From: Lachnospiraceae bacterium
GTDB taxonomy: Bacteria; Bacillota; Clostridia; Lachnospirales; Lachnospiraceae
Direction of reading: 5' to 3'
DNA length: 64,000 nt
NCBI GenBank assembly: GCA_021205755.1
Contig: JAJPWX010000127.1
Coordinates: forward strand, 1-64,000
This document shows, piece after piece, positions 1 through 64,000 of the stretch. Below the pieces are notes generated by a model. It did not search any database, was not told the DNA's origin, and saw nothing but the letters and a program-made list of their open reading frames with translations. Both the position numbers and the translations under genes were made by a program. Within the stretch, counting starts at the first letter, position 1. Each line of letters starts with the position of its first letter.

Positions 1-239
1 GAATCTGTGGGGATGGAAAAGAGGCGCTGGATAATCAGTGCCCAAAGCATGGCATTCAAAGGATATTTACGGTTTCTGCCAGTGGATGCATAGTAATTCC
101 TGTAAAAAGAAGCCGGGATAATTTCATCAAGGTCAATATGGTTTTCAAGAAGAGACAGAAACTGAGGCTTGTCAGATTCAAAAATTTCTCGACAATCTTC
201 AAAAAAATCTGCCAAAGTGAGTTGTTTATGTGTTATCAT
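1..239 (-). mobile_element. Transposase, N-terminal part (cut by window edge)
   Basis: An open reading frame on the minus strand begins at 239 behind a good ribosome site (AAAGGAG) and runs off the window start. Its product begins MITHKQLTLADFFEDC and contains YYASTGRNRKYPLNAM, an N-terminal pattern I recognise from IS1182/IS4-type (DDE) transposases common in Clostridia. Only about 79 residues are visible, so neither the catalytic DDE residues nor the inverted repeats can be judged. It marks the edge of the disturbed region that follows. The family assignment rests on remembered similarity. Confidence 0.65.
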
Positions 240-738
240 ATAGATGCATCTCCTTTCTGGTGGATTGGCTGATAGTTTTTGGACGACTCTATTATACCAT
301 AAACCATTGAGGAGATGTTTTATTTTGTGGCAAAAAGAATCCCGGATTTATGCGGGTTCTGGCGTTTCGCAAACGCCTATTTTTTGTTAAAGATGGAGGA
401 TGGAACCTTCCAGATAATGTTCCGCTTTTGATCAGATGGAAAGTGGACGAATCTCTGGACGAATCGGAAGAAAAGTGGACGAATCATTGGATGAATCAGC
501 GGAAAATCAGCGGATAATTTCTTATGCCAGTTTTTGAAGCCTTCTTCCCAAACTGTTGGAAAGATTTTGGTTGGAAATAAAATGTGGAATAAACTCTCGC
601 TGAATGCAAGAAAGCAAGGTGTTTTAGATCGTTTCAAGGAAATAGATATGGATGAACATGTAAGCTGATAATAAAATCCGGACAGTTAAAATTTGATTTC
701 AAAATTTGCACAAAAAATTCAAAATTAAATGATAAATG
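240..738. other. Intergenic region with short direct repeats and a possible coding remnant
   Basis: No intact gene is visible. Around 445-505 the nine-base word GGACGAATC or a one-base variant recurs four times, encoding runs such as VDESLDESEEK in one frame. From about 520 to 665 a second frame reads on plausibly (KILVGNKMWNKLSLNARKQ) to a stop. This may be the decayed tail of a protein with DES-type repeats, but stops interrupt it and no start is visible. A minus-strand frame at 377-637 looks like the shadow of the same stretch. Confidence 0.3.
361..386 (+). terminator. Rho-independent terminator-like hairpin
   Basis: GGCGTTT (361-367) pairs with AAACGCC (371-377) around a CGC loop and is followed by TATTTTTTG. 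No intact plus-strand gene lies upstream, so it may have belonged to a gene now lost. Confidence 0.6.
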
Positions 739-767
739 TTGACTCTGTGGCTGTGGAAGGTTATAAT
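739..767 (+). promoter_or_regulatory. Promoter of the AAA15/RloB defence pair
   Basis: TTGACT (739-744), a 17-base spacer and TATAAT (762-767) form a near-consensus sigma-A promoter ending 47 bases before the ATPase start. A ribosome site GGGAGGTG lies about seven bases before the ATG at 815. The pair therefore has its own strong, apparently constitutive promoter. Confidence 0.75.
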
Positions 768-814
768 GAGCGTGAAATGGAAATACTGGACTCATTCAGG
801 GAGGTGTTTGCAAT

Positions 815-1993
815 ATGCTTATTCAGTTTACCATTGAAAATCACCGCTCAATTAAAGATACTGCGGTAATCAGTTTTGCAGCATCCAAGGATAAGTCTTT
901 GGAATCGTGCCTGCTGCATCCAGATGAAAAAAAGTCATTGCTTCCGGCGCTGGCTCTGTATGGAGCTAATGCCGCCGGGAAAAGCAATGTTCTGCATGCC
1001 CTTATGACCATGAAGGATATGGTTATTGGAGATACGGCGAAAATATCAAAGGGGCAGAAGCTGCCCTTTGAGCCGTTTGGAAATACGACAGCGCCGACTT
1101 CATTTGAAATTGTTTTCATGTATAGAGGGATTCGATATGCTTATGGTTTTTCTTTTGACGAAGAAAAAGTTCATAACGAATACCTGTATCATTGGCCCAA
1201 CGGCAGGGAAGCCCTGATTTTCTCCCGGGAAAACGGGAAGTATGAATTCCGTGAAAATGTCAACGAACAGATTACGCTCAGTAAACGTACCCCGGAAAAT
1301 AAACTGTATCTGGTTTCGTCCAACGATTGGAATCTTCCGCAGACAGAGAATGCTTATAAATGGTTCCTTGAGAAGCTGACTTTTTTTATGGAACAGGCTC
1401 CGGCGTCTTCGGAGACGGTTGCACACATTGTCAGTGGAGATGATAAAAAGGCTCGTATCCTGAAAGAGTTGTTAATAGCAGATCTGGGCATATCAGATGT
1501 TACTGTCAAAAAAACAAACGGCAATGCACCGGTTATTACAACAACCCACCGGGTTGAGGACGAGGATGGCAGCGTCAGCTATTTTCAGCTGCTTATGGAA
1601 CAGGAATCCGCCGGTACGCAGCGATTTTTTTCCCGCATTGGCGGCTGGCTGCAGGCATTGGAGAATGGTTCACTTCTTGTTGTGGATGAAATTGAGGACA
1701 GTCTGCATCCGCTGCTTACCAGGCGGCTGATCGAGATGATACAGGATGGCAGCATCAATACAAATGGCGCACAGCTTCTCTTTACCACGCACGATGCCAT
1801 GCTGCTTGACCTGAGTTTCCTGCGCAGAGACCAGATCTGGTTTGCAGAAAAAAATGAGTGCTCCTGCGCTACTGAAATATATTCATTGTCCACATTTTCT
1901 CCCAGGAAGGGTGAGAATATCCGCAAGGGCTATTTACAGGGGCGTTTTGGTGCGATTCCTTTTATCGGAGGAGACGGGTTATGGCAAAAATGA
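815..1993 (+). CDS. AAA15-family ATPase, AbiLi/RloA-like defence component
   Basis: This 392-residue SMC-like ATPase belongs to the AAA15 / COG1106 group. Walker A (GANAAGKS) is at residues 50-57. A Walker B-type LLVVDEIEDSLHP lies near 286-298, and a switch-type LLFTTHDAMLLD near 321. The N-terminus MLIQFTIENHRSIKD is typical of the family. The partner gene overlaps its end by 13 bases and is RloB-like, so the pair matches the AbiLi-AbiLii / RloAB two-gene abortive-infection arrangement, where the ATPase is thought to sense infection and control a TOPRIM-like effector. Family membership is clear from the motifs. The defence role is inferred from family and gene order. Confidence 0.85.
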   Translation: MLIQFTIENHRSIKDTAVISFAASKDKSLESCLLHPDEKKSLLPALALYGANAAGKSNVLHALMTMKDMVIGDTAKISKGQKLPFEPFGNTTAPTSFEIVFMYRGIRYAYGFSFDEEKVHNEYLYHWPNGREALIFSRENGKYEFRENVNEQITLSKRTPENKLYLVSSNDWNLPQTENAYKWFLEKLTFFMEQAPASSETVAHIVSGDDKKARILKELLIADLGISDVTVKKTNGNAPVITTTHRVEDEDGSVSYFQLLMEQESAGTQRFFSRIGGWLQALENGSLLVVDEIEDSLHPLLTRRLIEMIQDGSINTNGAQLLFTTHDAMLLDLSFLRRDQIWFAEKNECSCATEIYSLSTFSPRKGENIRKGYLQGRFGAIPFIGGDGLWQK

Positions 1994-2547
1994 GAAAAGA
2001 GTATGACCCGGATCGTGCCAGGCGGCGTAAACGCAGGCCGGTCATTTATATTATCTGCGAGGGAAAAGAAACGGAGACAAACTATTTCAGACACTTCAGA
2101 ACCAGAAACTGCCTTGTAGATGTAGTACCAATTTCCTCAAAGCATACTGCAGCAGAACATTTGGTGAAGCATGCAAGGACGTTGATTTCTCATGCGGATT
2201 ACTTTCCAAATGATGGAGATCAGATCTGGTGTGTTTTTGATTGTGATGAAAACTCAGATGCGGCTCTGCGGAATGCTTCGGAATATGCGAAGCAAAAAGG
2301 CTACCATATCGCCTATTCCAATCCATGCTTTGAATACTGGTATCTGTTGCATTTCACAAAGCAGAATGGCTATTTGAAGGATGCCGATGAGGTTTTGCAT
2401 TTGCTGCGAAATGAAGGAAGACTGGAAAAATATGCGAAAAATCAGGATGTGTTCCAGGAGCTTTTACCCTGTCAACCCGTAGCCATCCAACGGGCAAAGG
2501 AAGAGACTCCGAATGCTTGCATTCGCAGTAATCCTTGTCGGAGATAA
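1981..2547 (+). CDS. RloB-like (AbiLii-type) effector, probably C-terminally shortened
   Basis: The 188-residue product has the RloB-family start: a basic leader, then VIYIICEGKETETNYF (residues 21-36), a TOPRIM-like glutamate motif, and WCVFDCDEN further on, which could supply acidic metal ligands. NPCFEYWYLLHF is another family hallmark. Translation overlaps the upstream ATPase by 13 bases, so the genes are probably coupled. The protein stops just after a SNP motif (IRSNPCRR), where relatives usually continue for roughly 25-30 more residues. Reading through the TAA at 2545 gives an open stretch to about 2613 ending FIELFLVK. A nonsense mutation or natural shortening are both possible. Confidence 0.75.
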   Translation: MAKMRKEYDPDRARRRKRRPVIYIICEGKETETNYFRHFRTRNCLVDVVPISSKHTAAEHLVKHARTLISHADYFPNDGDQIWCVFDCDENSDAALRNASEYAKQKGYHIAYSNPCFEYWYLLHFTKQNGYLKDADEVLHLLRNEGRLEKYAKNQDVFQELLPCQPVAIQRAKEETPNACIRSNPCRR

Positions 2548-2926
2548 ATCGACCGGAAAAGAAATGGCTTAAATGCCCGGGAATCCTTTATTGAACTGTT
2601 TCTCGTCAAGTAGACAATAAAAAAAATATAAATCTTTTCTGCCAGTAGGTATCCATCTACTGGCAGTTTTATGCTGCCTGCTGATATTGATGTGAGCGAC
2701 ACCGTAGCTTTTGTGTGGGAGATATTATCCTGTTAAAAAGCACAGTACTGGCACTCTCCCAGAAAAAAGAACGATCTGCAGTAGTTTTTTTGTTTTATTG
2801 AAATTTTATAATTGTCCGTTTGTATTTGAGTTAGTTTAGTAGTAATATAAGGAATAAGCAGATATCTGCTGAACGGTGTGAAATTGAATACAACTGGAGT
2901 GATCGGAAGAAAGAAGGTGCATCACG
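2548..2926. other. Intergenic region after the defence pair
   Basis: It holds the possible read-through extension of the RloB frame (to about 2613) and a strong terminator at 2639-2670. Between 2700 and 2926 there is AT-rich sequence with no convincing gene; the ribosome site of the small membrane protein lies at its end. Confidence 0.5.
2639..2670 (+). terminator. Rho-independent terminator of the defence pair
   Basis: CTGCCAGTAG (2639-2648) and CTACTGGCAG (2657-2666) form a perfect 10-base-pair stem with an 8-base loop, followed by TTTT. Confidence 0.8.
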
Positions 2927-3061
2927 ATGGATATAAAAAAATTCAAAAAAGAACACAGTACGTTTATAGCAGTAGGTACGATACTCATTATTGTGGGTTT
3001 GGCCACTCTTGTGTGGAAATGCATAAAGAAATGCTCTTCTTCCTCAGATGAGAAAAGCTGA
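2927..3061 (+). CDS. Small single-pass membrane protein (44 aa), unknown
   Basis: A short reading frame starts with ATG at 2927 behind AAGAAGG and ends with TGA at 3061. The product has a basic start (MDIKKFKKEH), one hydrophobic segment of about 18 residues (FIAVGTILIIVGLATLVW, residues 13-30), then a basic, Cys/Ser-rich tail (KCIKKCSSSSDEKS). The positive charges on both sides of the helix leave topology open. A terminator follows 23 bases later, which supports a real transcription unit. I know no family for it. Its place beside a defence pair fits small membrane toxins or defence accessories, but that is only a possibility. Confidence 0.55.
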   Translation: MDIKKFKKEHSTFIAVGTILIIVGLATLVWKCIKKCSSSSDEKS

Positions 3062-3083
3062 TAAAACGATATAATTGCAAGCA

Positions 3084-3133
3084 GACGCCACCCACCGAAG
3101 GGAAATCACTCTCTTTGATGGGTGTTGTCTTTT
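3084..3133 (+). terminator. Terminator after the small membrane protein
   Basis: An imperfect inverted repeat, GACGCCACCCACC (3084-3096) against GATGGGTGTTGTC (3117-3129), is followed by TTTT. It includes one wobble and two mismatches. Confidence 0.6.
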
Positions 3134-3179
3134 ATGACAGGATGTAACGATTGTGAGATTTCCCCTAAGGAGGCATCAA

Positions 3180-3290
3180 ATACAACAGCTGTCCGATTAT
3201 ATAGATCAAAGTCACAGCATGGTTGCCATTACCGGGGCGGGTATCTCGCTTGCAGGCGGAGGCATCACATATGGTCAGCTCTTCTCTAAA
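3180..3290 (+). pseudogene. Sir2-type deacylase, N-terminal fragment with ATA in place of the start
   Basis: The frame reads IQQLSDYIDQ then MVAITGAGIS, the NAD-binding TGAGIS motif of Sir2 proteins. An excellent ribosome site AAGGAGG (3167-3173) is placed for a start at 3180-3182, but the codon there is ATA, one base from ATG. After about LAGGGITYGQLF the similarity I can recognise stops and the frame ends at 3362, far short of a full Sir2 domain of about 240 residues. It is therefore a broken fragment. A macro-domain fragment 4 kb away (7254-7409) belongs to a family often encoded beside sirtuins. Confidence 0.6.
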
Positions 3291-3389
3291 ACGGTTCTTC
3301 ACGGCATTTTGGGTCGCGACAGGTTCCTGTGCGTCCATGAATATCCGTGCAGGCGCGGATGAAGTTTTCCGGTTGATTGTCTGATACGC

Positions 3390-3663
3390 CTGGGCCAATA
3401 TGACACGGTTCATCTTACTATCATCAAAAATAAAGAACTGCTTTCTGAAATTGACAGCACAGCAGCGGCGCTCATGAAGCGCCCGGATTCGCATCCGCTT
3501 TACGGCGCGCCGGAACTGATTATCGTATCTGTGAAATTCGACCCTTCAACAGAAGCTGCCGGTCATGCGAACGCTGCCATGATAGATCACAATATGGCGC
3601 TTGCAGCTACAGAGCTTGGTGTTGGCTGTGTCTATATTTATGGAGCGATAGCCGCTATTTGGA
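3390..3663 (+). pseudogene. Nitroreductase-family fragment
   Basis: One frame encodes VHLTIIKNKELLSEI, then MKRPDSHPLYGAPELIIVS and NMALAATELGVGCVYIYGA, the middle part of FMN-dependent nitroreductases, where the AATELG helix and the GAP-x-LI strand are conserved. The upstream part of the domain is out of frame or missing, and the 3' part is replaced by a terminator hairpin at 3667-3708. Only about 90 of the usual 170-200 residues remain, so this is a remnant. Confidence 0.65.
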
Positions 3664-3666
3664 TGA

Positions 3667-3708
3667 AGCCCGCAGGCACCTTGATCATTTACAGGACGCC
3701 TGCGGGCT
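3667..3708. terminator. Strong hairpin replacing the nitroreductase end
   Basis: AGCCCGCAGGC (3667-3677) and GCCTGCGGGCT (3698-3708) form a perfect 11-base-pair stem, extended inside by CCT/AGG. It has the form of a terminator that could serve either strand. The breakpoint of the nitroreductase fragment lies at its left arm. Confidence 0.55.
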
Positions 3709-4008
3709 GTATTGATTTTCAGCATAAGCCTTATTTCTCTCTCAATGCTCTCAATTTCTCCGGCAGATGAGATTTTTTCCTGTAGAGACTGTTTATCTTT
3801 CGCGTTCATGTTGCTGCTGTTATTCTCATAAACAATTGGCAAATTCAGGGGGGCTACTAGGCTGAATGGAAGCTGAATTGAAAAACTGGCATACTGCTTG
3901 AATTCAATACGAGATTGATTTCGGACGCTCTGATTGCTATAATACAAAGAAATTACGAGTATTATCGCTCATTTGGAATTTAAATTAATCGTGAAAGACG
4001 GTAGCAAA

Positions 4009-4695
4009 ATGAGAGTATTTATCGGTATTGCTCTTCCGGACAACATCCGCCGCACTCTGGCCGATGATGCAGAAAAGCTGTATAAAACCATTCCGGGCAG
4101 ATATGTTGCGAAAGATAATTACCATATTACAATGGTGTTTATCGGGGAAACAGATCAGAAGGGCGTCACAGGCATTAAAAGGGCTATGAATATTGCTGTG
4201 AAAGGGCAGCGTCCAGTTGAATTGAGCCTTGGCCACCCCGGATATTTCGGGAAAAGGGAGAATGCGCTTCTTCACGTAACTGTTGATGGATGGAAGCAGT
4301 TGTGGGATTTGGACAATCGGCTTCGCAGTGCGCTGCGGGAAGAAGAAATTTCTTTTGATAAAAAACAGTTTCGGGCACATATTACACTGGCACGAAAGGC
4401 CAGAATTGAGAAAGACGCTGTTTCCAAAAAGATGCCTGCGGCTCAGCTATGGGCGGCTATTGAGAATTATATCCAGGCCAATAATACCTGCGCTCTCGCT
4501 ACTGGGAGCGGCAGCTTCATTCGCTGTACGCCCATTGAATATGCATGGCATGACGGCGCATTCTGGATGTTCTCGGAGGGCAGACAGAAATTTGTCGGCC
4601 TGGAAGAGAGAAGCAGAAGCAAAAAGACAAAATATCAGTCTGGATGTACGAAGAGACCAGAAAATATTATGAGCGAACCGGCAAATACCCGATAG
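4009..4695 (+). CDS. ThpR-like RNA 2',3'-cyclic phosphodiesterase joined to a PNPOx-type fragment
   Basis: Residues 1 to about 145 form a 2H phosphoesterase (ThpR/LigT) domain with both catalytic motifs, HIT at 39-41 and HIT at 124-126. The start at 4009 (MRVFIGIALP) is the family's usual one; a TTG 36 bases upstream is less likely. From about residue 148 the sequence changes to a pyridoxamine-phosphate-oxidase-like flavoprotein start (IENYIQANNTCALATGSG, then CTPIEYAWHDGAFWMF), which breaks down after about residue 200 into a basic tail. ThpR lacks its last 35-40 residues and the PNPOx domain lacks its C-terminal half. The reading frame looks like a chimera made by deletion. Whether the 2H part still works is unknown. 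Confidence 0.6.
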   Translation: MRVFIGIALPDNIRRTLADDAEKLYKTIPGRYVAKDNYHITMVFIGETDQKGVTGIKRAMNIAVKGQRPVELSLGHPGYFGKRENALLHVTVDGWKQLWDLDNRLRSALREEEISFDKKQFRAHITLARKARIEKDAVSKKMPAAQLWAAIENYIQANNTCALATGSGSFIRCTPIEYAWHDGAFWMFSEGRQKFVGLEERSRSKKTKYQSGCTKRPENIMSEPANTR

Positions 4696-4915
4696 AACAT
4701 CATGACGCAGAGGTTGTGGATGCGGTCTATGAGCGGATCACGGAGGCGGATATCTGGGTTTCCTATGGAGAGGTAGCCAAACACTACCATGGTGTGAGAA
4801 CGAAAATCACACGCCGCATTCGCCGCGCGTTCTGCAGATCATGGGTGATGATAGTCTGACGGAATGCTTTGAGGAATTGCGGTCGGATGGCAGCTTCCTG
4901 GAACACCTATTTTAA
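4644..4915 (+). pseudogene. Frameshifted remnant of an unrecognised protein
   Basis: Two adjoining frames read as one protein if a single shift near 4795 is allowed. The first gives MYEETRKYYERTGKYPIEHH and ITEADIWVSYGEVAKHYHG. The second gives ENENHTPHSPRVLQIMGDDS and ends GSFLEHLF at a TAA (4913-4915). Each has a natural-looking composition, and the second ends just before the SRAP gene. I do not recognise the family. The 5' end overlaps the chimera above in another frame. Confidence 0.35.
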
Positions 4916-4964
4916 GTGCAGCTAATCATGGAAAAGAGGCATATGCCAGGGAGGTCAAGTGCAT

Positions 4965-5555
4965 ATGTGCAGCAGATATTATATTGATGATGACACTCTG
5001 GATGAAGTCTCCGGTTTGCTTATGGGCCGGAAAAGTTCCGGATTGAAATGGACTGCAGGGGATGTGCATCCTGGTGAAACAGCTCCGATTATAATGAGGC
5101 GAAATGCGGGTATATGGCTTGATAAAATGAAATGGGGCTTTCCACAATACAGCGGAAAAGGTTTATTCATAAATGCGCGGGCCGAAACTGCTCTGCAGAA
5201 GAAAACTTTCAGCGAGAGCGTTCTCCACCGCCGCTGTGTGATACTGGCGCGGCATTTTTATGAGTGGGATGCATCTAAGAATAAAGTCACTTTCCTGTGT
5301 GAGAGTGGTTCCACGCTGTACATGGCAGGATTTTATAATCTGATAGAGGATGAAATCCGCTTTATGATATTGACCACGCAGGCAAATCCGTCCGTATCGC
5401 CAGTGCATGATCGGATGCCTCTGATCCTGGAGAAAGAGAATATTGAGGACTGGATTTGTGACGGTGAACAGACACAGACTTTTTTGCAGAAAATACCTGT
5501 GTCATTACAACGGACACAGGAATACGAGCAGCAAAGCCTCTTTGGAATGCTATAG
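4965..5555 (+). CDS. SOS-response-associated peptidase (SRAP, YedK/HMCES family)
   Basis: SRAP proteins form a thiazolidine DNA-protein crosslink with abasic sites in single-stranded DNA through the amino-terminal cysteine. Here the ATG at 4965 gives M-C-S-R-Y-Y, so Cys2 becomes the N-terminus after methionine removal. A GTG six bases upstream would bury it, so 4965 is the start; the ribosome site GGGAGG is ten bases away. Other active-site landmarks are NAR at 70-72, HFYEWD with Glu100, and HDRMP with His148. At 196 residues the length is normal. It lies between gene remnants but looks intact. SRAP genes are often linked to SOS or mobile DNA; no LexA-type operator was evident here. Confidence 0.9.
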   Translation: MCSRYYIDDDTLDEVSGLLMGRKSSGLKWTAGDVHPGETAPIIMRRNAGIWLDKMKWGFPQYSGKGLFINARAETALQKKTFSESVLHRRCVILARHFYEWDASKNKVTFLCESGSTLYMAGFYNLIEDEIRFMILTTQANPSVSPVHDRMPLILEKENIEDWICDGEQTQTFLQKIPVSLQRTQEYEQQSLFGML

Positions 5556-5590
5556 TGATTGATCCGCGATTATATGAGGAGGAGACGTAA

Positions 5591-6124
5591 TTGGGTACAC
5601 TTTATTTCACCAGACATGGACAGACAGTCTGGAATGTCGAGAATAAAATCTGTGGTGCCACGGACATCGCACTGACGGAGCATGGTCATACACAGGCCAT
5701 TGAGCTTGGCAGACGCCTTGCCGCCGAAAAACTGCCGGTGGATGAGATCCTGTATTCACCTCTGGTACGGGCATCCGAAACGGCACGCCATATTTCAGAG
5801 GAAACTGGTATCCCCATGAGAATGGAACCCCGGCTGAAGGAACAGAATTTTGGCCGGTATGAGTCCACGCCGAGAGACGGGAAGGAATTTCAGATTGCGA
5901 AGACGCATTTTCTGGATCATTATGACGGCGGGGAGACAATGATGCAGCTGTGTCAGCGGGTATATAACCTGATTGACGATATCCGGGCAGATGACAGAAC
6001 CTATCTGCTGGTGGCGCATAATGGTATTTCCCGTGTGGTGCAGTCTTATTTTTATGATATGACTAACGAGGAATTTGCCGCATTCGGTATCGGGAACTGT
6101 GAAGTAAGAACCTATACCTGGTAG
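5591..6124 (+). CDS. Histidine phosphatase family protein
   Basis: The 177-residue product has the branch-1 histidine phosphatase signature TRHGQTVWN near the start, where the histidine is the phospho-acceptor, and ends with VAHNGISRVV, which carries the second catalytic histidine. The start is a TTG at 5591, supported by GAGGAGG nine bases upstream; no ATG fits. The family covers phosphoglycerate mutase-like, alpha-ribazole and other small-molecule phosphatases, and substrate cannot be told from sequence. It lies 35 bases after the SRAP gene and may be co-transcribed with it. Confidence 0.85.
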   Translation: MGTLYFTRHGQTVWNVENKICGATDIALTEHGHTQAIELGRRLAAEKLPVDEILYSPLVRASETARHISEETGIPMRMEPRLKEQNFGRYESTPRDGKEFQIAKTHFLDHYDGGETMMQLCQRVYNLIDDIRADDRTYLLVAHNGISRVVQSYFYDMTNEEFAAFGIGNCEVRTYTW

Positions 6125-6144
6125 AAATATGGAGAGTGATTGAT

Positions 6145-6516
6145 ATGAAGCCGAAATCCGAGATCAGTCAGGAACTTTATCAAATGATGCTGGAAAGAGG
6201 ATTCCAGTGAGCCACGCCATTTGAAATCGCGCTAACGCGCGAGGCGTGGCCTACGTCCTGCATCAAAAAAACGATGCAGGACATGTTTCAGGAACGTTTC
6301 TGCGATCTGGTCACGCAGAACCTGAATACAGATTTTACCGCGCAGAGAATGATTTACTATCTCTCTCACTACAGCGAACTGCCGGAAGGGGAAATTGTGG
6401 ATGAGATGCTTGCGATCTTAAGTGACCGGAACCGAATTATGTAGAAGAAAGAACTGGAGTATAACAACGCGAAATATAACGAGTATCTGAATCGGAAAAG
6501 AACGGAAGAAGAATGA
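6145..6516 (+). pseudogene. Small conserved gene split by a double-hairpin insert
   Basis: ATG at 6145 opens MKPKSEISQELYQMMLERGF; an in-frame TGA follows at 6208. After an 84-base insert (6208-6291) the same frame resumes with ERFCDLVTQNLNTDF and AQRMIYYLSHYSELPEGE and ends EEE at a TGA (6514-6516). A second in-frame stop, TAG at 6442, sits where a glutamine (CAG) would be expected before KKELEYNNAKYNEYL. Without the insert and with that codon repaired the product would be about 95 residues, resembling small uncharacterised Clostridia proteins I have seen (a memory-based link). It is broken at two points and is probably dead. Confidence 0.6.
6208..6291. repeat. MITE-like insert with two consecutive hairpins
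   Basis: The insert contains two stem-loops. The first is GCCACGCC (6211-6218) with GGCGTGGC (6243-6250), enclosing TCGCGC (6227-6232) with GCGCGA (6237-6242). The second is a perfect 10-base-pair stem, GTCCTGCATC (6255-6264) with GATGCAGGAC (6273-6282), with an A-rich loop. The left flank ends TTCCAG and the insert ends TTTCAG, a possible imperfect target duplication. The length is 84 bases, a multiple of three. Confidence 0.5.
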
Positions 6517-6601
6517 GGATGAGTATTGAATTGATTGCATTCAAAAATCAATCTATAAAATAAATGAAAACACCTGCGGAAAAAATGCTTCGATAGGTTC
6601 C

Positions 6602-7177
6602 ATGGACATTCTGGCGCCATTTACGAAAGGCCAGATGGCTGTTATGGAGCAGATCAGAGAACTGCTTCTGATTTATTTAAGGACAAAATACCGGGCATCC
6701 AAGTCGCACGTTTTTATCAATCAGACCTTTAATTTACTGATGAACAAAGGAACGATCCAAGACGCTGACGTTTCCCGGCTGCTGGACAAAAGGCATTGGC
6801 TTCGGGAGGATAAATATTACCTGATGGCGTTCCGTTACCCGATTATTCTAAACTCAGAACCAGAGCTTGCATCCTATATCAATATTATCCATATGCAGTT
6901 TCCGAAAGCATTGGCGGCAGTGGCAAACCAGGCAGTCCTGCTGGTGCTGCGTGAAGCGGACTATGACCTGAATGATTATGAATATCTGCTGAACGGGTGC
7001 AGCATATCCGCAACAGTCAGAAGCATGAACCTGCACAGGAATACGCTCATCTACCATATTCAGAGGCTGCAGGAACTGTTTTCGATGCAGTTTGATAATG
7101 CCCCGGCGGAATTCCGTTTTTCTCTTATGATGTCCTGCATGATTGTCCGGGCAGAAGCTTCGGAAGAAGTTAAGTAG
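6602..7177 (+). pseudogene. PucR/CdaR-type regulator, C-terminal part
   Basis: The frame carries the PucR-type helix-turn-helix near its end (MNLHRNTLIYHIQRLQELF), typical of the C-terminus of PucR/CdaR regulators, which are usually 350-550 residues. Only about 191 residues are present. The frame is open upstream to about 6530 without a start codon or ribosome site, so the N-terminal part is missing. The C-terminus runs directly into unrelated fragments at 7177. I read it as a 5'-truncated regulator, although expression from the ATG at 6602 cannot be excluded. Confidence 0.55.
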
Positions 7178-7253
7178 CTATTCAGAACAGCTCTTCGCAT
7201 TGGTCGCAAAGACCGTATGCCATGACGGCAAAAAGCAAAGCCTTTTAACCAAG

Positions 7254-7409
7254 ACACAGGATAAGCGAAGAATTTATTTAATCAGGGCACTTTTTTCAGA
7301 GAAAGCGCAGTATTACGATATGGAAATTCCATCTGACGAACAGCAGCAGAATCGGCTCCTGCGGGCTCTGTTTAACGTGCGGATGCCGATTGCAATTATT
7401 ATTCTCTGA
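7254..7409 (+). pseudogene. Macro-domain protein-ADP-ribose hydrolase, N-terminal fragment
   Basis: The frame reads QDKRRIYLIRALFSE, then MEIPSDEQQQNRLLRALFNV and RMP, the conserved helical lead-in of the zinc-dependent macro-domain ADP-ribosyl hydrolases found beside SirTM sirtuins. It ends 7 residues later at a stop, so the macro domain itself (about 200 residues) is absent. With the Sir2 fragment at 3180 this suggests a lost sirtuin/macro-domain locus. Confidence 0.6.
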
Positions 7410-7433
7410 TGCTGGACACTGCACTGCTATGAA

Positions 7434-8411
7434 TTACAAGAGTGTCTGACAGGAACCGCCAGTGATGACTGAGCAGATTCCCTCTATACCGCACCGAACC
7501 ATACTGGATACGGCTGCATCCGTATAGAAAGCCATATGCTGCGTCATGACAACGTTTGGAAACTGCCGCAGGTATGCCATGGAGCGATTGCTGATGATAT
7601 CGTCGCGGCGATCCATATGGTAGATACCTTCCTCATGTTCGAAACAGTCAAGTCCAAGTCCGCCGATTTTCTTTTGCTCAATCCCGGAGATCAGGGCATC
7701 CGTATCCATCAGTGCGCCTCTCGCGCAGTTAATCAGGATTACGTTGTCCTTCATCCTGGCAATGGAATTACGGTTTATCATATGGCGTGTCTGATCGTTC
7801 AGACTCAGATGGATGGTAATGATGTCGCTTTCCTGATAAAGCGTATCCAAATCGGTGTAGGTAAGCCACTCGGATGCTTTGCCAATATGATGATTAAAGC
7901 CCAGTATTCTGCAGCCAAACCCGGAGAGAATTTTTGCTACCTGTGTCCCAATACGGCCTGTTCCCAGAATTCCGACGGTGAGATTTCGCAATTCCCGGCC
8001 GTAAAGCCCCTGGAGAGAATAATCATTGACTTGTGCGCGCCACAGTGCTGCTTTATAGTGGCGGAGGCATAGAAGCATCAGCATGACGGTATATTCCGCT
8101 ACGCCGTTCGGGTCATAAAAGGCGTTGCATACAGGCAGGCCGATTTTTTTGGCGTAAGCGAGATCTATATGGTCGTATCCGATTGTGCGTGTACTGAGGC
8201 ATCGAATGCCCAGACGCTTGTATTCATCCAAAAGAATAGAATCAATTTTTCCCTGTCCAAGAATTGTGACACCGTCACATCCTGAAGCGAGAAAAGCATT
8301 TTCCGGCGTTGGGATTTGTTCTGTCAGAATCAGTTCTATGCCATACTCTTTGGCATAGCGATCAAAATGTTCTCTTTCATCCTCCCGGACTTCATAAGCG
8401 ATGATTTTCAT
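7434..8411 (-). CDS. D-2-hydroxyacid dehydrogenase, D-lactate dehydrogenase-like
   Basis: The 325-residue product has the D-isomer-specific 2-hydroxyacid dehydrogenase fold: the Rossmann motif GILGTGRIG (148-156), catalytic Arg231 in NCARGAL, a glutamate in the DCFEHE segment (255-260) and His292 in TQHMAFYT. Gene length and the start MKIIAYEVREDE match fermentative D-lactate dehydrogenases, which reduce pyruvate with NADH in the cytoplasm. The ribosome site TCAGGAGGG precedes the start. It is transcribed divergently from a Crp/Fnr regulator at 8528, a common redox-linked pairing. VanH-type or other 2-ketoacid reductase activity is an alternative. Confidence 0.88.
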   Translation of the reverse strand: MKIIAYEVREDEREHFDRYAKEYGIELILTEQIPTPENAFLASGCDGVTILGQGKIDSILLDEYKRLGIRCLSTRTIGYDHIDLAYAKKIGLPVCNAFYDPNGVAEYTVMLMLLCLRHYKAALWRAQVNDYSLQGLYGRELRNLTVGILGTGRIGTQVAKILSGFGCRILGFNHHIGKASEWLTYTDLDTLYQESDIITIHLSLNDQTRHMINRNSIARMKDNVILINCARGALMDTDALISGIEQKKIGGLGLDCFEHEEGIYHMDRRDDIISNRSMAYLRQFPNVVMTQHMAFYTDAAVSSMVRCGIEGICSVITGGSCQTLL

Positions 8412-8465
8412 GTATGTCCCTCCTGAAAACGTAACTGTTTCGTACCTTCAAACTTTCTTTCTTGT

Positions 8466-8471
8466 ATTATA
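8466..8471 (-). promoter_or_regulatory. -10 element of the dehydrogenase promoter
   Basis: On the minus strand this reads TATAAT, 55 bases before the dehydrogenase start. The matching -35 region (about AGTCAG) is far from consensus, which fits a promoter needing an activator such as the adjacent Crp/Fnr protein. Confidence 0.4.
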
Positions 8472-8527
8472 GGACGGATTGTGCTATCCTGACTGTATTT
8501 TAGATGACATTTTGGGAGAAAAACAGA

Positions 8528-9250
8528 ATGGAAACAGTAAAATTTTCAAACGAAGAAATGGAAAAATTCTCGGAAGCCGGATATCAGCGTTATATTGCAC
8601 GGAATGAAGTAATTTATCTGGAGGGAGATGCGGCCAACACACTATGTATTATCCGGAGCGGACGAGTGCGTGTTTTGCTGGCGACTCCGGAAGGAGAAGA
8701 ACTGACGGTAGAGATTGTCGAGAAGGGACGACTTTTTGGGGAATCTTCTTTTCAAAGCAAGAGCGTACGTCCCACCACTGTGAAGGCAGTGACGGATGTG
8801 AATCTGATCTGTTGTACAATCGATCAGCTGATTCCCTGCCTTTGCCGAAATCCGGAGATATTGATGAAAGTGCTGCAGCATTGTTCTGGAACGATGAATC
8901 ATTTGTCGTATGCGCTCCATTCCTGCCGTTTCATGAACCGCTATCAAAGGATAGCTTCTTTTTTGCTGGAGGAAACGGATACAGATAATCCGGATAAGGA
9001 AATCATGGAACATTGTTTGCCGTATTCTCATGAGGAGATTGCCATGTGTCTGGGGATGGCCAGGCCTACGGTCAGCCAGGTGCTGAAAGTATTTGAACGG
9101 GAAGGCTGGGTGCGGTGCGCTTACCGAAAGGTATATGTATTGGATCAGGAAGGTCTTGCTGGGATCGGACAAAATGAAAAATATATATTGTCAGAAAAGA
9201 GAAATGATGGTGTTGCGTATGCGATTGACCACTATATTCTGCCTGCATGA
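8528..9250 (+). CDS. Crp/Fnr-family transcriptional regulator
   Basis: The 240-residue protein has an N-terminal cyclic-nucleotide-binding-type barrel (about 10-115, with GRVRVLLATPEGEE and RLFGESSF) and a C-terminal winged helix (about 168-192, HEEIAMCLGMARPTVSQVL). Several cysteines lie in the effector domain and dimer helix (40, 95, 96, 104, 106, 119, 133), but there is no clear FNR-type CxxC cluster near the N-terminus. I prefer the ATG at 8528 behind GGGAGA over the ATG at 8504. It faces the D-lactate dehydrogenase and may control it. Its 3' end overlaps the convergent HD gene by 19 bases. Confidence 0.85.
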   Translation: METVKFSNEEMEKFSEAGYQRYIARNEVIYLEGDAANTLCIIRSGRVRVLLATPEGEELTVEIVEKGRLFGESSFQSKSVRPTTVKAVTDVNLICCTIDQLIPCLCRNPEILMKVLQHCSGTMNHLSYALHSCRFMNRYQRIASFLLEETDTDNPDKEIMEHCLPYSHEEIAMCLGMARPTVSQVLKVFEREGWVRCAYRKVYVLDQEGLAGIGQNEKYILSEKRNDGVAYAIDHYILPA

Positions 9251-9690
9251 CTTCCTGGCAGGTATTCCAGGGCGGCACAGTATTTATCCGCGATACAGAC
9301 AATCCACGCCTCTCTGTATTTAGGCGGGACAGGCGTCAGCGGAAACATGTGCCGCCTTATAATATTTTCCTCGATGTCATTGATTCCGTAATCCTTTTTC
9401 GCGTTTTCAGCTGCCATCATGGGGTGCCGGTATCCATGCAGAACATAAGTCTTCACGCTTTCATTTCTGTGATACAAAAAATAATCATGGAGCAACGCAC
9501 CCCGGATCAGTGAATCTTCATCAACGGTGACAGGCAGAAAATCTGCTATTTTAAGACTGACCTTGGCGACATGAACACTGTGGTCATATACGGTTATTTT
9601 CCTGTGGTGCAGGAATGTTTTTTCTGATGCGAACCGTCCATCTTTGTTCAGACTTTCTATAGTCGTCTGAAGCTTTTGTGTATCGAACAT
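9232..9690 (-). CDS. HD-domain phosphohydrolase family protein
   Basis: The 152-residue product carries a compact HD-type metal site: a histidine in YDHSVHVAK, the HD pair in ALLHDYFLYH, and later histidines in HGYRHPMMAAE and RRHMFPL. This matches small stand-alone HD proteins of Firmicutes whose substrates are unknown, usually nucleotides or phosphate esters. The gene converges on the Crp/Fnr gene with a 19-base overlap and is followed upstream on the same strand by the EFR1 gene 36 bases away, so the two may be co-transcribed. Confidence 0.8.
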   Translation of the reverse strand: MFDTQKLQTTIESLNKDGRFASEKTFLHHRKITVYDHSVHVAKVSLKIADFLPVTVDEDSLIRGALLHDYFLYHRNESVKTYVLHGYRHPMMAAENAKKDYGINDIEENIIRRHMFPLTPVPPKYREAWIVCIADKYCAALEYLPGSHAGRI

Positions 9691-9726
9691 TGCGTGCCTT
9701 CTTAAATTATAATGAGCCTGCGCGCT

Positions 9727-10488
9727 TCACAGAAACAGTTCGCACTCTTTGCGGTTCGCACAGAGCACGCCGAGCGCTACGCCGCCCAGGCTGGTGACAA
9801 CTTTCCCAAGCTTCTTTGCTCCGACTGGACAGACTGAAATGCATCGCATACAGCTGATGCACTTTTTGGAATCCGGGTTCATAGATGACGGCTCAATCGC
9901 GCCTACCGGACATTTTGCTGCGCAGAGGCCGCATTTCACACATGCTTCTGAAGCATTCGGCCCCATGCCGGGAGTCCGGGGACCTGCTTTCTCCGGAACC
10001 TTCCCCGGAACGTCAGGAAGTGAAACATCTTCTCCGGCAATCTTTTTGCGAATTTGCGCGGCCATCTCCTTTAAGGTCTTTTCATCTTCCGAATCCGGTC
10101 GGCCTGCCGCAACCTTCCTTGCAATCGAGTGTTCTGCCAGAGCGGCAACGGCCGCAACCGGTCTGAAACCGGCTTTGCAGGAGACATCTTTGAGCTCGGC
10201 CAGGGTATTATCGTAAGCACGGTTTCCGTATACACAGACCAGAACCGCCCTGGCCTGTTTTCCGGATAAAGCGCTTAATCTTTCAACAGCAGTCTGCGGA
10301 ATACGTCCGCCATAGGACGGAACCGCAATCAACGCGATATCATCTTCATCGAGTATAATTTCCGCAAAATCAATATTCCGGTCACACAGATCGATTTCTA
10401 AGATATTCTCTGACAGTTCCCGGCTTAAAATGTCAGCGGCCTTCTTTGTCCCTCCGGTCGGACTGAAGGTGATTTCATAGAGTTTCAT
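9727..10488 (-). CDS. EFR1-type flavodoxin/ferredoxin fusion protein
   Basis: The protein joins an N-terminal flavodoxin-like domain (TFSPTGGTKKAAD for FMN phosphate binding, AVPSYGGRIP) to a C-terminal bacterial two-[4Fe-4S] ferredoxin. The cluster motifs are CVKCGLCAAKCPVGAI and CISCMRCISVCPVGAK, with all eight cysteines present. Such EFR1 proteins are common in anaerobic Clostridia and presumably carry electrons between ferredoxin pools and partner enzymes; the partners are unknown. I place the start at 10488 rather than 10494, because the ribosome site AAAGGGAG is too close to the first ATG. Confidence 0.88.
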   Translation of the reverse strand: MKLYEITFSPTGGTKKAADILSRELSENILEIDLCDRNIDFAEIILDEDDIALIAVPSYGGRIPQTAVERLSALSGKQARAVLVCVYGNRAYDNTLAELKDVSCKAGFRPVAAVAALAEHSIARKVAAGRPDSEDEKTLKEMAAQIRKKIAGEDVSLPDVPGKVPEKAGPRTPGMGPNASEACVKCGLCAAKCPVGAIEPSSMNPDSKKCISCMRCISVCPVGAKKLGKVVTSLGGVALGVLCANRKECELFL

Positions 10489-10536
10489 ATCCATACTCCC
10501 TTTCTTTCGTAAAGTAAAGATGGTTACAGTTTCTTT

Positions 10537-10965
10537 TCAAATACAGAGTTCCATTACAATTTCGTTCCCATCTCTTTCTCCTGTATGCGTAAATCCGAGT
10601 TTACTGTATAAGGAAAGCGCCGCTTCATTACCTTCGATATAGCAAAGCATTATTTTCTCATACCGATGTTCTGCCTTCATTCTTTCGATAATCTGTCTGG
10701 CAGCATCTTCTCCGTATCCCATGTGCTGATAATTCCGGTCAATAAACAGCTGGCTAAAGTCATAAGCTTCCTGAATGTCATAATATAATGCCATGCCAAT
10801 CGGTGTATTATCATTGAAAATAACCAAAGCCACACTGTTATAATTTCGATATGCGTAAGCTCTGGCCAATAGCCTCATGCTATCGGATACGTAGCCCTGC
10901 TGTGATTCTTCCACTCTCAAGTCATATCGCCAGTTTTCAGGTGAAATTTCTTCTAATCTTATCAT
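10537..10965 (-). CDS. GNAT-family N-acetyltransferase
   Basis: The roughly 142-residue protein starts MIRLEEISPENWR at 10965 behind AAAGGAA; a start 30 bases upstream is possible but lacks a ribosome site. The GNAT fold shows in DRNYQHMGYGEDAARQII, where Q/R-x-x-G-x-G/A contacts acetyl-CoA, and in ALSLYSKLGFTHTGERDGNE at the end. It resembles spermidine/antibiotic acetyltransferase-like members, but substrate is not predictable. It sits 42 bases from the EFR1 gene start on the same strand. Confidence 0.82.
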   Translation of the reverse strand: MIRLEEISPENWRYDLRVEESQQGYVSDSMRLLARAYAYRNYNSVALVIFNDNTPIGMALYYDIQEAYDFSQLFIDRNYQHMGYGEDAARQIIERMKAEHRYEKIMLCYIEGNEAALSLYSKLGFTHTGERDGNEIVMELCI

Positions 10966-11165
10966 CTTTAGTTCCTTTTTCTGACCATTTTTCAACCAGA
11001 CTTAATAATTCATTTTCACCCATGCATATGCATTCCGCCGATTCCGATTTTTCGCGTTATTCACGTTTCATTATATCAGTTCAATATATACCAAACAAGA
11101 AGAAATTTCAGTATTTTTTATGTAAGACAGTCCGAAGACTGTCACCAGACTCATCAAAGGCGGAC

Positions 11166-11330
11166 GTGAAGAGCCGGGTGATCCATTCGGCGACAACGCA
11201 TTCCCAGCTTTCTGCGACGGAACTGTTGGATCAGGGAATTAAACCGAACACAATCCGGCTTTCCATCGGAACAGAGCATATTGATGATATTATCGCTGAT
11301 CTGGGAAACAGATTTGCTGCGGTGAAATAA
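11166..11330 (+). pseudogene. O-acetylhomoserine sulfhydrylase (MetY-like), C-terminal fragment
   Basis: The frame reads SRVIHSATTHSQLSATELL then TIRLSIGTEHIDDIIADLG and stops at TAA 11328-11330. This is the well-conserved C-terminus of PLP-dependent O-acetylhomoserine aminocarboxypropyltransferases. Only about 54 of about 425 residues are present; upstream is a small hairpin (11126-11143), not the rest of the gene. Confidence 0.7.
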
Positions 11331-11770
11331 GGGGAAAAGTTCATCGGAACAACTTTCATAAGCCCCATCATCACACCGTATGATTTATTCTGCTTTTTCA
11401 AGTCCGCAATGCTCGCCTGTGACAGGCTGCACATAGAATGTAAAGCCACAGCGGACACTATATCCGAATACCGCCTTGCAATAAGCTGAGCATAAACCCG
11501 CCAAATGAAGCTACATCAGCGTATATTGGGCATCAGCTTTACCGCACAAAAGATAGCGGGTGCTAATCCCATCTATTTTTTTCTACAAAGGGGTGCTTTT
11601 TACCAAACCTTTGTATTTCTTCTGCAAATGCCATATTTTTCTCCACTTCTACAGGTATTAACTTCAACCAAGGTCAGATACAGCTAACTTTCGTTATACT
11701 ATATGAGTGCAGGAATTTCAATAGCCTATTTGTGAAGCGAATATGAATATATAGTTGGCAAAGAAAAAAA
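11331..11770. other. Gene-poor decayed stretch
   Basis: No intact gene is visible. A minus-strand frame around 11380-11490 reads AQLIARRYSDIVSAVALHSM and continues to ADLKKQNKSYG, plausible protein sequence of unknown origin without start or context, perhaps another remnant. The rest is AT-rich and without clear signals. Confidence 0.3.
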
Positions 11771-11812
11771 TTAGCACTCATCTCTTGACTTGGCTAACAA
11801 TCGGTGTTATAG
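11771..11812 (+). promoter_or_regulatory. clpB: clpB promoter with a degenerate CIRCE element
   Basis: TTAGCACTC (11771-11779) is a perfect left half of the HrcA-binding CIRCE operator. After exactly nine bases comes CTTGGCTAA (11789-11797), which keeps only the last five bases of the right half. The operator overlaps the -35 box TTGACT (11785-11790), followed by 16 bases and TTATAG (11807-11812). HrcA repression of clpB, relieved by heat, is inferred. Confidence 0.65.
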
Positions 11813-11928
11813 TTCCTGTGAAGTAAAAATATCTGTTATTTCATCGTATTCGCACACGGCCTGGGATATAATAACTGATCTTGCGGCTGTGCGGGAATAC
11901 GGCCACCGTATAGATGAGGAGGGAGCTT

Positions 11929-14532
<2,604 letters not shown>

Positions 14533-14549
14533 GGAAAAGGAGAACAATA

Positions 14550-14726
14550 ATGGAACTGCCAAACGATCCGATGATTTTATTAAGCTATGTGAACACTCAG
14601 CTTCGTGACAATTATGCGTCTTTAGACGATCTCTGTGAGGAACTCGGAGTGGCACGGGAAACGATTACGGAAAAGCTGGCCGCAGTCGATTACACGTATG
14701 ATGCGGCAAGAAATGCGTTTGTATAA
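14550..14726 (+). CDS. DUF4250 domain protein
   Basis: This 58-residue protein, MELPNDPMILLSYVNTQL onward, matches the small DUF4250 family found across Clostridia and some Proteobacteria. It has a helix-turn-helix-like C-terminal half (LDDLCEELGVARETITEKLA) and may bind nucleic acid, but no function is known. The start at 14550 lies behind AAAAGGAGAA. It follows clpB by 17 bases and ends before a strong terminator, so it is probably transcribed with clpB. Confidence 0.85.
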   Translation: MELPNDPMILLSYVNTQLRDNYASLDDLCEELGVARETITEKLAAVDYTYDAARNAFV

Positions 14727-14750
14727 AAAAATAGAGAATAAAAAGGTTGC

Positions 14751-14797
14751 GATTCACCCCTCGCCGGATAGTTCCCGGCGAGGGGTGAATTCGTTTT
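14751..14797 (+). terminator. Terminator of clpB-DUF4250
   Basis: TTCACCCCTCGCCGG (14753-14767) and CCGGCGAGGGGTGAA (14775-14789) make a perfect 15-base-pair stem with a seven-base loop, followed by TTCGTTTT. Confidence 0.85.
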
Positions 14798-14805
14798 GCA
14801 AAGCC

Positions 14806-14834
14806 TTGACAGAGTCTGTTAGCCGAATTATAAT
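14806..14834 (+). promoter_or_regulatory. Consensus promoter of the DUF234-type ATPase gene
   Basis: TTGACA (14806-14811), 17 bases and TATAAT (14829-14834): a perfect sigma-A promoter directly behind the preceding terminator. The leader that follows repeats AATCGT twice. Confidence 0.8.
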
Positions 14835-14905
14835 AAAAAACAGAATCGTAATAAACATAATCGTGATTTATTTTTTTAAAAATATATTTGGGTGAGGTGA
14901 AGCCT

Positions 14906-16303
14906 GTGGAACGATTTTACTGCCGCGAAGAAGAACTTAGAAAAATGAATACCCGTTATGAAAATGGCGACTATGAATGTATAATTATTTACGGCAGACG
15001 GAGAGTCGGAAAAACAGCCCTGATCAATGAGTTCTGTAAGGATAAGCCGACGATCTTTTTTTCAGCTTTGAATACTACGGCGCAGGAAAATCTGGAAAGT
15101 CTGTCAAAGGCTATCATGAACTATGAAAGGCCGGATTCGCTTTTCCCACCTGTGTATCGGGATTATGATGCTGCTCTTGATGAGATCACTGCGTTGTCCA
15201 AAGAAAACCGGATGGTTTTCGTGATTGATGAATATCCTTACCTTGCAAAGGCAAAGCCGGCGATTTCCGCGATGCTTCAGCATGTGATTGACCACAAATG
15301 GCAGAATTCCAGGCTTTGTCTGATCCTTTGCGGTTCCTCTATGAGTTTTATGGAAAATCAGGTGCTTGGGCAGGAAAGTCCTTTGTATGGGAGACGTACG
15401 GCGCAATTTAAAATAGAACCACTGGACTATAAAGATACGGCGGTTTTTCATCCGGAACGCTCTCTTGCAGACAATGCTCTGATCTATGGTATCACGGGAG
15501 GTGTTCCTCATTATATTAATAAACTGAACGTGAAAACGGATCTGGATGAGGCTTTGCTGACAAATTTATTTGACCGATCTGGCTATCTTTATGAAGAACC
15601 GGCGAATTTATTGAAGCAAGAGCTTCGGGAGCCGGCGATTTACAATGCGATCATTCGCGCGATAGCGGAAGGAGCGTCTCATTTAAATGAGATTGCGACA
15701 AAGGTCGGGGAAAACAGCGGAGTCTGTTCTAGTTATCTGAAAACATTAATTGATTTGGGGATTGTAAAAAAGGAAACGCCGATTACTGAAAAACCAGGGA
15801 AAAAGACGATTTATCTTTTGGCGGACAGCTTTTTCCGTTTCTGGTATCGATTTGTTCCGGCAAACAGCAGCGCGATTGATTCCGGCAGAATTCGAAGAAC
15901 TTATCAGAGAGCGGTAAAGGAGCAGCTTTCTGATTTCATGGGACTTATATTTGAGCGGATGTGCCGGGACTATTTGCTTTATTATGCGGAGGATCTTCCG
16001 ATTGATCTGAATGAGATCGGACAGTGGTGGGGAACCGACGTGAGAAAGAAAAAGCAGGTGCAGATTGATATTGTGGGAACTTCGACAGAAGGGAAGGAAT
16101 ATCTGATCGGTTCGTGCAAATATAAAAATGAAGCGATTGGGATGGATGAACTGGAATTGCTCCGGGAATATGCCTCCGTATTTGGGAAAGGCACCAGGTA
16201 TCATTATTATATTTTCTCCCGGAGCGGGTTTACAGAAGGCTTGCGAAAGGCGGCAGAGGACGGAGAAGTGAAGCTTGTCACGCTGGAGGAGATGTATCAG
16301 TAG
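14906..16303 (+). CDS. AAA ATPase of the archaeal-type (DUF234) family
   Basis: This is an ATPase of the group typical of archaea and gut Firmicutes. It has Walker A GRRRVGKTALI near residue 28, Walker B FVIDEYPYLAKA near 105, a winged-helix region (HLNEIATKVGENSGVCSSYL) and a C-terminal DUF234 part with a nuclease-like pattern (FERMCRDYL, then GTDVRKKKQVQIDIVGT, then GSCKYKNEAIGMDEL) reminiscent of PD-(D/E)xK folds. Function is not established; a link to DNA or mobile elements is often suspected. I place the start at the GTG 14906, well spaced behind GGGTGAGGTGA; a TTG at 14888 is the alternative. It has its own consensus promoter. Confidence 0.8.
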   Translation: MERFYCREEELRKMNTRYENGDYECIIIYGRRRVGKTALINEFCKDKPTIFFSALNTTAQENLESLSKAIMNYERPDSLFPPVYRDYDAALDEITALSKENRMVFVIDEYPYLAKAKPAISAMLQHVIDHKWQNSRLCLILCGSSMSFMENQVLGQESPLYGRRTAQFKIEPLDYKDTAVFHPERSLADNALIYGITGGVPHYINKLNVKTDLDEALLTNLFDRSGYLYEEPANLLKQELREPAIYNAIIRAIAEGASHLNEIATKVGENSGVCSSYLKTLIDLGIVKKETPITEKPGKKTIYLLADSFFRFWYRFVPANSSAIDSGRIRRTYQRAVKEQLSDFMGLIFERMCRDYLLYYAEDLPIDLNEIGQWWGTDVRKKKQVQIDIVGTSTEGKEYLIGSCKYKNEAIGMDELELLREYASVFGKGTRYHYYIFSRSGFTEGLRKAAEDGEVKLVTLEEMYQ

Positions 16304-16357
16304 TTTTATTATAGTCGTTCAAAACCGAAGCATAGATCTGTCGGTTTCGCCAACTCC

Positions 16358-17367
16358 TTATGGCATAGCTTGCACGGATATTTCAACTACCTCATTGTTT
16401 GTCCCGACTTGCATGGCCGGTCCCCAGACACCTGCGCCAGAGGTGACGATGCTGGTCATATTTCCGATGCAAAGTTTTCCATGCATGCATATTTTTTCAG
16501 CCAATGCGGGTGGTGAGACTGGTCGGGAACAGCTGACCGTTGTGTGTGTGGCCGGAGAGCACTAGATCTGCGCCTGTCGCAGCCAGTTCGGGAAACTCGG
16601 ATGCCGGAGGCTTCCAGAAATTGATTCATCTGCGGACTGCCGAATACCTTCTCTTCCTTGGAATGAAAGGTAAATCCCGCAAAAATTAATTCTTCCACAT
16701 CATGATTTCCCCAGCAGGCAAAGGAGCCGTAGGTACTTTTCAGCGATGCCAGAACGCGGGCGCATTCTTCCGGCTGCTTTATGGCTGTAAACTCATTATC
16801 GAAAATGTCGCCTGCGAGTATAATCAAATCTGGTTCCATCTCGCGGATGATATCCGCGATTTTTCTGATTTGAGACAGAATGACACTGTAGCCGAGGTGG
16901 AGATCTGCGACGAGGGCGATTTTCAGATGAATCCCGTCATGTGATTTCGCTGCGGTATCCGGTCTGGACTTCCGGGTGGATTCTGTTCTGCTTTTTCTGC
17001 CAGTGGCTCCTGTAAAACCACAGTTTTTATGAATGGTTACCGGATAAGTCACATTTTTCACCTGGCGGGCGTGGAAAATCCCATAGACGGAAAGGAGCGC
17101 GGTGGCCGCGAATACAAGTGCATCGCCGATCACAGTTGCAGCGCGTGAAGCGGCGTCTATTGGTTTGCTGTTCCAGGAAAACGAAAATAGCGGACGCCCT
17201 GTGGCAAGGAAGAGAATGCTCCGGATGAGATCGGAAAGCAGAAGAAACAGTGACAGATACAGTAAAATGCCAAGCCAGTGATTGCTGATCTGTTTTGTGA
17301 CGCGTTTGAGACGTCCATGTGTGAAAGCCCCCAAAAGAGGACTGACCATGATCAGAACAAAGAACAT
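16358..17367 (-). pseudogene. Membrane-anchored metallophosphoesterase with internal deletion
   Basis: The first part reads as a YkuE/YaeI-type calcineurin-like phosphoesterase: two or more membrane segments, then ADLHLGY, LAGDIFDNE and WGNHDVE (three of the metal-site motifs). After QFLEASGI the frame leaves the family. A second frame resumes with EFPELAATGADLVLSGHTHN, the last metal motif, and stops. A third gives GNMTSIVTSGAGVWGPAM and ends VEISVQAMP at 16358. About 50-60 residues between motifs are missing, with frameshifts on both sides. Upstream, the reading frame continues open to about 17526 (FHFLRTLSWFSAIDRLTG) with no good start, so the 5' end is also uncertain. Confidence 0.75.
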
Positions 17368-17736
17368 GGTAAATAAAACTGCGAATCCTGTGCTGCCAGT
17401 CAGTCTGTCGATGGCGGAGAACCAGGACAGTGTCCGAAGGAAGTGGAAAATGCTGCTGATACAGATGCGTCTGGAGCGGATGCCGGGACAGAAGATATCC
17501 CGGCGAGGGGGCTTCTTTTATCCGGAAATATTTAGTAAATTGAAGGTAATGATTTCAAAATGATTGGCGGGACTCCATATGTTTACTTTAATAAAAAATA
17601 CTTTACAGAAAAAAATAAATCGAATATACTGAACACGGGTTATTACTTTTGAGTAAGTCGGATGATATCTGCCGAATAGCCTCTTAATTTTTTTGAAATT
17701 TAGAAACTGCTCAGATGTCAACATGGATAGAGAGAT
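17368..17736. other. Intergenic region with upstream extension of the phosphoesterase frame
   Basis: The minus strand carries the open extension of the phosphoesterase frame to about 17526, hydrophobic like a further membrane segment. The rest (17530-17736) is AT-rich and has no gene; it must hold the promoter of the membrane protein at 17737. Confidence 0.45.
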
Positions 17737-18351
17737 ATGTCATATCGAAAAGATTTTGAAGAGAATTATGTTGCGGTACCTGCGGCAGAAGGAGATTCCC
17801 GGAACAGGAAAAAGCCGAAGGTGAAATATCTGTATTGCGGTCCTTGGTATTTCTGGGATCAGTCGGATAAAGAGCAAAAAAAGTGCAAGATCTGTCTGAC
17901 TGCAGCCGGATTTTTGAATACGGTTATTTATCTGGCAGCCGGTGTGCAGTATGCGGATGTCAATACCAGTGTCCTTGTATTTTTGCCGCTGGCAGTGTCC
18001 TGTGTGGCGCTGCTGTTTGAATGGGTTGGAATTGTCCAATTCTGCATACAGAAAGAGAAAATGACAGTGATTAGCTGGCAGTCGATCATGAATTATCTGA
18101 AGATTGCTCCTTTTGTGCAGAGTGTGGGTATGGTTCTGGCTGTTGTTTTCTGTGTTTATTATATGGTTACGCAGACTTTTTCCATACGCTCACTGGCTGT
18201 GACTGTCGGATACGGTGTTTGTGCGCTCCTGGCTGCGCATGTTGTATGGAAAATCCGTTCTTTGCCTTTTCATTCTGAAAAGAATCCGCTTCGAAGGCAG
18301 ATCAGGGAGCAGCAGGCTGCGCAGGAAGAAGAAAATCAGGAGCTCCTGTGA
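17737..18351 (+). CDS. Four-helix membrane protein of unknown function
   Basis: The 204-residue product has a polar N-terminus with a KKPKVKYLYCGPWYFWD segment, then about four hydrophobic helices (near residues 53-70, 76-99, 120-147 and 152-170) and a charged Glu/Gln-rich tail. Two CxxC-like cysteines at about 49 and 52 precede the first helix. I do not recognise the family. The start is ATG at 17737 behind GGATAGAGAG. The gene converges on the LysR gene with a 16-base overlap, which supports both ends being real. Confidence 0.6.
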   Translation: MSYRKDFEENYVAVPAAEGDSRNRKKPKVKYLYCGPWYFWDQSDKEQKKCKICLTAAGFLNTVIYLAAGVQYADVNTSVLVFLPLAVSCVALLFEWVGIVQFCIQKEKMTVISWQSIMNYLKIAPFVQSVGMVLAVVFCVYYMVTQTFSIRSLAVTVGYGVCALLAAHVVWKIRSLPFHSEKNPLRRQIREQQAAQEEENQELL

Positions 18352-19241
18352 TCCAGATACTCGCGTGTGAAGGCCAGGAAAGCCCGGCTTGCGCTGGAAA
18401 GGTTTGGCTTGCAGATCAGATTGAAGTCTACCTGAACTGGCGGCTGAAATTCCCGGAAGACCACTTTTGTACCGCCGGGAAAGTCATCGTGGAGCTGCAT
18501 GGACGGATATTCCAGCAGCAGACCGATTCCGTTGCCGCTTTCTACGATCGTTCGGATATTGGAGCCATTGGCCATGGTGATAACTACATTTGGTGTAAAC
18601 CCGTGATTCTGACAGGCCTGAATGCAGAGGTTGAATAGCGGAGACCCCTTGGAAATCAGAATCAGGCGCTCGTTTTTTAAGTCCTCCAGTGAGAGGACTT
18701 TTTTTGTTGCAAGCGGGTGTGCCTGCGGCACGAAAGCGATGATCTGATCATGTCGGATCAGGATGCGGTTAAAGTGATTGTCCGTGTATCCAGCGAGCTC
18801 CGGGGCGAAATTCAGTTCACAGGAATCGTGGGCCGCCAGATCGGATACCGAGCGGTTCGAGGTAATCAGGTCTATGGAGATATTAGGATATTGCAGATTA
18901 AATTTGGCAATCAGGTCAATCAGATCAATGTATTGATTGGTAATGTTGATCGCCGAGATTACCAGATGAATTTTTTCATTATGAAAGTGCGAGGCAAGAA
19001 CAGTATGAATTTCTGTCTTAAGCTTCATGCTTTTTTCTGCGTAGGGAAGTAGCTGCTCGCCGAGCGGCGTCAGTACCACGCGGCGCGTCGTCCGGTAAAA
19101 CAGCGGAGCGCCTAGCTCTGCTTCCAGTTTTTTAATGTGCCTTGACAGGGCAGTCTCTGACACAAACAATTGTTCTGCAGCCTCCGCGTAGCTCAGAGTC
19201 TGAGCCACAATATAAAATTCCTGCAACGATTCAAATGACAT
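18336..19241 (-). CDS. LysR-family regulator of the divergent operon
   Basis: The 301-residue protein starts MSFESLQEFYIVAQTLSYAE at 19241 behind AAAGGTGAG; the open frame extends 68 residues further but without family similarity. The N-terminal helix-turn-helix (AEAAEQLFVSETALSRHIKK) and the periplasmic-binding-like effector domain are complete. LysR proteins are tetrameric regulators that typically control the divergently transcribed neighbour in response to a small ligand. Here the neighbour is the 11-gene import/hydrolase operon beginning at 19650, so the ligand may be its substrate. Confidence 0.9.
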   Translation of the reverse strand: MSFESLQEFYIVAQTLSYAEAAEQLFVSETALSRHIKKLEAELGAPLFYRTTRRVVLTPLGEQLLPYAEKSMKLKTEIHTVLASHFHNEKIHLVISAINITNQYIDLIDLIAKFNLQYPNISIDLITSNRSVSDLAAHDSCELNFAPELAGYTDNHFNRILIRHDQIIAFVPQAHPLATKKVLSLEDLKNERLILISKGSPLFNLCIQACQNHGFTPNVVITMANGSNIRTIVESGNGIGLLLEYPSMQLHDDFPGGTKVVFREFQPPVQVDFNLICKPNLSSASRAFLAFTREYLDHRSS

Positions 19242-19649
19242 AATCTCACCTTTTTTTAAACAGACTGTTTTTTCCAAAACCTGTCGCAGCAGATTTTTAT
19301 GCAGCAGATTTCGCTGCAGTACTACATATAAAAGACAGGCGCCATGCGTACATGATAACAGGAAACGCTTTGGAGATATGGTGTAAACAGCAGAAAAACT
19401 ATCAGTAATTGACAGAATCTTAGCACAAAATCCGAAAAGATACAACCGGTGAAATGGGTCGATTATTTCATTTTGCGCAACAATGTTTTTTGAAAACGGT
19501 TTGCTTAATGACTAGCAATTTGACATAATAAAATTAATAAAAACACAAAGAAATAGACGAAATTACGAAAAATAAGAATACGAAACAGATACTTGCACAG
19601 AAAAAGAGACAATAGCCCAAATGGCCGGAATCTGACAGGGAGAGAAGGA
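19242..19649. promoter_or_regulatory. Divergent promoter region between lysR and the operon
   Basis: On the minus strand TTGTAT (19440-19445), 17 bases, then TAAGAT (19417-19422) forms a lysR promoter. On the plus strand TTGCTT (19501-19506), 17 bases and CATAAT (19524-19529) is the best promoter for the operon. Between them lies the palindrome TTGCGCAA (19473-19480) inside a T-rich/A-rich dyad, a plausible LysR operator. No gene is present. Confidence 0.5.
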
Positions 19650-21137
19650 ATGAAAAGAAAACAGCTTCTTATGGCAATTGACATCGGGACAACAAATTCA
19701 AAGGCGGCGCTTTTTACATTGGAAGGCGAGATGGTCGCTTATGCGTCCAGGCGTCATACGGTGGATCGGCCGGATGCGCTGAGGGCCCAGCATGACGCAG
19801 AGAAGATCTGGTGGGAGGAGTGCTGCGCCGTCTGCCGGGAGATTGTCAGTCATCCCGTGGCGGAGGCGACGGAAATAGCAGGTGTGTCTGTCAGCTCTCT
19901 TTCACCGGCGCTGGTTCCGGTTGACCGGGATGGTCATGCACTGTATCCCGCGATGCTGTACGCGCTGGATCGGCGGGCGTTTCAGGAAATAAAAGAACTT
20001 GGGGATGCCTGGAATCCGTATCTGACTACGCATGGCGAGGGACCGGTTTCTCCGCTGAGTACCGGACCGAAGATGCTCTGGCTGAAAAAGAATGAACCGG
20101 AGATCTTTCAGAAGGCAGCCTGGTTTGTCGGTGTGCCCAGCTTCCTGATCTATCGGCTGACCGGAAAAATGGTCGCGGACTATGGGTGTTATCGGATTGC
20201 CGGTTTTCCCTATGCAAGAGAAAAGATGGACTGGGACGACGCGATGTGTGAAGCGTGTGGAGTGACGAGGGAGCGTCTGCCGGAGCTGAGATTTGCGATC
20301 GAGTGTGCGGGAACTGTTACAAAGGCTGCTGCGGAAATGACCGGAATACCGGAAGGGACTCCGGTAGCGGTCGGAACCGGGGATTTCTTGGCAGAAACGT
20401 TAAGCTATGGCTCCCGCTTCCGTTCCTCTGTTCAGATGAGCTTTGGAACGACGATCGGTGTGGATATGGGGACGGATCACTGTTCGATTTTATTCCCGGG
20501 CTATACGCCGGCGATACACCGGAACGCGATTCCCGGCGGGGCTATGTCGAACGGCTGCTCGACGATTGACTGGGTGCGGGGACTGATCACAGGGAAAGGT
20601 CCGGCACCAGACAATGAGGAGCTCTTCCGGATGGCGGATTCGATTCCGGCCGGTTCGGATGGTCTGATAATTCTTCCTTATTTTAATGGAGAGAAAAAAC
20701 CGTTTTCGGACCCGAACGCGAAGGGAATGATTTTTGGCCTGCGGATGAACCATACGGCATCGCATCTTTACAAAGCTTCGCTGGAAAGTGTCGCGTACTC
20801 GGTTCGGCATTGCCTGTCCGTATATAATCCGGACGAAAAACGGCGCGAGGCAGTGACGATGGGCGGCGGAACGCAGATCCCCGGGCTGCTGCAGACGGTC
20901 AGCGATGTGACCGGGTTCACACTGACCAGACTGGGAGTTCATAATGGAACTCTGTTGGGAGATGCATTTCTTGCCGCAATGGCAGGAGGAATTTTTACCA
21001 GAAGAGAAGATATTGATCCGTGGATTCATGTGGCAGGCACCGTGGAACCGAATGCGAAAAACAGAGAGACTTATGACAAAGGCTACCGGCTTTATCGGGA
21101 TCTGTATGAGGCGAACGCGGAGCTGATGCATCGATGA
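19650..21137 (+). CDS. FGGY-family carbohydrate kinase
   Basis: The 495-residue kinase has the ASKHA-fold phosphate-1 motif IDIGTTNSKAALF at its N-terminus, ATP-site motifs QMSFGTTIGVDMGT and MGGGTQIPGLLQTVSDVTG, and the catalytic aspartate region GTGDFLAE. It resembles xylulokinase/gluconokinase-like members but not one clear specificity. The start at 19650 follows AGGGAGAGAAGG. It is the first gene of the operon and overlaps the next frame by four bases. It probably phosphorylates a sugar or polyol released from the imported compound; this is inferred from position. Confidence 0.85.
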   Translation: MKRKQLLMAIDIGTTNSKAALFTLEGEMVAYASRRHTVDRPDALRAQHDAEKIWWEECCAVCREIVSHPVAEATEIAGVSVSSLSPALVPVDRDGHALYPAMLYALDRRAFQEIKELGDAWNPYLTTHGEGPVSPLSTGPKMLWLKKNEPEIFQKAAWFVGVPSFLIYRLTGKMVADYGCYRIAGFPYAREKMDWDDAMCEACGVTRERLPELRFAIECAGTVTKAAAEMTGIPEGTPVAVGTGDFLAETLSYGSRFRSSVQMSFGTTIGVDMGTDHCSILFPGYTPAIHRNAIPGGAMSNGCSTIDWVRGLITGKGPAPDNEELFRMADSIPAGSDGLIILPYFNGEKKPFSDPNAKGMIFGLRMNHTASHLYKASLESVAYSVRHCLSVYNPDEKRREAVTMGGGTQIPGLLQTVSDVTGFTLTRLGVHNGTLLGDAFLAAMAGGIFTRREDIDPWIHVAGTVEPNAKNRETYDKGYRLYRDLYEANAELMHR

Positions 21138-21148
21138 GAGGAGGAGCT

Positions 21149-22399
21149 ATGCAGAAAATACGGGCAACAATCAAGGTACCGGTTGGCTTTGTGGAGCGGT
21201 ATCTGGCGATACTTGATCAGAAGGGAATAGAAATGGTGGAGTCGGAACAGGTTCCCTATGAAAAGTTCTGCCGGGAGAGTCGGCTGAATTATGACTGTGT
21301 ATTCCCGCAGATGTGGGAGGAAAAACAGGATGTCTCTTATCTGCATTTTTATTTTGACGATACCCCGGAAGGGCGGAAGGCAAGCTTTGATCTGGAATAT
21401 GATCTGATGCAGATCCCGTTGAATCTGCGGTATGAGGATGAGGTGTTAATACAAAAAGAGGAGGAAAAGAAATTGGAACTGAAAAAATATCCTGCCGAAA
21501 AACGGAAAATCACCAGAGAGAATCTGATTGAACGGATTCAGGTAAATGACTGGCTGTATGTTTTGAACGAGGCAAATTCTGCAAATATGTATCTTGTGAT
21601 CGGAGAAAAGAGGGCGCTTCTGATCGATGCCGGATACGGATTCAAGGATATGCGCGGACTGATTGAGGAAGTCACGAGCCTGCCCTATGATGTGGTCTGT
21701 ACACATGGGCATGACGATCACGTGCTGGGCTGCAAATGGTTTCCAAAGGCGTACTTAAATGAGCGGGACTATGATCTGTGCACCAGCAATGACAATCCGG
21801 TGCAGCTGGAAAAGCAGCTGGCTTCCCGCAGACCTTTTATTCCGGATATTGATGAGCTGGTCGGGAAAGAGGAATATCTGCTGACATCTCTGAAAAACTG
21901 TGAATTCTGTTTTGTAAAAGAAGGAGACGTATTTGATCTGGGAGGGCTGACTCTGGAGGTTTTTGAAATACCGGGGCATACACGCGGTTCGATCGGACTG
22001 TACTGCAAAGAGAAGAAAGCACTGTTTTCCGGCGATACCATGATGAAAAATCATATTCTGGTTTACGCGCAGTCCCTGGATACATCAGCGGCTCCGCAGG
22101 ATTATATCCGCGCTCTCGGTAAACTGGAGAAGCTGGATGTGGAGCTGGTGTGGCCGGCTCACGGGGAAGCGCCGGCGGAGGGCTCGCTGATCGGAGCCAC
22201 ACGGGAAATGCTGATCGAGTGGGCAAAACACGCGGATCCGGAGGAAGGAAAAAGCATTGTCCCGGCAGATTCTGTTTTCGCGAAGCCGGGAAGCTTTTCC
22301 TACAAGTTTACATATAACGGAATCAAGCTGAACTACAATGTTCTTCATCTGGATCAGATCCGGACCTTTATGCAGGAGCATGAAGGAGCAGTAGAGTAA
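21149..22399 (+). CDS. Metallo-beta-lactamase-fold hydrolase with unusual N-terminal domain
   Basis: Residues about 125-400 form an MBL-fold hydrolase: zinc ligands in CTHGHDDHVLG, a histidine in IPGHTRGSIG, an aspartate in FSGDTMMKN and a late histidine in WPAHGEAP. The first 120 residues have no motif I recognise and include YLHFYFDDTPEGRKASFD. The ribosome site GAGGAGGAG fixes the start at 21149 although an ATG overlaps the kinase stop at 21134. Such enzymes often open lactones or thioesters; in this operon a lactone, ester or acyl-thioester step would fit. Substrate unknown. Confidence 0.8.
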   Translation: MQKIRATIKVPVGFVERYLAILDQKGIEMVESEQVPYEKFCRESRLNYDCVFPQMWEEKQDVSYLHFYFDDTPEGRKASFDLEYDLMQIPLNLRYEDEVLIQKEEEKKLELKKYPAEKRKITRENLIERIQVNDWLYVLNEANSANMYLVIGEKRALLIDAGYGFKDMRGLIEEVTSLPYDVVCTHGHDDHVLGCKWFPKAYLNERDYDLCTSNDNPVQLEKQLASRRPFIPDIDELVGKEEYLLTSLKNCEFCFVKEGDVFDLGGLTLEVFEIPGHTRGSIGLYCKEKKALFSGDTMMKNHILVYAQSLDTSAAPQDYIRALGKLEKLDVELVWPAHGEAPAEGSLIGATREMLIEWAKHADPEEGKSIVPADSVFAKPGSFSYKFTYNGIKLNYNVLHLDQIRTFMQEHEGAVE

Positions 22400-22497
22400 T
22401 CTGCACAGATTTCACTGGGCAAAGAGAGGCCCTTGAAATAGTAAAAACGTAACTGCAAAGAATGAAGCAGCTACAGAAAAACCAAGGAGGGAACAAA

Positions 22498-24114
22498 ATG
22501 AAACAAATTTCAAGAAGAGATTTTCTGCGTGGGTCAGCAGCAGGTGTAGCCGGAGCGGCTTTGACAGGTATCTGTGGAGTGCCGGTACTTGCATCGGAGG
22601 ATGTGGGAATGGTTGATAACGTGACGATCGTTGTTCCGCAGGCGAGCTTTGATCTGTCTCCGTTTGTTTACGGTAACCGTGTATACGCGATGTTTTACTG
22701 GGCGATCTATGGCACACTGATGGTCAGCCCGAACCTTGGCGCGTCTCTGGATGAACTGGTCGGCCGCATGGCGAAGAGCGTGACAACTGTCAGCGATACG
22801 GTATACGATGTGGAAATCTATGATTACATTGTTGACAGCCAGGGCAATGAGATCAAGGCTGAGGACGTAGTGTTCAGCTACGAGCAGGCAAGAGACAGCG
22901 GCCGGTATTCTTATGTCAGCTCTTATATGGAGTCTGTGACAGCGATTGATGATTATACCGTAGAGTTTACGCTGACAGAGGCTATGCCAGGCGCGACTGA
23001 GGCCATTTTGAACAGTGTGGCGATTGTCAATGCCGAATGGTATTCCAACGCGACAGAGGAAGAGATCGGAACCAGCCCGGCCTGCACCGGTCCGTATACG
23101 GTAGAATCCGTTACAAGCGGAACGGAGTTTGTGCTGGCAGTAAATGAGAATTACTGGCAGACGGATGCGTCTCTGCGTACAATTGTTGACGCGCAGAACA
23201 CGAAGAAGATGACTTACACGGTGATTGAGGAGATGTCCATGGTGGCAATCGCGCTTGAAAACCACGAGGTTGATATCGCGGAGATCGATTCGACTGTTTC
23301 CAACAACTTCCTGGATGACGACGGAAACGCGCTGGATGGCTACAACGTGCACGTAACGGTTGTTCCGCGTTTTGATGTGTTTGAGTATAACTGCAGCGAG
23401 GACAGTCTGATGAGCAACCAGTATCTGCGTCAGGCAGTCAGCTATGCCCTCGATGCGGAGCAGATCATGATCGCAAACGGAACTCTGACCGGAATGGGCA
23501 CAGTCAGCCATGATTTCTGCAATTCCGCAGGTGCCGGATACAATTATGACTGGGACGAGGAAGACTATTATGATTATGATATTGATAAGGCGAAAGAATG
23601 CCTGGAGCAGTCCGGACTTGGCGATAATATTACACTGACGCTTCTTCAGTCGACTGGTGTGGAGGAAGGGATTGCGGTAGCCGCGCAGGCGATGCTTTCT
23701 GCGATCGGAATCGATCTGAAGATTGTGACAGCTGAGCAGGCAACCTCGGACACCATGTATATGGACAGCACACAGTGGGATATCTTCACACGTATGGTTT
23801 CCACATCAGATTATGTGACCAGCGGATGGGCTGCACGTTTTGATAACAGTATCTGGGGCGATCAGGGTACCGCGAACTGGACTCAGGATGATACACTGCA
23901 GGATCTGCTGCATACCGCGATGTCTACGCAGGATCCAGAGGACATTGACGCATTCCACTATTACTTTACAGAAATGTGCTACGGCTATGGCCTGTTCACA
24001 GCGAACAAGGTTCTGGTATCCCAGGATGGCATTGAAGCTGCGATGGAAACTTATGAGGGGAATCCGGTTTACACCAGCATGACCTATACGGATGATTATG
24101 TGAGCGCGAGCTGA
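22498..24114 (+). CDS. Family-5 substrate-binding protein of an ABC importer, Tat-type signal
   Basis: This 538-residue extracellular binding protein belongs to the dipeptide/oligopeptide/nickel family (SBP_bac_5), with VDSQGNEIKAEDVVFSYEQA and YLRQAVSYALDAEQIM as family hallmarks. Its N-terminus MKQISRRDFLRGSAAG is a twin-arginine signal rather than a Sec lipoprotein signal, and the segment LTGICG is not a canonical lipobox. The ribosome site AAGGAGG fixes the start at 22498. It precedes the permease genes, with a strong stem-loop between. Ligand class cannot be read off; the family binds peptides but also glycosides and other organics. Confidence 0.9.
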   Translation: MKQISRRDFLRGSAAGVAGAALTGICGVPVLASEDVGMVDNVTIVVPQASFDLSPFVYGNRVYAMFYWAIYGTLMVSPNLGASLDELVGRMAKSVTTVSDTVYDVEIYDYIVDSQGNEIKAEDVVFSYEQARDSGRYSYVSSYMESVTAIDDYTVEFTLTEAMPGATEAILNSVAIVNAEWYSNATEEEIGTSPACTGPYTVESVTSGTEFVLAVNENYWQTDASLRTIVDAQNTKKMTYTVIEEMSMVAIALENHEVDIAEIDSTVSNNFLDDDGNALDGYNVHVTVVPRFDVFEYNCSEDSLMSNQYLRQAVSYALDAEQIMIANGTLTGMGTVSHDFCNSAGAGYNYDWDEEDYYDYDIDKAKECLEQSGLGDNITLTLLQSTGVEEGIAVAAQAMLSAIGIDLKIVTAEQATSDTMYMDSTQWDIFTRMVSTSDYVTSGWAARFDNSIWGDQGTANWTQDDTLQDLLHTAMSTQDPEDIDAFHYYFTEMCYGYGLFTANKVLVSQDGIEAAMETYEGNPVYTSMTYTDDYVSAS

Positions 24115-24148
24115 TAAAGATATTTTGAAAGATTCAGACAGTTTATCT

Positions 24149-24182
24149 GGGGCCTGCGCCGGAACGCGATAGCGCAGGCCCC
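24149..24182 (+). terminator. Intercistronic stem-loop after the binding-protein gene
   Basis: GGGGCCTGCGC (24149-24159) and GCGCAGGCCCC (24172-24182) form a perfect 11-base-pair stem. No T-run follows, so it more likely stabilises or processes the binding-protein mRNA, raising its yield over the permease genes, than terminates transcription. Confidence 0.65.
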
Positions 24183-24262
24183 GTATAATCATCAGCGTTT
24201 AATAAAAACAGATGGATATGAAAAATGTCTGCAACCTTCACAGTTAGAAAGGGACGACTTCT

Positions 24263-25228
24263 ATGTTAAAGTATATCGTAAAGCGGCTGCTGATCATGAT
24301 CCCGATTCTGCTCGCTGTCGCAATTCTGATCTTTACTCTGATGGCTCTTGTCCCGGGGGATCCGGCCAGACTGGCTCTGGGCGACAGCCCCACCATCACG
24401 GAGGAAATGCTGGAAAGTGTGCGTGCCCAGATGGGACTGGATAAGCCGTTCCTGGTTCGCCTGGGTATCTATCTGAGAGATATTTTCCTGCATTTTGACT
24501 TTGGGACATCTTATTCAACCGGAGTGGCGGTTACGAAGGAGCTGGCGTCGCGCTTCCCGAATACCCTGCTTCTTGCGGTACTGTGTATTGTTCTGATGCT
24601 TGGCCTGGGTGTTCCGGCCGGTATCCGCGCGGCGGTGAAAGCAAATACGGCAGAAGACCGGCTGTCTATGCTGATCACACTGATCGGAAACAGTATGCCC
24701 AATTTCTGGCTGGCGCTGCTGCTCGTACTTCTGTTTTCTCTGAAGCTGGGCTGGCTCCCGGCTGTCGGGGCAAAGTCCTTTAAGTACTTTATTTTACCGG
24801 CGCTCTCTGGCGGCCTGGGCGGCGTTGCCAGTATTGCCCGCCAGACGAGAGCGAGTATGCTGGAGGTTATCCGGTCGGATTATGTGACGACGGCCCGCGC
24901 GAAGGGACTATCTGAGAGTAAGGTTATATTTACCCATGCGCTGCCGAACGCACTGATTCCGGTTATCACGATTACGGCGCAGCAGTTCAGCTTCATGCTC
25001 GGCGGCATTGCGGTGATCGAATCCATCTTTTCCATTCCCGGTATCGGTAACTTTCTTATCACCAGTATCAGTGCGAGAGATTATCCCTGCGTACAGGGCT
25101 GCGTGATTTATATCGCGTTTGCGTTCTCCATCATGATGCTGCTGACAGATCTGATCTACGCTTTTGTTGATCCGAGAATCAAGTCTCAGTATTTCGGAAG
25201 CAAGGGAAAGAAGGTGAAGAGGGGATGA
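24263..25228 (+). CDS. ABC importer permease, DppB type
   Basis: The 321-residue permease has the family's N-terminal YIVKRLLIMIPILLAVAI and ALVPGDPARLALG, about six membrane helices, and the cytoplasmic EAA loop (YVTTARAKGLSESKVIFTHA) that contacts the ATPases. It forms a heterodimer with the following DppC-type subunit; the ATG of that gene overlaps its stop by four bases. The start follows AGAAAGGGACG. Together with the binding protein and two ATPases it makes a complete importer. Confidence 0.93.
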   Translation: MLKYIVKRLLIMIPILLAVAILIFTLMALVPGDPARLALGDSPTITEEMLESVRAQMGLDKPFLVRLGIYLRDIFLHFDFGTSYSTGVAVTKELASRFPNTLLLAVLCIVLMLGLGVPAGIRAAVKANTAEDRLSMLITLIGNSMPNFWLALLLVLLFSLKLGWLPAVGAKSFKYFILPALSGGLGGVASIARQTRASMLEVIRSDYVTTARAKGLSESKVIFTHALPNALIPVITITAQQFSFMLGGIAVIESIFSIPGIGNFLITSISARDYPCVQGCVIYIAFAFSIMMLLTDLIYAFVDPRIKSQYFGSKGKKVKRG

Positions 25229-26118
25229 AAAAAACAGCAGAAAAAACAGCTGGTAATACGGCGAAAAAGAGTTTAAAACCGGGTTCCCTGCCTTATATCT
25301 GGCAATATATCCGCCACAATATTGGCGCGATGTGCGGTCTGATTTTTCTCGCAGGTATGGTCATACTGACAATCCTGTCGCCGTACATCATGAAGTATGA
25401 TTATATAACCATCGATTTTACGGCGAGGTTTGCCCTTCCGAGCCTGGAGCATCCGTTTGGATGTGACCAGTACGGGCGCGATATTTTGAGCAGGATTCTT
25501 TACGGTGCGCGCTATACGCTGAGCATTGGTATCCTGTGTACTGCGTTTGCGGCCATTTTTGGCATCATCCTCGGAGCGATTGCCGGATACTTCGGAGGAA
25601 TTGTGGACTCGGCGATTATGCGTTTCCTGGATATCTTTCAGGCATTTCCGCAGCTCCTGATGGCGATGACACTGGTGGCTATCCTCGGCACCGGGCTGGA
25701 CAAATGTATTCTGGCGCTGGGAATTTCCGGCATTCCTGGATACGCCCGGATGACACGGGCAAACATCCTGAACATTCGGAACAGTGAATATATTGAGGCT
25801 TCGGTTTCAATCAAATGCTCGACTTTCCGGATTCTCAGAAAGCATATTATTCCCAATGTGCTCTCGCCACTGATTATCTCGATGGCAATGGGAATTGCGA
25901 GTTCTGGCCTGGCGGCTGCTTCGCTGAGCTTTATCGGCCTTGGAATTCAGTCTCCGCTGCCGGAATGGGGCGCCATGCTGGCGGAGGCGCGCGATTACAT
26001 GCGTCAGTATCCGCACATGATTTTGTTTCCGGGTATCTTTATCGTACTGACCGTGCTGAGTTTTAACCTGATTGGCGACGCTCTGCGCGATGCGCTGGAC
26101 CCGAAACTGAGAGAGTGA
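25225..26118 (+). CDS. ABC importer permease, DppC type
   Basis: The 297-residue subunit has a cytoplasmic lysine/threonine-rich leader (about 35 residues), then the DppC-type pattern FGCDQYGRDILSRILYGARY and about six membrane helices. The EAA loop is degenerate-normal (YIEASVSIKCSTFRILRKH). It overlaps the DppB-type gene by four bases (ATGA), so translation is coupled. The C-terminus GDALRDALDPKLRE is typical. Confidence 0.93.
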   Translation: MKKTAEKTAGNTAKKSLKPGSLPYIWQYIRHNIGAMCGLIFLAGMVILTILSPYIMKYDYITIDFTARFALPSLEHPFGCDQYGRDILSRILYGARYTLSIGILCTAFAAIFGIILGAIAGYFGGIVDSAIMRFLDIFQAFPQLLMAMTLVAILGTGLDKCILALGISGIPGYARMTRANILNIRNSEYIEASVSIKCSTFRILRKHIIPNVLSPLIISMAMGIASSGLAAASLSFIGLGIQSPLPEWGAMLAEARDYMRQYPHMILFPGIFIVLTVLSFNLIGDALRDALDPKLRE

Positions 26119-26128
26119 GGTATACCAG

Positions 26129-27169
26129 ATGAAGAGTGAAAATGTGAATAAAGAAATCCTGCTTTCCGTAAAGGATCTGGTAGTGGAATATACTTCCGGC
26201 GGTCAGACTGTCAGCGCGGTGAACGGTGTCTCCTTTGACGTGGAGCGCATGAATACACTGGGGCTGGTAGGTGAGACGGGCGCCGGCAAGACTTCCATCG
26301 CCAAGGCGATCCTTCGGATCCTTCCGGATCACGCGACAAAGCGTACAGAAGGAACAATCCTTTTTGAAGGGGAGGATCTCCTCCGTTTAAGCGATGAAAA
26401 AATGCAGACTGTCCGCGGAGGAAAAATCTCCATGATTTTTCAGGATCCGATGACGGCTTTGAATCCGGTAAAAACGGTTGTAAACCAGGTCGCGGAGGGT
26501 TTGCGTCTGCATCAGAACATGAGTAAACAGGATGCGCGGAACGCAGCAATTGAGATGCTGGAGACTGTGGGCATCACAGAAGACCGCGCGGATGAGTATC
26601 CGCATCAGTTTTCCGGAGGTATGAAGCAGAGAGTTGTGATTGCCATGGCGTTGGCCTGCAACCCGGAGCTTCTGATCGCCGATGAACCGACGACCGCGCT
26701 GGATGTGACGATTCAGGCACAGGTGCTGGATCTGATTAAAAAGCTGCGGCATGACAGAGGAACCTCCATGGTACTGATCACCCACGATCTGGGAATTGTG
26801 GCGGATGTCTGTGACAGTGTCGCTGTCGTATACGCTGGTGAGATTGTCGAATACGGGAGTAAAGAGGATATCTTTGATTATGCAACGCATCCCTATACCA
26901 AAGGCCTGTTTGCAGCTCTGCCGGATATGAATCACCAGTCAGATCGCCTTTCTCCGATCGAAGGGCTGCCGCCGGATCCGACTAATCTGCCGGAAGGCTG
27001 TGCATTTCATCCGCGTTGTCCGTATGCCTGTGAGGAGTGTCGGAGAACAAAACCGACAGCGAAAGAAATCCATCCGGGACATTTTGTATGCTGTCTGATG
27101 AGCGAAGGGCAGACGCAGGGCATTCCCGGAAAAAACAGCGGCGCAGATGCCGCCCGGAGCAGAAAATAG
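26129..27169 (+). CDS. ABC importer ATPase, DppD type
   Basis: The 346-residue ATPase has Walker A GETGAGKTS near 48, Q-loop FQDPMTALNPV, signature FSGGMKQRV, Walker B LLIADEPTTALD and the switch histidine in LITHDLG. The oligopeptide-transporter C-terminal extension is present, with the cysteine cluster CAFHPRCPYACEEC that may bind an iron-sulfur cluster in relatives. It lies 10 bases after the permease gene. Confidence 0.93.
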   Translation: MKSENVNKEILLSVKDLVVEYTSGGQTVSAVNGVSFDVERMNTLGLVGETGAGKTSIAKAILRILPDHATKRTEGTILFEGEDLLRLSDEKMQTVRGGKISMIFQDPMTALNPVKTVVNQVAEGLRLHQNMSKQDARNAAIEMLETVGITEDRADEYPHQFSGGMKQRVVIAMALACNPELLIADEPTTALDVTIQAQVLDLIKKLRHDRGTSMVLITHDLGIVADVCDSVAVVYAGEIVEYGSKEDIFDYATHPYTKGLFAALPDMNHQSDRLSPIEGLPPDPTNLPEGCAFHPRCPYACEECRRTKPTAKEIHPGHFVCCLMSEGQTQGIPGKNSGADAARSRK

Positions 27170-27185
27170 AAAGGAGCGATTCTGA

Positions 27186-28145
27186 ATGTCTACGCTGATA
27201 GAGGTAAAACACCTGAAAAAATTTTTTAATACGAAGCGCGGCGTTCTCCATGCGGTGGATGACGTTTCTTTCAAAATCGAAGCCGGGACGACGATGGGCC
27301 TGGTGGGAGAGTCAGGCTGCGGAAAATCTACGCTTGGCCGTACAATGATCCATCTGCAGGAGAGTACGGACGGACAGATTTTTTTTGAGGGAGAGGATGT
27401 TACACATGTGAAGAAAAAGAAGCTGCAGTCTCTGCGGGACGATATGCAGATTATCTTTCAGGATCCGCTTTCTTCCCTGAACCCCAGAATGACCGTGAAG
27501 GATACCATTGAGGAGCCGCTGATCCTTTCAAAAAAATATCCGACAAAGGCTGCGCTGGAGGAAGAATCCAGGCGTCTGATGGATCTGGTCGGAGTGGAGG
27601 AGCGTCTGAGGCTCTCTTATCCGCATGAGCTGGACGGTGGGAGAAGGCAGCGTGTCGGTATTGCGCGTGCACTTGCGCTTGGCCCGAAATTTGTTGTGTG
27701 TGACGAGCCGGTGTCCGCGCTGGACGTGTCCATTCAGGCGCAGATATTGAACCTGCTGATGGATCTGCAGGATCAGTATCAGCTGGCGTATCTGTTTGTC
27801 ACGCATGACCTGTCTGTGGTTCGTCACATTTCAGATTCGATATGTGTGATGTATCTGGGGCAGATGGTGGAAACCTGCGAGACAGAGGAGCTGTTTCGGA
27901 ACACGTTGCATCCGTACACAAAAGCGCTGCTTTCCGCGATTCCTTCCGTGGATATTCATCACCAGCCGGAGCGTATTTTGCTGAAGGGAGAGATTACGTC
28001 CCCGATCAATCCGGGCGAAGGCTGCCGTTTTGCGGCACGCTGCCCATATGCCTGTGAGCGCTGCCATCAGAAGATGGAGCTGGAGGAGGTAATTCCCGGA
28101 CATTTTGTATCCTGCTGCCGGGCCAGAGAACTGAATGGAATATAA
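27186..28145 (+). CDS. ABC importer ATPase, DppF type, with LDGGR signature
   Basis: The 319-residue partner ATPase has Walker A GESGCGKST, Q-loop FQDPLSSLNPR, Walker B FVVCDEPVSALD and the switch histidine in FVTHDLSVV. Its ABC signature reads ELDGGRRQRVGIARAL, with aspartate and arginine where LSGGQ normally has serine and glutamine. I have the impression that this variant recurs in Clostridia DppF proteins, so it may be a lineage trait that makes the two ATP sites unequal. The C-terminal CRFAARCPYACERC cluster is present. Confidence 0.92.
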   Translation: MSTLIEVKHLKKFFNTKRGVLHAVDDVSFKIEAGTTMGLVGESGCGKSTLGRTMIHLQESTDGQIFFEGEDVTHVKKKKLQSLRDDMQIIFQDPLSSLNPRMTVKDTIEEPLILSKKYPTKAALEEESRRLMDLVGVEERLRLSYPHELDGGRRQRVGIARALALGPKFVVCDEPVSALDVSIQAQILNLLMDLQDQYQLAYLFVTHDLSVVRHISDSICVMYLGQMVETCETEELFRNTLHPYTKALLSAIPSVDIHHQPERILLKGEITSPINPGEGCRFAARCPYACERCHQKMELEEVIPGHFVSCCRARELNGI

Positions 28146-28196
28146 AAGCAGATCTGCCGCGCTGTAATCTGCCTGAAAAAGGAGAGGAAGGCATTT

Positions 28197-29252
28197 ATGA
28201 CGACAATTACGATAAAAGAATACAACGAATCGGTTGCCCGACGACTGTTATCCGTTCCATTCTGGAGAGCGGAATATTTCCCGGAGTTTTTCAGCGAGAA
28301 CTTTACGATGGACTTTCCGTCTGCGCCTCCGGGAATGCCGACACATTTCAGTGTGTGGGAGAGTGAGTGCTGCTTTGAGTGGCTGAACCGTACCGTGAAG
28401 CACTGGGAAGCAGAACTGGAAGAGTTTTACACAACGCCGGATCCGAATCAGTTCTGGGCGATCGGTATCTGCCGAGGCCGTGTGTTCTGGAACGCGCAGG
28501 ATGGGGAATTCCGGAGTAAATTTTTCGCCAGGGTTCAGTTCCAGGACGCAAAAATTGTATATATGAAGGGGTGGATGGACACGCTTGCATTTCTGCGGGC
28601 GGCACATATTCCCTATGATACGATTATCAAACATTTTGAAGATCCGAAGGTCGATGAATTTCTGGCCGGGCCTCCGAAGCGGTTTCAACAGGATAAAAAG
28701 GACGAATGTACGCACGAGGATCCGTATCGGGGTGTGGACATGCATCCGAAGGCGATTCAGAAACGGCTCAGGGACAATCTGCAGCAGAATGTCTGCGGTG
28801 TAGAGCGGGAAAAATACCGGAAGACGGAGACCTTTCATCCGGATTATAAGCGCGGAGCCTGGTTTATCCCGGATGAACAGCCCTGGAAGGAAGTGGATGA
28901 TCTGGATCTCTCCGTTTATCGGAGTACGGATCTGGAGGCGAGCGTTCCCAAAGAGGTAAAACCCCGCATTTTTGCCTGGGTGAAGGGCAGCAGTCCCTGG
29001 ATGTATCGGGATACGCGCGGGGTCAACTACCCCACAGATGATCCATATGTTTACTTTGCGGAAATGCACAGTAACGGTCCATCCACGTGGATTGGGAATG
29101 GATGTGAGGAAGGGCATTATCATCAGGAATATCTGATGTATATGAAGTTTGACGAGGCTGGCCGCGAATTGATTCGGGATGAGATTATCTGTCCGATGAA
29201 TAAACTGATCAGTGCACGAATCCAGGTTCCGTCGTTTCCATATTATTATTGA
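28197..29252 (+). CDS. Tandem NTF2-like (PhzA/PhzB, SnoaL-type) protein
   Basis: The 351-residue protein appears to hold two NTF2-fold domains. The first half has FFARVQFQDAKIVYMKGWMD followed by TLAFLRAAHIP. The second ends YLMYMKFDEAGRELIRDE and CPMNKLISARIQVPSFPYYY, the same strand-helix-Pro pattern that closes PhzA/PhzB proteins (which end in a leader-PFEQLRALGIPVP-like segment). NTF2/SnoaL-type proteins are small dehydratases, cyclases or isomerases acting on aromatic or polyketide-like rings. No catalytic residues can be assigned with confidence. It follows the importer by 51 bases behind AAAAGGAGAGG and precedes the PhlG-like hydrolase, so both probably act on the imported compound. 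Confidence 0.6.
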   Translation: MTTITIKEYNESVARRLLSVPFWRAEYFPEFFSENFTMDFPSAPPGMPTHFSVWESECCFEWLNRTVKHWEAELEEFYTTPDPNQFWAIGICRGRVFWNAQDGEFRSKFFARVQFQDAKIVYMKGWMDTLAFLRAAHIPYDTIIKHFEDPKVDEFLAGPPKRFQQDKKDECTHEDPYRGVDMHPKAIQKRLRDNLQQNVCGVEREKYRKTETFHPDYKRGAWFIPDEQPWKEVDDLDLSVYRSTDLEASVPKEVKPRIFAWVKGSSPWMYRDTRGVNYPTDDPYVYFAEMHSNGPSTWIGNGCEEGHYHQEYLMYMKFDEAGRELIRDEIICPMNKLISARIQVPSFPYYY

Positions 29253-29268
29253 GAGAAAGGAGATCTTT

Positions 29269-30102
29269 ATGGCTTTATATGCTGTGATTCCGGAACTTTC
29301 CGAAGAAGAAAAAAAGCTTCCGCTTGCGAAATATTTTGAGGAATACCCGCTGCTTGATCCGACGCCTCTGGAATGTCAGCTTCTGGATAGCGGGCCGATG
29401 GCGGTTTCTGATGCGGTTCCTGCCGCGAACTGGCTGGATATTTTACAGCCTTCCGGTTATCGGAAGGTGGAGTTTGGCTATTGCATGATGCCGGATGGCT
29501 CCGGATACTATGCGGAGTATTTTGTTACACCCCCGAGTGTGACGCCGGAGATGATGCCGTGGTTTCTGAACTGGATCAATTATAAATCCAAAAATACACC
29601 GGAGGGTCAGGGGAACCTTCGCTATAAGCTCTGGTATCCGCCGGATCATTGGGAGCATACCTATGTGAATGGAAAAGATGATAAGGATGGAGTCTGGTCA
29701 TTTGGAACGCTGGATAATGGGAAAAGCGGCGCGAAAAACGGATCAGAGGAAATCTCTTACCCGCTTGATCTTCGGGAATACGGGCTGAGCGAGGAGCGTA
29801 TTCGGGCTTTGAAAGAGGCAGGCTGCACATTCAGTGCTGCCTGTGAAAAGGTAGAGGGCGGTCATCATCTCGTTCTGCGTCTGCAGCGTCCCTGCCCTTA
29901 CGGCGGGACGGAAACCTTTAATCACGAGTGGATTGGATATTGTGCGCAGGACGGCAAAATCATACAGGATAAAGGGACGCCGGTGAATGAGGAATATCTG
30001 AGAAACGTGCTGATTCACAACATTACAGAGCATCACCATCTGCCGCGTTTCCTGCCGAAGCTTTACGCGGAGTATCATGATAAGCCGATCGATGCGGACT
30101 GA
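29269..30102 (+). CDS. PhlG / phloretin-hydrolase-like C-C hydrolase (DAPG hydrolase family)
   Basis: The 277-residue protein has the pattern of the DAPG-hydrolase family: GYCMMPDGSGYYAEYFVTP (70-88), then TPEMMPWFLNW and LRYKLWYPPDHWEH (117-130), and the closing VLIHNITEHHHLPRFLPKLY (247-266). Family members PhlG and the gut bacterial phloretin hydrolase cleave an acyl group from a phloroglucinol ring in a zinc-dependent retro-Claisen reaction. Candidate ligands here are His127 or His130, Glu160/161, His219-Glu220 and His250/254-257. The start at 29269 follows AAAGGAG. Substrate is unknown; a C-acylated phenolic is the natural guess. Confidence 0.65.
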   Translation: MALYAVIPELSEEEKKLPLAKYFEEYPLLDPTPLECQLLDSGPMAVSDAVPAANWLDILQPSGYRKVEFGYCMMPDGSGYYAEYFVTPPSVTPEMMPWFLNWINYKSKNTPEGQGNLRYKLWYPPDHWEHTYVNGKDDKDGVWSFGTLDNGKSGAKNGSEEISYPLDLREYGLSEERIRALKEAGCTFSAACEKVEGGHHLVLRLQRPCPYGGTETFNHEWIGYCAQDGKIIQDKGTPVNEEYLRNVLIHNITEHHHLPRFLPKLYAEYHDKPIDAD

Positions 30103-30127
30103 GGCGTAATGAGAGGGGCAGGTTTAT

Positions 30128-30700
30128 ATGCAGATTTATATGATGCGTCATGGAGAAACGGACTGGAACCTGCAAAAAAGGATGCAGGGGCGTGCAGATA
30201 TTCCGCTGAATGCAGCGGGGCTCGAACAAGCACGCCGTGCCGCAGAGGAATTGCGGGAAATCCGGTTTGACCGGATTTACTCGAGCCCGCTGTGCCGCGC
30301 ACGGGTGACTGCGGAACGGATTGCCGAAGGGCGAGGGCTTCCGGTTCTGACGGATGAACGGCTGACGGAAATCGGCTTTGGCATTCTGGAGGGAAGTGAG
30401 CGGGGGATGAACCCGGAAGCACACGCGTATTTTCATGACCCGGCTCATTATCATCCCTGTGAAGGTGGTGAAAGCTATGAGGAGCTTGACGCGCGCTGCG
30501 CGGATGTGCTTGAAAACCTGCTCATTCCTCTGGAAAAGCAATGCCGGACGATACTGGTATGCAGCCATGGCGGATGGATTAATGGAGTGATCCGCCATAT
30601 CCTGAACCGGCCGCTTGAGGATTTCTGGAAGGATCCGCCCAGACCAAACTGCGGTTGTGTTCTTGTGGACTGCACGGAAGGAAAGCTGTGTCTGCTGTGA
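30128..30700 (+). CDS. Histidine phosphatase family protein of the operon
   Basis: The 190-residue enzyme has the phospho-histidine motif MRHGETDWN, the family helix IYSSPLCRARVTAE and the second catalytic histidine in LVCSHGGWINGVI. A basic KRMQGRADIPLNAAG loop follows the first motif, as in phosphoglycerate-mutase-like and cobalamin/nucleotide phosphatases. It starts 25 bases after the hydrolase gene. It could remove phosphate added by the FGGY kinase or act on a phosphorylated intermediate; this is inferred. Confidence 0.85.
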   Translation: MQIYMMRHGETDWNLQKRMQGRADIPLNAAGLEQARRAAEELREIRFDRIYSSPLCRARVTAERIAEGRGLPVLTDERLTEIGFGILEGSERGMNPEAHAYFHDPAHYHPCEGGESYEELDARCADVLENLLIPLEKQCRTILVCSHGGWINGVIRHILNRPLEDFWKDPPRPNCGCVLVDCTEGKLCLL

Positions 30701-30762
30701 GACAGCAGGCGGGAGCGCATGAAACAGATACTTTCGATTCATTATATCCAGGAGAGGTGTTT

Positions 30763-32148
30763 ATGGCAGAAAAAATGAAAAACGGTGCGGCAGGAGGAGT
30801 GAGTGATCTTGTAAACGGGCCGGTGGCCTCTACGCTGATATCCTTTTCTATCCCGTTTATGCTCAGTACTTTTTTACAGACTCTGTATTCTACAGCGGAC
30901 ACCATTGTGGTAGGGCAGTATCTGGGAAGCGCGGGTCTGTCTGCTGTTTCGAACGGCAGTCAGCTGATGCAGCTGCTGTACTTGTTCTGTGTCGGGTTTT
31001 CCAGCGCGGGGCAGGTTCTGATCGCGCAGGCACAGGGCGCCGGGAATAAGGAGTTTGAGAGCGAGCTTGTCGGAGCACTGTTTGGAATTGTGGTAATTTT
31101 TTCAGCGGCGATCGGAGTACTGTGTATTCTTTTCAGCGGAAGCTTTCTTACTCTGCTTGCTACTCCGGAAGAAGCTTTTGTTCAGGCGGAGTATTACATT
31201 ATTATTTGTGGTGCGGGAATGGTTTTTACCGGATTGTATAATGTATTCAGTGCGGTTCTCCGCGGCCTGGGGGACAGCATTCATCCGCTGCTTTTTGTCC
31301 TGGTGGCATCAGTCGTGAATATTATCCTGGATGTTGTGTTTATCGCGTTTTTTCACTGGAATGTCGCCGGCGCTGGACTGGCAACCATCATCGGGCAGGC
31401 GGTCAGCGTCTGGTTCAGCTTTGTTTATCTGAAGCGTCATAAAGAACTGTTTCCTTTCAGCCTGCATATCCGGGACCTGATACCGCATCGGGAGATTTCC
31501 ATGAAAATCATCGCCATTGCCATCCCCATGTCCATTCAGAATGCAGCGATTCAGTTCAGTTTCCTTTTTGTCAGCCGAATGGTAAATGCGCTTGGTGTGA
31601 CAGTCAGTGCAGCATTTGGTGTGACGCAGAAGCTGCGGAACATTCCAGGAATGCTCACACAGGGCCTGGGCACTGGATGCAGCGCAATGATCGGACAAAA
31701 TCTGGGAGCGAGGCGTAATGACCGCGTGGGTGGCATTATGCGCTGGGGATACGCAATTACAGCAGGGATTAACGCAGTGTTTGCGATTGTTTTCTTCGTG
31801 GCTCCGGATCTGTGCTTTCGTATGTTTACACAGGATGAGACCGTACTGGTTTACGCAGGCATCTGCATCTTCTCCCTCCTGATTGAGTTACCAGGCAAGA
31901 CCTGCATTTATATAGGGAACGCGCTGATTAATGCACAGGGATTTGTAAAATTCAGTACCATCATCGGACTGACGGATGCCTTTGCCGGCCGGGTATTTTT
32001 AAGCTGGCTGTTTGGAATCCGGCTGGGATGGGGTGCCTCCGGATTTTTTATCGGATACAGCCTGGGTACCTACCTGACAGCCATTCCGGGGCTGGTGTAT
32101 TATGTCAGCGGACTCTGGAAAAAGAGAAGTCTGCTTACTGAAAATTAA
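30763..32148 (+). CDS. MATE-family efflux transporter
   Basis: The 461-residue membrane protein has twelve-helix MATE character: the start VNGPVASTLISFSIPFMLST, the repeat at AIPMSIQNAAIQFSFLFVSR and GCSAMIGQNLGARRNDR. MATE proteins export cationic or aromatic compounds using Na+ or H+. The start at 30763 follows AGGAGAGG. It is the last gene of the operon before a terminator, so it may export the unused ring product or the toxic aglycone. Confidence 0.88.
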   Translation: MAEKMKNGAAGGVSDLVNGPVASTLISFSIPFMLSTFLQTLYSTADTIVVGQYLGSAGLSAVSNGSQLMQLLYLFCVGFSSAGQVLIAQAQGAGNKEFESELVGALFGIVVIFSAAIGVLCILFSGSFLTLLATPEEAFVQAEYYIIICGAGMVFTGLYNVFSAVLRGLGDSIHPLLFVLVASVVNIILDVVFIAFFHWNVAGAGLATIIGQAVSVWFSFVYLKRHKELFPFSLHIRDLIPHREISMKIIAIAIPMSIQNAAIQFSFLFVSRMVNALGVTVSAAFGVTQKLRNIPGMLTQGLGTGCSAMIGQNLGARRNDRVGGIMRWGYAITAGINAVFAIVFFVAPDLCFRMFTQDETVLVYAGICIFSLLIELPGKTCIYIGNALINAQGFVKFSTIIGLTDAFAGRVFLSWLFGIRLGWGASGFFIGYSLGTYLTAIPGLVYYVSGLWKKRSLLTEN

Positions 32149-32286
32149 GAACTTAAGAAAGTTTTTTTGCACAAAACTGAAAAATGACAACATATTTTTT
32201 ACCACTTACCGGGAGACATCCCGGCCAAGGGCTTTCCCTATTATCCAGAAGTATCGTAAAAATGTATAAAACATACTGGATGCAAG

Positions 32287-32322
32287 AAACGGCTGGCGGA
32301 TATTTTTCTGCCAGCCGTTTTT
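32287..32322 (+). terminator. Terminator of the import/hydrolase operon
   Basis: AAACGGCTGGC (32287-32297) and GCCAGCCGTTT (32310-32320) form a perfect 11-base-pair stem followed by further Ts. It marks the likely 3' end of the operon that began at 19650. Confidence 0.82.
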
Positions 32323-32416
32323 AGAGTCTTGCGTCCTCCACACAAATGAGTTAAGATGAAATATGATTACCATGCAAAAAACGGTGAAATGTTACGGGGA
32401 AGAGAAAATATAAAAT

Positions 32417-34312
32417 ATGGATAAGTATAGCGTACTAAAGGAGACCTTCGGTTACACCACCTTCCGCGAAGGCCAGGAGGAGCTGGTGGACGCGATTGTC
32501 TCCGGGCGTGATGTACTGGGAATTATGCCTACCGGCGCGGGCAAATCGCTCTGTTTTCAGATACCGGCGCTGCTGCTTCCGGGCATCACGATTGTGGTGT
32601 CGCCCCTGATTTCGCTTATGAAGGATCAGGTGGCGTCGCTGAACGCGGCGGGGGTGCACGCGGCTTTTATTAACAGCTCTCTCTCGGAAAATCAGTGCAG
32701 GAAGGCGCTGGATTATGCCAGGGAAGGCCGGTATAAAATTATTTACGTGGCTCCGGAGCGGCTGATGACGGAGGCTTTTTTGTCACTGGCGGGGGCAGTG
32801 GAGATTTCGATGGTGGCGGTGGATGAGGCGCACTGTATTTCGCAGTGGGGACAGGATTTCCGGCCAAGCTATCAGAAGATTGTGGATTTTGTGGATGCGC
32901 TGCCGACCCGGCCGGTGCTCAGTGCCTTTACGGCCACAGCGACCAGGGCGGTGAAAGAGGACATTCAGTGTATTCTGGGTCTGGAACAGCCACTTGTCAC
33001 GGTCACGGGTTATGATCGGAAAAATCTGTATTTTTCCGTGGAGAAGCCGAAGGACAAGCAGCAGGAATTGCTGAAATACCTGATGGGAAATAAAGGGAAG
33101 AGCGGGATTATTTACTGCAATACCAGAAAGACCGTGGAGGAGCTTCACGAAGCGCTTGTGAGAAGCGGCTATCCGGCGACCCGTTATCACGCGGGGCTTT
33201 CTGACCTGGAACGGAAGCAGAATCAGGAGGATTTTATTTACGACCGGAGTCCGATCATGGTAGCGACGAACGCGTTTGGAATGGGCATTGATAAGTCGAA
33301 TGTACGGTATGTACTTCATTATAATATGCCCAAGGATGTGGAAAGCTATTATCAGGAGGCAGGGCGCGCCGGGAGGGACGGTGAACCGGCGGAATGCATC
33401 CTCTACTATGCGGCGAAGGATGTAAAAATCAATGAGTTTCTGATTCAGCAGCAGGAAAACGCGGAGCTGGAGCGGGAGGAGCAGGAGCTTTTGCGGGAGC
33501 GGAATTACGAGCGGCTGCGGAAAATGACGTTTTATTGCTTCACGAATGAGTGCCTGCGGGATTACATATTGCGGTATTTTGGAGAGTATGGCAGCAATTA
33601 TTGCGGAAACTGCAAAAACTGTCTCACGGAATTTCAGGATGTGGATGTCACGGAGGAGGCAGCCGTGCTTCTTGAATTGGTACGCTCCAGCCGCGAACGC
33701 TATGGGATTCAGGCAATTACGGACGCAGCGCATGGGACAGTGAATGATAAGGTGCGGCGGTTTGGACTCGATCAGAATCCTGGGTTTGGGAAGCTGAAAG
33801 AGCGGACGGTTGTGAGGATTCGGCAGATATTGAATGATCTGCTCGTGAAGGACTATCTTTCTCTTACACCGGGGGATTATCCGGTTTTGAAGCTGACGGA
33901 CCGGGGCAGACGGTTTCTGGCTTTGTCCCGGGAGCCGGACGAGACGAATTCGGTCATGGCAGGGCGGAACGCAACAGATGAGTACCGGATTATTTTGAAG
34001 CTCCCGAAGGAGAGAGAAAAGGAACCGAGGAAGGATAAGCCAGAGAAGAGAAAGGAAACCGCAGAGGTGAAATATCCACAGCTGTTTGAATTACTGCGGC
34101 AAAAACGGTATCAGATGGCGCAGGAAGCGCATGTCCCGCCGTATATTATTTTTTCGGATAAAACGCTGCGGGAGATGAGTACCTATCTGCCGCAGACGGA
34201 AAAGGAAATGCTTTCCATCAATGGAGTGGGTACCCGCAAGTATGAGCAATATGGGGAAGAATTTGCGGACTCTATCCGGGAATTTATGCGGGACAATCAG
34301 ATTAGCAAATGA
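32417..34312 (+). CDS. recQ: RecQ ATP-dependent DNA helicase
   Basis: The 631-residue 3'-5' helicase unwinds recombination and repair intermediates. It shows motif I TGAGKS, motif II VDEAHCISQWGQDF, motif III SAFTATAT, the SF2 C-terminal motifs (ATNAFGMGID, YYQEAGRAGRDG) and the zinc-binding cysteines CFTNECLRDYILRYFGE plus CGNCKNC. A winged-helix RQC region and a C-terminal HRDC domain (LFELLRQKRYQMAQEAHVPP) follow, as in full-length RecQ. Confidence 0.96.
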   Translation: MDKYSVLKETFGYTTFREGQEELVDAIVSGRDVLGIMPTGAGKSLCFQIPALLLPGITIVVSPLISLMKDQVASLNAAGVHAAFINSSLSENQCRKALDYAREGRYKIIYVAPERLMTEAFLSLAGAVEISMVAVDEAHCISQWGQDFRPSYQKIVDFVDALPTRPVLSAFTATATRAVKEDIQCILGLEQPLVTVTGYDRKNLYFSVEKPKDKQQELLKYLMGNKGKSGIIYCNTRKTVEELHEALVRSGYPATRYHAGLSDLERKQNQEDFIYDRSPIMVATNAFGMGIDKSNVRYVLHYNMPKDVESYYQEAGRAGRDGEPAECILYYAAKDVKINEFLIQQQENAELEREEQELLRERNYERLRKMTFYCFTNECLRDYILRYFGEYGSNYCGNCKNCLTEFQDVDVTEEAAVLLELVRSSRERYGIQAITDAAHGTVNDKVRRFGLDQNPGFGKLKERTVVRIRQILNDLLVKDYLSLTPGDYPVLKLTDRGRRFLALSREPDETNSVMAGRNATDEYRIILKLPKEREKEPRKDKPEKRKETAEVKYPQLFELLRQKRYQMAQEAHVPPYIIFSDKTLREMSTYLPQTEKEMLSINGVGTRKYEQYGEEFADSIREFMRDNQISK

Positions 34313-34365
34313 AAATTACCCAAGAAATTACCGGGAGAATGAGCAAAAAGAAAGGTAGGGAGATT

Positions 34366-35514
34366 ATGAAAATTCAGGAGATAGCGATCGGAACGATTCG
34401 TATACCACTGGTGACGCCGTTTCGGACGGCGCTTCGGACGGTGGATAGTATCAATGATTTGATTGTGAAAATAACGGCGGATGACGGCAGTGTTGGCTTT
34501 GGGGAGGCGCCGCCTACTGCGGTGATTACTGGAGATACGAAGGAATCTATCGAGGCGGCGATCCGCGGGTATCTGGCGCCGACGGTTGTGGGGATGGATC
34601 TCTCAGACCTGGATGAAATTATGAGGAAAATGGAGAAAGCCATTGCTAAAAATACTTCCGCGAAAGCGGCGATGGATATTGCGCTGTATGATCTGTACGC
34701 GAAGATGCTGGGAAAACCGTTGTATCGGGTGCTGGCAGAGGACGCAGAGGAGAATTCGAATGACGCCTGTACTCAAAACGCTTCCTGCACCGGGGCGGAG
34801 CTGGAGACGGACATTACGATCAGCGTGGATGAGACGGAAAAAATGGTGAGCGACAGCCTGCGGGCAGTGGCGGATGGCTTTGGCATTTTGAAGGTAAAGG
34901 TCGGCAAAGGCGGCGAAAAGGATGTGGAGCGCGTGCGTGCGATCCGGCAGGCGGTTGGGCCGGATGTCATTCTGCGGGTCGATGCGAACCAGGGCTGGAC
35001 GAAGGAGGAAGCGATTGCGACCATCCGGGCGATGGAGGATGCAGGACTTGGCATTGAACTGGTAGAACAGCCAGTTTCCTACCATGATTTCCATGGACTG
35101 CAGAGCGTGACGAAAGCTGTAGATACGCCGATTCTGGCCGATGAGAGTGTGTTTTCTTATGAGGACGCTCAGCGGATTATTGAGGAACATGCGGCGGATC
35201 TGATCAATATTAAGCTTATGAAAACCGGCGGCATTCACCAGGCGCTGCGGATCTGTGATCTCGCAGATCGGTATCAGGTAAAGTGCATGGTCGGCTGTAT
35301 GCTGGAGAGTAAGGTTTCCGTGAGCGCAGGCGTGCATCTGGCAGCGGCGAGAAGCTGTATCACGATGGCAGATCTGGATGGTCCGTCGCTGTGCGCAGAA
35401 GACCCGTACGAGGGTGGGCCGGTTTACCGCGGACCAAAGATTTTCCTGAATGAAGAGAGCGGGATTGGGATTACGCGGGTGCCGGTGGAGTTTGCGTGTG
35501 TGGCACGGGCATAG
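34366..35514 (+). CDS. Dipeptide epimerase (L-Ala-D/L-Glu epimerase type)
   Basis: This enolase-superfamily enzyme of the muconate-lactonizing subgroup has the Lys-x-Lys base ILKVKVGKGG, metal ligands in RVDANQGW, VEQPV and ADESVF, and the opposite-face lysine in NIKLMKTGG. The set matches L-Ala-D/L-Glu epimerases (YcjG/YkfB), which recycle murein peptides. The start at 34366 follows AGGTAGGGAG; a frame overlapping recQ's stop begins 57 bases earlier. An insertion of about 25 residues (near EENSNDACTQ) lies after the N-terminal domain. The next gene encodes the expected endopeptidase partner. Confidence 0.82.
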   Translation: MKIQEIAIGTIRIPLVTPFRTALRTVDSINDLIVKITADDGSVGFGEAPPTAVITGDTKESIEAAIRGYLAPTVVGMDLSDLDEIMRKMEKAIAKNTSAKAAMDIALYDLYAKMLGKPLYRVLAEDAEENSNDACTQNASCTGAELETDITISVDETEKMVSDSLRAVADGFGILKVKVGKGGEKDVERVRAIRQAVGPDVILRVDANQGWTKEEAIATIRAMEDAGLGIELVEQPVSYHDFHGLQSVTKAVDTPILADESVFSYEDAQRIIEEHAADLINIKLMKTGGIHQALRICDLADRYQVKCMVGCMLESKVSVSAGVHLAAARSCITMADLDGPSLCAEDPYEGGPVYRGPKIFLNEESGIGITRVPVEFACVARA

Positions 35515-35684
35515 TAAAGAAGAACGCACGAAACCTTGTATTTGTGGTATTAAAATAGCGTGTATGTGAAGAAACATCGATATTGAGGAGCAGAGATAGG
35601 GGCAGGCGAGACGACGGTAAGAAAAACGGCGCGGTCGAAACGGTACCAGGCGAAGGTAGTTATTTTGCTGAGAGGACAGATTTT

Positions 35685-37841
35685 ATGGAAAGTAACTTTA
35701 GAATTGTAACGGATGAGAATTGTTTCCTGCGGGGCAAACTGGGGATGGAAACTGTGGCACAGGCGGACGGAGCCAATCCTTGTCTGCAGGGCGAAAATGA
35801 CAGCGGGATTGAGGATGAGATCTTTTCCGGCTGGGCGGTTCAGGTGTTTCCGGAGGCGGAGGAAAACGGATGGATCAAGGCCGAGACACATTATGGATAT
35901 TCCGGCTATGTTGCGGTGACGCAGCTGGCGCCGATCAGCCGGGAAGAACTGATTCGCAGACAGGATCGAACACGCTTTTTCCGGATTGGTGTTCCAGTTG
36001 CGGATCTGCTTGACCGTCCAAAGGTGCAGGGATTGCCGCTGGAGCGGCTGCTGAAAAACGCGATTGTGGAGCGAATTTCCGGTGAGGAGGAAGAGCAGAT
36101 CGCAGGAAGTGGGATGACGGTGGATTCAGTAACGGCCCGGTCAGAAGACTTTGTGAATACGGAAGATGCGACTGTAAAGCCGGAAAAAATGGCGAACGCC
36201 GGGAGTGCGGATGGCTGGTGTCTGGTTCGCACGGCGGCAGGACGCTTGGGATATGTACATGAGAAGTATCTGCGGGAACGCAAGGATGACGATGCGTATT
36301 TGCTGTGGCCGGAAGGCGATGTGTCCATGAATGGAACGGATGGCCTGGAAACAGCGGATTCGGAAAGGAGTACTTTGAAGGACTTATCTGTTGAAGGGGC
36401 TCTTGAAGAAACGGGAAACGAAGCCGTGGCAAATTTCTTTCGGGAGCGCTTTCTCTCGAATATTCCGGAGGAAGAGTCTTTTCGCGCGAATCTGGTAGAG
36501 AGTGCCCGCGCATATCTGGGTGTGCAGTATCGCTGGGGTGGGAAGTCAGCTCTGGGGCTGGATTGTTCCGGACTTGTTTTCATGAGCTATCTGGAGAATG
36601 GAGTCCTGATTTACCGTGACGCGAAGATCGTGGAAGGATATCCGGTGAAGAAAATTTCACGTGAACAGCTGAAGCCGGGGGATCTGATCTTTTTCCCAGG
36701 GCATGTGGCGATGTATCTGGGAGAGGATCGCTATATCCATTCGACCGCGTACAAGGCGACGCCGTATGTCACGATCAACAGCCTGAATCCTGCGGATGAG
36801 GACTATCGGGATGATCTGGCGCATGGGATTACGGCTTGCGGAAGTGTGTTTGCGGGATGTACAGACAAGAAACTGACAAAGAAAAAAATGCCAGGTGTGG
36901 ATGGAGTGAATTGCGATGCTATCGCAGAAAAAGCTGGGTTAGTGGAAAAAGCTCCTATCGGAGAACAGAACGGGGTAAAGGAAAATGATTTCTCTGAGAG
37001 GAATACAGAGAATGGTGAAAGCAGGCACAAGGAAGCATATTGGGAGAACCTGCGCCGCCGTCTGGAGGCGATGCCGGGCAATGCCAGTGTTGTTTATAAA
37101 AATCTGTCCGATGGTGAGACGTTTACCTATCGTCCCGAAGAGCCGCATATCGCGGCAAGCGTGATAAAAATGTTCCTGATGGCCGCTGTTTTTCAGGGCT
37201 TTAAGGATGGGGATTTTGCCCCGGAGGATCGAATTGTGGTTCGGCGTGAGGATTGTGTGCCATCCTGCGGAGTGCTGACGTATTTACAGGAGGAACCGGC
37301 GGTTCGCATCCGGGATTTGGTTGAACTGATGATTATTGTCAGCGATAATACAGCGGCCAATGTTTTGTTTGATCTGGTGGGAGAGGAGCGGCTGGCTCAT
37401 TTCCTCCGGGGGACACTGGGGCTGGAGAAAACGGTTTTCAGCAGGAAAATGTTTGATTCCGGGCGTGCGGCGCAGGGAATTGAAAATTATGTGACGGCGG
37501 CGGACGCAGCATGGTTTCTGGAGGCGATTTACAGAGGTGAGTTGATTTCGCCGGAGGCCTCTGCCGAGATGTATCAGATTCTTACGCACCAGAGACTGAA
37601 TGGGAAAATTCCTTTTTATCTGCATACACTTCCGGATTCGCCGGTGATCGCGCACAAGACCGGTGAGGATGCCGGCACGACCCATGATGTGGCGGTGATT
37701 GAATCGCGGGACTCTTACGAAAAGCAGAAAAATGGAAGTGACGCATTTATTCTGTGCTTCCTCGGCAATGAGACGGATGTTCCGAAGTATGAGCGGCTGA
37801 TAGCGGAGACAGCGCGGGATTTGTACAGGATGAAAAAATGA
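35685..37841 (+). CDS. NlpC/P60 endopeptidase fused to a serine beta-lactamase-like domain
   Basis: The 718-residue protein has an SH3-like N-terminal half (residues about 1-200, ENGWIKAETHYGYSGYVAV), then an NlpC/P60 domain with YRWGGKSALGLDCSGL (Cys294), GHVAMYLGEDRYIHS, and an extended C-terminal serine hydrolase domain of the class A beta-lactamase/beta-lactamase2 type: SVIK at 492-495, SDN at 553-555 and KTG at 658-660. The first two parts match YkfC, the gamma-D-Glu-diaminopimelate endopeptidase partner of YkfB. No signal peptide is seen from this start. The fusion would join D-Ala or amide cleavage with L-D peptide cleavage. The start at 35685 follows AGAGGA. Confidence 0.82.
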   Translation: MESNFRIVTDENCFLRGKLGMETVAQADGANPCLQGENDSGIEDEIFSGWAVQVFPEAEENGWIKAETHYGYSGYVAVTQLAPISREELIRRQDRTRFFRIGVPVADLLDRPKVQGLPLERLLKNAIVERISGEEEEQIAGSGMTVDSVTARSEDFVNTEDATVKPEKMANAGSADGWCLVRTAAGRLGYVHEKYLRERKDDDAYLLWPEGDVSMNGTDGLETADSERSTLKDLSVEGALEETGNEAVANFFRERFLSNIPEEESFRANLVESARAYLGVQYRWGGKSALGLDCSGLVFMSYLENGVLIYRDAKIVEGYPVKKISREQLKPGDLIFFPGHVAMYLGEDRYIHSTAYKATPYVTINSLNPADEDYRDDLAHGITACGSVFAGCTDKKLTKKKMPGVDGVNCDAIAEKAGLVEKAPIGEQNGVKENDFSERNTENGESRHKEAYWENLRRRLEAMPGNASVVYKNLSDGETFTYRPEEPHIAASVIKMFLMAAVFQGFKDGDFAPEDRIVVRREDCVPSCGVLTYLQEEPAVRIRDLVELMIIVSDNTAANVLFDLVGEERLAHFLRGTLGLEKTVFSRKMFDSGRAAQGIENYVTAADAAWFLEAIYRGELISPEASAEMYQILTHQRLNGKIPFYLHTLPDSPVIAHKTGEDAGTTHDVAVIESRDSYEKQKNGSDAFILCFLGNETDVPKYERLIAETARDLYRMKK

Positions 37842-37904
37842 AAGATAGTCTAATGGAAATAGACTAAAATGAAAAAAATGAAAGATAGTCTAATACAAAT
37901 AGAC
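37830..37904 (+). repeat. Imperfect tandem duplication spanning the fusion gene's stop
   Basis: A 35-base unit at 37830-37864 is repeated at 37869-37904 with two substitutions and one extra A in the A-run. The first copy contains the last codons and stop TGA of the upstream gene. A slipped-strand or tandem duplication is the simple explanation. Confidence 0.65.
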
Positions 37905-38045
37905 GATCTTTACGAAAAATGCGATTCGCTTTCTGCTGGAATCGAAAAGCGATTCGCCAAGAGCCTGATATCTGTCATAAGCTTGCGTCGGATGATCGCC
38001 TTTCAGGGTATATAATAGCGGAAACGGTAATCATCAAATTCGCCC

Positions 38046-38074
38046 TTGACAAAACGGCGGGAAATAGCTATACT
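38046..38074 (+). promoter_or_regulatory. tyrS: Promoter of the tyrS T-box leader
   Basis: TTGACA (38046-38051), a 17-base spacer and TATACT (38069-38074): near-consensus, ending just before the leader RNA. Confidence 0.82.
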
Positions 38075-38080
38075 TTCTCA

Positions 38081-38460
38081 AAAGCGAGGAAGGGAACAAG
38101 TAGAGAACAGCGGAAGGTACAGAAAGTTACCGGCAGGGGCAGACCCGATGATGAGAGGTGCACGCGGAAGCTGTTTTTGAATACATCCCGGAGCTCCGCA
38201 CCAAACGGAATTTGCAGGAATGTCTGGTTCTGAAAAAGCAGAACACACGATAACTATAAAGGTGTTGAACCGTTATCCGGATTCTTAGTAGGCTGCGGCG
38301 GAGTGACATCCGTTATTCGGTGTCAGAGTATAGAGGGATCTGTTTTTCCTGTACTCAGTGAGGCGGACAGTGTGAGCTGTCTGTGAAATAAGGTGGTAAC
38401 ACGGGACTTACAGCTCTCGTCCTTATAAGAATGATTATAGGGATGGGGGCTTTTCTTTTT
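38081..38460 (+). ncRNA. T-box riboswitch (tyrosine) upstream of tyrS
   Basis: The leader has the full T-box arrangement. Stem I carries the specifier segment GAATACATCCCGGAG with the Tyr codon TAC at 38182-38184. The T-box sequence AAGGTGGTAACACGGG (38390-38405) binds the tRNA acceptor end. The terminator pairs GCTCTCGTCC with GGATGGGGGC at about 38413-38450 and is followed by a T-rich run to 38460. Uncharged tRNA-Tyr would stabilise the antiterminator and allow tyrS expression. Confidence 0.88.
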
Positions 38461-38519
38461 GTCTTCTCCCTAACCTGGATAAGCTGGGAACAAAGTAAAA
38501 CGAAAGTGAGGAAAAACCA

Positions 38520-39749
38520 ATGCAGATTTATGACGAACTGGTGGCAAGAGGCCTGATCGCGCAGGTGACGAATGAGGATAAGATCCGCGATCTGGTAAAC
38601 AATGGGAAGGCGACGTTTTATATCGGATTTGACCCGACGGCGGACAGCCTGCATGTCGGCCATTTTATGGCGCTGTGCCTGATGAAGCGGCTGCAGATGG
38701 CGGGAAATAAGCCGATTGCGCTGCTTGGCGGCGGCACGGGAATGATCGGAGACCCGTCCGGGAGAACGGATATGCGCCAGATGATGACGCCGGAGACAAT
38801 TCAGCACAACATCGACTGCTTTAAAGTGCAGATGAGCCGTTTCATTGACTTTTCGGATGATAAGGCGCTGATGGTGAACAATGCGGACTGGCTGATGAAG
38901 CTGAATTATGTGGAGCTGCTGCGCGAGGTGGGCGCGCATTTTTCCGTGAACCGGATGCTGACCGCGGAATGCTATAAGCAGCGCATGGAGCGGGGCTTAA
39001 GTTTCCTGGAGTTTAACTACATGATTATGCAGAGCTATGATTTTTATATGCTCTTTCAGAACTATGGCTGCAATATGCAGTTCGGCGGCGATGATCAGTG
39101 GAGCAATATGCTGGGCGGCACGGAGCTGATTCGCCGCAAGCTGGGCAAGGATGCGTACGCGATGACAATTACGCTTCTGCTGAATTCCGAAGGAAAGAAG
39201 ATGGGCAAGACGCAGAGCGGTGCGGTGTGGCTGGATCCGAATAAAACCTCTCCGTTTGATTTTTACCAGTACTGGAGAAACGTGGCGGACGCAGACGTGC
39301 TGAAATGCCTGCGGATGTTGACCTTCCTGCCGCTGGAGCAGATCAATGAGATGGACAAATGGGAAGGCAGCCAGCTCAATACGGCGAAGGAGATTCTGGC
39401 GTACGAGCTGACGGCTCTGGTTCACGGCGAGGAAGAAGCGAAGAAGGCACAGGAAGGTGCACGCGCGCTTTTCGCCGGAGGCGGAAATGCCGCGGATATG
39501 CCGACCGCTGAGATTACGGAAGCGGATCTGGATGAAAATGGCGCGATTGAACTGATTTCTCTGCTCTTAAAAGCCGGGCTGGTACCGTCCCGCTCCGAAG
39601 GACGCCGCGCGATCGAGCAGGGTGGCGTGACAGTGGACGGCGAGAAGGTGACAGATGTCAAAGCCGTAGTGGCCGGAGAAAAGCTTGCGGATGGCCTGGT
39701 GCTGAAGCGCGGAAAGAAAAACTTCCGGAAGGTGCTGCTGAAAAAATAA
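38520..39749 (+). CDS. tyrS: Tyrosyl-tRNA synthetase
   Basis: The 409-residue class I synthetase charges tRNA-Tyr. It has the HIGH-type motif HVGHFM, tyrosine-binding [12 protein letters not shown], the KMSKS-like KMGKTQSG and a C-terminal S4-type RNA-binding domain ([20 protein letters not shown]). The start follows GAGGAAAAACC, and the gene is preceded by a tyrosine-specific T-box. Confidence 0.97.
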
Positions 39750-39825
39750 TACCGTATAACCCGCACTTGTATTTTTCTGTGAATTGCTTCATATAGTAAA
39801 TAGACGGAAAACAGGGCGGGACAGG

Positions 39826-40740
39826 ATGAAAAAGAATTTTCCGATGATTGTTTTTTCCTGCATGACAGCGGTTGTTTTGCTGATTTGTATATACAGGAGT
39901 CTGCCGCGGGAGGATGTGGCGGAGAAAGCTCCCGAAGTCGCGGATGCGGTTTCGGGAGCGGAAGGTATTCAGATGGATGTTCCCCTGGAAGGAACGTCTA
40001 CAGCAGATGTGACTCCGGGAACGGTAGCGCCAGCAGATGTGGCTCTGGAAGTGGAAGAAAAAGATGCAGCAGTAGCAGTGGACGCGACGCCAGAGACAAA
40101 AGAGACAGAAACAGAGACGGCGTGGGAAATTGAAACTGCTCGAACAACGGAAACAGAATGGGAAAATGAAACGGAATGGGACGAAACCAGGCGTGTGGCG
40201 CTGACCTTTGACGATGGCCCGCATCCGGTTTATACAGTGAAGCTGCTGGATGGTCTGGCCGAGCGCGGCGTACAGGCGACGTTTTTTGTGATTGGTGAAA
40301 ATATTCCTGGCAATGAGGAGATCATTGCCCGAATGGATCAGGAAGGGCACCTGATCGGAAATCATACCTATGACCATGTGAAAATCACGGATTTGAGTGT
40401 GGAAGAGGCCTGTGAGCAGGTGGAGAAGACCAGCGCCCTGGTAAAAGAAATTACCGGCAAGGATACAGAATACGTGCGTCCACCGTTCGGCTCGTGGCGA
40501 AAGGATCTGGAGTGTTCTTTTGAAATGATTCCGGTACTTTGGGATGTGGATCCGCTGGACTGGACGACGTGTAATGTGAGTGATGTTGTGCGGCGGGTAC
40601 TCGAAGCAGTCGAGCCGGACGACATTATTTTATTACATGATTACTATGAATCCTCAGTAGACGCAGCGCTTTTGATTGTGGACGCGCTGACGGAGCAGGG
40701 ATATACGTTTGTGACGGTGGATGAACTGATTTTGGAGTAA
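39826..40740 (+). CDS. Membrane-anchored polysaccharide deacetylase (NodB domain)
   Basis: A short N-terminal membrane anchor (residues about 6-23, MIVFSCMTAVVLLICIYRSL) is followed by a low-complexity Glu/Thr/Ala-rich linker (about 30-120) and a CE4 NodB domain. The metal and catalytic residues are visible: TFDDGP at 127-132 with Asp129/130, NHTYDH with His180 and His184, RPPFGSWR, and LLHDYY. Such enzymes N-deacetylate cell-wall GlcNAc or MurNAc outside the membrane and can confer lysozyme resistance. The start at 39826 is preferred over the open frame from 39784. Confidence 0.88.
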   Translation: MKKNFPMIVFSCMTAVVLLICIYRSLPREDVAEKAPEVADAVSGAEGIQMDVPLEGTSTADVTPGTVAPADVALEVEEKDAAVAVDATPETKETETETAWEIETARTTETEWENETEWDETRRVALTFDDGPHPVYTVKLLDGLAERGVQATFFVIGENIPGNEEIIARMDQEGHLIGNHTYDHVKITDLSVEEACEQVEKTSALVKEITGKDTEYVRPPFGSWRKDLECSFEMIPVLWDVDPLDWTTCNVSDVVRRVLEAVEPDDIILLHDYYESSVDAALLIVDALTEQGYTFVTVDELILE

Positions 40741-40786
40741 ATTTGTTGGAAACAAATGCATTTAAAGTGGAATGGGAGGTAGTCAT

Positions 40787-40954
40787 ATGAAAGACGAATA
40801 TGATATTGAGAAATTAAATCCACGGAAAAATCCTTACTCGAATCGTTTAAAACGGCAGATTACGATTAATATAGACGAAAGTACAATAAAATATTTCAAG
40901 GAACAGTCAGAGACTGAATTGAAGTGGAAAGAAGAATGTAATGGATCTATTTGA
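40787..40954 (+). pseudogene. Truncated BrnA-type antitoxin
   Basis: The start MKDEYDIEKLNPRKNPYSN and the strand QITINIDESTIKYFKEQSE match BrnA/CopG-type antitoxins, whose ribbon-helix-helix continues YQTRINAVLRDYV. Here the sequence becomes TELKWKEECNGSI and stops, removing the last helix and the C-terminus. No BrnT toxin is visible nearby. The ribosome site is good (GGGAGG), but the gene ends inside the leader of rarA. It is a remnant. Confidence 0.6.
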
Positions 40955-42257
40955 ATACGCAAGAACAAAAACAATGCAGGAGGATGCTCCGCTGGCGTCG
41001 CGGATTCGCCCGCGGACACTGGATGAGATCGTCGGACAGCAGCATATTATAGGAAAAGATAAGATGCTGTATCGCGCGATACAGGCGGACAAGCTGAGTT
41101 CCCTGATTCTTTACGGACCGCCGGGAACAGGCAAGACGACGATTGCGAAGGTGATTGCCAATACGACGCAGGCGGAATTTACGCAGATCAATGCGACCGT
41201 GGCCGGGAAAAAGGACATGGAAGAAGTCGTGAAGAAGGCGAAGGATTCCCTTGGCATGTACGGGAAACGAACGATTCTCTTTGTGGATGAGATTCATCGG
41301 TTTAACAAGGGGCAGCAGGATTATCTGCTTCCGTTTGTAGAGGACGGGACGCTGATTCTGATCGGCGCGACGACGGAGAATCCGTATTTTGAGGTCAATG
41401 GCGCGCTCCTTTCCAGGTCGGTGATTTTTGAATTAAAGCCTCTGGAAAAAGAAGACATCCGTGCTCTGATTCACCGAGCGGTCTATGACGAAGAGCGCGG
41501 CATGGGGGCGTACAATGCCGAAATCGACGCGGACGCGGAGGAGTTTCTGGCGGATATCGCGGATGGGGATGCCCGGCGGGCGCTCAATGCGGTGGAGTTG
41601 GGAGTCCTTACGACCTCGCCGGACGCGGACGGGAAAATCCATATCACGCTGGAGGTTGCTTCGGAATGTATTCAGAAGCGGGTGGTTCGTTATGACAAGG
41701 ATGGGGATGCGCACTATGACGTTATCTCGGCCTTTATCAAAAGCATGCGCGGCTCCGATCCGGATGCGGCGGTTTACTATCTGGCGCGGATGCTGTACGC
41801 GGGCGAGAGCGTGACGTTTATCGCGCGGCGGATCATGATCTGCGCGTCAGAGGATGTCGGAAACGCGGATCCGCAGGCCTTGCAGGTGGCAGTGGCTGCC
41901 TCTCAGGCAGTGGAGCGGGTCGGGATGCCGGAGGCGCAGCTGATTCTGGCACAGGCTGCGATCTACATTGCCTGCGCGCCTAAGAGCAATTCCGCGACAA
42001 ACGCTATTTTTGGCGCATTGGAGGCGGTAAAACAGACGCCGGCGGCCGTCCCGCCGCATTTGCAGGATTCGCATTACAAGGGTGCGGCGAAGCTGGGGCA
42101 TGGAGTCGGGTATGAGTACGCACATGACTGCCCGAAGCATTTTTCAAGGCAGCAGTACCTGCCGGATTCTCTCAAAGACCGGAAATTTTACGAGCCGTCT
42201 GAGAATGGATATGAGCAGAATATTCGAGAATATCTCAGATGGGTACGTGAATCGTAA
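40941..42257 (+). CDS. rarA: Replication-associated recombination protein A (RarA/MgsA)
   Basis: The 438-residue AAA+ ATPase acts at stalled replication forks. It has Walker A GPPGTGKTTIA, Walker B LFVDEIHRFNKGQQD, sensor 1 GATTENPYFEVNGALLSR and the RarA-specific C-terminal part (PAAVPPHLQDSHYKGAAKL, then GYEYAHDCPKHFSRQQYLPD). The start follows GGAAAGAAGA and overlaps the antitoxin remnant's end. Confidence 0.96.
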   Translation: MDLFEYARTKTMQEDAPLASRIRPRTLDEIVGQQHIIGKDKMLYRAIQADKLSSLILYGPPGTGKTTIAKVIANTTQAEFTQINATVAGKKDMEEVVKKAKDSLGMYGKRTILFVDEIHRFNKGQQDYLLPFVEDGTLILIGATTENPYFEVNGALLSRSVIFELKPLEKEDIRALIHRAVYDEERGMGAYNAEIDADAEEFLADIADGDARRALNAVELGVLTTSPDADGKIHITLEVASECIQKRVVRYDKDGDAHYDVISAFIKSMRGSDPDAAVYYLARMLYAGESVTFIARRIMICASEDVGNADPQALQVAVAASQAVERVGMPEAQLILAQAAIYIACAPKSNSATNAIFGALEAVKQTPAAVPPHLQDSHYKGAAKLGHGVGYEYAHDCPKHFSRQQYLPDSLKDRKFYEPSENGYEQNIREYLRWVRES

Positions 42258-42293
42258 AGCTGACGAATACTTTTCGACATACATTCATATAGA

Positions 42294-42333
42294 AAAACAC
42301 TGGAGACATACGATGATATCTCCAGTGTTTTTT
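42294..42333. terminator. Terminator between convergent rarA and the TMEM165-type gene
   Basis: AAAACACTGGAGA (42294-42306) pairs with TCTCCAGTGTTTT (42319-42331), 13 base pairs, with a T-run on the plus strand and an A-rich flank that gives Ts on the minus strand. It may serve both genes. Confidence 0.82.
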
Positions 42334-42355
42334 ATGCGCAGGGCTGCTTCGAATA

Positions 42356-43033
42356 TCAGCTCTGACAGACCTTCTGATGTTTTTTCCATGTACAGATGCA
42401 AAGCACCGCGAACAGCGCGGCCGCACATCCGGCGATGACCCAGGAAATCCATCCTGCCGTCAGAAGACAGACACCGTCCTTCATAGTGGTAAATCCGAAG
42501 ACCGCAAAGATCACGAACGCCAGCTTATCCAGAAAACCGGCCGGCATTTTGCTTTCGATCAGATGACCGACCAGCATACCGATCAGATCCGCCGCAAACA
42601 GGCCAATGGAGCAGGCTAGCCAGACCAGGATGGCATTGTTTATACCTTCATTTGCGGCGAAGGTGATGGCGGTCAGCTGTGTTTTGTCTCCCAGCTCCGC
42701 GATGAAAAAGGTGCCGAAGACGGTCAGAATCGGCGGGAATTTGGATTCCTTTACATTCTCTTCTTCGCCGTCTTCCACCTTACATAGTGTCGTCCATGCA
42801 AAATAGAAGAAAGCGAGGGCGGCGACGATTTTGATCAGCCAGGTCGGAATAAACTGGCTGATTAAGGCGCCTAAGCCTACCGCGATTGCGTTCAGCGCCA
42901 GAATCGAGGCGCCGGAGCCAAGGATGATATCCCGAAGCTTATAGCGGGAGGTCATGGCGATCATTAGAAGCTGTGTCTTATCGCCCATCTCGGCGATAAA
43001 CATGGTGAAAAGAATTTGCAGAAACAATAGCAT
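42356..43033 (-). CDS. TMEM165/GDT1-family divalent cation transporter
   Basis: The 225-residue membrane protein has six hydrophobic helices in two repeats, each with the hallmark E-x-G-D-K-T/S motif: EMGDKTQLL near residue 15 and ELGDKTQLT near 117. UPF0016/GDT1 proteins transport Mn2+ (or Ca2+) and relatives such as MneA confer manganese tolerance. The start at 43033 lies directly behind AAAGGAGG. It is preceded by a yybP-ykoY-type leader, which fits a manganese exporter switched on when Mn2+ is high. Confidence 0.9.
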   Translation of the reverse strand: MLLFLQILFTMFIAEMGDKTQLLMIAMTSRYKLRDIILGSGASILALNAIAVGLGALISQFIPTWLIKIVAALAFFYFAWTTLCKVEDGEEENVKESKFPPILTVFGTFFIAELGDKTQLTAITFAANEGINNAILVWLACSIGLFAADLIGMLVGHLIESKMPAGFLDKLAFVIFAVFGFTTMKDGVCLLTAGWISWVIAGCAAALFAVLCICTWKKHQKVCQS

Positions 43034-43063
43034 GATATTCCTCCTTTGTGGTGAGCTGCCCAT

Positions 43064-43106
43064 AAAAAAACTCATGTATGGCAGCCACATAGTACCATAC
43101 ATGAGT
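43064..43106 (-). terminator. Riboswitch-controlled terminator
   Basis: On the minus strand ACTCATGTATGG and CCATACATGAGT (43095-43106 and 43070-43081 on the plus strand) form a 12-base-pair stem followed by seven Ts. Its 5' arm overlaps the 3' strand of aptamer helix P1 (43099-43104), so aptamer and terminator exclude each other. Confidence 0.8.
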
Positions 43107-43208
43107 CTCGTTATTTCATACAAGCCAGATCCTTTTCGATATGACAGGAAAGGATCAGTATGTTGACTTGCAACACGCTCCAAAGGGGTGCCAACTACTC
43201 CCTCATGT
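43099..43208 (-). ncRNA. yybP-ykoY-type (manganese) riboswitch aptamer
   Basis: On the minus strand the leader shows GGGAGTAG near the 5' end, GTCAACA in the middle and GAGAC near the 3' end, in the order and spacing of yybP-ykoY aptamers. The ends pair as P1 (ACATGA with TCATGT). Ligand binding closes P1 and so prevents the overlapping terminator, an ON-switch in line with the known Mn2+ response. A promoter lies just upstream. Confidence 0.78.
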
Positions 43209-43214
43209 CGTTTT

Positions 43215-43243
43215 AAAATAGCATGATTCCATGAAAAAAGCAA
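43215..43243 (-). promoter_or_regulatory. Promoter of the riboswitch transcript
   Basis: On the minus strand TTGCTT (43238-43243), 17 bases and TATTTT (43215-43220) lie directly before the aptamer. Confidence 0.6.
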
Positions 43244-43296
43244 TCCCCAATTAAAAAATATTTGGCTTTTACAGGGCGCAGAAAGTTGAGAAGAAC

Positions 43297-43782
43297 TCAC
43301 TCCCGCGTCAGATCACAGAATACCGCCTGGCAGGCCTTCTCATAGTCCTGCGGCGTAAGTGTAAGCTGCAGGCCGATTTTTCCGCCGCTGACGGCGATTT
43401 TTTCATAAAGAAGCGCACTCTCGTCCATAAAAACCGGATAGTTCTTTTTCATGCCGATTGCGGTGCAGCCGCCGCGAATGTAGCCTGTGACGGCCTGAAT
43501 GTCTTTGACATGGATCATCGCCAGAGATTTGCAGCCGGCAGCTTTGGCGGCCTTTTTCAGGTCGAGTTCGGTGTCAATCGGAAGCGCAAACACAAAATAC
43601 GCGCGCTCTGGGCTGACCGTGACGAGTGTTTTGAAGACAATTTCGTGCGGGAGGCCGAGCAGGTCGGCGGCGTGCTGGCCGTCAATAAACTCTTCGCACT
43701 CGTAGGTCTGGAATGTATATGGAATTTTCATGCGGTCGAGGATCCGCATGGCATTTGTCTTGATTTCCTTTTGCTTTGCCAT
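43297..43782 (-). CDS. ybaK: Cys-tRNA(Pro)/aminoacyl-tRNA deacylase, YbaK/EbsC type
   Basis: The 161-residue editing-domain protein hydrolyses mischarged aminoacyl-tRNA. It has the YbaK/ProX fold landmarks: ADLLGLPHEIVFKTLV, FVFALPIDTELDLKKAAKAAG, and the substrate-site segment GYIRGGCTAIGMKKNYPVFM. Length and motifs are normal. The gene lies behind the riboswitch-controlled transporter gene on the same strand, about 260 bases upstream of its start. Confidence 0.9.
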   Translation of the reverse strand: MAKQKEIKTNAMRILDRMKIPYTFQTYECEEFIDGQHAADLLGLPHEIVFKTLVTVSPERAYFVFALPIDTELDLKKAAKAAGCKSLAMIHVKDIQAVTGYIRGGCTAIGMKKNYPVFMDESALLYEKIAVSGGKIGLQLTLTPQDYEKACQAVFCDLTRE

Positions 43783-44005
43783 TTTGTAATCCTTTCATTT
43801 AACAGTGTACGGCGAGCCTGACATCTGCTGTCCGATTTTGCCGGAATGTCTTATTTGGCTGCGATCCTATTCGAGAAAGCTGCGGTCGGTGCAAGTATAC
43901 TGCAGTTTTCTGGATTTGTACAGTTTTTGTATCTATTCAGAATAGCATCGAAAAGAATGAAAAGCTGGCCGATGTTTCCTGGTACTCCGGCAGGCTTTGG
44001 CGCAT

Positions 44006-44677
44006 ATGATAGAGAAAAAGAATCCAGAGGCATCTATGGGCTATATTAATAATAGAAGAAACGCATTCAAAAAACCGGGGGAAATGCCGCTGTCATCACA
44101 CCGGGAACCTTTCCTGTGCGCGGAAGAAATTGAATCTGAGGGACAGAAATTCGTGGAAAAAGAACCGGAGGAGAAGAAATCCGAGCAAAAGAAACCTGCA
44201 GGGAACAAATCGATAGAAGAGAAGCATGGTCAGCTGGGATTTTCGTCAATTATACCAGTGGATTTTTCAAATCCGACGGATGAAATGCAGACAGAGCGGG
44301 ATTTCCGGATGCTGCAGTCCATGTATCCGAATACAGCGAAGGAATTACTTCCGCTCATTGAGGAGGAGTGCGACCGGATGGAATACGAAGGGAGCGCCAT
44401 GTTTGACGAGTACCCGGATTTTACGACCGTTTATACCATGCAGAAAAAAATCGCGGCGGCAGCACGGGAGCAAGGGATCACAGGGAAAAGGGCTGGAGAT
44501 GCGGATCACCGCCCGGATTCGGCCAAAAGCGCGATCGTGAGTTCAAAAGAAAATGAAATTGCGGAAGAAGGAGCGGACAATGTGTGTGTGCCGCTGGAGG
44601 ATCTGATTCGGGTGATGGTGCTGCAGGAGATGCACCGCAGGCGCGGACGCTACCGTTTCTGCCGGGATAAATGTTAA
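44006..44677 (+). CDS. Hypothetical protein, Lachnospiraceae-type
   Basis: The product of about 223 residues has a Lys/Glu-rich N-terminal half with repeated charge patterns, then a compact conserved-looking stretch: ERDFRMLQSMYPNTAKELLP followed by LIEEECDRMEYEGSAMFDEY and PDFTTVYTMQKKIAAAA. The C-terminus has LEDLIRVMVLQEMHRRRGR. I recall similar unnamed proteins in Lachnospiraceae but no function. Starts at 44006 or 44036 are both possible (no strong ribosome site), and a TTG at 43997 is open. Confidence 0.5.
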   Translation: MIEKKNPEASMGYINNRRNAFKKPGEMPLSSHREPFLCAEEIESEGQKFVEKEPEEKKSEQKKPAGNKSIEEKHGQLGFSSIIPVDFSNPTDEMQTERDFRMLQSMYPNTAKELLPLIEEECDRMEYEGSAMFDEYPDFTTVYTMQKKIAAAAREQGITGKRAGDADHRPDSAKSAIVSSKENEIAEEGADNVCVPLEDLIRVMVLQEMHRRRGRYRFCRDKC

Positions 44678-44729
44678 TGGCGGCCCAAAGACAGCTGAAA
44701 AACCATTTATCTGTACGGGCAAAAAAGAC

Positions 44730-44758
44730 TTGTTCAATCCGTTTCCGGATAGTATACT
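44730..44758 (+). promoter_or_regulatory. Promoter of the 825-residue membrane-anchored protein
   Basis: TTGTTC (44730-44735), 17 bases and TATACT (44753-44758), 46 bases before the ATG. Confidence 0.7.
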
Positions 44759-44804
44759 AATAAAGAATAAAGAGTAATACCGGAAGAAAACAGGAGAATT
44801 ACTT

Positions 44805-47282
44805 ATGCAAAATATACTGAAGACGGTACGAAACCTGGTGATTCATGTCGTGGTTCTGCTGCTCGTGTTTGTCATAGCGGTGTATGTCTTTGCGCGGGTG
44901 CTGAACCAGGCGACGCCGAATACATCAGAGGCGATGGCCAGCGCGACCTTTCCGCTGGTTTATATGCAGGATGATGGGGTCAGCTACAATTGTCTGCACG
45001 GCTATGCCTATGAGATGGATGTAAACTATATTCGTGATACCGTGACGATACTTGACGCAAGTCATGAGCTTGACATCCTGATCGATCCGTTTGATTCGAA
45101 TGTAGAGAGTCTTTCCTATGAAGTGCTGACGCTGGATGGGAGTGAGTCGCTGGAAAACACAAGCGTGCTGAACCTGACGACGAATGACGATGGGTGTCTG
45201 GAAGCAACTCTGACCATTCAGAACCAGATGCTGCTGAATCAGGAATATATTCTGAAAATTCAGGTTTCCGCCGGAGGGCGGGAGATTTATTTTTATACCA
45301 GACTGCTTCTGGAGGACGGCCTGCACCTGGATGAATATCTTGATTTTGTGACCGGATTTTACGCAAAATGCGTCAATAAGACCGATCAGGATTCGCTGGG
45401 CGTTGTGGTGGAGCCGGATGATACGACCGGTACGAGCCAGACGCTTGCGTCGATGGACATTCATGACACGGTGGATCAGCTGATGTGGGGGTCTCTCAAC
45501 CCGCAGATTGCCTACAAGCCCACGCCGAGTCTGGTCGATATCAATGGAACGACAGCTTCTTTTGTGCTGAATTACCGCATATCTGCTGTGGATGACGAGG
45601 GAGTGACGGTCACATACAATGTCCGCGAATTTTACCGTTTGCGCTATACGGATACGCGTGTCTATCTGCTGGATTTTACCAGGACAACAGACCAGATTTT
45701 TAACACAGAAAGTACCGTCCTGGAATCAGGCGGTATCAACCTGGGCATCACGGACAGTGACGTGGAGTACGCATTTGACGAGGATAAAACCATAGTGGCC
45801 TTTGTGCAGGAGAATGAACTGTGGACGTATGTGATTAATGGCGGAAAGCTGACGCGCGTGTTTGGATTTCCGGAAGAAGAGGATGTGGATTACCGCGATT
45901 CCTATGATCAGAACAATATCAAAATATTGAGTGTGGATGAAAATGGCGATGTCTGGTATGTCGTCTCCGGTTACATGAACCGCGGCGACCATGAAGGAGA
46001 AAACGGCGTTGCGATTTACCACTATGAGGCGTCCTCTACTACCTCGGAAGAGCTGCTGTTTGTGCGCACAATGGAGGCGTACGACAGCCTGAAGCTGGAC
46101 ATTGACGACCTTGTTTACCTGACGGATGACGGCCAGGATTGCTATATTTTGCTGGAAAATATTGTCTATCGGATTGATATGGCGACTGGCGAGTATGAGG
46201 GTGTGATTACCGGTGTTAACACCGGATGCTACGCCAGCTCGGAATCGAACCGTTATTTTAGCTGGCTTTCTGAGGGAGAGCGCTACGATTCCCAGACGCT
46301 CTATACGATTGATTTTGAGACCGGAGAGACCTGGGAAGTCACCTGCAGCGACAGTGAGCGTATCCGTCCGCTCTGCTATATGGAAGAAAACCTGGTCTAC
46401 GGGATTGCCATGCTTGCGGATATCGACAGCTCCAGCGAAGGCTCGGAAGTATTCCCGATGTATATGCTTGTCATCACGAGCGGCAGCGGGGAGACGATCA
46501 AAAAATATACGCCGAGCGGTGCTTATGTGACGGAAGTGACTCAGTCGAACAGTCTGCTGACGCTTACCCGTGTGACAATTGCGGATGGAGAATATGTGGA
46601 AACGACTTCGGATACCATTGTCAGCACAGACACGGAGGACAGCGTCGATTACGGCATTGCGACGCAGACCGATGATATCAAACAGACGGAGATTCTTCTG
46701 CGTGTTGGAACTACGATCACAGACACGAATCCGCAGGTAATCAATGGAAAATTCGCCTCGGAGAGCGGCGGGATGACCGTGGAAATATCACCGAATACGG
46801 ACAGGGAAAAGCTTTATTATGTATACGCGGGTGGCAGTCTGGACAGCGTCTGGCCGACTGCGGTGGAGGCGATTCTCCGCGCGGACGAGATGGTTGGCGT
46901 GGTTATCAATGCTGAAAAAGAATATGTCTGGGAGCGCGGAAACACACAGGATGAGGTTACTATCAGCCTGGATAAGATTCCCGATATTATTAAGACGGGT
47001 ATTATGGATGTCGATATACTGGAGCAGAGCCTGCAAAAAGATGTCGTCGACCTGACCGGATGTTCGCTTGACCAGGTACTCTATTTTGTCAGCGAAGGTA
47101 AGGCAGTCATCGCCGCTACCGAGACCGGCAGCGTCATCATTACGGGTTACGACGATTACGGCAACCTCATTTTGCTCAATCCGGGTGAGGAGGAGACCTA
47201 TTACTACGGACCAAACGACAGCCTGGCGCTGTTTGAAGCGGCCGGGAATCAATTTATTTCTTATCTGAATACGGATTTGTAA
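44805..47282 (+). CDS. Membrane-anchored extracellular protein with beta-propeller-like body and C39-like end
   Basis: The 825-residue protein starts with one membrane helix (about 9-30) and lies otherwise outside the membrane. The long acidic middle (about 300-660) has repeated strand patterns such as WTYVINGGKLTRVFGFPEE and VYRIDMATGEYEGVITG that look like propeller blades. The last 100 residues (LTGCSLDQVLYFVSEGKAVI, then GSVIITGYDDYGNLILLNPG, NQFISYLN) resemble peptidase C39-like domains, but the histidine normally before the GYD strand is replaced (SVIITGYD), so it is probably not a peptidase. It may be a cell-wall- or peptide-binding protein. The ribosome site is GAAAACAGGAG. Confidence 0.65.
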   Translation: MQNILKTVRNLVIHVVVLLLVFVIAVYVFARVLNQATPNTSEAMASATFPLVYMQDDGVSYNCLHGYAYEMDVNYIRDTVTILDASHELDILIDPFDSNVESLSYEVLTLDGSESLENTSVLNLTTNDDGCLEATLTIQNQMLLNQEYILKIQVSAGGREIYFYTRLLLEDGLHLDEYLDFVTGFYAKCVNKTDQDSLGVVVEPDDTTGTSQTLASMDIHDTVDQLMWGSLNPQIAYKPTPSLVDINGTTASFVLNYRISAVDDEGVTVTYNVREFYRLRYTDTRVYLLDFTRTTDQIFNTESTVLESGGINLGITDSDVEYAFDEDKTIVAFVQENELWTYVINGGKLTRVFGFPEEEDVDYRDSYDQNNIKILSVDENGDVWYVVSGYMNRGDHEGENGVAIYHYEASSTTSEELLFVRTMEAYDSLKLDIDDLVYLTDDGQDCYILLENIVYRIDMATGEYEGVITGVNTGCYASSESNRYFSWLSEGERYDSQTLYTIDFETGETWEVTCSDSERIRPLCYMEENLVYGIAMLADIDSSSEGSEVFPMYMLVITSGSGETIKKYTPSGAYVTEVTQSNSLLTLTRVTIADGEYVETTSDTIVSTDTEDSVDYGIATQTDDIKQTEILLRVGTTITDTNPQVINGKFASESGGMTVEISPNTDREKLYYVYAGGSLDSVWPTAVEAILRADEMVGVVINAEKEYVWERGNTQDEVTISLDKIPDIIKTGIMDVDILEQSLQKDVVDLTGCSLDQVLYFVSEGKAVIAATETGSVIITGYDDYGNLILLNPGEEETYYYGPNDSLALFEAAGNQFISYLNTDL

Positions 47283-47290
47283 TGACGAAT

Positions 47291-47324
47291 AACAGCCAAA
47301 TGTCCACGCGGATGTTTGGCTGTT
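47291..47324 (+). terminator. Terminator of the 825-residue protein gene
   Basis: AACAGCCAAATGTCC (47291-47305) pairs with GGATGTTTGGCTGTT (47310-47324), allowing two G-T pairs. Confidence 0.7.
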
Positions 47325-47573
47325 CGCTGTTTATGGGAGAATTGGCCTTGCCGTGCGGCATGTATTCGCACGGAGCAGATGCCTGGAAAAGTGATGTATC
47401 TGCGAAATGGAAATGGGGAATACCGGTTGGGAAAGTATCAGAAAACAGAAGAAAAAGACAGATAAATAAGACGCCACAAATTGTCATGTGATGCGAAATA
47501 TGGAAAAAAGGAAAGTAAACCTGCACAAAATCTGCGGCAGATTCCGAGGGCAAAAAGCAGGGGCATTAAAAGG

Positions 47574-47721
47574 TTATCCCCGATTTATGCACATCCCGGT
47601 GGATAAAAAAATGCGCGAAAATGGACTTATACACTGAGTTATCCACATTATCCACATTTTTGGGCGTGGAAAGGAGTTGGTTTACATATTTTTTCCACGA
47701 GAACGTTCGTTTTGTGGATTT
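47574..47721. promoter_or_regulatory. Cluster of DnaA-box-like sites
   Basis: Two perfect TTATCCACA boxes are directly joined (47639-47647 and 47648-47656). TTATGCACA (47585-47593) fits the TTWTNCACA consensus. TTATACACT (47627-47635), TTTTCCACG (47691-47699) and, reversed, GGTGGATAA (47598-47606) each differ at one position. TTATCCCCG (47574-47582) and, reversed, TGTGGATTT (47713-47721) are weaker. Eight sites lie within 148 bases. Confidence 0.7.
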
Positions 47722-47800
47722 TGATAAAATGAAAAAAAGCGTCAAATCCTGTCGAAAAAAGGTTGACAGATGAGAAATCTGTATATCAAAGACAAAATCA

Positions 47801-47817
47801 GAAAATTCAGAATTTTC
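47801..47817. promoter_or_regulatory. Operator-like 17-base palindrome
   Basis: GAAAATTC-A-GAATTTTC is a perfect dyad of 8 bases per arm, ending four bases before TATAAT (47822-47827). It therefore lies between -35 and -10 of the surface-protein promoter and could bind a repressor. Confidence 0.5.
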
Positions 47818-47952
47818 ATACTATAATCGAAAATACTGGAGATGACATGCATTGACACTTCCATTTTATAGTAGAATGTGTTAGAATCAATATCGAAGTG
47901 CTTGATGAAAAATATGTTTTCTTATTCATGTACGAAAAGGAGAAGTAAGGTT

Positions 47953-49947
47953 ATGAGCAAAAAGAACTTACGTAAAAAAGCCGGGATTCTGGCTGTAGCA
48001 CTCAGCCTGACCATGGCGGCGGCTCCCTGCGTTTATGCAGCGGACGAGAGCAGCACGGAGACTACGACAGGGACAGAAGTCACAGAAGCTGAAACAGAAA
48101 TTCAATCAGAAACAGAAACCGAAACGGAAGCTGAAACGACTGCAGAGCTGACTGAACTGGAAGCGGCAGCGGCGGCAGTAGACGCAGCACAGGATGCTGT
48201 AACCGCAGCGGCGGCGGCAGTGACCACAGCGGAGAGTGAAGTAGCAGTTTCCAGCGCGGCAGTGACAAGCGCGGCAGCAAATGTGACAGCGGCAGAGACT
48301 GCACTGGAAGCAGCGGAGAGCACAATGGGTTCAGACGCAGCAACCACATTGCGTGAGGCGGAAGAAGCAGAGACGGCAGCAGAAGCGGCTCTTACTACTG
48401 CAACAGCGAATGAAACAGCACTGGAGTCGGAGCTTGCGGATGCGCAGACAGCGCAGAGCGAAGCAGCGGCAGATGTTGCGGCAGCGAAGGCGGATTGCGA
48501 AGGTGCTGGCGTGACGGAGGAGTCACTTGCGGCAGCAGCGGAGGCGCTTGCGACTGCTCAGTCGGAAGCAGATGCGGCAGTTGCTGATTCCGAAGCATCG
48601 GCAGATGCAGAGTCGGAAGCTTATGCTGAGTATCAGGCGGCATTGACTACTGCCAATGCGGCGAATACAGCTTATGTAGATGCGCAGACTGCATATAATA
48701 CGGCGGCGGCAGCGCTTGATGATGCGGAAACGGCGCTGGCAGCTTTGACGGAAGAAGACGATGGCTACGCTGCTGCAGCGGCGGCAGTAGACGCGGCACA
48801 GGCTACGTATGACGCAGCGGCAGCAGCCATGTCGGAAGCTAAGACGGATGCGGTGAATGCTGCTACGCTCGCGAATGATCTTAAAGAGGATTATGAAACA
48901 GCAGCGGCTGCTGCGGAAACAGCAGGTAAAACAGCGGTTGCGGCAGTAGGAGTGTTTACTGAGGCTCAGGAGACTTACAATTCTATGCTTGCCCTTTCGG
49001 AAGCACTTGCTGAGGCGGAAGAAGCTCTGGAAGAGGCTACGGCAGAGGCAAAGAGCGCTCAGGAGCTTTATGATGCAGCGGTAGCAGCGACAGCGGCAGC
49101 TGAGATTGCATATCAGGAAGCACAGGCAGCGACAAAGGAAGCGCAGAGCGCATATGACACTGCAATTGCTGCACTTACCGAAGAAGAATATGCAGCTTAT
49201 GCTGAGGCAGTAAGCGAAGCGGCAGCGGATCTGACCGCAGCGCAGGCAGCTTACGCAGCAGCGGTTGAGCAGTATGAATCTGATGTGGACGCTCTGAGCG
49301 AGGCGAAGGCGGCATATACGGATGCGGTAGCAGCACTGACCGCAGCGCAGGCAGCTTATAATGCACTTCTTCCAGTAGATTCTACAGATACAAGCACAGA
49401 TACAGACGGTACGCTTGTTCTTGGTACAGACGGTATCTGGTATTATTATAAGAACGGCGCAGCTGATACTTCATTTAGCGGAATCGTGAAGTATAATGGC
49501 GGTTCTTTCTTCGTAGCCAACGGTGTGCTTTGCAGCGAGGCGAACGGTCTGCAGCTCTATGGAGACACCTGGTATTTCCTGTCGAATGGACAGATTCAGA
49601 CCCAGTGGACCGGCGCGGCGGAGTATGATGGAGAATGGTTCTACATCGTGAACGGTGTACTGGATACCACGAAGAATGGTCTTGTAGATTATGACAACGC
49701 ACAGTTCCTGGCAGCGGAAGGACGTTTCCTTCTGGATTACAATGGTCTGTGGCTGAACTCCTCGACCATCGGCGGCAATGACCAGTGGTATTTCATCGCG
49801 GCTGGCAAGGTGCAGGCGGTATCCCAGGTAGTGGAATATGACGGAGCATTCTTTGTTGTCGAAAACGGCATTTTGGATACGAGCTATAACGGAACGATTG
49901 AGTACGATGGAGCTACGTTTACAGTTGTGAGCGGACAGCTGTATTAA
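47953..49947 (+). CDS. Secreted Ala-rich coiled-coil surface protein with C-terminal aromatic repeats
   Basis: The roughly 664-residue protein has a Sec signal (GILAVALSLTMAAAPCVYA), an acidic Thr/Glu linker, a long Ala-rich heptad region (about 60-480) predicted as coiled coil, then about 180 residues of aromatic repeats: GTLVLGTDGIWYYYKNGAAD onward, with WYFLSNGQ, WFYIVNG, WYFIAAGKVQAVSQVV and the closing GTIEYDGATFTVVSGQLY. The C-terminal module resembles choline/glucan-binding wall-anchoring repeats and is nearly shared with the convergent protein at 51148. The start at 47953 follows AAGGAG. Confidence 0.8.
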   Translation: MSKKNLRKKAGILAVALSLTMAAAPCVYAADESSTETTTGTEVTEAETEIQSETETETEAETTAELTELEAAAAAVDAAQDAVTAAAAAVTTAESEVAVSSAAVTSAAANVTAAETALEAAESTMGSDAATTLREAEEAETAAEAALTTATANETALESELADAQTAQSEAAADVAAAKADCEGAGVTEESLAAAAEALATAQSEADAAVADSEASADAESEAYAEYQAALTTANAANTAYVDAQTAYNTAAAALDDAETALAALTEEDDGYAAAAAAVDAAQATYDAAAAAMSEAKTDAVNAATLANDLKEDYETAAAAAETAGKTAVAAVGVFTEAQETYNSMLALSEALAEAEEALEEATAEAKSAQELYDAAVAATAAAEIAYQEAQAATKEAQSAYDTAIAALTEEEYAAYAEAVSEAAADLTAAQAAYAAAVEQYESDVDALSEAKAAYTDAVAALTAAQAAYNALLPVDSTDTSTDTDGTLVLGTDGIWYYYKNGAADTSFSGIVKYNGGSFFVANGVLCSEANGLQLYGDTWYFLSNGQIQTQWTGAAEYDGEWFYIVNGVLDTTKNGLVDYDNAQFLAAEGRFLLDYNGLWLNSSTIGGNDQWYFIAAGKVQAVSQVVEYDGAFFVVENGILDTSYNGTIEYDGATFTVVSGQLY

Positions 49948-50030
49948 TCGAAAACGGATTTGGCTGGATGAATTGCAAGCGGCGATTCATTTGGCAGCGG
50001 TGTGAAAGCATTTTTCAGATCAGGCATGCG

Positions 50031-50067
50031 GCCTGTGGGTATCGTTCGCGGTATCCACAGGCTTTTT
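50031..50067 (+). terminator. Terminator of the coiled-coil surface protein
   Basis: GCCTGTGGGTA (50031-50041) and TATCCACAGGC (50052-50062) pair (one G-T) and are followed by TTTTT. Confidence 0.8.
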
Positions 50068-50164
50068 CGTTAATTTTATAACCCCCGGTGGGGCTTGTGC
50101 CGGGGTTCAGTCTGAGATATACTCTTGTCTGACTGAGAAAATGGATGAGAACAGGAGTAATGCC

Positions 50165-50941
50165 ATGAATGCCACAGCGCGAAAAGAGAATCAGACGATG
50201 CTTTGGGAAATCGAGGAATACTGGTCAAAGCGCGCCCAAAGCTATTCCGAGGAAGTTCGCTTTGAAATGGAGCATGAGAACGAGCGCAACTGGATGAATG
50301 TTCTGCAGCAATATCTGAAGGGAATTCCGGGGAATCGGGTTTTAGATATTGGAACCGGCCCAGGCTTTTTCGCGATTGGCCTGGCAAAACGGGGATACCA
50401 GATGACTGCGGTGGATTATACGTGGAATATGCTGGAGGAGGCGAAGAGAAACGCAGGAGATCTGGCGCAAAAGATTGAGTTTTTCCAGATGGATGCGCAG
50501 GCCTTGGATTTTGACGATGCAAGCTTTGACGCGGTGGTTACCAGGAACCTCACCTGGAATCTGGAACGTCCGGGAGACGCTTACCGGGAATGGCACCGGG
50601 TTCTGAAAAAAGGCGGTGTTTTGCTGAATTTTGACGCCGGATGGTATAATTACCTTTTTGATGACGAAAAGGCGGTTTCTTTTGAGGCAGATCGAAAGCG
50701 GGTGAAGGACGCCCGGATAAAAGATTTTGAATCCTATTCGGAGAGCGACAAAATGGAGGACATTTCGCGAAAGCTGATATTAAGCCGCTGCAAACGCCCG
50801 GAGACGGATATTGAGCTGCTCCGCCGTGCCGGATTTAAACTGATCTATACGGATGAAGAGATCGGGGAAAAGGTCTGGGATGAGACCGAGAAGCTGAATT
50901 ATGGCTCCAGGCCAATGTTTATGCTGCGGGGAGTAAAGTAA
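50165..50941 (+). CDS. SAM-dependent methyltransferase (class I)
   Basis: The 258-residue protein has the SAM-binding motif I VLDIGTGPGFFAIGLAKRG, motif II TAVDYTWNMLEEAK and motif IV-type FDAVVTRNLTWNLE. A C-terminal extension follows to residue 258. It resembles small-molecule methyltransferases; substrate unknown. The start at 50165 follows ACAGGAG; an ATG at 50141 lacks a ribosome site. Confidence 0.85.
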   Translation: MNATARKENQTMLWEIEEYWSKRAQSYSEEVRFEMEHENERNWMNVLQQYLKGIPGNRVLDIGTGPGFFAIGLAKRGYQMTAVDYTWNMLEEAKRNAGDLAQKIEFFQMDAQALDFDDASFDAVVTRNLTWNLERPGDAYREWHRVLKKGGVLLNFDAGWYNYLFDDEKAVSFEADRKRVKDARIKDFESYSESDKMEDISRKLILSRCKRPETDIELLRRAGFKLIYTDEEIGEKVWDETEKLNYGSRPMFMLRGVK

Positions 50942-50992
50942 GAAGTTTGATTCAGATTGGCCGGATCTGGCCAGACAGAATAGAACAGGAAA

Positions 50993-51021
50993 AAAATGCG
51001 CCGGTTACCAGGCGCATTTTT
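50993..51021. terminator. Bidirectional terminator
   Basis: AAAATGCGCC (50993-51002) pairs with GGCGCATTTT (51011-51020), with Ts on the plus strand and the A-run giving Ts on the minus strand. It can end both the methyltransferase and the convergent surface-protein transcript. Part of the loop and right arm also belongs to the larger folded element. Confidence 0.75.
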
Positions 51022-51127
51022 GATGCGCAGGGGTGCACATGGAAATTTTCCAGCTGACGCTGGATGCGCCCCGCGCGACGAGTAGGGAGAAAATCTCCCT
51101 ACTTGATTGCGCAGGGCTGGTAACCGG
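51001..51127. repeat. Highly structured multi-stem intergenic element
   Basis: Perfect closing arms CCGGTTACCAG (51001-51011) and CTGGTAACCGG (51117-51127), extended by GCGCA/TGCGC (51012-51016 with 51108-51112) after a four-base bulge, enclose several helices: GCGCAT/ATGCGC near 51012-51028, GGGGTGCA/TGCGCCCC (51030-51037, 51065-51072), CCAGC/GCTGG between 51050 and 51063, and AGTAGGGAGA/TCTCCCTACT (51081-51090, 51094-51103). Some helices are mutually exclusive. It may be a MITE-like repeat or a non-coding RNA. Confidence 0.55.
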
Positions 51128-51147
51128 ACGCTGGGAAAGAAAAGTGG

Positions 51148-53223
51148 TTAAGCGTAAAGCTGTCCGGCCACGACTGTAAAGGTAGCTCCGTCATACTCAA
51201 TGGTGCCGTTATAGTCAGAGGCGAGCACCCCATCTTCTACGACAAACCATTCATTGTCATACATGACGACCTGTGAGACTGCCTGCACCTTGCCGACCGC
51301 GATGAAATACCACAGGTCATCTCCGCCGATAGAGGAAGCGTTTTGCCACAAGCCGTTATAGGAGGTCAGCAGCTGTCCGTCTGCTACGAGGAAGGTTGCA
51401 TCATCATATGGAACCAGACCATTCTTTGAAGTATCCAGAATCCCTTCTGTGATGAAGAACCAGGTGTCGTCGTATTGCACCAGTCCGGTGTATTGGGTCT
51501 GTACCTGCCCGCATGCCAGATAGTACCATACATTATTGTATAAATTCAGACCGTTTGCATCCTGGGCTACGGCGCCTTCAACGACAAAGAAGAGTCCGCT
51601 GTCGTAGGAAGCAATACCAGTAAAGGTGGTGTCGATTTCGCCATTTACATAGTAATACCAGTTTCCATCGTTCCCCAATGCCAGGGTTCCATCGGAAGTA
51701 GAATCGGTATCCGAGGTAATTTCAAGCGCTGTGCCATTTACATACAGGGTATAACCGTTCAGGTTGATGTTGCTGTAGGTAGTGTCAGCATCCGTCAGGG
51801 AAGTTACATAAGAATCTCCAGTTAATGTAATAGAAGAAGTCGCGTCAAGTGTGAGCGCCACGCTTGCGGCGGTATTTGCTCCATTTATGGTTCCTGTATA
51901 AGCAGAAGATTCGGTCAGATTCAGAACCAGAGAGGAGAGCGCGTCCAGGACAATATCGCCGTCCAGGGTCTGGCTTGTCGCATTGAACGTGACATTGCCG
52001 CCGTTGGAACCACTAGTGCCCCACTCCGAGGTGCCTTCTGCATCCAGCAGGATTCCGCTTCCATAAGAAAGCGTTGTATTGGTCAGGTTAATCACCGCAT
52101 CCGTATTTGTGACAAAAAACATGGGAGCCGTTGTATAGTAGGATGAGCTGGAGAGAATTGTCAGGGTAGAGCCGGAGGCTGTAAACGTACCAGTTCCTTC
52201 TTCCGCGTCGCCGGACTGCGACTGATAAATCATCACCCCGCAGACGTCTGTTGTTCCGCGGTTGCCGGCTCCGGTCGCGTAAAGCGTACTGTCGGTTACG
52301 GTGGCGGTATTCTTTCCTTCTACGACTACCAGCTGCGCAGCCGTGGCGGTGCCGGTTGAATCTGAAACGGTGATATCGCCGGTGGTATAGATGACCGGGG
52401 AACCGGAGCCGTTTGTCTCCAGGCTGGAGCCGGTCGCAATTACGGTGCCGCCGCCTCTGTCCGTTGCAACTGCCGCGCATGAGCCGCCAGAAGTCACGAT
52501 AACTACATTTGACGCATTGATATAGCCGCCGTAGGTCGCGTCCAGGCCTCTGGCCGAACTGCTGCCGGTGGTGGTAATGGTGGAATCGCTGATATAGATC
52601 TTTGCATCCGTTCCAGTCGCAAAGACAGCGTTGCTGCCAGTTGCCGATGTGGAAATGGTTGTGCCTGAAATATATGCAGTGGATCCCTCAAGGACCAGTA
52701 CTCCGGCATTCACGCCGTAAAATTCGGAGTTTTCTGTGTTGCTGCTGTCGCCGGAGGATTTTGTAAGGGTACCATCTGTTAGAGTCAGATAGCCGCCGTC
52801 CGAAACGAGAATGATACTCTCATCGGAGGAAGAACTCGTATAGGTTGCGTCAGACAGCGTCTGCGTATCCGTTACGATCAGTACAGCGGAATAGGAAATG
52901 CTGGAAGAACTGGAATTGCTTCCGCCCATGTCGCCGCCATTTCCCATGTCGGCATTACCGCCCATGCCGAAGCCATCTCCGATACTGACACTTGCTGCCT
53001 GATCCGCGTCATCCACAGTACTGATACTTTCTACCAGATCTGTGCTGTCGCTCTCTGCTTGATCCGTGTCACCCGAACTGACTTCATCTTCCAGACTGGT
53101 GCTGTTATCCGTGCCTGTGTCATCAGAGAGGATGACGCTATCTTCTGCGGCGAGGAGACTTCCTGCCGGGAGGGAAGATAACGCGATGATTGCCGCCATT
53201 ACAATGGCAATGCGTTTTTTCAT
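51148..53223 (-). CDS. Secreted beta-helix surface protein sharing the C-terminal aromatic module
   Basis: The 691-residue protein has a Sec signal (IAIVMAAIIALSSLPAGSLLA), an acidic Ser/Asp linker with a Gly-rich GMGGNADMGNGGDMGGSNS patch, then about 400 residues of Thr/Ser/Gly-rich short strands (TYTSSSSDESIILVSDGGYL, ITTTGSSSARGLDATYGGYI) typical of right-handed beta-helix adhesins. The last 180 residues repeat the module of the protein at 47953: LALGNDGNWYYYVNGEID, WYFIAVGKVQAVSQVV and GTIEYDGATFTVVAGQLYA. The two genes converge across the methyltransferase. Confidence 0.78.
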   Translation of the reverse strand: MKKRIAIVMAAIIALSSLPAGSLLAAEDSVILSDDTGTDNSTSLEDEVSSGDTDQAESDSTDLVESISTVDDADQAASVSIGDGFGMGGNADMGNGGDMGGSNSSSSSISYSAVLIVTDTQTLSDATYTSSSSDESIILVSDGGYLTLTDGTLTKSSGDSSNTENSEFYGVNAGVLVLEGSTAYISGTTISTSATGSNAVFATGTDAKIYISDSTITTTGSSSARGLDATYGGYINASNVVIVTSGGSCAAVATDRGGGTVIATGSSLETNGSGSPVIYTTGDITVSDSTGTATAAQLVVVEGKNTATVTDSTLYATGAGNRGTTDVCGVMIYQSQSGDAEEGTGTFTASGSTLTILSSSSYYTTAPMFFVTNTDAVINLTNTTLSYGSGILLDAEGTSEWGTSGSNGGNVTFNATSQTLDGDIVLDALSSLVLNLTESSAYTGTINGANTAASVALTLDATSSITLTGDSYVTSLTDADTTYSNINLNGYTLYVNGTALEITSDTDSTSDGTLALGNDGNWYYYVNGEIDTTFTGIASYDSGLFFVVEGAVAQDANGLNLYNNVWYYLACGQVQTQYTGLVQYDDTWFFITEGILDTSKNGLVPYDDATFLVADGQLLTSYNGLWQNASSIGGDDLWYFIAVGKVQAVSQVVMYDNEWFVVEDGVLASDYNGTIEYDGATFTVVAGQLYA

Positions 53224-53475
53224 TGGTTTGTACTCCTTTCTTTTTCATTACTTTCATTGGGTAATTGCGATAGATATACCACTTAGATACACGCAGATTT
53301 TATTTTACAATTATGTTTTTTATATGGTAAAAAATCGAACGAAGTGTGTTTGAATTTTTGACAGAATCATATCACTTTGGCGGATGAGGTTTCTCATTTG
53401 TGCAGAATGGAAGATAAATGGCATGAAAAAAACACCGCCCCCGATACTCATGGTCATCGAAAACAGTGCTTTCAG

Positions 53476-53548
53476 TGCGCGATCAGGGGCTCGAACCCTG
53501 GACACCCTGATTAAGAGTCAGGTGCTCTACCAACTGAGCTAATCGCGC
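53476..53548 (-). tRNA. tRNA-Lys(CTT)
   Basis: On the minus strand the cloverleaf is clear: acceptor GCGCGAT/ATCGCGC, D-arm GCTCAGTTGGTAGAGC, anticodon arm CTGA-CTCTTAA-TCAG with anticodon CTT, and T-arm with GGTTCGAGCCCC. The CCA end is not encoded. It lies alone between surface genes. Confidence 0.95.
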
Positions 53549-53878
53549 AAATCTTATCTTTTGCTCGCTTCCCTCGCAAGCAAGGAGTATTATAACGCAG
53601 TCGATTTAAAAATGCAAGCCTTATTTTAGATTTTTTTCACGGTTTTTTCATTTAGTGAAATGAAAATTTAAATTCCACAACTCGGGGGTACAAGTGGAAT
53701 TCAGTCTTACTCAAAATTCCACTTGTATTTCCGGCGTTCGCAGCAAAAACCTAGTGGAAATCAGTCTTACACCATATGGCCTACCCAATTCTACTGGGTA
53801 AATGATGGCGTAAATGGAATGAAGTTTTACTCCTTGACTGTGCTTTTAATCCCTGAAAGAGTGAAATCCACCGGAAAA
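53549..53878. repeat. Intergenic region with repeated TGGAAT..AGTCTTAC motifs and a hairpin
   Basis: TACAAGTGGAATT (53689-53701) and AATTCCACTTGTA (53715-53727) form a perfect 13-base-pair hairpin. Its loop starts CAGTCTTACTC. Copies of GTGGAA-n-TCAGTCTTAC start near 53694 and 53754, and looser copies near 53814 (ATGGAATGAAGTTTTACTC) and 53894 (GTGGAAATAAACTTTTCAC). The arrangement resembles the multiple terminal repeats of some IS ends, but no transposase is near. Confidence 0.5.
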
Positions 53879-54049
53879 TCACAAATTTTGGTGTGGAAAT
53901 AAACTTTTCACTTCAGCGGTTTTTTCATTTTTTTCGAGAATCTGCTTTATTTCTTCTATGGAGCGGTAAAACCGTAGGGCTTTCCGCTCGAGAATAGGGT
54001 GAGAAACGGTCAGAATGCGGATTCTTCTTTGCATGCCCCGCATGCGCAT
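53879..54049 (-). CDS. Possible small protein (56 aa), unknown
   Basis: A minus-strand frame starts ATG at 54049, eight bases behind an AGGAG site, and encodes MRMRGMQRRIRILTVSHPIL followed by RSIEEIKQILEKNEKTAEV, ending at 53879. Two more ATGs follow within the first six codons. The arginine-rich start and helical end fit a small nucleic-acid-binding or remnant protein. It overlaps the repeat region. Real expression is uncertain. Confidence 0.35.
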   Translation of the reverse strand: MRMRGMQRRIRILTVSHPILERKALRFYRSIEEIKQILEKNEKTAEVKSLFPHQNL

Positions 54050-54145
54050 AGGCGTCACTCCTGAAGAGTTTCTTCTATATATAATATGGTGTTATATAGA
54101 TAGGAGTGTCTTGCCTCGTCAGGGGTATCATCCGCTGCGGGGAGC

Positions 54146-54793
54146 CTATCGTGTAAGGATCATTTTACAGATCGGATTTCCCTGTGCGGAGAAACGCTCT
54201 TCGTATTCTGTCATGATATTGCCGCGTACCAGTTCTTCGTCGTTGTGAAGATCAAATGTGCAGGCACGGACGACCCATCCGGTCTCGCGGGCTTCCGTGA
54301 GAGCAAAGTCGAAGAGGACACGGTTGTCTGTTTTGAATTCAACGCAGCCGCCCGGAACGAGTATCTGCTCATAGTGTGCCAGAAACTCGCGGCCGGGAAG
54401 ACGGCGTTTTGCATGCCGGTCTTTGGGCCAGGGGTCGGAGAAGTTCAGATAGATACCGGAAACCTCCTCCGGTCCAAAGACGTCTGTCAGGTCTTCTGCG
54501 TCCATTCGCAGGAAAAGCAGATTCGTCAGGCTTTCCTGCTGCTGCCGCTTTTCGAGGGCACGCACCAGTACGCTGGAATATTTTTCAATACCGATATAGT
54601 TCCGGTCACTGTGGCGAAGCGCCATTTCGGTGATGAAGCGGCCTTTTCCCATGCCGATTTCCAGATAAAGCGGCTGTGCACGGTCAAAGACCATGTCCCA
54701 GTGTCCTTTCTTTTCCTTCATGATATCCTCTTGTATCACATAGGGGCTGGCCGCGATTTCGTCCCGCGCGCCGGGAATATTGCGAAGTCTCAT
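54146..54793 (-). CDS. trmB: tRNA (guanine-N7-)-methyltransferase
   Basis: The 215-residue TrmB makes m7G46 in tRNA. Motifs: EIGMGKGRFITEMA (SAM binding), YIGIEKYSSVLVRA, LNFSDPWPKDRHAKRRL (the family signature) and the C-terminal NIMTEYEERFSAQGNPI. The start at 54793 (MRLRNIPGARDEI) is the family's own and follows AGGAGACAAG; an upstream frame of 11 codons is not needed. Confidence 0.96.
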   Translation of the reverse strand: MRLRNIPGARDEIAASPYVIQEDIMKEKKGHWDMVFDRAQPLYLEIGMGKGRFITEMALRHSDRNYIGIEKYSSVLVRALEKRQQQESLTNLLFLRMDAEDLTDVFGPEEVSGIYLNFSDPWPKDRHAKRRLPGREFLAHYEQILVPGGCVEFKTDNRVLFDFALTEARETGWVVRACTFDLHNDEELVRGNIMTEYEERFSAQGNPICKMILTR

Positions 54794-54945
54794 AGAACTT
54801 GTCTCCTGTCGGTTTTTTGAATACAATGCTTTTATAAAATTCAGGACAGTACTTCACATTTGCTGCGAAGTTACACGCTTCCTATTTTCTCAGAAATATT
54901 GGAAATGTCAAGAGGAGGAAAAAGTGAATTTTTTAAAAGCTTGTA

Positions 54946-54974
54946 TTGACTTTGTGATGATTTCGGGTTAAAAT
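54946..54974 (+). promoter_or_regulatory. Promoter of the NlpC/P60 surface protein
   Basis: TTGACT (54946-54951), 17 bases and TAAAAT (54969-54974), about 90 bases before the ATG at 55064. Confidence 0.65.
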
Positions 54975-55063
54975 CGTAAAGAAGATTTAAAAAAACGTAA
55001 TTTATTTAATACAATAGTTGCTGGCTGAAGTTTGGGGCATATTGCGTGTGAGGATGTTGGAAT

Positions 55064-57091
55064 ATGAGAGTGTTTGGAAAGCGTGGAGGATGCAGGAAAG
55101 ATTTGCGAGAGAGCAGTTCTTTGGGAAGAATCTCTGTAGAGAACGGCTCTGCCTGGAATGCTTCTGTTAAGAGAGGCAGAAGCGGGATATTTTTGCAGGG
55201 CAAGGCTCTGGCACTGCTTGCTCTGACGTCGCTGCTTCTGTTTTGTGCTCCGGTATTACGGGCTGGGGCGGCCTGGGTGACGACGGATGCCGGGGTGATG
55301 TATACGATCTCGGACGCACCTGGATATGCGACTGGGAAAGTGACAATCGGCTCAGATAAATATTATTTTGATGAAAATGGTATTATGCAGACCGGCTTTG
55401 TGACGATCAATGGGAAGCTTCTGTATTTTTCAGAAGAGGACGGCACCCTGCAGTATGGGTGGATTACGGTTGGCGATAAGAAATATTACGCAAAAAAGAG
55501 CGGCGTTCTTTATGTTTCTGCGTGGTATGGCAAGTATTATTTCCAGGCGGACGGGTCGATGGCGGTCAGCACCTGGGTCGGCAATAAGTGGGTCGGCGAG
55601 GATGGCAAATATACCGGGACGACGAAGACCGGGTTTGTGACGCTTGAGGGGAATACTTATTACTACACGAGCGCGTCGCAGTACGCGACCGGCTGGTTTA
55701 AGGTTGACGGAAAATATTATTATGCGGATTCAGATGGAGTAGTACAGAAAAGCACCTGGGTTGGCAAAAAGTATGTGGATAGCAGCGGCGTCATGGTGAC
55801 CGGTATGTGGACGATCGGTTCCAAGACCTACATATTTAAATCCAGCGGTACCCGGTATTCCAGCTGTTGGGTAGAGTACAATGGCAATTATTATTACTGC
55901 AACAGCAAGGGCGTCGTACAGAAGAGTACCTGGATCAATGAGACGAAGTACGTCGATGAAAATGGCGTGATGGTAACAGGGTTTTATACGATTGATTCCC
56001 AGACCTACTATTTTAATGCAAAAGGTACTTTGAAAAAGAGCTGTTGGATTCGGGTGGATGGCGTTCGTTACCGCCTGAACGCATCCGGTGTGGTTCGCAC
56101 TTCCTGCTGGATCAGTGATAAGTATTATGCGAGCAGCACAGGCGCGATTCTGACTGGACTGAATGCGGTAGACGGGGAGATTTATTATTTTGATACGACG
56201 ACCGGCGCTAAGGTTACCAAGACGATGCTGACGGTTGGATCGGCGACCTATTATTTTAAGGTAAACAGCGGTCAGGCTGTGCGTAATTCCTGGGTGAAGT
56301 ACAACGGGGAGTATTATTATTTCCAGAATGATGGCAAGATGGCCACCAGTATGTGGATTGGAAAATATTATGTGAACAGCAGCGGTGTGCGTACGGATGC
56401 TACCCGGTCATCCGGATGGTGGACGAATAATGGTTCGACTTATTACCTGGATTCAGACGGAAATGAGACGACCGGTTTCCAGGTGATCAGCGGCAGTACC
56501 TATTATTTTAACTCGTCAGGCGAGATGGTGACTGGTGTACAGACGATCGGGTCGAATACGTATTATTTCTATTCGGATGGCACCATGGCGACTTCGATTA
56601 CGATTATTGTCGGATCGGTACAGTATACGATCGATGAGTCGGGTGTGGTGACGGACGCGACCAGCATTACGATCAGCGGAGACTCTCTGGGAGTTCAGAT
56701 CGCGAATTTTGCGATTCAGTATGTCGGGAATCCATATGTTTATGGAGGGACGAGCCTGACAAATGGTGCAGACTGTTCCGGATTTGTTTACGCGGTATTT
56801 GCCAGCTTTGATATTAAACTGCTTCGAACCGCGGATGAGCAGATGGATGGACCGAGCTCGTCTCAGATTGCAGCCGGGTATGCGGCAGCGGTGGAAGTAG
56901 ATCTGGACAGCCTGCAGCCGGGTGATCTGATCTTTTATGGTTCCTCGAGCTATGCTTCCCACGTAGGCATTTACATCGGTGATGGGAAGATTGTACACGC
57001 GAGCAATTCACAGGCCTATCCGGCAGGCGGGATTAAGATTTCCGATTATGATTACCGGACGCCGGTGAAAGCGGTGCGCTATTGGTCGTAA
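55064..57091 (+). CDS. Secreted repeat protein with C-terminal NlpC/P60 hydrolase
   Basis: The 675-residue protein has an unusually long basic leader (about 45 residues) before a hydrophobic signal (LALLALTSLLLFCAPVLRAG). About 20 cell-wall-binding-type repeats of the Y-Y-F-x-x-D/S-G pattern follow (for example KYYFDENGIMQTGFVTINGK), then a 120-residue NlpC/P60 domain: GNPYVYGGTSLTNGADCSGF with Cys571, DLIFYGSSSYASHVGIYIGD and the closing histidine in KIVHASNS. It probably cleaves peptidoglycan stem peptides at the surface. Confidence 0.88.
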   Translation: MRVFGKRGGCRKDLRESSSLGRISVENGSAWNASVKRGRSGIFLQGKALALLALTSLLLFCAPVLRAGAAWVTTDAGVMYTISDAPGYATGKVTIGSDKYYFDENGIMQTGFVTINGKLLYFSEEDGTLQYGWITVGDKKYYAKKSGVLYVSAWYGKYYFQADGSMAVSTWVGNKWVGEDGKYTGTTKTGFVTLEGNTYYYTSASQYATGWFKVDGKYYYADSDGVVQKSTWVGKKYVDSSGVMVTGMWTIGSKTYIFKSSGTRYSSCWVEYNGNYYYCNSKGVVQKSTWINETKYVDENGVMVTGFYTIDSQTYYFNAKGTLKKSCWIRVDGVRYRLNASGVVRTSCWISDKYYASSTGAILTGLNAVDGEIYYFDTTTGAKVTKTMLTVGSATYYFKVNSGQAVRNSWVKYNGEYYYFQNDGKMATSMWIGKYYVNSSGVRTDATRSSGWWTNNGSTYYLDSDGNETTGFQVISGSTYYFNSSGEMVTGVQTIGSNTYYFYSDGTMATSITIIVGSVQYTIDESGVVTDATSITISGDSLGVQIANFAIQYVGNPYVYGGTSLTNGADCSGFVYAVFASFDIKLLRTADEQMDGPSSSQIAAGYAAAVEVDLDSLQPGDLIFYGSSSYASHVGIYIGDGKIVHASNSQAYPAGGIKISDYDYRTPVKAVRYWS

Positions 57092-57125
57092 GGGCGGTTT
57101 AAAATTTTTGTTGCAGCAGTGTATG

Positions 57126-57155
57126 AAAAGGACGCAAAAGTGTGCGTCCTTTTTC
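57126..57155 (+). terminator. Terminator of the NlpC/P60 protein gene
   Basis: AAAAGGACGC (57126-57135) and GCGTCCTTTT (57144-57153) form a 10-base-pair stem with more Ts after it. Confidence 0.85.
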
Positions 57156-57174
57156 TGTAAAACGAACTGTTGCC

Positions 57175-57203
57175 TTTACAAATGCGGAAAAATGGATTAG
57201 AAT
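57175..57203 (+). promoter_or_regulatory. pfkA: pfkA promoter
   Basis: TTTACA (57175-57180), 17 bases and TAGAAT (57198-57203), 36 bases before the pfkA ATG, which follows ACAGGAGGTG. Confidence 0.6.
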
Positions 57204-57239
57204 GAGGGAGGAACTAAGGACACGCACAGGAGGTGTGAG

Positions 57240-58214
57240 ATGGCGAAAAAGGTGGAGACAATTGGAGTATTGACAAGCGGCGGCGATGCGCCCGGCATGA
57301 ACCCGGCCATTCGCGCGGTGGTGCGCAAGGCACTGTCACAGGGTATTAGGGTAAAGGGAATTTACCAGGGCTACAAAGGGCTTTTGAATGAGGAAATCGA
57401 GGAATTAAATGCGCGCAGTGTTTCCGATACGATTTCCAAAGGCGGCACGATCCTTTATACGGCGCGGTGTTCCGAGTTCCGTACGAAAGAAGGACAGGAT
57501 GAAGGCGCTGAGATTTGCAGGAAGCATGGTATTGATGGTCTGGTAGTGATCGGAGGAGACGGCTCTTTTAAAGGAGCGCAGCAGTTGGCTGCCAGAGGAA
57601 TTAATACGATTGGTGTTCCGGGTACGATTGACTTGGATATCGCCTGTACGGATTATACAATTGGTTTTGACACGGCGGTGAATACGGCGATGGATGCGAT
57701 TGACAAGGTCAGGGATACATCCACCTCTCATGAGCGGTGCAGTATCATTGAAGTGATGGGAAGGAATGCCGGCTATATCGCGCTGTGGTGCGGCATTGCA
57801 AATGGTGCGGAGGATATTCTTCTGCCGGAACAGTATGATTATGACGAGCAGATTTTGATTAACAATATTATTAATAACCGGAAGCGTGGGAAGAAGCATC
57901 ATATTATCATTAATGCGGAGGGAATTGGGCATTCCACGAGTATGGCGCGCCGGATTGAGGCAGCGACCGGCCTGGAGACACGGGCGACGATCCTTGGTCA
58001 TCTGCAGCGAGGCGGCAGTCCAACCTGCCGTGACCGTGTATATGGATCCATGATGGGCGCGATGGCGGCAGATCTGCTGATCGCCGGCAAGACGAACCGT
58101 GTGGTGGCTTATAAGAATGGTGAATATGTGGATTACGACATTGATGAGGCGCTTGCGATGCAGAAAGAGCTTCCGGAATATATGGTGCGTGTGGCAAAAG
58201 CGATGCAGATATAA
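57240..58214 (+). CDS. pfkA: ATP-dependent 6-phosphofructokinase
   Basis: The 324-residue glycolytic enzyme has the group A ATP-PFK pattern: GVLTSGGDAPGMNPAIRA, VVIGGDGSFKGAQQLA (glycine in GGDGS marks ATP rather than pyrophosphate use), the catalytic PGTIDLDIACTDYTIGFDTA and EVMGRNAGYIAL, and the allosteric-site ILGHLQRGG region. It leads a run of housekeeping genes on the same strand. Confidence 0.96.
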   Translation: MAKKVETIGVLTSGGDAPGMNPAIRAVVRKALSQGIRVKGIYQGYKGLLNEEIEELNARSVSDTISKGGTILYTARCSEFRTKEGQDEGAEICRKHGIDGLVVIGGDGSFKGAQQLAARGINTIGVPGTIDLDIACTDYTIGFDTAVNTAMDAIDKVRDTSTSHERCSIIEVMGRNAGYIALWCGIANGAEDILLPEQYDYDEQILINNIINNRKRGKKHHIIINAEGIGHSTSMARRIEAATGLETRATILGHLQRGGSPTCRDRVYGSMMGAMAADLLIAGKTNRVVAYKNGEYVDYDIDEALAMQKELPEYMVRVAKAMQI

Positions 58215-58309
58215 AAAGAAATCTCCTTTGGAGGTTTGATGGGAGATTCGATGGTGTATCAGGAGCAGGCGGGTTTGCGGCAGGCGCAGGGGAAGGAAAG
58301 CAATACAAA

Positions 58310-59176
58310 GTGATTACAAGTACATCAAATCTTCAGGTGAAACAGCTGATTCAGCTGCAAAAGAAGGCGAAGGAACGGAATACACAGGATGTTTTTGTCG
58401 TGGAAGGTTCGAAGATGGCTCTGGAGGTGCCTGACAGTCAGCTCGTGCAGATTTATGTCTCAGAGCGGTTTTATGAAAAAGATCCGGCCTTTTTCGGCGA
58501 GGACAGGCCGGTGACTGTGTTGTCGGATCGGGTGTTTGAAAGTGTGTCGGATACGAGGACTCCGCAGGGAGTCCTCTGTGTTGTACGACAATATCATTAT
58601 GACTTAGAGGATTTGCTGGGGACAGCCGCCAGAGAGCCTTTGATCATAGCGCTGGAGAATCTTCAGGATCCGGGAAATCTGGGTACGATTGTGCGCACAG
58701 CGGAAGGCGCGGGGGTGACGGGTATTTTGCTCAGCCCGGGCTGTGTAGATCTCTATAACCCAAAAGTGATTCGTTCTACGATGGGCGCAGTTTACCGGAT
58801 GCCTTTTTATTATACGGATGATTTTGAGCGAGAACTGCGTACACTGAAGCAAAGGGGAGTGCGCTTGTTTGCGGCGCACCTGGAGGGGAGTGTCCCCTAC
58901 GATGAGGAAACCTATTGCGGGCCGTCGGGCTTCCTGATCGGGAATGAGAGCCAGGGACTGACCGATGAGACGGCGGCAATTGCGAACGCGCGGATCCGGA
59001 TTCCCATGTGCGGGCAGGTGGAGTCGTTGAATGCGGCCGTTGCGGCGTCGGTGCTGATGTATGAGGCGAATCGGCAGCGGCGAAGGGTACTGTCTGGTAA
59101 GGAAGGAATTCAGAAAAAGCTTCGGCCGGAAAAAAGATCAGGAAAGGAATTCAGGAAAGAAGGCATAGTTTCATGA
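58310..59176 (+). CDS. TrmH/SpoU-family RNA methyltransferase
   Basis: The 288-residue SPOUT enzyme 2'-O-methylates rRNA or tRNA. It has the SpoU substrate-binding N-terminal domain (VKQLIQLQKKAKERNTQDVF, VEGSKMALEV) and the knotted SAM site: LENLQDPGNLGTIVRTAEG, VIRSTMGAVYRMPF, GNESQGLTDE and IPMCGQVESLNAAVAASVL. The start is a GTG at 58310 behind GGGGAAGGAAAG. It ends in a basic Lys/Arg-rich tail overlapping the greA start by four bases. Confidence 0.9.
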   Translation: MITSTSNLQVKQLIQLQKKAKERNTQDVFVVEGSKMALEVPDSQLVQIYVSERFYEKDPAFFGEDRPVTVLSDRVFESVSDTRTPQGVLCVVRQYHYDLEDLLGTAAREPLIIALENLQDPGNLGTIVRTAEGAGVTGILLSPGCVDLYNPKVIRSTMGAVYRMPFYYTDDFERELRTLKQRGVRLFAAHLEGSVPYDEETYCGPSGFLIGNESQGLTDETAAIANARIRIPMCGQVESLNAAVAASVLMYEANRQRRRVLSGKEGIQKKLRPEKRSGKEFRKEGIVS

Positions 59177-59676
59177 GAGAACAGTTGACAGAGGCGGATG
59201 TGAAATCCATTCAGGAGGAGATTGAATATCGCAAGCTGGTGGTACGCAAAGAGGCGATTGAGGCGGTGAAGGAAGCGCGCGCGCACGGGGATCTGAGTGA
59301 GAATTTTGAATATCACGCGGCGAAGACGGACAAGAATAAAAATGAGAGCCGCATCCGTTACCTGGAGAGGATGCTGAAGACGGCGGAAGTGATTTCTGAC
59401 GATTCGAAGGAGGATGAAGTTGGAATTCACAATAAGGTAGAGGTATACGTGGAGGACGACGATGAGACAGAAGTCTATCAGATTGTGACGTCTGTGCGGG
59501 GAAATTCGCTGGATGGAAGGATCAGTATCGAATCCCCGATGGGAAAGGCTCTGCTCGGACATAAGGTTGGAGACCGGGTCCTGGTGCAGGTGAATGAGAA
59601 TTTTGGATACTATGTAGAAATCCGCAGTATTGATAAGACCGCGGATGGAGAGAATGAGGAGCTGCGGCAGTATTAA
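59173..59676 (+). CDS. greA: Transcription elongation factor GreA
   Basis: The 167-residue GreA stimulates transcript cleavage by stalled RNA polymerase. The N-terminal coiled coil carries the catalytic acidic tip in EARAHGDLSENFEYHAAKTD, and the C-terminal FKBP-like domain ends with ISIESPMGKALLGHKVGDRV. It overlaps the upstream methyltransferase gene by four bases, so translation is coupled. Confidence 0.94.
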   Translation: MREQLTEADVKSIQEEIEYRKLVVRKEAIEAVKEARAHGDLSENFEYHAAKTDKNKNESRIRYLERMLKTAEVISDDSKEDEVGIHNKVEVYVEDDDETEVYQIVTSVRGNSLDGRISIESPMGKALLGHKVGDRVLVQVNENFGYYVEIRSIDKTADGENEELRQY

Positions 59677-59697
59677 AAAGAAAGGAGAGGCTTCCGT

Positions 59698-61614
59698 TTG
59701 GAGGATGAAAAAAACGCCCCCATTTTTAATATAGAAGAAGAACTGAAGAAGCTTCCCGGGCGGCCGGGCGTTTACATCATGCATGACGCACGGGATGAGA
59801 TTATTTACGTTGGCAAAGCCATCAGCCTGAAGAACCGGGTGCGGCAGTATTTCCAGACAAGCCGAAATAAGGGTCCCAAGATTGAGCAGATGGTGCAGCG
59901 TATTTGCCGGTTCGAATATATCGTGACGGATTCGGAGCTTGAGGCGCTGGTGCTGGAAAGCAATCTGATTAAAGAGCATCGTCCGAAATATAATACGATG
60001 CTGAAGGATGACAAAAGCTATCCGTTTATTAAGGTAACGGTGGGGGAAGCGTTTCCGCGCGTCGTGTTTTCACGCAATATGAAAAAGGATAAGTCCCGGT
60101 ATTTTGGGCCTTTTACAAGTGCCGGAGCGGTGAAGGATACCATTGAGCTGATTGATAAGCTTTATAAGCTCCGAAACTGTACGCTTTCCTTTCCGCGAGA
60201 TATCGGGAAGGATCGGGCCTGTCTTTACTATCACATCGGGCAGTGTCCGGCTCCATGTCAGGGAAAAATCAGCAGTGAGGAATACCGCAAGTCGGTGGAT
60301 GGAGCGTTGGAGTTTCTGGGTGGGAATTATGCGCCGGTGCTGGATATGCTGCAGGAGAAGATGGAGCAGGCTTCTGAGGAACTGGATTTTGAAAAGGCGA
60401 TTGAGTACCGGGATTTGCAAAGCAGCGTGCGGCAGGTTGCGCAGCGGCAGAAAATTACGCACGAGGACGGCGAGGATAAGGATGTGCTGGCAATGGCCGT
60501 GGATGGCGGCGATGCGGTGGTACAGGTCTTTTTTATCCGCGGCGGCAAGATGATCGGGAGGGATCATTTTTACCTGCGGGTCGCACCGCACGACACCAAG
60601 GCAGTTATTTTAAGCAGTTTTATCAAGCAATATTACGCGGGTACACCGTTTGTGCCGCGGGAGCTGATGCTGGAGACGGAGATTGAAGACCAGGGGCTTG
60701 TGGAGAAATGGCTCACCGAAAAGCGTGGCCAGAGGGTTTATCTTCGGGTGCCGAAAAAAGGAACGAAAGAGAAGCTGGTGGAGATGGCTGCGGAAAATGC
60801 GTCGATTGTCCTGCGCCAGGATCGGGAGCGGATCAAGCGAGAGGAAGGCCGTACGATCGGAGCGGTTCACGAGATTGAGAATTTGCTGGGCATTGATCGG
60901 GCGATGCGCATGGAGGCTTATGATATTTCCAACATCAGCGGTTTCGAGTCCGTCGGTTCCATGATTGTCTATGAAAAGGGAAAACCAAAACGCAGCGATT
61001 ACCGCAAGTTTAAGATTCGGACGGTACAGGGACCGGATGATTACGCGAGCATGGAGGAAGTACTGACCCGGCGGTTTGCGCATGGACTGGAAGAACGGAA
61101 AGAGCTGGACGAGAAGGGCATGGGCTATGAGATGGGAAGCTTCAGCCGTTTCCCGGATCTGCTTCTGATGGATGGCGGCCGCGGCCAGGTCAATGTGGCG
61201 CTTCGTGTGCTGGATAACCTTGGCATATCCATTCCTGTCTGCGGTATGGTAAAGGATGATTTTCACCGGACACGCGGCATTTATTTTGATAATGTCGAGC
61301 TGCCGATTGATACGCATTCGGAGGCGTTTCACCTGGTTACACGCATACAGGATGAGGCACACCGATTTGCGATTGAGTATCACCGCAGCCTTCGCAGCAA
61401 AGCGCAGGTGCATTCGTTGCTGGATGAGATTGAGGGGATTGGGCCGACTCGCCGCAAGGCGCTGATGCGAACCTTCCAGTCGCTGGAGGCCATTCGCGAC
61501 GCGTCTCTGGAGGAATTGACAAATGCGCCGTCCATGAATGCACGCAGCGCACGGGAAGTGTATGATTATTTTCATGGCGAAGAGCAGAAAGGCTCCAGAA
61601 TTGAGGAAGAGTAG
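59698..61614 (+). CDS. uvrC: UvrABC nuclease subunit C
   Basis: The 638-residue UvrC makes both incisions in nucleotide excision repair. It shows the GIY-YIG domain ([24 protein letters not shown]), a UvrB-binding UVR motif (near residue 215, [11 protein letters not shown]), the RNase H-like domain with [16 protein letters not shown] and a C-terminal helix-hairpin-helix ([16 protein letters not shown]). The start is a TTG at 59698 behind AAAGGAGAGG; no in-frame ATG fits. Confidence 0.95.
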
Positions 61615-61632
61615 AGAATTGCGGGTTTTATC

Positions 61633-61661
61633 TGGACAAATATATGGGAATCAGGTACAAT
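61633..61661 (+). promoter_or_regulatory. hprK: hprK promoter
   Basis: TGGACA (61633-61638), 17 bases and TACAAT (61656-61661), between uvrC and hprK. Confidence 0.6.
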
Positions 61662-61743
61662 CGGATATTATCTGCCCTGTATGAGCGGAATTAGAATACA
61701 GGCAGGACAAAAATACAAAATTTATACAGGAGGGATTTTGCAT

Positions 61744-62691
61744 ATGCCGACAGCCAGTGTTTCGTTGGAAAAGATTGTTGAAAAAATGGAACTGAAAAAT
61801 CTGACTCCAGAGATTGATATTTCGAATAAAAGGGTGGTTACGTCGGAGATTAACCGTCCGGCGCTGCAGCTTACCGGCTATTTTGACCATTTCTATTCGG
61901 AACGGGTGCAGATTATCGGATATGTGGAGTACACGTATCTGGAACATCTTTCACGGGAAACGAAGGTCCCTGTGTACGAAAAGTTTTTATCTTATAATGT
62001 GCCATGTATTATTTATACGACGATGACAGAGCCGGATGAAGATATGCTCCGCCTGGCAAAGCAGTACCAGGTGCCGATCTTTATTACGGAGCAGACAACG
62101 TCTGGATTTATGGCAGAGATCATTCGCTGGCTGAATGTGGAGCTGGCGCCGTGTATTTCGATTCACGGCGTGCTGGTGGATGTGTACGGTGAAGGGATTC
62201 TGATCATGGGCGAGAGCGGCATCGGTAAGAGCGAGGCGGCGTTGGAGCTGATTAAGCGCGGACACCGCCTGGTCACGGATGATGTTGTAGAGATCCGTAA
62301 GGTCAGCGACGCGACGCTGATCGGCGCATCGCCGGATATTACGCGGCATTTTATTGAACTGCGCGGCATCGGCATTATTGATGTGAAGACGTTGTTCGGT
62401 GTGGAGAGTGTAAAGAATACACAGCAGATTGACCTGGTGATTAAGCTGGAGGAGTGGAGTCGGGATAAAGAGTATGACCGGCTTGGGCTGGAAGAGGAAT
62501 ATACGGAATTTTTGGGGAACAAAGTGGTATGTCATTCTCTGCCGATCCGTCCGGGCAGGAACCTGGCAGTGATTGTGGAAGCAGCGGCGGTCAACCACAG
62601 ACAGAAGAAGATGGGTTATAATGCGGCGCAGGAGTTGTACAATCGTGTACAGAACAGCCTGATGAGAAATGCACAGAATAAGGAGCAGTGA
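61744..62691 (+). CDS. hprK: HPr kinase/phosphorylase
   Basis: The 315-residue HprK/P phosphorylates Ser46 of HPr and Crh to drive carbon catabolite repression. It has the N-terminal domain, Walker A GESGIGKS at 156-163 and the HPrK signature region (IELRGIGIIDVKTLFGVESV). A conserved C-terminal basic tail follows. The start at 61744 follows AGGAGGG; an open frame continues 21 codons further. Confidence 0.96.
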   Translation: MPTASVSLEKIVEKMELKNLTPEIDISNKRVVTSEINRPALQLTGYFDHFYSERVQIIGYVEYTYLEHLSRETKVPVYEKFLSYNVPCIIYTTMTEPDEDMLRLAKQYQVPIFITEQTTSGFMAEIIRWLNVELAPCISIHGVLVDVYGEGILIMGESGIGKSEAALELIKRGHRLVTDDVVEIRKVSDATLIGASPDITRHFIELRGIGIIDVKTLFGVESVKNTQQIDLVIKLEEWSRDKEYDRLGLEEEYTEFLGNKVVCHSLPIRPGRNLAVIVEAAAVNHRQKKMGYNAAQELYNRVQNSLMRNAQNKEQ

Positions 62692-62695
62692 GATT

Positions 62696-63631
62696 ATGGC
62701 TAAGTATTGTTTTGGGATTGATGTTGGCGGTACAACGATTAAATGCGGGCTTTTTCAGACGGATGGCGTAATGCTGGACAAATGGGAAATCCGTACCAGA
62801 GTAGAAGAAAGTGGCAGATATATTCTCCCGGATGTGGCAGAGACGATTCTGGCAAAAATAGCAGAAAAGAATCTCAGCAAAAGCGACATTGCAGGCGTGG
62901 GGATTGGCGTTCCGGGGCCGGTCAATGAGGCCGGAGAGGTGCCGGAAGCGGTAAACATCCACTGGGGTTATGTGAATGTAGTGAAAGAGCTTGGCGATCT
63001 GACCGGGATGACGGTCAAGGCGGCAAATGACGCGAACGTAGCGGCGCTCGGTGAGCTCTGGCAGGGCGGCGGTACGGGCTACCAGGATATGATTATGGTG
63101 ACTTTGGGGACCGGCGTAGGCGGCGGAATTATTCTCGGCGGCAAGATTGTGGCAGGCGCGCACGGCGCGGGAGGCGAGATCGGTCATGCACATGTGGATG
63201 ATACGATGGTTGAGGCCTGCAACTGCGGCAACCATGGATGCCTGGAACAGTTTGCTTCCGCCACGGGGATTGCGAATCTCGCGAAAAAGATTCTGGAGGC
63301 CAGCGACGCTCCATCCGTAATACGCGGACATCGTAATATTTCCGCGAAGACTGTTTTTGACGCAGTAAAAGAAGGGGACGCTCTGGCCATTCAGGTAGCG
63401 GAACAGTTTGGGGAATATCTTGGGAAAGCGCTGGCGGTATTTTCCGTTGTAGTAGACCCGGAGGTGATTGTGATCGGCGGAGGCGTATCGAACGCGGGAC
63501 CGATTTTACTGGATTATGTGACGGGGCCGTTCTGCAAAAACACATTTCCGCCGTGCCGGGATACGAAATTTGCCCTTGCAAAGCTGGGAAATGACGCCGG
63601 AATTTATGGTGCGGCGAAGATGGTATTATAA
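62696..63631 (+). CDS. ROK-family glucokinase
   Basis: The 311-residue kinase has the ROK pattern: GIDVGGTTIKCGLF, GVPGPV, the signature CNCGNHGCLEQFASATGIA with its zinc-type cysteines (three within CNCGNHGC) and catalytic region NDANVAALGELWQGG. Firmicute glucokinases of this type phosphorylate glucose and related hexoses. It begins five bases after the hprK stop, so the two are co-transcribed, linking sugar phosphorylation with catabolite repression. The start at 62696 follows AAGGAG. Confidence 0.92.
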   Translation: MAKYCFGIDVGGTTIKCGLFQTDGVMLDKWEIRTRVEESGRYILPDVAETILAKIAEKNLSKSDIAGVGIGVPGPVNEAGEVPEAVNIHWGYVNVVKELGDLTGMTVKAANDANVAALGELWQGGGTGYQDMIMVTLGTGVGGGIILGGKIVAGAHGAGGEIGHAHVDDTMVEACNCGNHGCLEQFASATGIANLAKKILEASDAPSVIRGHRNISAKTVFDAVKEGDALAIQVAEQFGEYLGKALAVFSVVVDPEVIVIGGGVSNAGPILLDYVTGPFCKNTFPPCRDTKFALAKLGNDAGIYGAAKMVL

Positions 63632-64000
63632 TGGGCACCGCGATGGAATTGCCATTTGGCGGCTCTTCATTGGAAGAAGGGACACATGGAACAGTGAATT
63701 ATGTGGCGTTTGATCTGGAGACGACGGGGCTGCGTCCTTCGACTGACCGCATTCTGGAGATCGGCGCCGTGCGGGTGGAAGATGGGGAAGTGACTGGTAC
63801 ATATGAGACCCTGGTAGACCACGCGCTGCCGATTCCCCAAAGGATTACGGAGCTGACTGGTATCACAGAAGAAATGACCGCCGGGGCACCGGATATCCGT
63901 GAAGCGGTGGAAGGCTTCTTGCACTTTTCCGGAGATGCTGTCCTGCTTGGCCATAATATCCAGTTTGACTATGGTTTTATGAAACGCAATGTGCTGAATC
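63631..64000 (+). CDS. PolC/DnaQ-type exonuclease gene, 5' part
   Basis: The ATG at 63631 overlaps the glucokinase TAA by one base. About 123 residues are visible before the window edge: an N-terminal extension (MGTAMELPFGGSS), then the DEDD exonuclease motifs FDLETTGLRP (Exo I), IGAVRVEDGEV, ITELTGITEEM and GHNIQFDYGFM (Exo II). This fits a DnaQ-like 3'-5' exonuclease, stand-alone, or with a DinG/PolC-type fusion further on. Which one cannot be decided here. Confidence 0.85.
   Translation, partial: MGTAMELPFGGSSLEEGTHGTVNYVAFDLETTGLRPSTDRILEIGAVRVEDGEVTGTYETLVDHALPIPQRITELTGITEEMTAGAPDIREAVEGFLHFSGDAVLLGHNIQFDYGFMKRNVLN

Follow-up and report, generated by a model that had tools for sequence, protein, structure and literature searches.

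Known routes by which gut bacteria process plant glycosides use either glycosidases or oxidation of the sugar at C3 followed by cleavage. In the frl and gfr systems, a conjugate is phosphorylated during or after uptake and then split. Uptake in frl relies on a permease and a kinase. The gfr system pairs a mannose-type PTS with deglycases whose substrates are fructoselysine 6-phosphate and glucoselysine 6-phosphate, in the part of the source available (PMC12675984). In the C-deglycosylation systems DgpABC and DfgABE, by which gut Lachnospiraceae handle sugar-linked polyphenols, cleavage comes after oxidation of the sugar at C3, according to the sections of the report at hand (PMC11170127). The flr-fcr-phy cluster of Clostridium butyricum places a PF18089 hydrolase in an anaerobic Clostridium operon, and the available excerpt mentions no importer, kinase, tandem NTF2 protein or MATE for it (PMC11868195).

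Here we describe a predicted operon within a 64,000-nucleotide stretch of DNA from a Lachnospiraceae bacterium (the window), which shares a PF18089 hydrolase with flr-fcr-phy and has a proposed role like that of DgpABC/DfgABE. Compared with frl/gfr, its kinase belongs to the FGGY family, splitting would fall to a tandem NTF2 protein and its PrmA-N-like partner, and there is an extra C-C hydrolase. Neither an frl/gfr-type SIS/deglycase nor a DgpA-type oxidoreductase or DgpBC is among the Pfam matches of the window operon. Flavone and flavanone reductases are absent from the 12 genes around the hydrolase that were scanned with Pfam, while a further likeness to flr-fcr-phy lies in a paralogue locus of the same genus, L025, with a long OYE-type reductase. 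Literature searches found no published description of this gene combination, which appears to be a degradation pathway not yet described; relatives combine the shared core with other sugar importers. Our tentative preference, at a little under an even chance, is for a catabolic operon under LysR control whose substrate is a small molecule conjugated to a sugar.

Organisation of the operon

Eleven co-directional genes (window 19650–32148) lie opposite a divergent LysR gene and are predicted from this layout to form one operon (Table 1). Gaps between them range from -4 to 148 bases, and a purine-rich Shine-Dalgarno-like stretch precedes the start in 10 of the 11; that of the solute-binding protein gene is weak, and the second methionine may be the true start. 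Gene families were called by matches above curated Pfam cut-offs, on which basis all genes named in the first-pass annotation are present at about the places it gave, and the short gaps and common strand bear out its single set of genes facing LysR. The LysR frame is listed from a TTG at 19445; a start at 19241 suits the LysR domain. At the end of the operon, where a strong terminator had been claimed, a stem followed by TTTT can be read by eye; a consensus terminator scan did not list it.

The importer had been called a complete DppBCDF set with a Tat-type binding protein, and Pfam confirms all five genes. The Tat signal carries an SRRDFL motif, and a TatC gene is present in the source genome. 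The presence of both FGGY_N and FGGY_C makes the kinase a member of the FGGY family, with orthologues (51–57% identical) in five other tandem-NTF2 loci; it is not a typical xylulokinase, scoring 246.1 bits with the XylB model (TIGR01312) against a cut-off of 380.25.

The membrane-protein gene convergent with the LysR gene did not feature in the first-pass annotation. Its family recurs in related loci, with 35% identity to L038:10897–11481, 25–27% to the L024 and L030 copies and 19–20% to those of L031 and L039, and it matches no Pfam family above its cut-off.

Table 1. Predicted features of the operon and its flanks (window positions)
Feature	Position	Strand	Evidence
Conserved multi-pass membrane protein, ~200 aa, convergent with LysR gene	17737–18351	+	Family recurrence
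LysR-type regulator	18336–19241	-	PF03466 1.5e-28, PF00126 5.7e-20
FGGY-family kinase	19650–21137	+	FGGY_N 3.7e-46, FGGY_C 1.9e-23
Fusion of PrmA-N-like domain (residues 1–~98) and MBL-fold hydrolase	21149–22399	+	Lactamase_B 1.5e-18
Tat-signal solute-binding protein, SBP_bac_5	22462–24114	+	SBP_bac_5 1.5e-51, TAT_signal 1.9e-6
DppB-like permease	24263–25228	+	BPD_transp_1 1.5e-41; matches in related loci
DppC-like permease	25225–26118	+	BPD_transp_1 8.7e-36, OppC_N 2.5e-8; matches in related loci
DppD-like ATPase	26129–27169	+	ABC_tran 5.3e-31, oligo_HPY 1.1e-20; matches in related loci
DppF-like ATPase	27186–28145	+	ABC_tran 1.1e-29, oligo_HPY 6.4e-18; matches in related loci
Tandem NTF2 protein, PhzA/B-like N half and NTF2-like C half	28197–29252	+	PF03284 (PHZA_PHZB) in N half, 2.2e-10
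PF18089 C-C hydrolase, PhlG/phloretin hydrolase family, divergent subfamily	29269–30102	+	PF18089 2e-21
Histidine phosphatase	30128–30700	+	His_Phos_1 1.3e-53, RHG motif intact
MATE-family exporter	30763–32148	+	MatE 2.1e-44
Terminator hairpin then TTTT	32289–32318	+	12-pair stem, read by eye

The tandem NTF2 protein and the PrmA-N-like domain

The earlier reading of the protein encoded at 28197 as a tandem NTF2 agrees with the Pfam match in its N half, with the mutual match of its two halves (hhalign probability 90%, E 1.8e-6) and with a predicted model (pLDDT 70.1) whose N half is PhzA/B-like. Foldseek placed 3ff0 best (E 1.5e-9); Lsd19, itself a tandem NTF2 enzyme, was matched over 348 columns (3rga, E 9.1e-7), but with an rmsd of 20.6. 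PhzA/B, SnoaL and Lsd19 share the fold and are biosynthetic enzymes, whereas the window protein lies among genes of sugar-uptake type and usually has a small partner.

That partner is the region fused to the front of the MBL hydrolase, whose HxHxDH motif lies at residue 186. Described at first as unrecognised, it is recognisable as a PrmA-N-like domain (hhalign against PrmA N-terminal domains, probability 96.6%, E 6.5e-10), and it also aligns to stand-alone genes of other loci. The likeness to PrmA covers the N domain only; there is no methyltransferase domain, and identity as a PrmA methyltransferase was rejected.

Conservation of the core and exchange of uptake systems

The window was compared with nine other tandem-NTF2 loci (n = 10; matches at E <= 1e-8). 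Their most constant element is the tandem NTF2 protein together with the PrmA-N-like domain of about 98 residues, not the hydrolase. The domain occurs in eight of the ten, as a separate gene of 98–114 aa in six of these eight, and the remaining two loci, L041 and L045, lie on contigs ending near the gene. An intact PF18089 gene is found in four loci from two lineages, L045 has a decayed remnant in which the front part of the NTF2 runs into the hydrolase's last 67 residues, and five of the ten same-core loci have no hydrolase gene within the stretch examined. Loci of Diplocloster and Eisenbergiella keep importer, kinase, MBL hydrolase, tandem NTF2 and PrmA-N-like domain without a PF18089 gene, which speaks against the hydrolase as a constant element. 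Proteins resembling α/β-hydrolases occur in four loci.

DppBCDF, the FGGY kinase and the MBL hydrolase are found together in six loci across several genera, and among the ten the MBL hydrolase occurs only where ABC importer and kinase do. A lack of co-occurrence, named beforehand as refuting, was not seen: another genus (L032/L042) has the hydrolase together with kinase, importer, MBL and tandem NTF2. The grouping in six loci strongly weakens the idea of a chance neighbourhood in which at least two unrelated operons abut—sugar kinase with MBL, peptide importer, hydrolase with exporter—and which we regard as highly improbable, although genera differ somewhat in gene order and the histidine phosphatase, proposed earlier as part of the set, is found in the window only (1 of 10; none in the nine other loci at E <= 1e-8).

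A sugar PTS occurs in three of the ten loci. L033 is a small locus of PrmA-N-like, PTS, tandem NTF2 and PF18089 genes, its PTS consisting of HPr, EIIA-man, EIIB and a fused EIIC-EIID, with a divergent sigma-54 and LevR-like activator; L041 has an EIID-AGA component, and L044 an antiterminator with CAT_RBD/PRD, EIIA_1 and EIIBC. Among distant relatives, a full-length NTF2 protein adjoins a GPH symporter (PF13347) in L035, and a one-domain NTF2 protein is fused to one in L034. Uptake systems are interchangeable around the tandem-NTF2 core. Against the sugar-conjugate reading, just one or two changes between PTS and ABC types are needed on an NTF2 tree that is poorly resolved. The replacement of importer and kinase by a PTS strengthens the earlier suggestion of a sugar part in the substrate and, with the GPH symporters, points to a sugar conjugate that would be phosphorylated on or after entry and then split.

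Detoxification, with import incidental and hydrolases, kinase and MATE inactivating and expelling a plant or microbial antibiotic, would fit LysR control and the MATE- or MFS-like gene present in all six ABC-type loci. A dedicated importer, PTS or GPH symporter is hard to square with pure detoxification, and the LevR and antiterminator control seen here is typical of sugar use, which makes this explanation very unlikely.

The PF18089 hydrolase

Assignment of the hydrolase to the DAPG-hydrolase family, whose failure had also been named beforehand as refuting, is secure, with 77.1 bits against a PF18089 cut-off of 22.7 over residues 57–267, and only 5xe5, 5xey and 3hwp match it by sequence in the PDB. 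Foldseek with a poor model (mean pLDDT 54.9) gave 3hwp (E 9.7e-7) and 5xe5 (3.1e-6) as best, then Bet v1 proteins. Orthology to PhlG was rejected (NCBIfam NF047887, 33.7 bits against a cut-off of 600). With PhlG and phloretin hydrolase (3hwp, 5xe5) the enzyme shares the Pfam family, the HxxxE ligand motif (H250, E254) and H127, at 16–18% identity in the fold match, and its neighbours are genes of sugar-uptake type, not those of a phl or flr-fcr-phy cluster. In a 50-row family alignment, which includes duplicates and partial frames, H127 is present in 49 rows, and H250 and E254 in 45, with four gapped. We take the four-residue metal site of PhlG to be His129, Glu160, His270 and Glu274; the place of Glu160, read from motifs with PhlG outside the alignment, is not acidic in the window and L032 hydrolases, and the window enzyme has an extra histidine at 130. 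In relatives an acid two residues off may take over this role, as may H130; the predicted model is poor at this place. A single clade of the four intact NTF2-linked hydrolases was rejected (AU p 0.00013; 41 of the 50 rows used).

These features bear on a rival reading, possible if on balance unlikely, in which a glycosylated acyl-phloroglucinol or dihydrochalcone (phlorizin- or nothofagin-like) is imported, the PF18089 enzyme cuts the ring–acyl bond, sugar or acid is used and the ring is exported. Family membership favours it, as does the recurrence of the import-cleave-export set noted at first: other same-genus PF18089 loci have DppBCDF-type genes in five of eight and a MATE-like gene in five of eight, and the OYE-type reductase of L025 fits too. 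PF04199, presumably the family of the enzyme known to open the dihydrophloroglucinol ring, has no match in the source genome; any phloroglucinol formed would therefore have to be exported. That enzyme is assigned to a 'cyclase' family in the part of the source available (PMC10470551). The missing acid counts against this reading, as do the five same-core loci lacking a hydrolase gene and the sole OYE-family match in the source genome, a 243-residue frame with an internal stop; an intact Fcr-type reductase was not found there. No result here makes the substrate a phenol, one of the options first proposed, and an aromatic acyl-phenol is only plausible.

A non-aromatic substrate is the other rival: once a sugar-derived or alicyclic 1,3-dicarbonyl, such as a sugar-amine rearrangement product, had been phosphorylated, the NTF2 protein would isomerise it and the PF18089 enzyme would cut it in the manner of a retro-Claisen hydrolase. 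The composition of L033 with its sigma-54/LevR pair, the predominance of sugar-type uptake and the gfr precedent argue for it, yet we know of no PF18089 enzyme that acts on sugars. The characterised members known to us act on acyl phenols, in the sections of their descriptions available (PMC8003664, PMC11868195), and we judge a non-aromatic substrate unlikely.

Distribution

The tandem-NTF2 system is rare, occurring in 5 of 397 genomes of the family and 2 of 47 in the genus; carriers include the cultured Eisenbergiella tayi and Diplocloster agilis. PF18089 is found in four of the five NTF2-positive genomes against 24 of the 397 sampled (hypergeometric 5e-5, uncorrected for kinship). The value is 0.0007 without the source genome and 0.009 (two of three genomes) when G354, with distant NTF2 matches, is also left out. 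The Diplocloster genome (G061) has no PF18089 match across its whole length, which, like the rarity of the system, weighs against the preferred explanation.

Proposed pathway

From the observed gene families, operon layout, co-occurrence and uptake swapping, we infer the following reactions, order and substrate chemistry for the preferred sugar-conjugate operon. The conjugate would be imported by the Tat-exported binding protein and DppBCDF, and the FGGY kinase would phosphorylate its sugar or polyol part, a task that the PTS would perform during uptake in related loci; the kinase could act instead on free sugar released later. The tandem NTF2 protein and its usual PrmA-N-like partner would then break or isomerise the phosphorylated conjugate by acid-base chemistry, a step suggested by association alone since the Pfam scan found no glycosidase or recognised deglycase in the window operon. 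The MBL hydrolase would cut an ester, lactone or similar link, and the PF18089 enzyme would act on the 1,3-dicarbonyl-like part set free, probably a C-acyl-phenol, hydrolysing a C-C bond that adjoins a carbonyl group. The histidine phosphatase, particular to the window locus, may dephosphorylate an end product, and the MATE protein would export the unused remainder.

A bolder and rather doubtful proposal is that the tandem NTF2 protein and its partner constitute a new type of enzyme, which splits phospho-glycoconjugates in place of glycosidases and deglycases. Such a plug-in module would be served by an ABC importer with FGGY kinase, by a mannose-type or glucose-type PTS or, among distant relatives, by GPH symporters, and PF18089 C-C hydrolases or α/β-hydrolases would be coupled to it. 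If true, it would be a previously unrecognised route in gut Clostridia for non-hydrolysable (e.g. C-linked) sugar conjugates. A conserved module with neither glycosidase nor C3-oxidation in the window operon, served by phosphorylating uptake systems that can replace one another, would add a Lachnospiraceae route for sugar conjugates and assign two orphan protein families a role open to testing. Nor should every PF18089 match in a gut genome be taken for a flavonoid (phloretin) hydrolase. Dephosphorylation is not constant across the loci of the system, given the single histidine phosphatase and the HAD hydrolase that adjoins the NTF2 gene in one other locus.

Organisation of the operon

The gene order proposed in the first-pass annotation is borne out, as open reading frames and domains are in accord with it. 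The eleven genes, all co-directional, span 19650 to 32148; intergenic gaps measure -4 to 148 bases, and a purine-rich stretch lies 5' of the start in 10 of them. The product at 29269–30102 had been assigned to PF18089, the family of PhlG and phloretin hydrolase, and gives a strong match (E 2e-21). An orthologue of PhlG itself is rejected on the NCBIfam PhlG score. An ordinary xylulose operon is likewise rejected; the kinase scores far under the XylB cut-off.

Coordinates of flanking features and of a PTS-type counterpart in the related locus L033
Feature	Position	Remark
LysR gene	18336-19241	oriented away from operon
Hairpin, 12-pair, then TTTT	32289	3' of operon
Mannose-type PTS operon, complete, including HPr, a sigma-54 factor and a LevR-like activator of its own	L033:1412-12722	encloses tandem-NTF2 and PF18089 genes

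Elsewhere in the window, an AAA_21 ATPase (PF13304, 1.5e-34) is followed by a RloB-like protein (PF13707, 1.3e-37) at 815-2544 (+), a gene pair that looks like a defence or TA-like module of the RloA/RloB type. On opposite strands, at 47878-49947 (+) and 51148-53223 (-), lie the genes of two proteins that carry choline-binding repeats and are 689 and 691 residues long.

Distribution of the tandem NTF2 protein

The host genome (4.0 Mb, 136 contigs, 99.86% complete) belongs to the same family as the Diplocloster genome G061, which places it among the Lachnospiraceae. With the single NTF2 protein of the window as query, no relative was found in the genome contigs; with an NTF2 alignment as query, nine loci were found. 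No NTF2 relative was detected on plasmids, the order-level sample gave a match in the host genome alone (1/295), and the relatives of G340 and G061 (116 genomes each) yielded no further locus. Three pairs of locus handles denote one contig each (L032/L042, L033/L043 and L031/L046). Locus L038 (MAG U_127004, taken as contig C241 of genome G009) comes from the same genus as the host; no PF18089 gene accompanies the tandem NTF2 there, and G009 carries one on a different contig.

Gene content of the ten loci

The window and the nine loci from the alignment scan were compared using the tandem NTF2 gene as marker (tblastn E <= 1e-8). The most regular companion is a PrmA-N-like domain, present in eight of the ten loci; it is fused to the MBL-fold hydrolase in the window and L038 and forms its own gene in L032, L033, L039, L040, L044 and L046. 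The two loci without it have clipped contigs, L041 starting ~830 bases 5' of the gene and L045 spanning 4.1 kb. Six loci combine an MBL hydrolase and an FGGY kinase (51–57% identical) with DppBCDF and its binding protein, and a MATE- or MFS-like gene is present in every one of them. In the three loci that carry PTS genes, tblastn detected no MBL or FGGY gene; Dpp-like matches there (30–32%) are confined to a single ATPase gene in L041, which belongs to a different ABC system. The PF18089 gene is present in four loci (window, L032, L033 and L041), as is an α/β-hydrolase-like gene (L032, L039, L040 and L046). When the L032 and Diplocloster copies of the latter were scanned against Pfam, L032 gave weak esterase matches under cut-off and Diplocloster no match. 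The histidine phosphatase occurs in the window alone.

Several of these loci have features of their own. L045:410-1200 is decayed: the front of its tandem NTF2 gene leads into what is left of a PF18089 gene, the final 67 residues, which share 75% identity with the window's. The Diplocloster ABC-type cluster encodes a 268-residue fragment of PTS enzyme I comprising the PEP-utilisers N-terminal and mobile domains only (L031:13992-14795, -), to which Eisenbergiella has a 46% identical match near 8589 of L039. A 237-residue protein of the L032 cluster (8348-9061, +) matches nothing over Pfam or NCBIfam cut-off; by eye it looks TIM-barrel-like.

The PrmA-N-like domain

The N-terminal domain of the MBL protein, described at first as unrecognised, has known kin after all. 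When the 98-residue domain was searched as a profile against 245 genomes sampled from the class, three proteins beyond the host genome matched (E 8e-5 to 1e-3). All of them are PrmA, which methylates ribosomal protein L11 (TIGR00406, over cut-off), and the domain aligns to their N-terminal domain. Profile–profile comparison with PrmA-N gave a probability of 96.6% (E 6.5e-10). The N-terminal domain of PrmA binds its protein substrate; by analogy, a fair guess, and only that, is that the PrmA-N-like domain serves as a protein partner next to the NTF2 protein. In the structural alignment of the NTF2 model (VIA-align), rows fall mainly over residues 1–149 and barely cover the C half.

Uptake systems beside the NTF2 gene

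The gene order of the L033 operon is PrmA-N-like, HPr, EIIA-man, EIIB, EIIC-EIID, tandem NTF2 and PF18089 hydrolase, with genes for sigma-54 and a LevR-like activator divergent from it. In L044, from an Erysipelotrichaceae MAG, a transcription antiterminator and EIIA_1 come together with PrmA-N-like, tandem NTF2 and EIIBC; L041 combines EIID and tandem NTF2 with a HAD hydrolase and the PF18089 gene. A distant full-length NTF2 relative (24% identical) precedes a GPH symporter in L035. At L034:5787-7217 (-), an in-frame fusion joins one NTF2 domain to the rear portion of a GPH symporter, which matches PF13347 from profile position 129 onwards; an internal deletion may lie behind it.

Four unrelated kinds of uptake system, three for sugars and the fourth with a sugar-type kinase, thus adjoin one protein family, and this is the best clue to a sugar moiety in the substrate. 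That the PTS stands in for importer plus kinase hints that the substrate is phosphorylated. The gfr system follows the same logic (PMC12675984).

The PF18089 hydrolase

The hydrolase A2 profile finds matches in 24 of 397 family genomes, and the window hydrolase as query in 7 of 47 genus genomes, the host included. Four of the five NTF2-positive genomes have a PF18089 match; the Diplocloster genome has none. Hypergeometric values for this overlap (5e-5; 0.0007 and 0.009 in reduced sets) presume that both searches drew the identical 397 genomes and ignore kinship. In the hydrolase tree, from which 9 of 50 rows (duplicates, partial frames) were left out and for which two long fused frames were trimmed to their last 330 residues, the window and L032 form one clade and L033 and L041 another, both at 100/99. 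A single clade of the four NTF2-linked hydrolases is rejected (p 0.00013), which argues that the pairing was gained at least twice or lost repeatedly.

Residues H127, H250 and E254 are conserved, and the window hydrolase has a non-acidic residue at the place read as PhlG Glu160. H130 is invariant in a nine-sequence subfamily; L033 and L041 lack it and carry an acidic residue close by. The predicted model (pLDDT 54.9, residues 96–160 below 50) is too poor for assigning the metal site; its two best fold matches are PhlG and phloretin hydrolase.

Eight same-genus PF18089 loci were compared besides the window. DppBCDF-type genes occur in five (L024, L025, L026, L028 and L030), L025 showing DppB alone and L030 DppD and DppF alone in the stretches compared. 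MATE-like genes also occur in five (L024, L025, L026, L027 and L030; Pfam MatE check in L024 and L025), and L029 and L036 have neither type. At L053:1495-3702 (-), PF18089 (4.9e-73) lies behind a fumarate-reductase-type flavoprotein (Succ_DH_flav_C, 2.8e-13), and L064:19-2286 (+) looks like the same fusion.

Proposed pathway and nature of the substrate

In the best-supported scheme, still a tentative one whose reactions and order we infer, the substrate would be imported, phosphorylated, split by the NTF2/PrmA-N pair together with hydrolysis by the MBL protein, hydrolysed at a C–C bond, dephosphorylated (a step peculiar to the window locus) and exported. A literature search for combinations of these parts, with subscription journals mostly outside its coverage, found no description.

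C-acyl cleavage of an aromatic substrate, as first proposed, is kept as a rival. The enzyme family of the hydrolase and the long OYE-type reductase of one paralogue locus, L025, speak for it; however, the sole OYE-family match of the host genome is a fragment with a stop, and among the operon's genes none was recognised as a flavonoid reductase. FLR is a reductase of another class than the OYE family. PF04199, in which the C. scatologenes ring-opening enzyme is presumably to be placed from its ‘cyclase’ family name, has no match in the host genome. A phloroglucinol product would therefore not be opened by the C. scatologenes route (PMC10470551), and degradation by that route is rejected. Alongside its same-genus PF18089 paralogue and the OYE-type reductase, the L025 cluster (2779-10294) contains two MATE-like genes and a beta-propeller lactonase (PF10282); in its hydrolase and reductase it resembles the flr-fcr-phy arrangement of C. 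butyricum (PMC11868195).
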